From NCBI GenBank assembly GCA_022701635.1, contig JAKOOD010000227.1, positions 1 to 34,404 of the forward strand: 34,404 nt of DNA. Reading direction: 5' to 3'. The translations under genes were made by a program, and so were the position numbers. Of the stretch, positions 1-34,404 are shown one piece after another. Under the pieces are notes generated by a model. It saw nothing but the letters and a program-made list of their open reading frames with translations. It did no database searches and had not been told where the DNA came from. This DNA comes from Burkholderiaceae bacterium (lineage in GTDB: Bacteria > Pseudomonadota > Gammaproteobacteria > Burkholderiales > Burkholderiaceae_D). Within the stretch, counting starts at the first letter, position 1; each line of letters starts with the position of its first letter.

Positions 1-1268
1 CCGGTCAGGCTGCCCGCGAATTTCAGCTTGAAGTCGGCCAGGCCGGTAAAGCCGAGCGAGCGGCAGAAGCGGATCACGGTCGGCTGGCTGACGTCGGCCA
101 GCTTCGCGATCTCGGCGATCGGCTCCGACAAGACCTTGCGCGGATGCTCGATGACCAGGCTGGCGACGCGCTGTTCGGCCGGCGACAGCTCGTGCTGCAG
201 GTTCTGCACGCGCTCCATCAGGGTGTTGGCGCCGCTGCGGTTGCGCAGGTGCTCGGACAGGATCGCCGACACGCCGTTCAGCGCCGGATTCGGGGTCATG
301 ATCACGTAGGTCGGGATCTGGGCCACGTAGTCGGTGAAGCGGCCCTTGGCTTCGAAGCGCGCGCGGAACGGCGAGGTCTTGAACCATTCCCCCATGCGCG
401 GCACGATGCCGCCACCGATGAAGATGCCCCCGAAAGCGCCGAGCGTGACGCCGAGGTTGGCCGCCGCGCCGCCCAGCATGCCCGAGAAGCATTCCAGCAC
501 CTCCAGGCACAGCGGATCGTGCTGGTCGAGCGCGCCGGTGATGATCTCGGCCGAGCTACGTATCTTCACGCTCGCGCCATTGCGCTGCGCCAGCGCGCGG
601 TAGATGATTTCCATGCCGGGGCCGGAAATCAGGCGCTCGTTCGACACGTGGCGCCATTCGCGCCAGGCATACTGCAGGATCGCGAACTCGCGCTCGTCGC
701 TCGGCGCGAAGTTGACGTGGCCGCCTTCGCTGCCGAGGGTGACGAAGCCGTCCACGGTCGGGATCACGCCCGACACGCCCAGGCCGGTGCCGGGGCCGAG
801 CACGCCAGCCACCGCGTTCGCCTGCGGCTTGCCGCCGCCCACCTGCATCAGGTCTTCCGGCCGGAAGCCTGGCAGCGCCATCGCCAATGCCGTAAAGTCG
901 TTCACGATCAGGAGCGTGTTCAGGCCGAGCGCGCGCCTTACCTCGTCGGTGGAGAACTGCCAGTCGCGGTTGGTCATGCGGATGAAATCGCCGCTGATCG
1001 GATTGGCCAGCGCGAATGCGGCGTGGCTGATGCGGCCGGGATGCGCCTGCGCCAGGTAAGCCTGCAGCAGCGGTTCGATACCCGGATAGTCGTCGCACAG
1101 CAGCACCGCCACGTCACGCAGCACGCCCGGCGCCGTTTCCAGCGCAAAGCGCGCGTGGGTGGCGCCGATGTCGGCCAGCAGGCGCGGGCTGTCGCTGTAC
1201 GCGGCGCGCGGGTATTTGGGTTCGGGTGTGGATTCGCTAGCGGGCTGGGGCTGGGCCTGGGTCGTCAT
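1..1268 (-). CDS. glk: Bifunctional glucokinase / HexR (RpiR-family) regulator, 3' end cut by window edge
   Basis: Translating the minus strand from the ATG at 1268 gives 422 codons with no stop before the window edge. Residues about 30-340 are a bacterial glucokinase of the Glk (ROK-distinct) type: LLADIGATHARFAL is the ATP-phosphate loop, LIVNDFTALAMALPG carries the catalytic Asp region, GPGTGLGVSG is the second phosphate motif, and GSEGGHVNFAP and GGIFIGGGIVPRMGEWF follow. From about residue 350 an RpiR-type helix-turn-helix begins (LSPAEQRVASLVIEHP, then IAEIAKLADVSQPTVIRFCR). The sugar-isomerase (SIS) domain expected next lies beyond the window. The kinase would phosphorylate cytoplasmic glucose to glucose-6-phosphate, while the HexR half would sense an Entner-Doudoroff intermediate (KDPG in characterised HexR proteins) and bind DNA. 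Fused Glk-HexR proteins are known in Burkholderia and relatives. The next gene is divergent. Confidence 0.93.
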   Translation of the reverse strand, partial: MTTQAQPQPASESTPEPKYPRAAYSDSPRLLADIGATHARFALETAPGVLRDVAVLLCDDYPGIEPLLQAYLAQAHPGRISHAAFALANPISGDFIRMTNRDWQFSTDEVRRALGLNTLLIVNDFTALAMALPGFRPEDLMQVGGGKPQANAVAGVLGPGTGLGVSGVIPTVDGFVTLGSEGGHVNFAPSDEREFAILQYAWREWRHVSNERLISGPGMEIIYRALAQRNGASVKIRSSAEIITGALDQHDPLCLEVLECFSGMLGGAAANLGVTLGAFGGIFIGGGIVPRMGEWFKTSPFRARFEAKGRFTDYVAQIPTYVIMTPNPALNGVSAILSEHLRNRSGANTLMERVQNLQHELSPAEQRVASLVIEHPRKVLSEPIAEIAKLADVSQPTVIRFCRSLGFTGLADFKLKFAGSLT

Positions 1269-1434
1269 GATGTCTCGATTGGGGTGAAGTTCCCTTATTG
1301 CACCAAGGATACCATTGATTGAATTGCATTCTTAAATGTCCCCCGCGACACTAATTGCTTAACTAAATTATCATTGCGCTAACAATCGGTTCAGCATCTG
1401 GATCGACTCTCCAATTTACTGGCACAGCGGCACT
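1269..1434. promoter_or_regulatory. Divergent intergenic region glk-hexR / kaiC-like
   Basis: These 166 bp separate two divergent starts and are much richer in A+T than the flanking genes, as expected for promoters. On the minus strand GATAAT (complement of 1367-1372) is a fair -10 box, but I see no good -35 partner. No HexR-type inverted repeat is obvious here, unlike at 17.5 kb. The exact promoters cannot be assigned. Confidence 0.35.
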
Positions 1435-2913
1435 ATGACTATTCATACAGAAAGAATCCCGACAGGGATCCCGGAGTTCGACGCGGTCTTGCATGGCGGC
1501 CTGGTACCGCGCCGCATCCACCTGATCGAGGGACGGCCGGGCACCGGCAAGACCACGCTCGGCCTGCGTTACCTGCTCGAAGGTGCCAAAATGGGCATGC
1601 CAGGGCTGTACCTGAGCCTGTCGGAAGCCGAGGATGAATTGCGCGAAAGCGCCAAAAACCATGACTGGTCGCTCGACGGCATCGACATCGTCGAAATGAT
1701 CCCCTTGCCCGAGGAGACATCGCCGCAGACCATCCTGCTGCCGACCGACACCGAGCTCGCCACGCTGGTGAACCGCATTGCCGACTGTGTGGCCAGGGCC
1801 GGCGCGGTGCGCGTCGTGATCGATTCGATGGTCGAGATCCGCCTGCTGGCGCGCGACAGTGCCCATTACCGGCGCCAGATCATTGCCCTGCGCCAGCGCC
1901 TGACCGAGATCGGCGCCACCGTGCTGCTGCTCGACGACATCACCTCGGATGGCCGCGAATACGAGTTGCAGAGCGCGGTGCACAGCGTCATCTCGCTCGA
2001 GTACATGGAGCGCAGCTTCGGGGCGGCGCGGCGCCGCCTGCACGTCGTCAAGATGCGCGGCGGTAGTTTTCAAACCGGATGGCACGACTACTCGATCGTC
2101 ACCGGCGAGATCCTGGTGTTCCCGAGCCTCATTGCGCAAGAACACCATCGTCCCCCTGAAGAGTTCGGCATACCGAGTGGCGTCGAGGCTTTCGACACCT
2201 TGTTTGGCGGCCCGTTGACGGCCAGTAGTTCGACCATGATTTTGGGTCCTTCCGGCACCGGAAAATCCACGCTCGCCTTGCAGTACGCCTTATCGGCCCT
2301 GAAAACCGGGTACAAGGTCGCCTATTTCAACTTCGACGAGTCGGAGACGACGCTGCGTTCGCGCATGATGTCGGGCATGCCGACAGGCGAGGCCAAACAG
2401 GGCGATACCGGCAGCCAGGAGCCGGATCCGGACACCGGGGCTCAGCGCTTCTTCCTGCGCCGCGTCAATCCCTCGCGCATTTCGCCGGGTGAATTCATCT
2501 GGAACGTACGGCGCCTGGTGGAAGACAAGGATGTGAAACTGGTCATCATCGACAGCATCAATTCCTATCTGGACGTGATCCGGGAAGAAAAATCGCTGCT
2601 GCTGCAGATGAACGAACTGTTTTCCTACCTGAACAACATGAATGTGACGGCGATCGTGGTCGGCGCCCATTCGGCGCAGCTGGACACGTCGAAGGAACCG
2701 GACGCGCTCAGCATTATTACGGACAACATCATTTCCATGCGCTATTATGAAAGGGATAACACCGTGTGCAAGGCGGTGTGCGTGCTCAAGAAGCGCCAGG
2801 GGCCGCACGCGCATGACATCCATGCGCTCGAACTGACCGATGCGGGCATCCGCATCGGCGAACGTATCCGGGGAAACGATGACGAGTTCGGAGCGGGCCC
2901 TCTCGATGCCTGA
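1435..2913 (+). CDS. KaiC-like double-domain RecA-family ATPase
   Basis: The 492-residue protein has two tandem KaiC/RadA-type ATPase domains, the length and layout of cyanobacterial KaiC. The first Walker A is GRPGTGKTT at 33-41 with a Walker B ending VVIDS near 127-131. The second is GPSGTGKST at 271-279 with VIIDS near 370-373. In cyanobacterial KaiC the second domain autophosphorylates on adjacent Ser431/Thr432. The matching stretch here is ALSIITDNI, which keeps the Ser (426) but has Ile in place of the Thr. The first catalytic glutamate pair is also altered (LSLSEAEDEL), and the second is DE (NFDES). No kaiA or kaiB is in the window. The next gene, a histidine kinase, overlaps it by 35 bp, so the two are surely co-transcribed and probably work together in signalling. 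A circadian role is not implied. Confidence 0.9.
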   Translation: MTIHTERIPTGIPEFDAVLHGGLVPRRIHLIEGRPGTGKTTLGLRYLLEGAKMGMPGLYLSLSEAEDELRESAKNHDWSLDGIDIVEMIPLPEETSPQTILLPTDTELATLVNRIADCVARAGAVRVVIDSMVEIRLLARDSAHYRRQIIALRQRLTEIGATVLLLDDITSDGREYELQSAVHSVISLEYMERSFGAARRRLHVVKMRGGSFQTGWHDYSIVTGEILVFPSLIAQEHHRPPEEFGIPSGVEAFDTLFGGPLTASSSTMILGPSGTGKSTLALQYALSALKTGYKVAYFNFDESETTLRSRMMSGMPTGEAKQGDTGSQEPDPDTGAQRFFLRRVNPSRISPGEFIWNVRRLVEDKDVKLVIIDSINSYLDVIREEKSLLLQMNELFSYLNNMNVTAIVVGAHSAQLDTSKEPDALSIITDNIISMRYYERDNTVCKAVCVLKKRQGPHAHDIHALELTDAGIRIGERIRGNDDEFGAGPLDA

Positions 2914-4582
2914 GCCGCGCCAGGCGCTGGTGGTGTTTGCACCGGCTGCGGGCGACGCTGCCACCCTGCGTGCGCTCATCGAGCACGAAGGCGTGCAGGC
3001 CAGCGTGTGCGCCGATGCGGCCGCGCTCTACGCGGCGGCGGACGACTCCGCCCTGGCTCTCGTCATTACCGAGGAGGGTCTGGCACGTTGCTCCCTGCAG
3101 GACCTGAGCGCGAGACTGGGCCATCAGCCGGCGTGGTCCGACCTGCCGGTCGTGGTCCTGGCCAGCGGCGAGGGCCGCGACATCGACACCGACCGCTACA
3201 CGCGGCTGGCAGGCATCGGCAACGTGATCCTGCTGACGCGCCCCACCACCCGCCTGGCATTGACGATGGCGCTGCGTTCGGCGCTGCGTACGCGCCGCCT
3301 GCAATTCGCGGTGCGCGACCAGCTGGACGAATTGTCCCGGCATGCGGGCCGGCTGGAATCGACCGTCGAGGAGCGCACGCGCCTGCTGGAACACGAAGTG
3401 CAGGAGCGCCACCGGGCCGAACAGTCGCTGGCCGAGGCGCGCCGCCTGGAATCGCTGGGCCAGCTGACCGGCGGCATCGCCCATGATTTCAACAATATCC
3501 TGCAAGTAGTGGCAGGCAGCGAAATACTGCTGCGCATGCTGCTGGCGAAGAGCGACGATCCGCGCGTGACGCGCGCGCTCGACGCCATCCGCCGCTCGTC
3601 CGGCCATGGCGCTTCGCTGACCCAGCAGTTGCTGGCCTACGCGCGCCGCCAGCCGCTGGCCAGCGTCGCCATCGACATGCGGCGCCACCTGCGCGCGACC
3701 TCCGAGATGATCCTGCGTACCCTGGGGCCGAAGGTGCGCTTTCACATGGAGCTGGCATCGTCCCTGTGGGCAGTGCTGGCCGACCCGGCGCAGCTCGACG
3801 CCGCGCTGCTGAACATCGCCGGCAACGCGCGCGATGCGATGCCCGACGGCGGCGCCCTGACCCTGCAGGTACGCAACTGGGTATTGCCCGATCCGGCGCT
3901 GCCGCAAGGAGACCGCCTCAGCGGCGACTTCGTCGGCGTGTTCATGACGGATGAAGGCGAAGGCATGTCCGAAGCCACCGCGCAGCAGGCCTTCGAGCCC
4001 TTCTTCACGACCAAGCCGATCGGCAAGGGCACCGGGCTCGGCCTGTCGCAGGTGTACGGATTCGCCATCCAGAGCCATGGCCTGGCCTTCATCCGGCACG
4101 AGCCGGTCGGCACCACCATCGGCATCCTGCTGCCGCGCAGCCAGGAGCAGATACCGGCGGCGGCCGTCGACCCGGCCACACTGCGTGCGGACGGCCTGGC
4201 GGGACTGCGCGTGCTGTACGTCGAGGACGATCCCGCAGTCGCCGACACCACGGTCGGCGTGCTGCAGTCGCTGGACGCCGGCGTGCGCGTGATCGACAGC
4301 GCCGATGCGGCGACCCAGGCGGATCTACGGGATATCGACATCGTGTTTTCCGACGTCATGATGCCCGGCACGATGGACGGCATCGACCTGGCAGGCTGGC
4401 TGGCCGAGCGCCATCCGGACTTGCCGGTGGTACTGACCAGCGGCTACATGCTGTCGCCGGAACGACTGCAGGCGCTCGACGTGCAGTTCGTGCGCAAGCC
4501 ATTCACGGCAGGCGACATCAACGATGCCTTCGTCAAGGCCTTGCGCAAGAACGCCGCCGCCGGTCCGCGGCAACGCCGCTAG
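2879..4582 (+). CDS. Hybrid sensor histidine kinase with degenerate N-terminal receiver and C-terminal receiver
   Basis: I chose the ATG at 2879 because GGGGA stands 5 nt before it. This gives 567 residues and a 35-bp overlap with the KaiC-like gene. Residues about 12-140 look like a receiver fold that has lost its acidic pocket (LALVITEEGLARC where the phospho-Asp should be). A coiled coil at about 150-190 leads to a HisKA domain with GGIAHDFNN (His202), an N box NIAGNARDAMPDGG, a G1 box DEGEGM, an F box FEPFFTTK and a G2 box GTGLGLSQ. The C-terminal receiver is intact: VEDD, Asp492 in SDVMMPG, Thr520 and Lys540. There is no membrane segment, so this is a cytoplasmic kinase. Its input is probably the KaiC-like partner or the pseudo-receiver. 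No separate output regulator is encoded beside it. Confidence 0.9.
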   Translation: MTSSERALSMPEPRQALVVFAPAAGDAATLRALIEHEGVQASVCADAAALYAAADDSALALVITEEGLARCSLQDLSARLGHQPAWSDLPVVVLASGEGRDIDTDRYTRLAGIGNVILLTRPTTRLALTMALRSALRTRRLQFAVRDQLDELSRHAGRLESTVEERTRLLEHEVQERHRAEQSLAEARRLESLGQLTGGIAHDFNNILQVVAGSEILLRMLLAKSDDPRVTRALDAIRRSSGHGASLTQQLLAYARRQPLASVAIDMRRHLRATSEMILRTLGPKVRFHMELASSLWAVLADPAQLDAALLNIAGNARDAMPDGGALTLQVRNWVLPDPALPQGDRLSGDFVGVFMTDEGEGMSEATAQQAFEPFFTTKPIGKGTGLGLSQVYGFAIQSHGLAFIRHEPVGTTIGILLPRSQEQIPAAAVDPATLRADGLAGLRVLYVEDDPAVADTTVGVLQSLDAGVRVIDSADAATQADLRDIDIVFSDVMMPGTMDGIDLAGWLAERHPDLPVVLTSGYMLSPERLQALDVQFVRKPFTAGDINDAFVKALRKNAAAGPRQRR

Positions 4583-4606
4583 CCGGTCGCCGCCGGGGCG
4601 CGGGTC

Positions 4607-5629
4607 TCACTTGGCTGCGAGACCCTTCAGCAGCGCCGCGTGAAACGCCGCCGGATCCTGCATCTGCGGGGCATGGCCCATGTTGCCGAATTCGACCAGC
4701 GTCGCATGGGGAATCGCCTTGGCCGCGCGCTTGCCCAGCTCGGCGTAATTGCCCAGCTTGGGTCGCAGCTCGGCCGGGGCGGCATCCTTGCCGATGGCGG
4801 TGGTGTCCCTGGTCCCGATCAGCAGCAGCACCGGCATTTTCAGTAACGGGAATTCGTACACCACCGGTTGGGTATAGATCATGTCGTACAGCAGGGCCGA
4901 ATTCCAGGCCACGACCTGCTTGCCGGCGCCGCGAACCATCCCGGCCAGCATCTGCACCCAGGGCTCGTACTCGGGCTTCCATTGATTCACGTAATACGTC
5001 GATTTTTCGTAGTTGCGGATCTTGTCGGCGTTCTGCCCCTGCTCGCGCTCGTACCACTTGTCGACGCCGAGCGAAGGCACGCCGAGCGCCTTCCAGTCTT
5101 CCAGGCCGATCGGGTTGGCCAGCACCAGCTGCTCGGTCTGCTCGGGATACAGCAGGCCGTAGCGCACCGCCAGCATGCCGCCGGTGGAATGGCCCATAAT
5201 GGTGGCCTGCTTCACGCCGATCGATTCCAGCAGGCCGCGGGTGTTCGCCGCCAGCTGCTGGAAGCTGTATTGATAGTGTTCCGGCTTGCTCGACTTGCAG
5301 AAGCCGATCTGGTCCGGCGCCACCACGCGGTAGCCGGCCTTGGTGAGCGCGTCGATCGATCCTTCCCAGGTCGCGGCGCAGAAGTTCTTGCCGTGCAGGA
5401 GGACGACGGTGCGGCCGTTCGGCTGGGCCGGCTTGACGTCCATGTAGGCCATGTGCAGCTGCACGCCCTGCGAGGTGAAGCGGTATTGCTGTACCGGGTG
5501 CGGGTAGTCGAAGCCTTCCAGTTCGGGGCCGTAGGCGGGTTCGGCGGCGGGCGCCGCAGCATGGGCGCCGCACGTGGCGACGGTGAGGAGTGCGCCGAAG
5601 AATGCGGACAATCGTGCTGGTACAGGCAT
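4607..5629 (-). CDS. Exported alpha/beta-fold hydrolase
   Basis: The 340-residue product begins with a signal peptide (hydrophobic core FFGALLTVATCGAHA, likely cleavage after AHA or AAA), and AAGGAAG precedes the ATG. The mature part is an alpha/beta hydrolase: oxyanion-hole loop LLHGKNFCAATW, nucleophile elbow GHSTGG (Ser), a late acid in GTRDTT and catalytic His in NMGHAPQM. It most resembles the periplasmic hydrolases annotated as carboxylesterase or epoxide/haloalkane-type enzymes. The substrate cannot be read from the sequence. It lies downstream of the alpha-amylase on the same strand, separated by 106 bp with a palindromic repeat, so it may be co-transcribed. The hybrid kinase gene converges on its 3' end with only 24 bp between stops. 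Confidence 0.88.
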   Translation of the reverse strand: MPVPARLSAFFGALLTVATCGAHAAAPAAEPAYGPELEGFDYPHPVQQYRFTSQGVQLHMAYMDVKPAQPNGRTVVLLHGKNFCAATWEGSIDALTKAGYRVVAPDQIGFCKSSKPEHYQYSFQQLAANTRGLLESIGVKQATIMGHSTGGMLAVRYGLLYPEQTEQLVLANPIGLEDWKALGVPSLGVDKWYEREQGQNADKIRNYEKSTYYVNQWKPEYEPWVQMLAGMVRGAGKQVVAWNSALLYDMIYTQPVVYEFPLLKMPVLLLIGTRDTTAIGKDAAPAELRPKLGNYAELGKRAAKAIPHATLVEFGNMGHAPQMQDPAAFHAALLKGLAAK

Positions 5630-5684
5630 GGGGCTTCCTTGGTGGATTGCGGTGCCCGAAAGTCTAGCCGATCCGCTGTTTCAG

Positions 5685-5725
5685 CGTCGTCCCCGACCTG
5701 GCCGTCAGCCTGCGCGGGGACGACG
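5685..5725. repeat. REP-like palindrome between amylase and hydrolase genes
   Basis: CGTCGTCCCCG at 5685-5695 is perfectly complementary to CGGGGACGACG at 5715-5725, with a 19-bp centre. A close relative occurs at 33238-33265, and the pair at 7455-7539 shares the general GTCG-CCCC theme. It sits after the amylase stop codon and could slow or end transcripts, or protect the 3' end. Confidence 0.75.
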
Positions 5726-5735
5726 TGGACAAGCC

Positions 5736-7424
5736 TCAGTCCTGGGAGATCAGGGCCACCGGCGCGCGCGCATTGAATTGCACCTTGCCGTTTGCAACCA
5801 CCGCGCTCTTGCCCGAATACGCATCGCGCACGGTCTGGCCGTCGTTGAACACGCCCGCCACCGAAATCGGCAGGTCGCGGTCCAGCGGCAGGTTCAACGC
5901 GATCACGACACGGTCGCGCACGCCGTTGCTGTCGTAGGTGCGCTTGAAGGTGTACGGCATCGAGGCGATCATCTGGTGCACGCCGGCGCCGACCGCCGGG
6001 TGGGCGTGGCGGAAGCGGCCCAGGCGTGCCCAGTGCCCCTGCACGTCGGCCACGCCGTACAGGCCGACACGCGCATTCGATGTCAGCTGGTCCCAGTTCA
6101 TGAAGGAGCGCAGGTTGGCATCGCCCTGCGCGCCCTCGATCTTGAGCACGCGCGCGGTTTCGTCGCCGTAGTAGATCTGCGCCGCGCCCGGCGCCAGCAG
6201 CAGCTTGTTGGCGGCTTCCAGCGGGTACTGGCGCATGGCGTCGAACGGATTGCCGTCGTCGTGCGAGTCGAGGTAGTTGAGGACGGACACGCCTTTCAAG
6301 GGGCCGTTGAGCATGGCGGAATACCCCGAGAACAGCTGCTCGTAGCCCTTGGCCGCGTCGCCCGCCATGCTGAAGTTGATCATGCTGTCGAAACCGTTGG
6401 CGAAGTAATCGACCTTGGTGCCGTCGTCGTAGGCGTATTCGCGGCCGGACTTGATCGAGTAGCCGTACACCTCGGCCGTCATGAAGAACGGCAGGTCGCC
6501 GGCCACCTTCTTCGCTGGATTGGCGCGTTTCCAGTCTTCGTAGGCGGCGCTGGCGACGGTCTTGAGGTCTTTCCACACGCCCGGCTCGGTGTGCTTGACG
6601 GTGTCGGCGCGGAAGCCGTCGAAGCCGTACTTGCGGACCCAGTCGGCGTGCCATTTCATCAGGTAGTAGCGCGGCGCGCGCGGGTAGCCGGTGCGCTTGA
6701 AGAAGTCGTCCAGCTCCTTCACCTCGCGCTCGTAGCGCCCTTCCCGCTTCCACTTGGCCACCAGGCTTGGCGGCAGCTCGACCTTCGCGTTGCTGTCGGT
6801 GCGGATGTCGGGCAGGTTCTTCACCAGCGTGCACTCGATGGTGGTGCGCATGGTCTTGAAGCCGCATACCGGTTCGGTGCGCACCCATTCTGCCGGCCAG
6901 ACCGGATCCTGCGCCGTCACCGGACCGGTGTGGTTCATCACCACGTCCAGCAGCACGCGGATGCCGCGCGCGTGGGCGGCATCGACCAGCTCGTGCATGT
7001 CCTGCTCGGTGCCGAGATTGGCGTCGACCGCGGTGAAGTCGCTGGCCCAGTAGCCGTGGAAGCCGTAGGACTTGCCGGTGCCTTCGTCGGTGGCGCCGTG
7101 GATCTGCTCCACCGGCGGGGTGATCCAGATCGCATCCACGCCCAGGTCCGTGAAATAACCCTCCTTGATCTTCGCCGTGACGCCGGCCAGGTCGCCGCCC
7201 ATGTAGCCGCGCGCGGTGGCGGCGTCGGCCTTGCGGCCGTAGGCGAGGTCGTTGGCCGGGTTGCCGTTGTTGAAGCGGTCCGTCAGCAGGAAGTAGACGG
7301 TCGCGTTTTCCCAGGTGAAGGGTCGGGCCGCGCTCGGCTTGCCTTGCGGGACCGGTGCCGGAGTGGCGGCCGAGGCGGTGCCGAGGGCGAGCATCAGGGA
7401 AGCGGCGAGAGCGGAGAATTTCAT
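5736..7424 (-). CDS. Exported alpha-amylase (GH13, MalS-like)
   Basis: The 562-residue protein starts with a signal peptide (MKFSALAASLMLALGTASA, likely cleaved after ASA), and AGGA lies 6 nt before the ATG. All four GH13 motifs are present: region I DVVMNH at 160-165, region II GFRADTVKH with nucleophile Asp274, region III TAEVYG with acid/base Glu318, and region IV LDSHDD with His388/Asp389. YFLLTDRFNNGNPANDL near the N-terminus and the paired cysteines in the insert (187, 198) fit periplasmic amylases of the MalS type (GH13 subfamily 19), though MalS itself is about 110 residues longer. It should cut internal alpha-1,4 bonds of maltodextrins in the periplasm. It lies between pgm and the alpha/beta hydrolase on one strand, inside a starch/maltodextrin locus. 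Confidence 0.93.
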   Translation of the reverse strand: MKFSALAASLMLALGTASAATPAPVPQGKPSAARPFTWENATVYFLLTDRFNNGNPANDLAYGRKADAATARGYMGGDLAGVTAKIKEGYFTDLGVDAIWITPPVEQIHGATDEGTGKSYGFHGYWASDFTAVDANLGTEQDMHELVDAAHARGIRVLLDVVMNHTGPVTAQDPVWPAEWVRTEPVCGFKTMRTTIECTLVKNLPDIRTDSNAKVELPPSLVAKWKREGRYEREVKELDDFFKRTGYPRAPRYYLMKWHADWVRKYGFDGFRADTVKHTEPGVWKDLKTVASAAYEDWKRANPAKKVAGDLPFFMTAEVYGYSIKSGREYAYDDGTKVDYFANGFDSMINFSMAGDAAKGYEQLFSGYSAMLNGPLKGVSVLNYLDSHDDGNPFDAMRQYPLEAANKLLLAPGAAQIYYGDETARVLKIEGAQGDANLRSFMNWDQLTSNARVGLYGVADVQGHWARLGRFRHAHPAVGAGVHQMIASMPYTFKRTYDSNGVRDRVVIALNLPLDRDLPISVAGVFNDGQTVRDAYSGKSAVVANGKVQFNARAPVALISQD

Positions 7425-7454
7425 TCAGGATCCTGTCATAGTTAGCATAAACCC

Positions 7455-7539
7455 GTCGCCCCTGCGAAGGCAGGGGTCCAAGTTGCTGGCGTACCGGTAA
7501 CGCTTGCAAAACTTGGGCCCCTGCCTGCGCAGGGGCGAC
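7455..7539. repeat. Pair of inverted REP-like elements (30-bp arms)
   Basis: The 30 bp at 7455-7484, starting GTCGCCCCTGCG and ending CCAAGTT, recur inverted at 7510-7539 with two mismatches and a 25-bp spacer. Each arm is itself a small palindrome (CCCCTGCG...GCAGGGG). The element fills most of the gap between pgm and the alpha-amylase gene, so it lies in the 3' part of a possible pgm-amylase transcript. It has the build of a BIME. No transposase is linked. Confidence 0.85.
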
Positions 7540-7548
7540 GGAAGTAAA

Positions 7549-9228
<1,680 letters not shown>

Positions 9229-9262
9229 TTACAATACGACAGGAACGCAAAACACGTCGCAA

Positions 9263-10630
9263 TTATCGCGTGGTCTGCTTGGCGTTGTCGGTGACGAACA
9301 GCGTCAATACCGCCGCCAGCACCATGCAGGCACCGCCCAGCACCAGCGTGAGGATCGCATGGCCGCCGAACAGGTGCTTGGTGAAGAAGCCGAGCAGCAG
9401 GCCGCTGACGATCTGCGGGATCACGACGAAGAAGTTGAACAGGCCCATGTAATAACCCATGCGGCTGGCCGGCAGCGCACCGGCCAGGATCGCGTACGGC
9501 ATGGTCAGGATGCTGGCCCAGGCCAGGCCGACGCCGATCATCGGCAGCATCAGCATCGTGATGTCGATGCCGAACACGTGCGCCAGCACCTGGCGGTCAT
9601 GGATGAAGAACAGGCTGGCGAGCGACAGGCCGCCGATCGCCAGGCAGACCGCGTGGCAGGCCTTGCGGCTGGTGGCGCGCGCCAGCACCGGCAGCACGAA
9701 GGCGGCCAGCGCCGAGATGCCGTTGTAGACCGCGAACATGACGCCGACATAGTTGGCGGCATCCTGGTAGGCGCTCGATTGCGCATCGGTGGTGCCGTAG
9801 ACGCTGTCGGCGATCGCGGTGCCGGTATAGATCCACAGCGAGAACAGGGCGATCCAGGTGAAGAACTGGACGAAGGCCAGCTGCACCATGGTCTTCGGCA
9901 TCTGGGCAAAGCCGCCGACGATCTCGCGCAGGGCCACGCCGAAACCGCGCGACGCGCGGCGCTGGGCCTGGAAGCGCTCCATGTCCGGCGGCGGCAGTTC
10001 GGTGGCGGTGAACACGGTCCAGCTGACGGCCACCAGGAACACCAGGCCGCCCAGGTAGAACGAGTAGCGCACCGTGTCCGGGATGGTACCGGCCACCGGC
10101 GTGTTCGAGACGTGCATCACTTCGGAGAAGAAGGTCGGCAGCAGCGACGCGATCACCGCGCCGCAGCCGATGAAGAAGGTCTGCATCGCGAAGCCGGCGG
10201 TCTGCTGCGACGGATCGAGCTTGTCGCCGACAAAGGCGCGGAACGGCTCCATCGAGACGTTGATCGCCGCATCCAGCATCCACAGCACCGCCACCGCCAT
10301 CCAGACGGCGGCGGAATTCGGCATCAGGAACAGCGCGATGGTGGCGAAGATCGCACCGAGGAAGAAGAAGGGACGGCGGCGGCCCCAGGTCGGGTGCCAG
10401 GTGTTGTCGCTGAGGTAGCCGATGATGGGCTGCACCAGCAGGCCGGTGACCGGGGCTGCCAGCCAGTACAGGGACAGGTCGTCCATGTTGGCGCCGAGGG
10501 TGGCAAAGATGCGGCTGGTGTTGGCGTTCTGCAGTGCGAAGCCGAACTGGATGCCGAAGAAGCCGAAGCTCATGTTCCACAGCTGCCAGAACGACAGGCG
10601 CGGTTTGAGCGAGTGAAGTTGCATGTCCAT
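9263..10630 (-). CDS. MFS sugar transporter, GPH/SUC type (probable maltose/maltodextrin:H+ symporter)
   Basis: The protein has about 12 hydrophobic segments. It starts at the ATG at 10630 (GGGGA 5 nt upstream) or the one at 10624 (AAGGA 5 nt upstream), and the sequence does not decide between them. LSFWQLWNMSFGFFGIQFGFALQNANTSRIF and the loop NTWHPTWGRRRPFFFLGA are typical of the glycoside-pentoside-hexuronide/SLC45-like sucrose and maltose symporters of Caulobacter, Xanthomonas and relatives. It would bring maltose or short maltodextrins across the inner membrane with protons. Its place ahead of pgm and the amylase on one strand, with its own strong promoter, fits that role. The substrate is inferred from context only. 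Confidence 0.88.
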   Translation of the reverse strand: MDMQLHSLKPRLSFWQLWNMSFGFFGIQFGFALQNANTSRIFATLGANMDDLSLYWLAAPVTGLLVQPIIGYLSDNTWHPTWGRRRPFFFLGAIFATIALFLMPNSAAVWMAVAVLWMLDAAINVSMEPFRAFVGDKLDPSQQTAGFAMQTFFIGCGAVIASLLPTFFSEVMHVSNTPVAGTIPDTVRYSFYLGGLVFLVAVSWTVFTATELPPPDMERFQAQRRASRGFGVALREIVGGFAQMPKTMVQLAFVQFFTWIALFSLWIYTGTAIADSVYGTTDAQSSAYQDAANYVGVMFAVYNGISALAAFVLPVLARATSRKACHAVCLAIGGLSLASLFFIHDRQVLAHVFGIDITMLMLPMIGVGLAWASILTMPYAILAGALPASRMGYYMGLFNFFVVIPQIVSGLLLGFFTKHLFGGHAILTLVLGGACMVLAAVLTLFVTDNAKQTTR

Positions 10631-10679
10631 CCTTGTCCCCTGATGGTGCCCGGACGTGTGCCAGACTACCTGATGTAGC

Positions 10680-10708
10680 AAAATAACATGGGGATGGATG
10701 AGTGTCAA
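10680..10708 (-). promoter_or_regulatory. Sigma-70 promoter of the sugar symporter gene
   Basis: On the minus strand a perfect -35 box TTGACA (complement of 10703-10708) is followed after exactly 17 bp by TATTTT (complement of 10680-10685). Transcription would start near 10673, about 43 nt before the likely start codon at 10630. This is the best-matching promoter in the window. Confidence 0.75.
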
Positions 10709-10738
10709 TTCACACAACACCCAGAGGACGATGAAATT

Positions 10739-10755
10739 ATGTAGTCAAACAACAG
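10739..10755. promoter_or_regulatory. Weak HexR-type site upstream of the symporter promoter
   Basis: ATGTAGTCAAACAACAG matches 12 of 17 positions of the inverted repeat at 17511-17527. One half (TGTAGTC) is intact and the other is degraded. It lies about 31 bp upstream of the -35 box, a place more typical of activation than of repression. It may be chance. Confidence 0.3.
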
Positions 10756-10765
10756 GACCGCGAAC

Positions 10766-10876
10766 GTAGGGTGGGCACCACGTGCCCACGCGTAACGGAT
10801 GCATGCCGTTGGCCGCAATCGAAGGAAAAGCCGGCATGATGCAAACGTTCGCGTGGGCACGGAGTGCCCACCCTAC
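10766..10876. repeat. 111-bp hairpin element (MITE/BIME-like)
   Basis: The 27-bp end at 10766-10792 (starting GTAGGGTGGGCAC) recurs inverted at 10850-10876 with two mismatches. The arms contain their own small palindromes (GTGGGCAC...GTGCCCAC). Imperfect pairing continues inward (GGATGCATGCCG against CGGCATGATGC), so the whole unit folds into one long hairpin with a loop near 10808-10830. It carries no gene. It stands between the stop codon of the helicase and the symporter promoter, where it could end helicase transcripts. Confidence 0.85.
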
Positions 10877-10897
10877 TATCAATGTACCTTGGTGCTA

Positions 10898-12703
10898 TCA
10901 ACCCTTGCGGTGCGGTTTCTTGTCCGCGAACTTGCGCTTGGCGGCCGGCTTCTTTTCCGGCGGTTCCTCGCCGTCGCGCGTGATGCCCAGCTGCTGGCCC
11001 GCCACCCACACCTTCTTCAGGTGGTCGACCAGGTCCTGCGGCAGGTCGGCCGGCATGTCCAGGGTGCTGAAGTCGTCGTAGATCTCGATGCGGCCGATTT
11101 CCTTGGACGCGATGCCGCCTTCGTTGGCGATGGCGCCGACGATGTTGCCCGGCTTGACACCGTGCGCGTGGCCGACTTCGATGCGGTAGGTGGCCATGCC
11201 CGGTTCCGGCGCACGCGCCACGCGTTCCTTCTTGAAGCCCTGGCGGCCTTCCCCTTCGCGCGGTGCGAAGCCTTCGCGGCCAGCGCGCGCCGGGCGCTCG
11301 TCGCGCTCGAACGAACGCTCGCGGCCTTCCGGACGCGGCTCGCGCTCGCGCGGCTCGAAGGCCGGCTTGGCCTCGCGGTCCGGCTTCTCGATCAGCAGCG
11401 GCTCGTCGCCGCGGTACAGCTTGGCCAGCGCGGCGGCGATATCGATCGCCGGCACGTTCTGGTCGCGCTCGTATTCTTCGATCAGCGAACGGAACACCTC
11501 CAGGCCGCCGGCGGCCAGGGTCTCGCCGATCTGGTCCTTGAAGCGGGCGATGCGCACGTCGTTGACCGCCTTGACGGTCGGCAGTTTCAGTTCGGCCACC
11601 GGCTGGCGCGTGGCGCGCTCGATCGACTTCAGCAGGCCGCGTTCACGCGGCGTGATGAACAGGATCGCCTGGCCGCTGCGACCGGCGCGGCCGGTGCGGC
11701 CGATGCGGTGGGTGTAGCTTTCCGGGTCCGACGGCACGTCGTAGTTGATCACGTGGCTGATGCGCTCCACGTCCAGGCCGCGTGCGGCGACGTCGGTGGC
11801 AACCAGGATGTCGATCTTGCCGTTCTTGAGCTGGTCGATGGTGCGCTCGCGCTGCTGCTGGGCCAGGTCGCCGTTGATGGCGGCGGCCAGGAAACCGCGC
11901 GCCTGCAGCTTGCTGGCCAGTTCCTCGGTACCGAGCTTGGTGCGCGCGAAGATGATCATGCCGTCGAAGGGTTCGGCTTCCAGGATGCGCGTGAGTGCCT
12001 CGATCTTTTGCAGGCCGGCCACGAGCCAGTAGCGCTGGGTGATGTTTTCGGCGGTACCGGTCTTGGCGGCGACCGTGACTTCCTGCGGCTCGCGCAGGTA
12101 GGTCTTGGCGATGCGCTTGATCGCCGGCGGCATGGTCGCCGAGAACAGCGTGGTCTGGCGCGTGTCCGGGGTCTGCTGCAGGATCTGTTCGACGTCGTCG
12201 ATGAAGCCCATGCGCAGCATCTCGTCGGCTTCGTCGAGGATCAGGGTCTTCAGTTGCGACAGGTCGAGCGAACCCTTTTCGATGTGGTCGATCACGCGGC
12301 CCGGGGTACCGACCACCACGTGCACGCCGCGGCGCAGCGCCGCTAGTTGCGGGCCATACGCCTGGCCACCGTAGATAGGCAGCACGTGGAAGCCCTTGAT
12401 GTGGGCCGCATAGCTCTGGAAGGCTTCGGCCACCTGGATCGCCAGTTCGCGCGTGGGCGCCAGCACCAGCGCCTGCGGCGCGGTGAGCTTGGTGTCGATC
12501 TGGGCCAGCACCGGCAGCGCGAAGGCGGCGGTCTTGCCGGTGCCGGTCTGCGCCTGCCCCAGCACGTCGCGGCCTTCCATCAGCAGCGGAATGGTGGCCG
12601 CCTGGATCGGCGATGGCGTTTCGTAGCCGACGTCCTTGAGCGCCTTGAGGATGGGCGCGGGAATATTCAGGTCGGCAAACGTCTGGAGCGGGGTTTCAAG
12701 CAT
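10898..12703 (-). CDS. deaD: DEAD-box ATP-dependent RNA helicase (DeaD/CsdA type)
   Basis: The 601-residue product starts at the ATG at 12703 (MLETPLQTFADLNI). An upstream GTG in the same frame would add 18 residues with no homology. The helicase motifs run in order: Q motif (FADLNIPAPILKAL...TPSPIQ), motif I AQTGTGKT at 51-58, PTRELA, TPGR, the DEAD box at 157-160, SAT at 188-190, and HRIGRTGR at 332-339. A low-complexity Arg/Glu stretch follows the core (REREPRPEGRERSFERDERP). Next comes a DbpA/CsdA-type RNA-binding domain (GHAHGVKPGNIVGAIANEGG) and a Lys/Arg-rich tail. The role is unwinding structured RNA in ribosome assembly and mRNA decay, especially in the cold. Its probable promoter leaves a leader containing a stable hairpin. 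It looks like a housekeeping gene inside the sugar locus. Confidence 0.94.
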   Translation of the reverse strand: MLETPLQTFADLNIPAPILKALKDVGYETPSPIQAATIPLLMEGRDVLGQAQTGTGKTAAFALPVLAQIDTKLTAPQALVLAPTRELAIQVAEAFQSYAAHIKGFHVLPIYGGQAYGPQLAALRRGVHVVVGTPGRVIDHIEKGSLDLSQLKTLILDEADEMLRMGFIDDVEQILQQTPDTRQTTLFSATMPPAIKRIAKTYLREPQEVTVAAKTGTAENITQRYWLVAGLQKIEALTRILEAEPFDGMIIFARTKLGTEELASKLQARGFLAAAINGDLAQQQRERTIDQLKNGKIDILVATDVAARGLDVERISHVINYDVPSDPESYTHRIGRTGRAGRSGQAILFITPRERGLLKSIERATRQPVAELKLPTVKAVNDVRIARFKDQIGETLAAGGLEVFRSLIEEYERDQNVPAIDIAAALAKLYRGDEPLLIEKPDREAKPAFEPREREPRPEGRERSFERDERPARAGREGFAPREGEGRQGFKKERVARAPEPGMATYRIEVGHAHGVKPGNIVGAIANEGGIASKEIGRIEIYDDFSTLDMPADLPQDLVDHLKKVWVAGQQLGITRDGEEPPEKKPAAKRKFADKKPHRKG

Positions 12704-12735
12704 GAAAGAAAATCTCGTAAAAAGCAAAAACGTTC

Positions 12736-12774
12736 GGGGCCAGAGCCCGGTTTTCACGGTTGGGCTCTGACCCC
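12736..12774. repeat. Palindromic element in the helicase leader
   Basis: GGGGCCAGAGCCC (12736-12748) faces GGGCTCTGACCCC (12762-12774), complementary except for one position that still allows a G-U pair in RNA. The loop is 13 nt. The predicted helicase transcript starts at about its outer edge, so the hairpin would form the 5' end of that mRNA, 33 nt before the start codon. Alternatively it is just a dispersed repeat lying between genes. Confidence 0.7.
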
Positions 12775-12779
12775 GACTG

Positions 12780-12807
12780 ATTAAAACACTGTAGTTTACT
12801 CGTTCAA
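12780..12807 (-). promoter_or_regulatory. Candidate sigma-70 promoter of the helicase gene
   Basis: On the minus strand TTGAAC (complement of 12802-12807), a 16-bp spacer and TTTAAT (complement of 12780-12785) make a fair promoter. The start would be near 12773, giving a leader of about 70 nt that holds the palindrome at 12736-12774. Confidence 0.45.
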
Positions 12808-12847
12808 GGGCTGGACGCTGTGATTATTTGAGATAAATGCCTGTTAT

Positions 12848-14368
12848 TCAACGCTTTGCTGTTGCAATTGCCCTTATGAATTCCTTATGCGAAGGCATCA
12901 CATCGACGCATTTGCCGACCACGCGTTCGATATTGCCGAGAAAATCGCCCAGTTCCTTGTCGCTCAATAGGTCCACCAGCGGGTTGTAGCCCGCGGTTTG
13001 GACGCCCTGCCCGTGCAGCACCTGCTGCCAGCCGATCTCCGTGAAGAGTTCGTTGTTTTCTCGCACCACCCGCCCGTGCGCTCCATATAAATCCAGCTTG
13101 CGCCGCAGCGTATCGGGAATGGCCATCGTGCGCACATGGTCCCAGAACGGCGTGTCGCGGCGCTCGGTCGCGTGGTAGTGCAGGATGATGAAGTCGCGGA
13201 TACGCTCGACCTCGAAATCGCACTGGCGGTTGAACTCGTCGATGTCGGCCTGGTGGAAGCCGGCGTCCGGGAAAAAGCTGACCAGGCGCGAGATCGTCGA
13301 CTGGATCAGGAAGATCGAGGTCGATTCCAGCGGCTCCAGGAAGCCCGACGACAGCCCGACCGCGACCACGTTCTTGTGCCAGACCTTCTTGCGCTTGCCG
13401 GCGGTGAAGCGCAGCAGCTTGGGTTCGGCCAGCGGCTTGCCGTCCAGGTTCTTCATCAGGATGGCCGCCGCTTCGTCGTCGCTCATGAAGCGGCTCGAAA
13501 ATACGTGGCCGTTACCGGTGCGGTGCTGCAGGCCGATACGCCATTGCCAACCGGCCGGGCGCGCGCTGGCGCGCGTGTACGGCAGCAGGTCGCCGCCCGA
13601 TTCGCACGGCACCGCCCAGGCACGGTCGCAGGGCAGCCAGTGGCTCCAGTCCTCGAAACCGGTGTTCAGCGCCTGCTCGATCAGCAGGCCGCGGAAGCCC
13701 GAGCAATCGAGGAACAGGTCGCCCTCCACCACGCTGCCGTCTTCCAGCGCCAGCGATTCGATGAAGCCGTCGCGGGGTCCGCCATTCAGACGCTGGCGCA
13801 CCTGCACGATCTTGCCTTCGGTGCGCACCACGCCGTGTTGTTCGGCATAGGTGCGCAGGTAGCGCGCGTACAGGCCGGCGTCCAGGTGGAAGGCGTAGAC
13901 GATGTCGGCCAGCGGCGAATTCGCCATCTCGGGCGACGGCCGTATGAACTTGCCTGCCTGTGCCGCCATGCGGTTGATCGAATAATGCGCGAGGTCGGGC
14001 GCCTGGCCGGCCCGGTGGGCCTTCAGCCAGTACTGGAAGAAGTCGACCGTTCCGAAGTCCTGCCCGAACTTGCCGAAGCCGTGCATGTAGCGCTCCCCCA
14101 CCCGGCCCCAGTCTTCGAACTCGATGCCGAGCTTGAAGGTGGCCTTGGTCTCGCGCATGAATTCATCCTCGTTGATGCCGAGGACATGATTGAAGAGGCG
14201 AATCATCGGGATCGTCGATTCGCCGACGCCGACGCTGGATATCGCGTCCGATTCGACCAGGCGGACTGCCACCTTGTTGCGCAGGATCTTGGCCAGCGCC
14301 GCGGCGGCCATCCAGCCGGCGGTGCCGCCACCGACGATGACGATGTTCTTGATGGGTGTCTGGTTCAT
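12848..14368 (-). CDS. Tryptophan-halogenase-family flavoprotein
   Basis: The 506-residue product is a flavin-dependent halogenase homologue (Pfam Trp_halogenase). The FAD dinucleotide loop GGGTAGW is at 13-19. The catalytic lysine falls at exactly residue 79 (TFKLGIEF), the number used for PrnA Lys79. The catalytic Glu is at 345 in SSGFLEPLEST (PrnA Glu346). The WxWxIP motif that marks two-component halogenases reads WQWRIG here (274-279), with Gly instead of Pro. Homologues stand beside TonB-dependent receptors in Caulobacter, Xanthomonas and Brevundimonas sugar loci, and a few of these act on indole. The true substrate here is unknown. It lies downstream of the receptor on the same strand, with 108 bp and two hairpins between. 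No flavin reductase partner is in the window. Confidence 0.88.
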   Translation of the reverse strand: MNQTPIKNIVIVGGGTAGWMAAAALAKILRNKVAVRLVESDAISSVGVGESTIPMIRLFNHVLGINEDEFMRETKATFKLGIEFEDWGRVGERYMHGFGKFGQDFGTVDFFQYWLKAHRAGQAPDLAHYSINRMAAQAGKFIRPSPEMANSPLADIVYAFHLDAGLYARYLRTYAEQHGVVRTEGKIVQVRQRLNGGPRDGFIESLALEDGSVVEGDLFLDCSGFRGLLIEQALNTGFEDWSHWLPCDRAWAVPCESGGDLLPYTRASARPAGWQWRIGLQHRTGNGHVFSSRFMSDDEAAAILMKNLDGKPLAEPKLLRFTAGKRKKVWHKNVVAVGLSSGFLEPLESTSIFLIQSTISRLVSFFPDAGFHQADIDEFNRQCDFEVERIRDFIILHYHATERRDTPFWDHVRTMAIPDTLRRKLDLYGAHGRVVRENNELFTEIGWQQVLHGQGVQTAGYNPLVDLLSDKELGDFLGNIERVVGKCVDVMPSHKEFIRAIATAKR

Positions 14369-14401
14369 GGCTTCGCAGGATATACGATATGGGCGATACG
14401 A

Positions 14402-14438
14402 CGAAGCCCCTCCACCGGGAACCGGGTGAGGGGCTTCG
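14402..14438 (-). terminator. Hairpin after the TonB-receptor gene
   Basis: CGAAGCCCCTC (14402-14412) pairs perfectly with GAGGGGCTTCG (14428-14438). Three more pairs can form after a bulge. It lies between the receptor and the halogenase and would be a strong RNA stem, but no T-run follows on either strand, so it is not a classic intrinsic terminator. It could lower, rather than stop, expression of the halogenase relative to the receptor. Confidence 0.5.
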
Positions 14439-14440
14439 CT

Positions 14441-14458
14441 CGATCGGTTGACCGATCG
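14441..14458. repeat. Perfect 8-bp inverted repeat beside the receptor stop codon
   Basis: CGATCGGT and ACCGATCG flank a 2-bp centre. With the neighbouring stem at 14402-14438 it gives two adjacent hairpins in the 3' region of the receptor mRNA. It could also be a protein-binding site. Confidence 0.5.
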
Positions 14459-14476
14459 TCTAGCTGGACGTGGCGA

Positions 14477-17272
14477 TTACAGCTTGTAGTTCAGGCCGAT
14501 CATCACGTTGCGACCGAAGCGTTTGTCTTCGATGACGTTGTCCTTGGTCTTACGATAGCGCATGTACGGCGCATCGTTGACGTTGGTCATCTGCGCCAGC
14601 ACGGACAGACCCTTCAGGCTGCCGGTCTGGAACTCGTAGCCGAGCTGCAGGTCGATCACTTTTTCGCCCTGGAAGTAGGTCAGTTCACGTGCACCGGAGT
14701 AGTCCGAGACTTCGCCGATGAAGTCCGAACGGTAGCGCTCCGCCACGCGGGCCGAGAAACCGGCCTTCTCGTAGTACAGCGTCAGGCTGGCGGCACGCTT
14801 GGACAGGCCCGGCAGGGCCATCGAACCCGAACCGCCGTTGGTGGTGTCCGGCAGGGTGACGGCGCTGCTGTTCTGGGCGACGTTGGCGACCACGCCGAAA
14901 CCGTCCAGGTAGCGGGTGACCAGGCTGAACGGCAACGATGCCGCGAATTCCACACCCTTCATGTTGCCGCCCGAGCCGTTGACCGGCGCGGTGTAGATAC
15001 CGATGTTGCTCGGTGCACGCACCGTGGTCGGCAGCAGGTAAGGCGTGAAGTCGGTGCTCTGGCCGCCGGTCACGATGTAGGTATCGAGCTTGCGGTAGAA
15101 CGCGGCCGCGCTGACGTAGGCCTTGTTGTCCCAGTATTTTTCGTAGGACAGGTCGACGCCCTTGGCGCGGAACGGCTTCAGGCGGGTGTTGCCGCCATCG
15201 CCGGCGTACTGGTTCCTGGTCGTGTCGAGGCCGAAGGTGCGCGATGCGCGCATGTCGTTCAGGGTCGGACGGGCCATGATCTTCTCGGCCGAGAAGCGCA
15301 GGGTCTGCTGGTTACCCAGGTCGCCGATCAGGTTCAGGGTCGGCAGCACGTCGTTGTAGCTGGTGCCGTCGGTATAGGAACCGGTCGGACGGTTGGCGTC
15401 GGTGACGCCCGCGGCCACCGACTCATCCACCGAGAACGCGGTCGACTCCTGCTGGGTGTGGATCACTTGCAGGCCCAGCGAACCGCGCACCGGGATGCTG
15501 CCCACCTGGGTGTCGATGCCCAGCTTGGCAAACGCGGTCGAGACCTTTTCGCGGACGATCCAGTCCTTGTTGTAGATGTCCGGATGCAGCTTCTGGTTGA
15601 TATCGTAGATGCCCAGGTTCTGCAGCGGGTTGAAGGTGATCATGTTGATCCCGCTGGCACCGGCCGGGGCGCTGCCCGAACCACTCGGGTACGGCACCGA
15701 GGCGAACGGATTGCTGCTGCCGGCGATCGACAGCAGGTTCTCGGTGTAGTCGCGGGTCTTCGAACGGTTGGTCACGTTTACGCCGACGTTGGCCTTGCTG
15801 AAGATCCAGGCGTTGTCCAGGTCGCGGGTCAGGTCGAAGCGGACCGCGCCCAGCTTGTCGTACACGTGCGGGAACTTGACGTAGCCGGCCTGGGTTTGGG
15901 CCCCGCCCCAGCCCTGGACGTCGGTCAGGCGTACGCTGTTCGGGTCGGCGTAGTTGACGCCGGTGGTAAAGATCTGGCTGCCGGCGGTGAAGCCGACGGT
16001 GTCGAAGGTGTTCGAGGTGCCGTAGGTTTCGATGTTGGCGCCGGTGCGCTCGGCCGAGTTCCACGACAGGTCGAGGTTGGCGCTCCAGTCGCGGTTCAGC
16101 TTCAGCTTGTTGTTCCAGCCGATCGACTTGCTGGTGTCGCTGTACGCCACGTTATCGTTGCGCAGCACGGCGCGCACGTTGTTGAACGAGCCGGCGGTGA
16201 CGGTGTTGCCCGACAGCGTAGGATTGATCAGCTGGCCCGGACGGTCGTACAGCGTGGTGGCCGGGGTGTCCGACAGCGGCAGCTGGATGCCGTGGTTGGC
16301 GGTATCGCGGTCATAGCGCGAGTAGAACAGGTCGATGGTGCTCGAGAATTCGCGGCTCGGGCGGAACTGGAGCACGCCCATCAGGCCGTTGCGCTCTTGC
16401 GTGTAGACCTCGGTGAACGCTTCCATGCCGGTGTACGGGATGTTGACGGTCTGGCCGTTGTAGGTCGTGGTGCCGCTGCCCCAGGAGCCGAAGCGGGTCT
16501 GGTCGCCGGTCTTGCCCTGCAGGCGGGTGAAGCCGAAGGCGATACCGACGGTGCGGTTCTGGAACTGGTCGATGTACGAGAAGGTCGAGCGGTTGCTGTA
16601 GCCATGGGTATCCATGCCCAGGCCGGTCTTCTCGCGACGGTAGTTGACCGCCATCGTGCGTTCCTTGAAGTCCAGCGGACGCACGGTCTGCATGTCGATG
16701 GTGCCCGACAGGCCCTGGCCCATCAGGCCGGCATCCGGGGTCTTGTAGACGGTCACGCCGGACAGCATCTCGCCCGGGTACTGGTCGAATTCGACGTTGC
16801 GGTTGTCGCCGACGGAGACTTGCTCGCGGCCGTTCAGCAGGCCGGTCGAGAAGGCCGGCGACAGGCCGCGGATCGAGATGACCGATGCGTTGCCGTGCTC
16901 GTCGCGCTGGGCGGTCAGGCCCGGCAGGCGCGAGATCGATTCGGCGATCGACTGGTCCGGCAGCTTGCCGATGTCTTCGGCCGAAATCGCCTCGACGATG
17001 GAGTCGTTGTTTTTCTTGACCGAGATCGCCGCTTCGATACCGCGGCGGATGCCGGTCACTTTCACACTCTGGATGCCGATGTTGCCGTTGTTGGCAGCCG
17101 CGTCGCCGTTACTTTGCGCGACCGCCTGGCTGGTGGTCTGCTGTTCCTGCGCGAAGGCAGCCTGGGTCGCCAGCGCCATGAAGACGGCGCAGCCTGCTGC
17201 GACCGGACGGAGTTGGAATGCAACATTGCCCGGCACGTTGCGCGCCGAGCGCTTGTTTGCGAAAAGGTTCAT
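14477..17272 (-). CDS. TonB-dependent outer-membrane receptor (probable maltodextrin receptor)
   Basis: I start it at the ATG at 17272, with GAGGGG six bases upstream. An in-frame ATG at 17290 lacks this. The 931-residue product has a signal peptide (VAAGCAVFMALATQAAFAQ). A plug domain follows: VKVTGIRRGIEAAI as TonB-box region, then EAISAEDIGKLPDQSIAESISRLPG, SIRGLSPAFSTGLLNGR and LSGTIDMQTVRPLDF. The rest is a long beta-barrel ending FGRNVMIGLNYKL. This form matches the Xanthomonas/Caulobacter TonB receptor family (TIGR01782), whose members often take up plant sugars. Placed opposite an amylase pair and near a maltose-type symporter, it most likely imports maltodextrins. The ligand cannot be read directly. 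The upstream region has two TTGACA boxes and distant inverted repeats. Confidence 0.92.
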   Translation of the reverse strand: MNLFANKRSARNVPGNVAFQLRPVAAGCAVFMALATQAAFAQEQQTTSQAVAQSNGDAAANNGNIGIQSVKVTGIRRGIEAAISVKKNNDSIVEAISAEDIGKLPDQSIAESISRLPGLTAQRDEHGNASVISIRGLSPAFSTGLLNGREQVSVGDNRNVEFDQYPGEMLSGVTVYKTPDAGLMGQGLSGTIDMQTVRPLDFKERTMAVNYRREKTGLGMDTHGYSNRSTFSYIDQFQNRTVGIAFGFTRLQGKTGDQTRFGSWGSGTTTYNGQTVNIPYTGMEAFTEVYTQERNGLMGVLQFRPSREFSSTIDLFYSRYDRDTANHGIQLPLSDTPATTLYDRPGQLINPTLSGNTVTAGSFNNVRAVLRNDNVAYSDTSKSIGWNNKLKLNRDWSANLDLSWNSAERTGANIETYGTSNTFDTVGFTAGSQIFTTGVNYADPNSVRLTDVQGWGGAQTQAGYVKFPHVYDKLGAVRFDLTRDLDNAWIFSKANVGVNVTNRSKTRDYTENLLSIAGSSNPFASVPYPSGSGSAPAGASGINMITFNPLQNLGIYDINQKLHPDIYNKDWIVREKVSTAFAKLGIDTQVGSIPVRGSLGLQVIHTQQESTAFSVDESVAAGVTDANRPTGSYTDGTSYNDVLPTLNLIGDLGNQQTLRFSAEKIMARPTLNDMRASRTFGLDTTRNQYAGDGGNTRLKPFRAKGVDLSYEKYWDNKAYVSAAAFYRKLDTYIVTGGQSTDFTPYLLPTTVRAPSNIGIYTAPVNGSGGNMKGVEFAASLPFSLVTRYLDGFGVVANVAQNSSAVTLPDTTNGGSGSMALPGLSKRAASLTLYYEKAGFSARVAERYRSDFIGEVSDYSGARELTYFQGEKVIDLQLGYEFQTGSLKGLSVLAQMTNVNDAPYMRYRKTKDNVIEDKRFGRNVMIGLNYKL

Positions 17273-17477
17273 TTGTCCCCTCGAATACATTTAGAACTAC
17301 ATTTTTTCCCGCAAACACCGGCCGGAAGCCAACAACACGGGATCCTCGAATAAACGTTTCTTAGACGTTCTGTCAACGATTCTGTACTAAAACTAGATGC
17401 ACTGTCAACGAGACTTGCCTTTGACTACTTGGATGTAAAATTTTTACGCGAATTTCCGCAAAAGCGGGGGTTTAACG

Positions 17478-17494
17478 TTGTATTCGAGCTACAA
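17478..17494. promoter_or_regulatory. HexR-type inverted repeat, site 2
   Basis: TTGTATTCGAGCTACAA has arms TTGTA/TACAA and differs from the perfect site at 17511-17527 at three positions. The centres of the two sites are 33 bp apart, close to three helical turns, so a protein bound at both would sit on the same face of the DNA. Confidence 0.6.
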
Positions 17495-17510
17495 ACGTCT
17501 GTATTTGTTA

Positions 17511-17527
17511 TTGTAGTCGTACTACAA
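17511..17527. promoter_or_regulatory. HexR-type inverted repeat, site 1 (perfect arms)
   Basis: TTGTAGTCGTACTACAA is a perfect inverted repeat, 7-bp arms around CGT. It fits the TGTART-N3-AYTACA shape reported for HexR boxes (Shewanella form TGTAAT-N3-ATTACA) and the TTGT...ACAA ends of Pseudomonas HexR sites. The regulator domain of the gene at 1-1268 is HexR. A LacI-family sugar regulator elsewhere in the genome is the main alternative reader. Confidence 0.65.
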
Positions 17528-17683
17528 CCCTGTTGATTCGCACCAACATAATGCATAAATGCACTGAAATAGTGCAAAACCACGTAGTAGGTTTACCGAA
17601 TGACGAGACGATTGGTCAGCTTCCGTTGACTTTTCCTCCATCGGCAGTTGTAACAAAACTAGCCAACAAATTTTGCGCGCGCG

Positions 17684-17712
17684 TTGTCCCCACCTCTGCC
17701 CTGGTGTATTCT
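17684..17712 (+). promoter_or_regulatory. Candidate promoter of the cyclomaltodextrinase-like gene
   Basis: TTGTCC (17684-17689), a 17-bp spacer and TATTCT (17707-17712) form a plausible sigma-70 promoter. The start would be near 17719, leaving a leader of about 107 nt that contains the partial inverted repeat at 17768-17784. Confidence 0.5.
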
Positions 17713-17767
17713 CGCGGCAATAATAAGCAAACAGCATCTTTTTCTGAGGAAAACTAGTCCAATGGGC

Positions 17768-17784
17768 CTGTAGTTTGGCTACTT
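17768..17784. promoter_or_regulatory. Partial HexR-type site in the amylase leader
   Basis: CTGTAGTTTGGCTACTT keeps GTAG-N5-CTAC with the same spacing as the perfect site and matches it at 10 of 17 positions. It lies 41 bp before the start codon, downstream of the predicted promoter, where a bound repressor would act as a roadblock. Confidence 0.4.
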
Positions 17785-17825
17785 GGGTGTGGGATCGCTC
17801 AGCCCTTTCTATTCTGGAGACATCA

Positions 17826-19703
17826 ATGAACAAGACCCTTGCCCGCCTGCTCACCCCTTTGCTGGCGAGCGGCGCTCTGCTGGCTGCCGGCGCCGTCCAG
17901 GCACAGGCACCGGTCATCGACCACATGGATCCGCCCTTCTGGTGGGCCGGCATGCAGCACAAGGGTTTGCAGCTGATGGTCCACGGTCCGGCCATCGCCG
18001 CGCTGGAACCGACCCTCAGCTACCCGGGCGTGCGCATCGCCGCGGTCAGCCGGGTGGCCAGCAAGAACTACCTGTTCATCGACCTGCTGGTGGATGCCGA
18101 CGCCAGGCCGGGCAGTTTCGACATCGTGTTCAAGGGCGCCGACGGGCGCAGCACGACGTATGCCTACAAGCTGCTGGCACGCGAGCCGGGTTCCAGCCAG
18201 CGCAAGGGCTTCGATACCAAGGATGCGATCTACCAGATCATGCCGGACCGCTTCGCCAACGGGATTACTGCGAACGACAGCGTCGCCGGCCTGCCCGACA
18301 AGCTCGACCGCAAGCTGGGCCACGGCCGCCACGGCGGCGACATCCAGGGCATCATCGACCACCTCGACTACGTCGAAGGCCTGGGCTTCACCCAGCTGTG
18401 GCCGACGCCCCTCGTCGAAAACGACATGCCGGCCGCCTCGTACCACGGCTACGCCGCCACCGACCTGTACAAGATCGACCCGCGCTACGGCAGCAACGAG
18501 GACTTCAAGCGCCTGTCCACCGAAGCGCGCAAGCACGGCATCGGCCTGATCCAGGACGTGGTGCTGTCGCACATCGGCCTGAACCACTGGTGGATGAAGG
18601 ACTTGCCGACCCCGGACTGGATCAACCACCCCGGCACCTTCGTGGCGACCCGGCACGCCCACACCGCCGTGCACGATCCGTATGCGTCGAAGGAAGACGC
18701 CGACAACTTCACCACCGGCTGGTTCAGCCCCGGCATGCCGGACATGAACCAGACCAATCCCTACGTCGCCAACTACCTCATCCAGAACAATATCTGGTGG
18801 ATCGAGTACGCCGGCCTCAGCGGCCTGCGCATCGATACCTTCGGCTATTCCGACGGCGGCTTCCTGAGCGAATACACGCGCCGCCTGATGCAGGAATACC
18901 CGAACCTGAACATGGTCGGCGAAGAGTGGAGCAAGCTGCCGTCGCTGGTCTCGCACTGGCAGCGCGGCAAGGTCAACTTCAACGGCTACGTCAGCTCGAT
19001 GCCGAGCCTGATGGACTTCCCGCTGACCGAAGCGATGCGCGACGCCCTGGCCAAGAAAGACGGCGGCAACATCTTCACCGACGTCTACGAGACCCTGTCG
19101 CAGGATTACCTGTACCCCGACCCGAAGCGCCTGGTGCTGTTCGAGGGTAACCACGACACCGCGCGCATCTTCAGCGTGGTGAACGAGGACTACGACCGCT
19201 ACCGCATGGACATCGCCTTCGTGATGACCATGCCGCGCATCCCGCACTTCTATACCGGCGACGAACTGCTGATGACCAGTACCGTCGGCACCCGCGACGA
19301 CAACAGCTACCGCCACGACTTCCCGGGCGGCTGGGCCGGCGACAAGGTGAATGCCTTCACCGGCGCCGGCCTGACGGCGCGCCAGCGCACGGCCCAGGAC
19401 TTCGTGCGCAAGCTGGTCACCTGGCGCAAGAACAGCCCGGTCATCCATGACGGCAAGCTGATGCACTACGCGCCGGAAAACAATACCTGGGTCTACTTCC
19501 GCTACGACGAACAGGCGCGCGGCGTGAAGAAGGTGATGGTGGCGATGAACGCGAACGCCAAGGAGATGGTACTGCCGGCGGTGCGCTTCCACGAGATGCT
19601 GGACGGCGTGGCATCCGGACGGGACGTATTGAGCGGCAAGACGTACACTCTCAAGGACGAGATCCGCCTGCCTGCCAAGTCGGTGCTGATCCTGGAACTC
19701 TGA
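17826..19703 (+). CDS. Exported cyclomaltodextrinase / neopullulanase-like GH13 enzyme
   Basis: The start is the ATG at 17826 with GGAG six bases before it, giving 625 residues. The signal peptide ends near GAVQAQA. Residues about 30-117 form a cyclomaltodextrinase N-terminal beta-domain (IDHMDPPFWWAGMQHKGLQL). The GH13 barrel follows: YQIMPDRFANG, GGDIQGIIDHLDYVEGLGFTQLW, region I DVVLSH (244-249), region II GLRIDTFGY with nucleophile Asp337, region III VGEEW with acid/base Glu366, and region IV EGNHD ending Asp444. A short C-terminal beta-domain closes it. WWMKDLPTPDWIN is shared with SusA-like enzymes. Region I has Ser where most GH13 enzymes have Asn. It should hydrolyse cyclodextrins, pullulan or maltodextrins in the periplasm. 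The next gene follows after 38 bp. Confidence 0.92.
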   Translation: MNKTLARLLTPLLASGALLAAGAVQAQAPVIDHMDPPFWWAGMQHKGLQLMVHGPAIAALEPTLSYPGVRIAAVSRVASKNYLFIDLLVDADARPGSFDIVFKGADGRSTTYAYKLLAREPGSSQRKGFDTKDAIYQIMPDRFANGITANDSVAGLPDKLDRKLGHGRHGGDIQGIIDHLDYVEGLGFTQLWPTPLVENDMPAASYHGYAATDLYKIDPRYGSNEDFKRLSTEARKHGIGLIQDVVLSHIGLNHWWMKDLPTPDWINHPGTFVATRHAHTAVHDPYASKEDADNFTTGWFSPGMPDMNQTNPYVANYLIQNNIWWIEYAGLSGLRIDTFGYSDGGFLSEYTRRLMQEYPNLNMVGEEWSKLPSLVSHWQRGKVNFNGYVSSMPSLMDFPLTEAMRDALAKKDGGNIFTDVYETLSQDYLYPDPKRLVLFEGNHDTARIFSVVNEDYDRYRMDIAFVMTMPRIPHFYTGDELLMTSTVGTRDDNSYRHDFPGGWAGDKVNAFTGAGLTARQRTAQDFVRKLVTWRKNSPVIHDGKLMHYAPENNTWVYFRYDEQARGVKKVMVAMNANAKEMVLPAVRFHEMLDGVASGRDVLSGKTYTLKDEIRLPAKSVLILEL

Positions 19704-19741
19704 TCGATGCGCGCAATTGTCCACCTTACCCGAGACGCCAC

Positions 19742-22678
19742 ATGAAAAAAACCGTGATCGCCCTGGCCACCCTGCTCGCCGTGCTGGTGCTGAGCGCCCC
19801 CACCGCGCCCGCTGCCGAGGCGGTGCCGCTGAAGTACGACATCTACGTGCGCGGCGCCTTCAACGGCTGGGGCACCGACAACCTGCTCGCCTACAAGGGC
19901 AAGGGCGTCTATGAGGCGGACGTGCTGGTCAGCCCGGGCAACCATGCCTTCAAGATCGGCAGCAAGGACTGGAGCGCGGAATGGGTGGCCGATCCGGCGG
20001 CCAGCGTGCGGGTCGACCTGGAACGCGCCTATCCGCTGGCGACCCAGGCCGGTCCCGAGGATTACCTGTTCACCAAACAAACCGCCACCTTCCGCTTCCG
20101 CGTCGACGTGAGCGACCGGGCCAGGCCGGTGCTGAGCGTGACGCGGCTGCCGGCGCCGGCGCGGACCGCGACGCTCGATCCGCACAAGGATGCCGCCGCC
20201 ACCCGCACCCTGGACTTCGCGACCTGGGACGGCAAACAGGAGCACGCGCGCTTTTCCAGCCCGGATCCGGCGGCGCCGCTGCGCACCTACGCGCACTCGA
20301 CCACGATGCAGCTGCGCGACCCCGGTCCGCAATTCGCGTCCTACCAGGAAGACCCCGCCCTGCCCCGGGTCCGCAGCGGCAACCTGGCCTTCGACGCCCT
20401 GTTCGCGCTGGCCGTGCACGAGATGCGCCAGGATTCGGTCAAGGAAATCCGCGACGGTAACTACAACGGCAACGCGCCGATTCCCTGCGACTGCTTCGAG
20501 ACCGGCGAGAAGTGGCATTACGTGTGGACGCGCGACCTGTCGTATGCGGCCGAGCTCGGCCTGGCGATGCTGGATCCGCAGCGCGTGCGCAATTCGCTCG
20601 AGTTCAAGCTGTCCGGCTGGCGCGACGGCGTCACCAGGGCGGCGCAGGTCGCCGGGACGGCGGACGGCCTGCAGATCGTGCAGGACACAGGCAGCGGCGG
20701 CAGCTGGCCGGTCAGCACCGACCGCGTGACCTGGGCCTTCGCGGCCGAGGAAACGCTCAACAACCTGGCGCCCGCCGAGCGCCCGGCCTTTGCGACCAGG
20801 GCGCTGCAGGCGCTGTCGAACACGATCGAGAACGACCGCCTCGCCGCCTTCGACCAGCTGACCGGCCTGTACACCGGCGAGGAATCCTTCCTCGACTGGC
20901 GCGACCAGAGCTACGCGGCCTGGATCCCGGGCGACCTGGCCTCGATGGCCAGCAGCGCCGCGCTGTCGACCAACGTCGCCCACTACAAGGCCTTGACGCT
21001 GGCCGCCCAACTGGCGCGCGAACAGGGCGACCCGGCGCGGGCCAAGCGCTACGCCGACTGGGCGGCGGCGCTCAAGCGCAGCATCAACACGCGCCTGTGG
21101 CTGCCCGACGAAGGCATGTACAGCAGCCTCACCGCCGCCCACTTCGACGGCGCGCCGCTGCACAAGTTCGATTGGCTGGGCCAGGCGCTGGCGATCGTCA
21201 CCGGCGTCGCCGACGGCGAACGCGCGCGCAGCATCCTGGCCCGCTATCCGCACGGCCCGATGGGCGCACCGGTGATCTGGCCGCAGCAGCAAGGCATGCC
21301 GGTCTACCACAACCGCGCCATGTGGCCGTTCGTGACGGCGTACGGCCTGCGCGCGGCGGCGCTGGGGCGCCACGCCGGCGTCGCCGATGCCGCCTACGAT
21401 GCGCTGATCCGCGGCGCGGCGCTGAACCTGTCGAACATGGAAAACCTGGAGTGGCTGTCCGGCCAGCCGGTGCTGCTGGACGAAGCGCACCCCGAGCTGA
21501 TCGGCCCCGTCATCAACTCGCGCCGCCAGCTGTGGTCCGTCGGCGGCTATATCGGCATGGTGGTGCGCAACGTGTTCGGCGTGTCGGCCACGGCCGGCGG
21601 CATCCGGCTGCAGCCTTTCGTCACCACCCGGCTGCGCGCCGGGATGATCGGTGCGGACGGCGTCGCCACGCTGCGCAACCTGCGCCTGCGCGGCCATGCG
21701 ATCGACGTCACGCTGCATTTGCCGGCGGATGCGGGCAGCGATCACGCCCCGGGCATCTATGCCGTCGAAGGCATCCTGCTGAACGGCCAGCCGGCAGGGC
21801 CGGACATCCGCTGGGACCAGCTGCGCGCCGAGAACACGATCGAGATCCGCTTCGGCAAGGCAGCCGCCGACGCCCAGCCGATGCGGCGCGTGCAGGCCGA
21901 CCCCTACCGTGAAGATCCGGCCGTGTTCGGGCCGCGCGAGCCGGTTGTCACGAGCATGACGCGCGACGCCGCCGGCCATCCGGTGCTGACGATCGGCGGC
22001 CCGGGTGAAGCGGCCGGCGTCACCTACAACGTCTACCGCGACGGCAAGCCGGTCGCACAGGGGCTGGCGGCCGGCGCCTGGACCGACCGCGCCGCCCCCG
22101 CCAACGCCTGCTACGCCGTCGAAGCGCAATTCGGCGCGAGCGCCAACCGCAGCCACCACAGCCAGCCGTTCTGCATCGGCAGCGTGGTCGACATCGCCGC
22201 CACCGACGCCCGCGTCGCGGCCAGCGTGGCGCTGGCCGGCCCGAATGCCCGTTTCGCCGATACCCGCCTGGCCAACTGGGGCAAGCCGGACGACCATTTC
22301 GCGGTGCGCGAGGTGCGCGTGCCGCAGGATGGCGACTACGCCGTGCAGGTGCGCTACCACAATGGCGCCAACCAGGTGAACCTGGGCATCAGCGGCGGCG
22401 TGAAGTGGCTGACGGTGAAGGACGGGGCCGGCGCCATCGTGGCGCAGGGCGTGGTGCAGTTGCCGCACGCGCGCATCGACAAGGCGAATACGCCGACGGT
22501 GTTCTCGACGCCGCTGACGGCGAAGCTCGCTGCGCACGGCAGCTACCGCATCGAGATGAGCGACTTCTTCAACATGAGCTATTTGGAGAGCAACAGCAGC
22601 TTCAGCGCCGCCGGCGGCGTCGAGGGGCCGTCGAACCGCTTCGATATCTACGGGGTGCGGCTGCTGCGGGTGCGCTGA
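19742..22678 (+). CDS. Exported six-hairpin glycosidase with starch-binding-like N-domain (probable glucoamylase type)
   Basis: This 978-residue secreted protein begins with MKKTVIALATLLAVLVLSAPTAPA. Residues about 30-85 (YVRGAFNGWGTDNLLAYKG, then GNHAFKIG) look like a small CBM48/E-set glycan-binding domain. From about 215 to 660 a helical (alpha/alpha)6 fold is suggested by WHYVWTRDLSYAAELGLAML, ESFLDWRDQSYAAW, KFDWLGQALAIVTG and IWPQQQGMPVYHNRAMWPF, which resemble six-hairpin glycosidases such as GH15. The catalytic acids cannot be fixed. A fibronectin-like stretch (about 735-800) and a C-terminal CBM6/35-like beta-domain (about 830-978) end the protein. It likely frees glucose from maltodextrin ends. 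It shares a transcript with the GH13 gene upstream. Its ribosome site is weak. Its 3' end overlaps the convergent acetyltransferase gene by 31 bp. Confidence 0.8.
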   Translation: MKKTVIALATLLAVLVLSAPTAPAAEAVPLKYDIYVRGAFNGWGTDNLLAYKGKGVYEADVLVSPGNHAFKIGSKDWSAEWVADPAASVRVDLERAYPLATQAGPEDYLFTKQTATFRFRVDVSDRARPVLSVTRLPAPARTATLDPHKDAAATRTLDFATWDGKQEHARFSSPDPAAPLRTYAHSTTMQLRDPGPQFASYQEDPALPRVRSGNLAFDALFALAVHEMRQDSVKEIRDGNYNGNAPIPCDCFETGEKWHYVWTRDLSYAAELGLAMLDPQRVRNSLEFKLSGWRDGVTRAAQVAGTADGLQIVQDTGSGGSWPVSTDRVTWAFAAEETLNNLAPAERPAFATRALQALSNTIENDRLAAFDQLTGLYTGEESFLDWRDQSYAAWIPGDLASMASSAALSTNVAHYKALTLAAQLAREQGDPARAKRYADWAAALKRSINTRLWLPDEGMYSSLTAAHFDGAPLHKFDWLGQALAIVTGVADGERARSILARYPHGPMGAPVIWPQQQGMPVYHNRAMWPFVTAYGLRAAALGRHAGVADAAYDALIRGAALNLSNMENLEWLSGQPVLLDEAHPELIGPVINSRRQLWSVGGYIGMVVRNVFGVSATAGGIRLQPFVTTRLRAGMIGADGVATLRNLRLRGHAIDVTLHLPADAGSDHAPGIYAVEGILLNGQPAGPDIRWDQLRAENTIEIRFGKAAADAQPMRRVQADPYREDPAVFGPREPVVTSMTRDAAGHPVLTIGGPGEAAGVTYNVYRDGKPVAQGLAAGAWTDRAAPANACYAVEAQFGASANRSHHSQPFCIGSVVDIAATDARVAASVALAGPNARFADTRLANWGKPDDHFAVREVRVPQDGDYAVQVRYHNGANQVNLGISGGVKWLTVKDGAGAIVAQGVVQLPHARIDKANTPTVFSTPLTAKLAAHGSYRIEMSDFFNMSYLESNSSFSAAGGVEGPSNRFDIYGVRLLRVR

Positions 22679-23289
22679 TTATCGGGACACGGCGCGGACA
22701 CGGGCGCCGGAACGGCGCGCGGCGTCAGCGCCTCGAGCGCCTGCACGATGCGCGGCAGGCGCCCGTCGTCTAGCGGCGGCGCCAGGTCGATGCTGTATAG
22801 ATTGGTGCCGGCGTCGCCCGGCGCCAGGTGCGTGAAGCGCTCGAAGCGCATCCCCATCTTGCGCAGCAGGTAATTGGAAGCGATGTTGTTCGGCGAGGTG
22901 ATCGCCAGCACGCGCCGCAGGCCGAGGCTGGGCGCGAACCCGAGCACCGCCACGCCGGCCTCGAAGGCATAGCCCTGGCCGCGCCAGGCCGGCAGGAAGG
23001 CGTAGCCGATGTCGACGCCCTCCAGGCTGTCGCGCTTGATCAGGCCGCACATCCCGATCGGCACCCCACCACGATCGCGCAACTCCACCACGTACAACGA
23101 GTGGCCGCGCGCTTCCTGCATCGCGATCGGACCGGCCAGCAGGGCTTGCTGCGCATCGTCCAGCGTGCGCAAGCCGCGGTCGCCGATCTGCTCGACGAAG
23201 GCCGGGTCGTTCAGCAGCGCCAGGTAAAACGCGGCGTCGCCGGGTTCGACGGTGCGCAGGTTCAGGCGCGCGGTGGCGAGGATATGCAA
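22648..23289 (-). CDS. GNAT-family N-acetyltransferase (RimJ/RimL-like)
   Basis: The 213-residue product begins at a TTG (23289) with TGAGGA four bases before it, 7 bp after the stop of the upstream acetyltransferase, so translation is probably coupled. LNLRTVEPGDAAFYLALLND opens the fold. IGMCGLIKRDSLEGVDIGYAFLPAWRGQGYAFEAG holds the acetyl-CoA loop (RGQGYA), and ITSPNNIASNYLLRKMGMRFE is the typical C-terminal part. It would acetylate an amine of a small molecule or a protein N-terminus; the substrate is unknown. The last 10 codons overlap the end of the glycosidase gene on the other strand, and the C-terminal 45 residues are Pro/Arg-rich and probably disordered. Confidence 0.85.
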   Translation of the reverse strand: MHILATARLNLRTVEPGDAAFYLALLNDPAFVEQIGDRGLRTLDDAQQALLAGPIAMQEARGHSLYVVELRDRGGVPIGMCGLIKRDSLEGVDIGYAFLPAWRGQGYAFEAGVAVLGFAPSLGLRRVLAITSPNNIASNYLLRKMGMRFERFTHLAPGDAGTNLYSIDLAPPLDDGRLPRIVQALEALTPRAVPAPVSAPCPDNQRTRSSRTP

Positions 23290-23296
23290 GGGGTCC

Positions 23297-23827
23297 TCAG
23301 TCTTCCTCGGGAAGCGCCCAGCGGGCCGGGTCTTCCAGCAGCTTGTACATCACGTAGGCGTCGACGTAGCCCAGGCGGCGGTGGCGGTAGGCCTTGGGCA
23401 GGGTGCCGACGATCGAGAAGCCCAGCCGCTTCCACAAGTGGAGCGCGCGGCTGTTGGTGCTGACCACGAAATTGACCTGCATCGCCAGGAAGCCCTGGCG
23501 CCTCGCCTCGCCGATGCTGTGCTCGCCCAGCAGGTGGCCGATGCCGACGCCTTGCGCATTCGGGCTGACCATGTAGTCGGCGTTCGCCACGTGGGCGCCG
23601 CGCCCGAGCTGGTTGGGCTGCAGCCGGTACATCCCGAGGATGCGCGCGCCCCCCTTGACGGCCACCCAGGTGGCGACACCCGGCGCAAACCAGTAGTCCA
23701 GGGCTGCTTCGCGGCTGGTCGCGCCGTCGTGAATACATGTTTCTCCCTCGGCGACGTGCGACTGGAAGATCGTCCACATGGCGTCGAAATCGGCATCGGT
23801 CGCTGGACGAACACGGATATCTGTCAC
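23297..23827 (-). CDS. GNAT-family N-acetyltransferase
   Basis: A GTG at 23827 (VTDIRVRPATDADFDAMW) gives 176 residues and matches the usual GNAT N-terminus. The same frame stays open to another GTG at 23887, but those extra 20 residues do not look conserved. NADYMVSPNAQGVGIGHLLGEHSIGEARRQGF is the acetyl-CoA loop with flanking helix, and NSRALHLWKRLGFSIVGTLPKAYRH is the characteristic end motif. The closest kind is the L-amino-acid or phosphinothricin-type acetyltransferase group, but the substrate is not known. Its stop codon lies 7 bp before the TTG of the second GNAT gene, so the two form a small operon. Confidence 0.85.
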   Translation of the reverse strand: MTDIRVRPATDADFDAMWTIFQSHVAEGETCIHDGATSREAALDYWFAPGVATWVAVKGGARILGMYRLQPNQLGRGAHVANADYMVSPNAQGVGIGHLLGEHSIGEARRQGFLAMQVNFVVSTNSRALHLWKRLGFSIVGTLPKAYRHRRLGYVDAYVMYKLLEDPARWALPEED

Positions 23828-24026
23828 TTGCTGGGCCTGCTTAAAGTATCGAAAGCGCAAGAGTTTACCACCAGGATTTGGCTGCACGGCTAGCGAATCT
23901 GACAGGTTTGACGACTATATTTTTATGCAATTACAAGAGGAAATAGATGCTGCATCCAGGCATGCCCGCTGCGCGAGCCCGTACCCGGCTTGCTGTATGA
24001 TCGGCTCCTTCAAAAGAAAGACGCAC

Positions 24027-24662
24027 ATGCTCATCATCACCATCAAACAGGGCAAGGAAAAAAGCATCCTCGCCGGCGATCCCTGGATCTATCTCTCGGC
24101 CATCGACAAAGTCGACGGCAAGCCGCAGGAGCGCAACAAGCCGGGCGCCACCGCCATCGTGCAATCGTCGTCGCGCCAATTCCTGGCGCGCGCCGCCTAC
24201 AACGCCAAGTCGCAGATCGCCGCCCGCGTCTGGACCCTGCGCGAAGACGAGCCGGTCGACCATGCGCTGATCAAGCGCCGCGTGCAGGCGGCCGTGGAAA
24301 GCCGCGCCGGCGCGCTGCGCGCTGCCGATCCGCAGACGCTGGTACAGCTGGTCGACGGCGAAAAGGACGGCTTGCCGGGCCTGCTGGTGCACAGCCTGGG
24401 CGGCAGTACCGGCTACCTGACCTGCCAGTTCAATGCCGCCGGCGTCGATGCATGGAAGGTGGCGATCGTGCAGGCCCTGCTGAAAGCCACCGGCTGCCCC
24501 AACGTCTTTGAACGCTGCGACGACCTGCTGCGCCAGGGCGAAGGCCTGCCGGTCATCTGGCGCGCGCTGGCCGGCGATGAGCCGCCGCAGCGCCTGACTG
24601 TGCGCGAAGCTGGCCGCCTGGTGCCGATGGATATCCGCACCGGGTTCATCTACCCGCGCTGA
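24027..24662 (+). CDS. Truncated RlmI-like 23S rRNA methyltransferase: PUA and linker domains only
   Basis: The 212-residue product follows RlmI (23S rRNA m5C1962 methyltransferase) from its first residue: TIKQGKEKSILAGDPWIYLSAI is the PUA domain, then FLARAAYNAKSQIAARVWTL, and LVDGEKDGLPGLLVHSLGGSTGYLTCQFNAAGVDAWK is the linker domain. It stops at MDIRTGFIYPR, where RlmI proteins read DI..GHKTGYYLDQR and enter the SAM-binding domain. About 185 residues, including all SAM-binding and catalytic motifs, are missing. The stop codon directly abuts the convergent deaminase stop. It cannot be an active methyltransferase. It is either a decaying gene or a small RNA-binding protein. The frame upstream of 24027 is open but not homologous. 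Confidence 0.75.
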   Translation: MLIITIKQGKEKSILAGDPWIYLSAIDKVDGKPQERNKPGATAIVQSSSRQFLARAAYNAKSQIAARVWTLREDEPVDHALIKRRVQAAVESRAGALRAADPQTLVQLVDGEKDGLPGLLVHSLGGSTGYLTCQFNAAGVDAWKVAIVQALLKATGCPNVFERCDDLLRQGEGLPVIWRALAGDEPPQRLTVREAGRLVPMDIRTGFIYPR

Positions 24663-25943
24663 TCAGGCCTCGCGCCCGAGCCGGAAATCCACGGTCTCCG
24701 GCCGACCCGGCACACGCAGGCTGGCGCGCGCCCGCGGCGCCTCGCTGACCACCTGCCCACGCCTTACCACCGCGCGGCGCGCCGCGCGCAGCCGGATCGC
24801 CTCGACCGGGCCGCCGGCATCGAGCACGACCAGGTCGGCCTTGCAGCCCGGCGCAATGCCGTAGCCCTGCAGGCCGAGGATGCGCGCCGGGGTCTCGGTC
24901 ACGGCCAGGAAGCACTGGTGCATCGCGGCCTGGCCGGTCATCTGCGCCACGTGCAGGCCCATGTGCGCAACTTCCAGCATGTCGCCCGAGCCCATGCCGT
25001 ACCACGGGTCCATCACGCAGTCGTGGCCGAAGGCGACCGGCACGCCCGCGGCCAGCAGTTCCGGCACCCGGGTCATGCCGCGCCGCTTGGGGTAGGTGTC
25101 GTGGCGCCCCTGCAGCGTGATGTTAATCAGGGGATTCGCGATTGCCGCCACGCCGGACTCCGCGATCAACGGCAGCAGCTTGCTCACGTAATAATTGTCC
25201 ATCGAATGCATCGAGGTGAGGTGCGAACCGGTCACGCGTCCCTGCAGCCCGAGGCGCTGGGTTTCATAGGCCAGCGTCTCGATATGGCGCGACAGCGGAT
25301 CGTCGCTTTCGTCGCAATGCATGTCGACCATCAGGCCCTGCGCCGCCGCGTATTCGCACAGCAGGCGCACCGACTCGGCGCCCTGCGCCATGGTGCGCTC
25401 GAAGTGCGGGATGCCGCCGACCACGTCCACGCCCATCGCGATGGCGCGCTTCAGGTTGTCGAAAGCGCTCGGACTGCGCAGCAGGCCGTCCTGGGGAAAG
25501 GCCACCAGCTGCAGGTCGAGGTAAGGCGCGACGCGGCGTTTGACGTCGAGCAGCGCCTCGACCGCCAGCAGGCGGTCGTCGCAGACGTCGACGTGGGTGC
25601 GGATCGCTAACAGCCCGCGCGCTACCGCCCAGTCGCAATACTGCAGTGCGCGTTCGATCAGCGCTTCCTGGGCCAGCTGCGGTTTCAATTCGCCCCACAG
25701 TGCGATACCCTCGAGCAAAGTGCCCGACTGGTTCACGCGCGGCAAGCCGTAGCTGAGCGTTGCATCCATGTGGAAATGGGCGTCGACAAACGGTGCCGAA
25801 ACCAGGTCGCCGCCGGCGTCGATTTCGTGGGCCGCTTGCAACGGCAGGCTGGGACCGACCTCGACGATCGTGTCGCCGCGGATCGCGATGTCGATCTGCT
25901 TGCGGCCGTCGGCCAGGGTGGCGTTGCGAATGACGAGGTCCAT
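24663..25943 (-). CDS. codA: CodA-family cytosine deaminase (amidohydrolase) with altered specificity residue
   Basis: The ATG at 25943 has AAGGA five bases before it and gives 426 residues, the size of E. coli CodA. The amidohydrolase metal ligands are present: HFHMD (His56, His58), HCDE (His209 and catalytic Glu212), SHLTSMHS (His241) and GHD (Asp308). VAFPQDG keeps the substrate-binding Gln (151). ANPLINITLQGRHDTYPKRRGMTRV is nearly as in CodA. The residue after the metal Asp is Cys309, where E. coli has Asp314, a position known to control specificity at C5 of the pyrimidine. The enzyme may therefore prefer 5-methylcytosine, isocytosine or a related ring over cytosine. It is cytoplasmic. 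No codB permease is adjacent. It converges with the truncated rRNA methyltransferase gene with no bases between the stops. Confidence 0.88.
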   Translation of the reverse strand: MDLVIRNATLADGRKQIDIAIRGDTIVEVGPSLPLQAAHEIDAGGDLVSAPFVDAHFHMDATLSYGLPRVNQSGTLLEGIALWGELKPQLAQEALIERALQYCDWAVARGLLAIRTHVDVCDDRLLAVEALLDVKRRVAPYLDLQLVAFPQDGLLRSPSAFDNLKRAIAMGVDVVGGIPHFERTMAQGAESVRLLCEYAAAQGLMVDMHCDESDDPLSRHIETLAYETQRLGLQGRVTGSHLTSMHSMDNYYVSKLLPLIAESGVAAIANPLINITLQGRHDTYPKRRGMTRVPELLAAGVPVAFGHDCVMDPWYGMGSGDMLEVAHMGLHVAQMTGQAAMHQCFLAVTETPARILGLQGYGIAPGCKADLVVLDAGGPVEAIRLRAARRAVVRRGQVVSEAPRARASLRVPGRPETVDFRLGREA

Positions 25944-26113
25944 TTTTTTCCTTCGGCACGGGTAATAAGACCAGCTTATCACATCCAAAACTAATGCTGC
26001 GCCGCAAGATTTCCTTATAAAAACTACACAGAATTTCCTTTTCAACCCTGATGAACGGCTTTACACTAGATCTATTGCAGTGCGTCATAAACTGAATGAA
26101 CAAGGAATTTCCG

Positions 26114-27082
26114 ATGACTTCACTCCCCGATCGCCTGTCCGTCGTGCGCCCCCAATGGGAGGCCCAGTTCGACGCTTTCCATGCGCTGAGCACCCGCGCG
26201 CTCGACAGTGCCGAGCAGCTGTTTGCCCTCAATATCAAGACGTCGCGCGCCTCGGTCGAACAAGCCACCGGCACCCTGCGCCAGATGCTGCATGCAAGCG
26301 ATCCGCGCGACCTGCTCGCCATCGGCAGCCAGGCCCAGGGCCAGTGGCAGCAGATGTTCTCCTATTCACGTGAACTGCTGGGCATCGCCATGGGCGCGCG
26401 CCAGTCCAACTGGAGCACCATCCCGATGCCCGTGCCGGCGCCGATGCCGATGCAGCCGCCGGCGCTGCTGGCGGCCCCGGTCGCCCACGTCATCGAACAG
26501 GCCGGCATCGCGGTCGCCGATGCCGCCACCGTAACGACCGAGATCACAACCACCGCGGTCGACAGCGATGCGGCGCTGGCCGAGGACACGATGGGCGTGG
26601 GCGACCAGACCTCGTCCGCACCGGCGGAAGCGCCGGCCGTGCCGGAGGAGGCACCGACCGAACTCGGCGCCGAAAAGACCGGCGAAGCGCCGTCCGAAGT
26701 GCCGCCCGAACCGGATGCGGCCAAGCCGGCGGCCGATGCCGCGCCGGCCGATGCCGCGGCGGCCGATGCCGCGCCGGCCGACGCCGCTCCCCTGCAGGCC
26801 AAGGCGCTCGACGAGGAAACCAGCGCCAACGTCGCTGCCCTGGTCGACATCGTGATCGCCGACGAGGCGCCGCCGGCCAAGGCCAAGCCGCTGGTCGAAG
26901 CCCTGAACGAACTGGCCCCCAAGCCGGTCGGCGCCGAGCATCCGCTCGCCTCGACCGTGCCGCTGGAAAACGGCAAGCACGTCGAACTGCCGCCGGTGGC
27001 GCCGCTCGACACCACGCCGCCAGTCCAGCTGAGCAACGGCCCAACGCCGGAACGCCGCCGTAGTTCGCGCAAGAAATCATAA
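26114..27082 (+). CDS. Phasin-family protein with long Ala/Pro/Glu-rich tail
   Basis: I start at the ATG at 26114 (AAGGA seven bases upstream) rather than the ATG at 26096. Of 322 residues, the first 95 are a typical phasin domain, all helical: WEAQFDAFHALSTRALDSAEQLFALNIKTSRASVEQAT, then SDPRDLLAIGSQAQGQWQQMFSYSRELLGIA. Phasins coat polyhydroxyalkanoate granules. Residues about 105-315 are low-complexity, rich in Ala, Pro and acidic residues, with short repeats of the type APADAAAADAAPADAA at about 210-230. The protein ends in a basic cluster RRRSSRKKS. Usual phasins are under 200 residues, so the tail is an extension. The basic end could touch DNA, as the tail of PhaF does, but the acidic middle is unlike PhaF. 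No PHA synthase gene is nearby. Confidence 0.87.
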   Translation: MTSLPDRLSVVRPQWEAQFDAFHALSTRALDSAEQLFALNIKTSRASVEQATGTLRQMLHASDPRDLLAIGSQAQGQWQQMFSYSRELLGIAMGARQSNWSTIPMPVPAPMPMQPPALLAAPVAHVIEQAGIAVADAATVTTEITTTAVDSDAALAEDTMGVGDQTSSAPAEAPAVPEEAPTELGAEKTGEAPSEVPPEPDAAKPAADAAPADAAAADAAPADAAPLQAKALDEETSANVAALVDIVIADEAPPAKAKPLVEALNELAPKPVGAEHPLASTVPLENGKHVELPPVAPLDTTPPVQLSNGPTPERRRSSRKKS

Positions 27083-27084
27083 GT

Positions 27085-27149
27085 ACTGCGCGTAAGCACC
27101 GCGCGTAAGCACTGCGCGCAAGCACTACGCGTAAGCACTGCGCTTGAAC
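27085..27149. repeat. Tandem array of five 13-bp units after the phasin gene
   Basis: The unit ACTGCGCGTAAGC is repeated five times without gaps, starting at 27085, 27098, 27111, 27124 and 27137. Units 2 to 4 each differ from it by one base, and the fifth is degraded at its end. It begins three bases after the phasin stop codon. The 13-bp period is not coding. It may be a variable-number repeat. Confidence 0.85.
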
Positions 27150-27178
27150 AGCGCGCCCGAGCACGGCGCGCGCTGTTC
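27146..27178. terminator. Long GC-rich hairpin after the phasin gene
   Basis: GAACAGCGCGC (27146-27156) and GCGCGCTGTTC (27168-27178) are perfect complements with an 11-nt loop. A second small stem (CGCCTGTAGGCG) follows at once. There is no T-run, so this is a pause or 3'-protection structure rather than a proven terminator. It separates the phasin and ABC transporter genes. Confidence 0.5.
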
Positions 27179-27307
27179 CGCCTGTAGGCGCCCCGCCTGC
27201 AAGCGCTGCGCAAAGGTAGTACATTAGCGGGCCTTGGCCCGCTTCCAACGATCCCTGAACATCGCTGGCGGGCTTCGGCTTGCTTTCTTTTTTCAACGGG
27301 ATAATCA

Positions 27308-29080
27308 ATGGGTTTGGCTAGCCTGATCGGCGGCTTCGTGCGCCGGCATTGGCGTTCTTATGCGTCCTCGGCGGTGATGCTGTTCGGCGTGTCGCTATGC
27401 TCGGTGCTGGTGCCGCGCAAGGTCGGCGCGATGATCGACGGCCTGGCGGCGCACCGCCTCGGCGGCAACGATCTGACCATCCAGTTGCTGGAACTGCTCG
27501 GCCTGGGCCTGGCGATCTACGTCCTGCGCGTGGCCTGGCGCCTGCGCCTGTATTCGGCGGCCTACCGCCTCGGCGTCGAGCTGCGCACGCGCCTGTATGC
27601 GCGGCTGTCGGCCCAGGGCCCGGCGTTCTACCAGCGCCAGCGCACCGGCGACCTGATGGCGCTGGCCACCAACGACATCGACGCCATCGAACAGGCGTCC
27701 GGCGAAGCGATGCTGGCCGGCTTCGACGGCACCCTGACACTGATCATGGTGCTGGGCATCATGCTGCTCGGCGTCGACTGGCGCTTGACCCTGATCGCGC
27801 TGCTGCCGTTCCCGTTGATGGGGGTGGCGTTCTGGCACATCTCGCGCCATATCCACACCGCATCCGGCGACTCGCTCACGCGCTTTTCCAAATTGAACGA
27901 CCATGTGCAGGAATCCTTGAGCGGCGTGCGCACGCTGCGCGCGCTCGGCCTGGAACAGCGCAGCAGCCAGCAATTCTCGGCACTGGCCGCCGCCGCCGCC
28001 GACGCCAGCCTCACCGCGCAGAAATGGGAAGCCGCCTACGAACCGGCGGTCGGCCTGACCCTTACCGCCGCTACCGGCCTGACGCTCGGCCTGGGTGGCT
28101 ACCTGGTGTGGCAGGGCCAGCTCACCATCGGTCTGCTGACCAGTTTTACCATGTACCTGGGCCAGCTGATCTGGCCGATGTTCGCGGCCGGCTGGGTGCT
28201 GTCGCTGATCGAACGCGGACGCGCCGCGCTGGCGCGCCTGGAGCCGCTGCTCGACGCCCCGCTCACGGTCGACGACCACGGCACCGTCCAGCAACTGGCG
28301 CGCGGCCCACTGGTGCTGAAGGACGTCCGCTTCACCTACGGCGGCCAGGAAGGGCCGGGATCGGGAAACAGCGCGCCCGCGCTGAACGACATCTCGCTGC
28401 GCCTGGAACCGGGCCAGACCCTGGGCCTGGTCGGCGCCACCGGCGCCGGCAAATCGACGCTGCTGCGGGTGCTGCTGCGCCAGGCCACGCCGCAGCATGG
28501 CACGGTCACCTGGGGCGGCCATGCGCTCGACGCCTACACGCTGGCGACGCTGCGCGCGGGCCTGAGCTGGGTGCCGCAGGAATCCTTCCTGTTCTCGGCC
28601 TCGATCGCCGAGAACATCGCACTGGGCCGCCCCGGCGCCTCGCGCGAGGAGATCGAGGGGGCGGCGAAAATGGCGGCCATCCACGACGACATCCTGCGCT
28701 TCCCGTACGGCTACGACACCCCGGTCGGCGAAAAAGGCATCACGCTGTCCGGCGGCCAGCGCCAGCGCGTGGCGATCGCGCGTTCGCTGCTGGCCCGGAG
28801 CAGCCTGCTGCTGCTGGACGATGCTCTGTCGGCGGTCGATACCGGCACCGAGACCAGCATCCTCGAGCACTTCGACGAATTGCGCCGCACGCGCCCGGAA
28901 CTGTCGGTGATCATCGCCAGCCACCGCCTGTCGGCCGTGGTCAAGGCCGACCTGACGGTGGTGCTGCGCGACGGCCGCATCGTCGAATCGGGCACCCACG
29001 AACAACTGCTGGCGCGCGACGGCTGGTATGCCAGCCAATGGCGCTATCAACAACTGGAGGCCAGCCTCGATGCAGTCTGA
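27308..29080 (+). CDS. mdlA: ABC exporter half-transporter, MdlA-like (degenerate ATP site)
   Basis: The 590-residue protein has an N-terminal six-helix exporter domain (about 15-310) and a C-terminal ATPase. The Walker A is GATGAGKST at 376-384, the Q loop WVPQESFLFSASIAENIALG, the signature LSGGQRQRVAIARSLL near 480, and the switch His in IIASHRLSAV. The Walker B is LLLLDDALSAVD, with Asp505 where the catalytic Glu should be. This is also the form seen in E. coli MdlA and in the degenerate half of heterodimeric exporters such as TM287/288 and BmrCD. It overlaps the next gene by 11 bp, so the two halves are made together and should form one heterodimer in the inner membrane. The substrate is unknown, with drug or lipid-like molecules typical for the family. 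Confidence 0.9.
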   Translation: MGLASLIGGFVRRHWRSYASSAVMLFGVSLCSVLVPRKVGAMIDGLAAHRLGGNDLTIQLLELLGLGLAIYVLRVAWRLRLYSAAYRLGVELRTRLYARLSAQGPAFYQRQRTGDLMALATNDIDAIEQASGEAMLAGFDGTLTLIMVLGIMLLGVDWRLTLIALLPFPLMGVAFWHISRHIHTASGDSLTRFSKLNDHVQESLSGVRTLRALGLEQRSSQQFSALAAAAADASLTAQKWEAAYEPAVGLTLTAATGLTLGLGGYLVWQGQLTIGLLTSFTMYLGQLIWPMFAAGWVLSLIERGRAALARLEPLLDAPLTVDDHGTVQQLARGPLVLKDVRFTYGGQEGPGSGNSAPALNDISLRLEPGQTLGLVGATGAGKSTLLRVLLRQATPQHGTVTWGGHALDAYTLATLRAGLSWVPQESFLFSASIAENIALGRPGASREEIEGAAKMAAIHDDILRFPYGYDTPVGEKGITLSGGQRQRVAIARSLLARSSLLLLDDALSAVDTGTETSILEHFDELRRTRPELSVIIASHRLSAVVKADLTVVLRDGRIVESGTHEQLLARDGWYASQWRYQQLEASLDAV

Positions 29081-30884
29081 CGCGGACAACGACAAGACCA
29101 AGGGCGCATCCAAGGACCAGGCGTTCCGGGCGCTCGGCCTGCTGCGGCGCGCCGCCGAACCCGACCGCGTCCACCTGAAATGGGCCACCGGCTGGCTGAT
29201 CCTCGCCGCCGCCCTCGAAGTGCTCGGTCCCCTGCTCGGCAAGAAGCTGATCGACGAGCACCTGCTGCCGCACCACCTCGACTGGACCCGCATGGCGCTG
29301 CTCCTGGGGGGCGTGCTGCTCACCGGCTGGGCGGCGTCGTGGCTGCGCTTCCTCCAGCTGGTGCGCCTGTCCGGCCTGGCGATGCGCTCGGTACAGCGCC
29401 TGCGCGAATGGGTGTACGGCCACGTGCTGCGCCTGCCGATGGCCTTCTTCGACAAGGCCATCACCGGCCAGCTGGTCAGCCGCGTCACCAACGACACCGA
29501 GGCCGTCAAGACCCTCTACATCCAGGTGCTGTTCGTGATCCTCGACAGCAGCATCGTGCTGGTCGGGACCTCGATCGCGATGGCCTGGCTCGACTGGCGC
29601 CTGATGCTGATCGTGCTGGCGCTGGTGCCGGCGGTGCTCGGCATCGTCTGGCTGTACCAGAAGCTGTCGGCGCCAGCGGTCACGCGCGCCCGCGCCCTGC
29701 GCAGCGACATCAACGCCCAGATGGCGGAATCGATCGGCGGCATGAGCGTGCTGCAGGCGAACAATGCCCAGCACCGCTTCGGCGAGCGCTTCGCCGGCAC
29801 CAACCAGCAGCACTACACGGCGCGCGTGGCCGAGCTGCGCGCCAACGCCTTCCTGCTGCGCCCCGCGCTCGACTTCCTCAACGTGGTGCTGCTGGCGGTG
29901 GTGATCTTCAGCTTCGGCCAGCGCAGCCTGAACGGGATCGAAGTCGGCGTGCTGTACGCCTTCATCAGCTACATCGCGCGCGTGGTCGAGCCGCTCATCC
30001 AGATCACGATGCAGTTCAGCGGCCTTCAGCAGGCGGTGGTCGCCACGGCGCGCGTGTCGGTCCTGCTCGACGAGACCGGGGCGCCCGAACATGGGCGCCG
30101 CCGAGCCGCCGAAGGGCGCAAGGCCGATGGACCGTCGAACATCGACCCTGACGCCCCGGCGGTGCGCGTGCGCAACCTGAACTTCGCCTACATCGAAGGC
30201 CAGACCGTGCTGCATGATCTGTCGCTCGAAATACCGCGCGGCGCCTTTGTCGGCATCGTCGGCCACACCGGCAGCGGCAAGTCGACGCTGCTGTCGCTGC
30301 TGCTGCGCTACTATCCGGCGACGCGGGGCAGCATCGAACTGTACGGCGAGCCGCTGGCCGCGATCGACAACGAACGCTTCCGCAGCGAAGTCGGCCTGGT
30401 GCCCCAGGACCCGTTCCTGCTGGCGGCATCGGCGCGCGAGAACATCGACATGGGACGCGGCCTATCCAGCGAGGCGATCGAGGCGGCGGCGCGCGCGGCC
30501 CATGCCCACGGCTTCATCGCGGCGCTGGAGAACGGCTACGACACCCCGCTCGGCGAAGGCGGTTCGCGCCTGTCGTCCGGCCAGAAGCAGTTGATCGCGA
30601 TCGCGCGCGCCCTGGCCGGCAAGCCGCGCGTGCTGCTGCTGGACGAAGCCACCTCGCGCATCGACAGCCAGACCGAGCAGATCGTGCAGCAGGCGCTGAC
30701 CGAATTGCGCGGCAAGGTGACCATCATCGCGATCGCGCACCGGCTGTCGACGATCCGCGACGCCGACCGCATCATCGTGCTGAACCACGGCCGCATCAGC
30801 GAAGCCGGCAGCCACGAGGCGTTGATGCACATCGAAGGCGGTCTCTACCAGCGGCTCTACCTGCTGCAGCAACTGGCAAGCTGA
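29070..30884 (+). CDS. mdlB: ABC exporter half-transporter, MdlB-like (consensus catalytic half)
   Basis: The ATG at 29070, with GGAGG nine bases upstream inside the previous gene, gives 604 residues. An extra N-terminal stretch of about 25 polar residues (SDADNDKTKGASKDQAFRA) precedes the six-helix domain. The ATPase has GHTGSGKST at 398-406, LVPQDPFLLAASARENIDMG, and a Walker B LLLDEATSRIDSQTE with catalytic Glu526, followed by IIAIAHRLSTIRDAD. The signature reads LSSGQ instead of LSGGQ (501-505), as in MdlB. In a heterodimer, the site built from this Walker B and the partner's intact LSGGQ would be the active one. A short linker at about 340-365 (GAPEHGRRRAAEGRKADG) between membrane and ATPase domains is unusually basic. 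Confidence 0.9.
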   Translation: MQSDADNDKTKGASKDQAFRALGLLRRAAEPDRVHLKWATGWLILAAALEVLGPLLGKKLIDEHLLPHHLDWTRMALLLGGVLLTGWAASWLRFLQLVRLSGLAMRSVQRLREWVYGHVLRLPMAFFDKAITGQLVSRVTNDTEAVKTLYIQVLFVILDSSIVLVGTSIAMAWLDWRLMLIVLALVPAVLGIVWLYQKLSAPAVTRARALRSDINAQMAESIGGMSVLQANNAQHRFGERFAGTNQQHYTARVAELRANAFLLRPALDFLNVVLLAVVIFSFGQRSLNGIEVGVLYAFISYIARVVEPLIQITMQFSGLQQAVVATARVSVLLDETGAPEHGRRRAAEGRKADGPSNIDPDAPAVRVRNLNFAYIEGQTVLHDLSLEIPRGAFVGIVGHTGSGKSTLLSLLLRYYPATRGSIELYGEPLAAIDNERFRSEVGLVPQDPFLLAASARENIDMGRGLSSEAIEAAARAAHAHGFIAALENGYDTPLGEGGSRLSSGQKQLIAIARALAGKPRVLLLDEATSRIDSQTEQIVQQALTELRGKVTIIAIAHRLSTIRDADRIIVLNHGRISEAGSHEALMHIEGGLYQRLYLLQQLAS

Positions 30885-30895
30885 TCCAGCTTTTT
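30878..30895 (+). terminator. Small intrinsic-terminator-like hairpin at the end of the ABC operon
   Basis: AAGCTG (30878-30883) and CAGCTT (30887-30892) form a 6-bp stem around ATC, continuing into three more Ts. The stem includes the stop codon of the second ABC gene. The stem is short and the T-run brief, so efficiency is doubtful. Confidence 0.4.
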
Positions 30896-31006
30896 GGTAG
30901 ACATTTGCATCATAAGGACGCAAATATGGCTTGATATCCCACCAAGGTATGTCTTTTTTTCGCATACAAGAGATAAAAAAAGCGTCTTTCTGCTATGCAA
31001 CAGGCC

Positions 31007-31012
31007 TATAAT
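31007..31012 (+). promoter_or_regulatory. Consensus -10 box before the diguanylate cyclase gene
   Basis: TATAAT matches the consensus exactly and lies 66 bp before the TTG start at 31078. No good -35 hexamer stands 16-18 bp upstream (GTCTTT at 17 bp), so the promoter may need an activator. The surrounding gap of 193 bp is A+T-rich with runs of T and A. Confidence 0.4.
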
Positions 31013-31077
31013 CCCAAGCTTGGTAACAGGAACAGTCTCATTCATTCTTGGACAGCCTATCCTTGGGGAGAGCTATC

Positions 31078-33192
31078 TTGGCAGGCCTGCATTGGGCATC
31101 GCAATACCGAAGCAAGCGCGCAATCCTGCGCGCGCCGCTGCTATCGCTGTTGCTGGCGTACGGCACCGCCTTCGCTGCCGCCCCGGCAGCGGCGCCGGCC
31201 ACCGCTGCCGGCATCGTCTCGCCGCTGTACAAGCAACTCGCCGAGATCCAGGAAATCGTCCGCATCAACCCGCAGCGCGCGCTGCCGATGCTCGACAAGC
31301 TGGCCACGGAACTGCCCGCGGCCACGCCCGGCGAACGCGCCAATTTCCTGAGTCTGTCCTGCATCGCCCAATTCCGCCTGGGCCACAACGAACGGGCGCT
31401 GCCGCTGTGCGAACAGGCACTGGCGCTGGGCCGCCGGTATAACGACGAGGACGCCATCGCGCGCGCCCTGCTGGCCAAGGCCTATGCGCTGTTCGCGATG
31501 AACGAGGTAGCGCAGTCGCACCAGCTGGTGTGGGAAGCCGAGAAGCTGGCCGTCGACAGCCAGGACCGCGAACTGCGCCTGCGCGCCATGGTCTCGTCCG
31601 GCGAGTCGTATGCCGAGGACGGCAACTTCCCGAGCGCCCTGAACCGGATCCAGGGGGCCGTCACCCAGGCACGCCAGAGCGGCGACCCGCTGTCCATCGT
31701 GATCACGCTGAATTCGCTGGCTTACCTGTACAACCAGATGCGCGAGAACGGCAAGGCCTTCGACGCGCTCGACGAAGCCTACCGCGCCGCCAAGACGCTG
31801 GATTCGCCGGCACGCCTGGCGACGCTGAAGAACACCGAATACGGCGCGGCCATCGATTCCGGCCAGCTGCAGCGCGGCCTGAAGCTCATGCGCGAGGAAC
31901 TCGATCTGGTGCGCCAGATCGGCGCCGACCCGATGATCGCCACCGCACTGGTCAACCTGTCGGACTGCCTCCTGAAGCTGCGCAACCACCACGCCGCGCT
32001 GACCTATGCCCAGCAGGCGCTGGAACAGGGCCGCAAGCTCAAGGACGAGCGCGTGATGTCCACCGCGCGCCTGAACATCGGCCAAGCCTACCTGGCGATG
32101 GGCCGCCTCGCGGAAGGCAAGAAAAGCATCGAGGAAGGCATGGCCTGGTACGAGAAGTCCGGCCACAAGCCCGACCTGCAGATGATGCTGACCGAATACG
32201 GCGATGCGCTGGAACGCGCGGGTGACTTTGCGGGCGCGGTGGGCGCCTACCACCGCGAGCGCGCGCTGTCGAACGAACTGTTCGAGAAGCGCCGCCAGAA
32301 GGCGATGCTGGAGCTGCAGGAAAAGTACGAAGCCGACAAGCGCCAGCGCCAGATCGAACTGCTGCGCCAGGAAAACCAGGTCAAGTCGACCGAGATCGAC
32401 AACCGCCGCCTGCAGCAGCGCGTCTGGTGGCTGCTGGCCACCGTCTTCGCGCTGGCGTCGGCGATCGTCTTCATGTTGTACCGCAAGGTGCGCCAGGCCA
32501 ACGCCCAGCTGGAAGAAAAGAACCAGGAACTGAAGCAGCAGAGCGCGCGCGATCCGCTGACCGGCCTGTACAACCGCCGCCACTTCCAGGAATACATGCG
32601 CGGCCACCAGGATACGGAACGCCGTGGCGCCGGCCTGAATCCGCAGGGCGACGACATGGTCAGCGCCCTGTTCCTGCTCGACGTCGACCACTTCAAGCAC
32701 ATCAACGACACCTACGGCCACGGCGCCGGCGACGCGGTGCTGCGCGAGATCGCCACCGGCCTGCGCGAGATCCTGCGCGAGACCGATATGATCGTACGCT
32801 GGGGCGGCGAGGAATTCCTGGCCTTCCTGCCGGCGGTGCCGCGCGGCGGCCTGGACGAAGTCGCGCTGCGCCTGCTGAGCGGCATCCCGGCGCGCACCAT
32901 CGACTACCAGGGCATGCCATTGTCGGTCAACGTGTCGATCGGCTTCGCGCCCTTCCCGCTGGTGCGCGGCGCGGCGCTGTCGTGGGAGCGCGCCGTCAAC
33001 ATCGTCGACATGGCGCTGTACCTGGCCAAGGGCCACGGCCGCAACCGCGCCTACGGCGTGCGCGGCATCAAGCGACTCGATCCGGCGGCCCTGCTGGAAG
33101 TCGAACAGGACATCGAGCGCGCGCGCCGCGCAGGACTGGTCGAGCTCTCGGTCGTGCAGGGCGGCATGCCGGTGCTGCGCGCCGTGTCCTGA
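31078..33192 (+). CDS. TPR-repeat diguanylate cyclase (GGDEF), membrane-anchored
   Basis: No ATG fits; the TTG at 31078, with GGGGAG seven bases upstream, gives 704 residues. A signal sequence or anchor (LLSLLLAYGTAFAAAPAAAP) is followed by a periplasmic sensor of tetratricopeptide repeats (about 50-400), for example RANFLSLSCIAQFRLGHNERALPLCEQALALG and ALTYAQQALEQGRKLKDERVMSTARLNIGQAYLAMG. A coiled coil leads to a transmembrane helix (WWLLATVFALASAIVFMLY, about 450-470), a second coiled coil, and the GGDEF domain beginning DPLTGLYNRRHF near 492. The active site is GGEEF at 576-580. An inhibitory RxxD site (RETD) stands five residues before it. It should make cyclic di-GMP in response to a periplasmic cue and be product-inhibited. 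Confidence 0.92.
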   Translation: MAGLHWASQYRSKRAILRAPLLSLLLAYGTAFAAAPAAAPATAAGIVSPLYKQLAEIQEIVRINPQRALPMLDKLATELPAATPGERANFLSLSCIAQFRLGHNERALPLCEQALALGRRYNDEDAIARALLAKAYALFAMNEVAQSHQLVWEAEKLAVDSQDRELRLRAMVSSGESYAEDGNFPSALNRIQGAVTQARQSGDPLSIVITLNSLAYLYNQMRENGKAFDALDEAYRAAKTLDSPARLATLKNTEYGAAIDSGQLQRGLKLMREELDLVRQIGADPMIATALVNLSDCLLKLRNHHAALTYAQQALEQGRKLKDERVMSTARLNIGQAYLAMGRLAEGKKSIEEGMAWYEKSGHKPDLQMMLTEYGDALERAGDFAGAVGAYHRERALSNELFEKRRQKAMLELQEKYEADKRQRQIELLRQENQVKSTEIDNRRLQQRVWWLLATVFALASAIVFMLYRKVRQANAQLEEKNQELKQQSARDPLTGLYNRRHFQEYMRGHQDTERRGAGLNPQGDDMVSALFLLDVDHFKHINDTYGHGAGDAVLREIATGLREILRETDMIVRWGGEEFLAFLPAVPRGGLDEVALRLLSGIPARTIDYQGMPLSVNVSIGFAPFPLVRGAALSWERAVNIVDMALYLAKGHGRNRAYGVRGIKRLDPAALLEVEQDIERARRAGLVELSVVQGGMPVLRAVS

Positions 33193-33237
33193 ACCTTCGA
33201 CCAGGCACACCCCTTCGTTCTTTTGTTGGCGCGTCAC

Positions 33238-33265
33238 CGTCGCCCCCGCGCGGGCGGGGACGACG
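33238..33265. repeat. REP-like hairpin between convergent genes
   Basis: CGTCGCCCCCGC (33238-33249) faces GCGGGGACGACG (33254-33265) with one mismatch and a 4-nt loop. It is the same family as 5685-5725. It stands between the ends of the cyclase gene (+) and the lipoprotein gene (-) and could serve both as a transcript end. Confidence 0.75.
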
Positions 33266-33269
33266 TCAT

Positions 33270-33569
33270 TCAATGCGCGGCCTGCTGGATCTTTTCGCCG
33301 GCCTGCTCCACCTTCTTCCCGACCGCCTCGGTCGCCTTGTCCAGGTTGCGGCTCGCCTGCGCCGTCGCTTCCTTGGCGTTCTCGCGCGCCTGCGCGGCAA
33401 CGGCATCGGCCTTCTCGACCTGTTCCTGTACCTTGCCGGCCACCCTGGCGCCGGCGTCGTCGATGGCACGGCCCGCCTTCTCGGCAGGACCGGTACCGTC
33501 GGCCTGGGGTTTGCAGCCGGCCAGCAGGAGCGTGGCCAGTAGCGTGGTGAATACGAATGTGCGGTTCAT
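33270..33569 (-). CDS. Small helical lipoprotein
   Basis: The 99-residue product has a near-perfect ribosome site (AAGGAGG, five bases before the ATG). The lipobox LLLAGC places the lipidated Cys at 19, and the next residue is Lys, so inner-membrane retention by Asp is not signalled and the outer membrane is likely. The mature part is one long amphipathic helix rich in Ala, Lys, Glu and Gln (KVQEQVEKADAVAAQARENAKEATAQASRN), reminiscent of LEA or YtxH/ElaB-like proteins. No enzymatic motif is present. Function is unknown; a stress or envelope role is only a guess. It is preceded by an SPFH gene remnant on the same strand and meets the cyclase gene end to end across a REP-like hairpin. Confidence 0.85.
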   Translation of the reverse strand: MNRTFVFTTLLATLLLAGCKPQADGTGPAEKAGRAIDDAGARVAGKVQEQVEKADAVAAQARENAKEATAQASRNLDKATEAVGKKVEQAGEKIQQAAH

Positions 33570-33639
33570 GATGGCCTCCTTTTTGTTATCAAGAATACAC
33601 TTGAATGAGCGCGGAGGGCGGACGGCTGCCGCTGCCGGC

Positions 33640-34140
33640 GCCGCACCGCCAGCGACTCGGCTTCGGCACGGGCCTGGACCACGCGCTGCCTGGCTTCGAC
33701 CTCGATGCGCTGGAGGTCGCGCTCGGCCTTCAGCTTGCGCTGCTCGGCCGTGGTCTTGGCTTCGATCGCGTCGTTGAAGGAGCGCGAAAAATTGAAGTTC
33801 ACGATCGAGAACTCGTCCACCATGATGCCGTGGCGCGCCAGGCGCTCGCGCAGCCGCGCCACGATCTGGTCGCGCACGTCGGTGCGCTTGGCGATCAGCG
33901 CTTCGGCGGTAAAGCGCGCGGTGACGGCCTTCACGGCTTCCTGCACGGCCGGGATGATGATGCGCTGGCCGGGTTCGTTGCCGAGATCGCGGAACACGGT
34001 GACGGCACCGTCCGGCCTGACGTGGTAGTTCAGCGCCACGCGGGTATGCACGGTCTGCAGGTCGCGCGAGGCGGCATCGCCGTCGCCCGCGCCCTTCTGG
34101 ATCGACACGTCGACCAGGTTGAGCTTCTGCAACCGAAGCT
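33640..34140 (-). pseudogene. Remnant of an SPFH/prohibitin-family gene, both ends missing
   Basis: In one minus-strand frame a clear prohibitin-like core is readable: DVSIQKGAGDGDAASRDLQTVHTRVALNYHV, RIIIPAVQEAVKAVTARFTAEALIAKRTDVRDQIVARLRERLARHGIMVDEFSIVNFNFS, and the coiled-coil part EAKTTAEQRKLKAERDLQRIEVEARQRVVQARAEAESL. Full proteins begin with a membrane anchor and an earlier half of the SPFH domain, and continue beyond the coiled coil. Here the homology starts abruptly near 34140 and ends near 33640. The rest of the open frame, which extends to 34375 and 33566, is unrelated sequence: upstream it overlaps the divergent gene at 34265 and downstream it runs into the lipoprotein ribosome site. 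Two deletions seem to have removed the ends while leaving the middle free of stops, so the damage may be recent. Confidence 0.75.
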
Positions 34141-34264
34141 GCGCAACACCTGCCGTTCTGCTATCTGCCGGCTTACCCACCTCGCGTGCGCCGGACACGA
34201 CGCGATTCCCACCATAATTCAATATCGATATGACATTGTTCAGTATTAATTCACGGGGGAAATA

Positions 34265-34404
34265 ATGAAATTCACATCCGCATGTGTCGCTCTCGCACTC
34301 GCCGGCATGGCCGGCAGCGCCGCCTGGGCCGCACCGGCCCAGCCCACCCTGGAACCGGTCGCGCAGTTCGCGCACCAGGTGACCGGCGTCACCGTCAGCG
34401 AACG
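34265..34404 (+). CDS. Exported protein, probable major-royal-jelly/yellow family (5' part only)
   Basis: GGGGGA stands four bases before the ATG. The 46 visible codons encode a signal peptide (MKFTSACVALALAGMAGSAAWA, cleavage likely after AWA) and a mature start PTLEPVAQFAHQVTGVTVSE. That opening is what bacterial proteins of the major-royal-jelly/yellow (L-dopachrome tautomerase-related) family show before their six-bladed propeller. The window ends here, so the family call is provisional. The promoter must lie in the A+T-rich stretch just upstream (34200-34255), beside the truncated SPFH remnant. Confidence 0.55.
   Translation, partial: MKFTSACVALALAGMAGSAAWAAPAQPTLEPVAQFAHQVTGVTVSE

Follow-up and report, generated by a model that had tools for sequence, protein, structure and literature searches.

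A close described counterpart of the system considered here is RccR of Pseudomonas. Its footprinted operator is reported as the 15-bp sequence TGTAGT-N3-ACTACA, and two copies of it, 68 bp apart, are reported at the aceE promoter (PMC5489143). RccR is an HTH and SIS protein of the RpiR family that senses KDPG (PDB 8k3b), and the genes it is reported to control belong to pyruvate and glyoxylate metabolism and to gluconeogenesis. In the available account of its effector pocket, KDPG is contacted by nine residues, namely Ser139, His148, Arg152, His164, Ser183, Ser185, Ser188, Lys270 and Arg277 (PMC10810197). HexR, a member of the same family, is reported to control glk often (PMC5343134). A third reference point is PRK14101, a curated model for a bifunctional transcriptional regulator/glucokinase. 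A literature search for Massilia, starch, TonB-dependent receptor and regulator together found no paper, and the titles and abstract beginnings of related literature mentioned nothing on the regulon described below.

In this study, we analysed a stretch of 34,404 nucleotides from a Burkholderiaceae bacterium (the window), which is the whole of contig G000:C704 from a fragmented genome that is 88% complete. The initial annotation had proposed that two 17-bp palindromes, lying 33 bp centre to centre between a TonB receptor and an amylase pair, are HexR-type operators of the form TGTART-N3-AYTACA, controlled by a Glk-HexR fusion encoded in the same window. A string check located both palindromes with this spacing (Table 1). 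The right-hand site fits the HexR form, whereas the left-hand site departs from it twice, with T for R and G for A. Operator 2 matches the RccR 15-mer exactly and operator 1 does so with two mismatches; the starch core is thus one that an RpiR protein can bind, as reported for RccR. The likeness to RccR thus covers the 15-bp operator, its paired copies and a protein of the HTH and SIS type. Compared to RccR, with its central metabolic targets as reported, the sites here lie at starch genes and are spaced at 33 bp, the candidate regulator is fused to glucokinase, and the KDPG contacts are partly lost.

Table 1. Predicted operators, related elements and genes of the window
Feature	Coordinates	Strand	Remarks
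Glucokinase-RpiR fusion, type B	1..about 1268	-	Glucokinase domain 252-1181; HTH_6 6-221
GH13 alpha-amylase-family enzyme	5736..7424	-	PF00128
Phosphoglucomutase	7549..9210	-	PRK07564, 934 bits, over cut-off
MFS sugar-symporter-like gene	9263..10720	-	Head of MFS-pgm-GH13 run; PF07690; TIGR01301 below cut-off
Sister site TGTAGTCAAACAACA	10740..10754	.	One mismatch; upstream of MFS gene
Tryptophan-halogenase-family flavoprotein	12848..14368	-	PF04820, 646 bits
TonB-dependent receptor	14477..17290	-	PF07715; TIGR01782, 534 bits
Conserved element TGTACTAAAACTAGA	17383..17397	.	0.97 conserved in 45 promoters
Operator 1 TTGTATTCGAGCTACAA	17478..17494	.	
Operator 2 TTGTAGTCGTACTACAA	17511..17527	.	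Perfect arms; contains the RccR 15-mer core
Weaker element TTGTAACAAAACTAGCC	17648..17664	.	GH13 side; related elements in relatives; putative function
Third TGTAG-N5-CTAC site CTGTAGTTTGGCTACTT	17768..17784	.	Before GH13 gene; mean conservation 0.77
Cyclomaltodextrinase-like GH13	17826..19703	+	PF00128, PF09087, PF10438
Glycosidase-like protein	19742..22678	+	PF22422, PF17389, weak

The receptor and the divergent GH13 gene flank the sites as had been described; the second gene of the "amylase" pair gives weak matches to the MGH1-like and Bac_rhamnosid6H glycosidase families and none to an amylase family. The fusion gene is likewise present, with a glucokinase domain and an HTH_6 domain; its start codon is not fixed, and the contig end cuts it within or just after the HTH domain, so that its SIS domain falls outside the window. 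The gene at 10898-12757, also considered as the Glk-HexR gene, is a DEAD-box RNA helicase and was rejected. Between the fusion and the starch genes, positions 1435-4582 (+) hold a KaiC-type double ATPase gene and a histidine kinase/receiver gene on the opposite strand; the same insertion is found in the close relative G046 and is absent from G048, G016 and G027.

Conservation of the pair was examined within the genus. A GH13 orthologue (62-100% identity) is present in 45 of 49 same-genus genomes, own genome included. The promoter set comprised 44 of these together with the receptor promoter of G016; G045 was left out as its contig is too short upstream, the receptor promoter was taken for G030 since the GH13 gene does not adjoin the receptor there, and G018, G032 and G041 lie outside the set. 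Both operators are kept in 42 of the 45 promoters at up to 6 mismatches in 28 arm positions, and in 40 at up to 4, with a spacing of 33 bp in 41 promoters and 32 bp in one. In G020, G026 and G040, operator 2 is absent and an operator 1-like palindrome remains. In a 45-way alignment made without pre-selection, the arms are conserved at a mean of 0.98 (operator 1) and 0.94 (operator 2), the centres at 0.60 and 0.61, the DNA between the operators at 0.39, and two flanking stretches at 0.54 and 0.53. The twin palindromes therefore look functional, as predicted operators conserved across the genus.

Counts of matches depend on how strictly the pattern is read. Within the window, the joint pattern gave 7 matches at up to three mismatches, the right-hand site being counted on both strands, compared with 0.57 expected in shuffled sequence. 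Across the own genome the same tolerance gave 67 matches versus 317 for the reversed control, and because this is no excess, loose matching proves nothing. The strict consensus TGTART-N3-AYTACA occurs at only two places in that genome, this promoter and the region upstream of a gene that we take to be GH97-like. The exact core TGTAGT-N3-ACTACA was found at 14 places in 20 genomes and its reversed control at 10, so the genome-wide count alone says little; 13 of the 14 places are the receptor-GH13 promoter.

The same intergenic region holds further elements. The TGTACTAAAACTAGA element shares the 15-bp register of the operators and differs from them by two G/C swaps. It lies 96 bp from operator 1 in 34 of the 45 promoters and 94, 97 or 99 bp from it in six more. 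The distance is 83-85 bp in G011, G020, G026, G040 and G043, in which operator 2 is lost or weak; such a spacing is about one helical turn less, which hints at phasing. A promoter scan of the intergenic region returned one match, at 17408-17379 (-), which overlaps the TGTACTAAAACTAGA element; with 0.9 matches expected, this is at chance level.

Sister sites were surveyed around the fusion genes in 70 loci (1.42 Mb) drawn from the best 80 matches listed, most of them named Massilia, together with Telluria, Pseudoduganella and Duganella. In these listed loci, at least 67 distinct sites lie within one mismatch of the core, compared with 5 for the reversed control. Of the 67, 64 are within 300 bp upstream of a called start or up to 60 bp inside it, and no called start lies near the other three; 7 of the sites are located within some called ORF as well. 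By gene classes assigned from short motifs, 61 of the 67 adjoin an MFS gene, a GH13 alpha-glucosidase, a POT transporter or one class of genes longer than 850 aa. The sites most likely belong to a local starch/maltodextrin regulon of Massilia-type Oxalobacteraceae, as judged by their positions. Many loci (e.g., L289 and L244) also have a separate palindrome-like sequence, TGTATATTNTCTACA, roughly 40 bp ahead of the alpha-glucosidase start.

Related sites are also found outside the starch cluster. The GH97-like gene of the own genome has TGTAGTAATATTACA upstream, and among 11 such promoters in relatives, five carry TGTAGTAATATTACA or TGTAGTAAAATTACA, three carry weaker sites and three carry none. 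A search of 20 genomes, which covered all but G038, gave 19 promoters of a stand-alone glucokinase gene. Of these, 18 have TGTACCTAAACTACA and that of G046 has TGTAGCCAAACTACA; a partner site about 64 bp further up (54 bp in G023) accompanies 16 of these 19 promoters. The stand-alone glucokinase site (in the own genome L025, G000:C3, 3539-3553) resembles both the starch operators and the TGTACTAAAACTAGA element.

The order of genes ties some of these sites to the fusion itself. In G048 and G016, the MFS-pgm-GH13 run leads on into fusion B, as it does via a hydrolase gene in G027; in all three genomes the head of the run carries the site. In the own window and in G046, an opposite-strand gene pair lies between the MFS-pgm-GH13-hydrolase run and fusion B, and in G033 about 9 kb separate the starch run from fusion B. 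Of 42 decidable rows, 34 have fusion A, the paralogue, behind the alpha-glucosidase; 10 further rows are undecidable. The best reading of these arrangements is that the fusion is autoregulated at least where it stands in a site-bearing operon. Autoregulation would not be general for fusion B, because the gene pair intervenes here, where the run is interrupted, and because of the gap in G033. Co-loss of site and fusion was not seen at the alpha-glucosidase promoters, since those without an adjacent fusion keep a one-mismatch site (6 of 8) as do those with one (21 of 34), some genomes occurring twice in these rows.

We propose, with a probability of roughly 0.6, that the glucokinase-RpiR fusion encoded in the cluster is the regulator of the twin operators and of the local starch regulon. 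Elimination and its position make it the likeliest owner, as does the presence of the site in some fusion-bearing operons. Each of 20 genomes has a HexR-type HTH_6 match within its best-scoring group, as well as long-frame HTH_6 genes at the positions of glucokinase matches, with two such fusion paralogues in 17 genomes and one in three. The twin sites are retained in G016 and G048, in which the zwf-linked HexR and one fusion are the only HTH_6 proteins. In the smallest cluster examined (G048), the fusion is the sole DNA-binding regulator recognised; of its 25 called ORFs, 10 were family-scanned, giving no HTH family and three ORFs without any family. Arg53 and Arg56, the DNA-contact arginines of RpiR proteins, are kept in 78 of 78 fusions, HTH_6 scores over its cut-off in the window fusion, and the G046 fusion gives an SIS-type alignment to 8ju9/8k3b. 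Of the circuit first proposed, in which a HexR fused to glucokinase governs starch uptake, the starch regulon, the RpiR-like operators and the fusion as best candidate binder are retained, while its equation with HexR is given up.

Compared to PRK14101, the fusion has the same domain order, and fusion B of G046 aligns with nearly the whole model at 816 bits. The differences are that the curated cut-off of 920 is not reached (G046, 816; window fragment, 551), that paralogues exist and that the context is starch utilisation. By strict text patterns, the glucokinase motifs NDF, ER-SGPG and EGGH occur in 78, 74 and 62 of 78 fusions, respectively. The G046 fusion was also aligned to E. coli glucokinase, with the catalytic residues being those that we take to be so. 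Elsewhere in the own genome, L027 (G000:C269, 1294-3753, -) is a frame of about 820 aa with a GH1 beta-glucosidase-like start, as judged by eye, and a full glucokinase domain at its end (368 bits); this further putative hydrolase-glucokinase fusion has MFS and LacI-like genes as neighbours. The own genome also holds a third RpiR gene, distant from the others (L029, G000:C469, 2588-3532, +), which lies between peptidase-like and TonB-receptor-like genes.

The effector pocket of the fusions departs from that of RccR. Four of the contacts (His148, Arg152, His164 and Ser183) are kept in 76 of 76 fusions, Ser139 in 55, and Ser or Thr at position 185 in 53. Ser188 is lost in all 76, and Lys270 in 74 of 75 (kept in one) in an alignment that is less certain near 270; Arg277 was left out of the comparison. 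In five glk-linked HexR proteins from other Burkholderiales, positions 185 and 188 are Ser or Thr and position 270 is Lys. The zwf-linked HexR of the genus also departs at 164, 185, 188 and 270, so the change is not unique to the fusions. The loss of these residues weakens the KDPG step of the proposed circuit, and KDPG sensing by the fusions, judged from these alignments, should not be assumed.

Within this genus, the name HexR fits another protein, a separate RpiR of about 285 aa that is encoded behind zwf and fills the HexR role. The 17-mer is absent upstream of zwf in the own genome, a result that the initial annotation had named as refuting, and for this reason the HexR label fails. In 8 loci fetched, a HexR-type gene stands behind a zwf-like gene or a zwf site, and in the own genome it stands behind a zwf-like fragment; the names zwf, edd and pgi in these loci are those that we presume from the look of the sequences. 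All 8 loci carry the AT-centred TGTAGTAAATTTACA at zwf. Six of them also have an edd-type site, which is a variant in one, and five have a pgi-type site, which is a variant in two; in G012 and G043, edd and pgi lie outside the stretch covered. The CG-centred starch core was not seen at zwf or edd in these loci. Across the genus, TGTAGTRAATTTACR occurs in 48 of 49 genomes (not in G039) with zero reversed-control matches, and in the own genome it lies just upstream of the zwf-like gene. HexR's own targets thus use another site class. Against the NCBIfam HexR model PRK11302 (cut-off 296 bits), the G046 fusion (226) and the own zwf-linked RpiR (263) both fall short.

These observations bear on the strongest alternative, in which the zwf-linked HexR binds both the AT-centred and the starch sites as an expanded HexR regulon, and the fusion serves mainly as a kinase. 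With a recognition helix nearly identical to that of the fusion, the zwf-linked HexR could bind the starch sites. The two proteins are of one family and both keep Arg53 and Arg56, the half-site TGTAGT is common to starch operators and zwf-class sites, and intermediate sites occur at GH97 and some other promoters (e.g., TGTAGTAATATTACA and TGTAGTGAAATTACA); an Alteromonadaceae strain is also reported to carry hexR inside an alpha-glucan locus (PMC12844025). However, the known HexR targets of the genus use the TGTAGTRAATTTACR class almost throughout, and in complete genomes the zwf-linked HexR is encoded far from the starch cluster, whereas the fusion lies inside it. We regard this alternative as unlikely.

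It is distinctly improbable that the sites are owned by a protein of a different regulator family (LacI, GntR or other) whose gene lies elsewhere. The binder is a predicted one, and a LacI-type gene was seen by eye beside the glucokinase-bearing gene on C269, which leaves such a regulator some room; yet the 15-mer equals a reported, footprinted RpiR operator (PMC5489143), and no LacI-type gene was recognised by eye in the 36-60 kb clusters of G046, G033, G027 and G048, nor by the family scan of 10 of the 25 called ORFs in G048. Some LysR-type genes are present in the clusters of G033 and G027. That the palindromes arose by chance and have no function, as the lack of excess at three mismatches in the own genome might suggest, is contradicted by conservation of the arms with free centres in 45 promoters, by the fixed spacing and by the confinement of sister sites to promoters, and was rejected as highly improbable.

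The ancestry of the fusion was also considered. Its RpiR half shares 49-56% identity with glk-linked HexR from other families, compared with 38-40% for the zwf-linked HexR of the genus. In an RpiR tree, fusions A and B are joined (99/100) and stand apart from the zwf-linked HexR (100/100); the deep order lacks resolution and long branches meet, and for this reason the fusion is not claimed as a strict orthologue of glk-linked HexR. When the whole class was searched, HexR/RccR relatives came up in 6 of 143 genomes, own genome included. In two distant Burkholderiales families (L303 in G079 and L304 in G068), an alpha-glucosidase and an ABC sugar-transport set lie directly beside genes that we take to be edd/eda, zwf, pgl, glk and hexR, the GH13 gene alone having been assigned by computed similarity. 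Because of these neighbourhoods, a tie of glk-hexR to malto-oligosaccharide genes may be older than Massilia.

With the fusion as regulator, the circuit could work as follows. The fusion would bind the twin sites and repress when starch sugars are absent, and an RpiR oligomer might bridge the twin sites, the element 96 bp off (some nine helical turns) and the site ahead of GH13. Repression would be lifted by a product of starch breakdown, sensed through the fused kinase or an altered SIS pocket; candidate signals are glucose at the kinase, glucose-6-phosphate or KDPG. The zwf-linked HexR would run central metabolism separately through the AT-centred sites. A more specific version, which we consider rather doubtful, is that a relative of HexR has been re-purposed in the fusion, with its own KDPG pocket decayed, and that the fused glucokinase senses the starch-derived glucose which it phosphorylates and passes the signal directly to DNA binding at the promoter for outer-membrane starch uptake.

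Collectively, these comparisons indicate that a conserved starch regulon with RccR/HexR-like predicted operators is real, and the circuit first proposed appears plausible once relabelled from HexR to a local Glk-RpiR. If the fusion is indeed the regulator, three consequences would follow. First, a regulator would be assigned to the TonB-dependent starch systems of Massilia-type bacteria. Second, a role would be suggested for the "bifunctional glucokinase/regulator" in this lineage. Third, it would be a case of an RpiR regulator of central metabolism that has been transferred to a polysaccharide locus, its effector pocket having changed. The presence in one cell of two close operator classes, CG-centred at starch genes and AT-centred at zwf, together with two related regulators makes a clean test possible.
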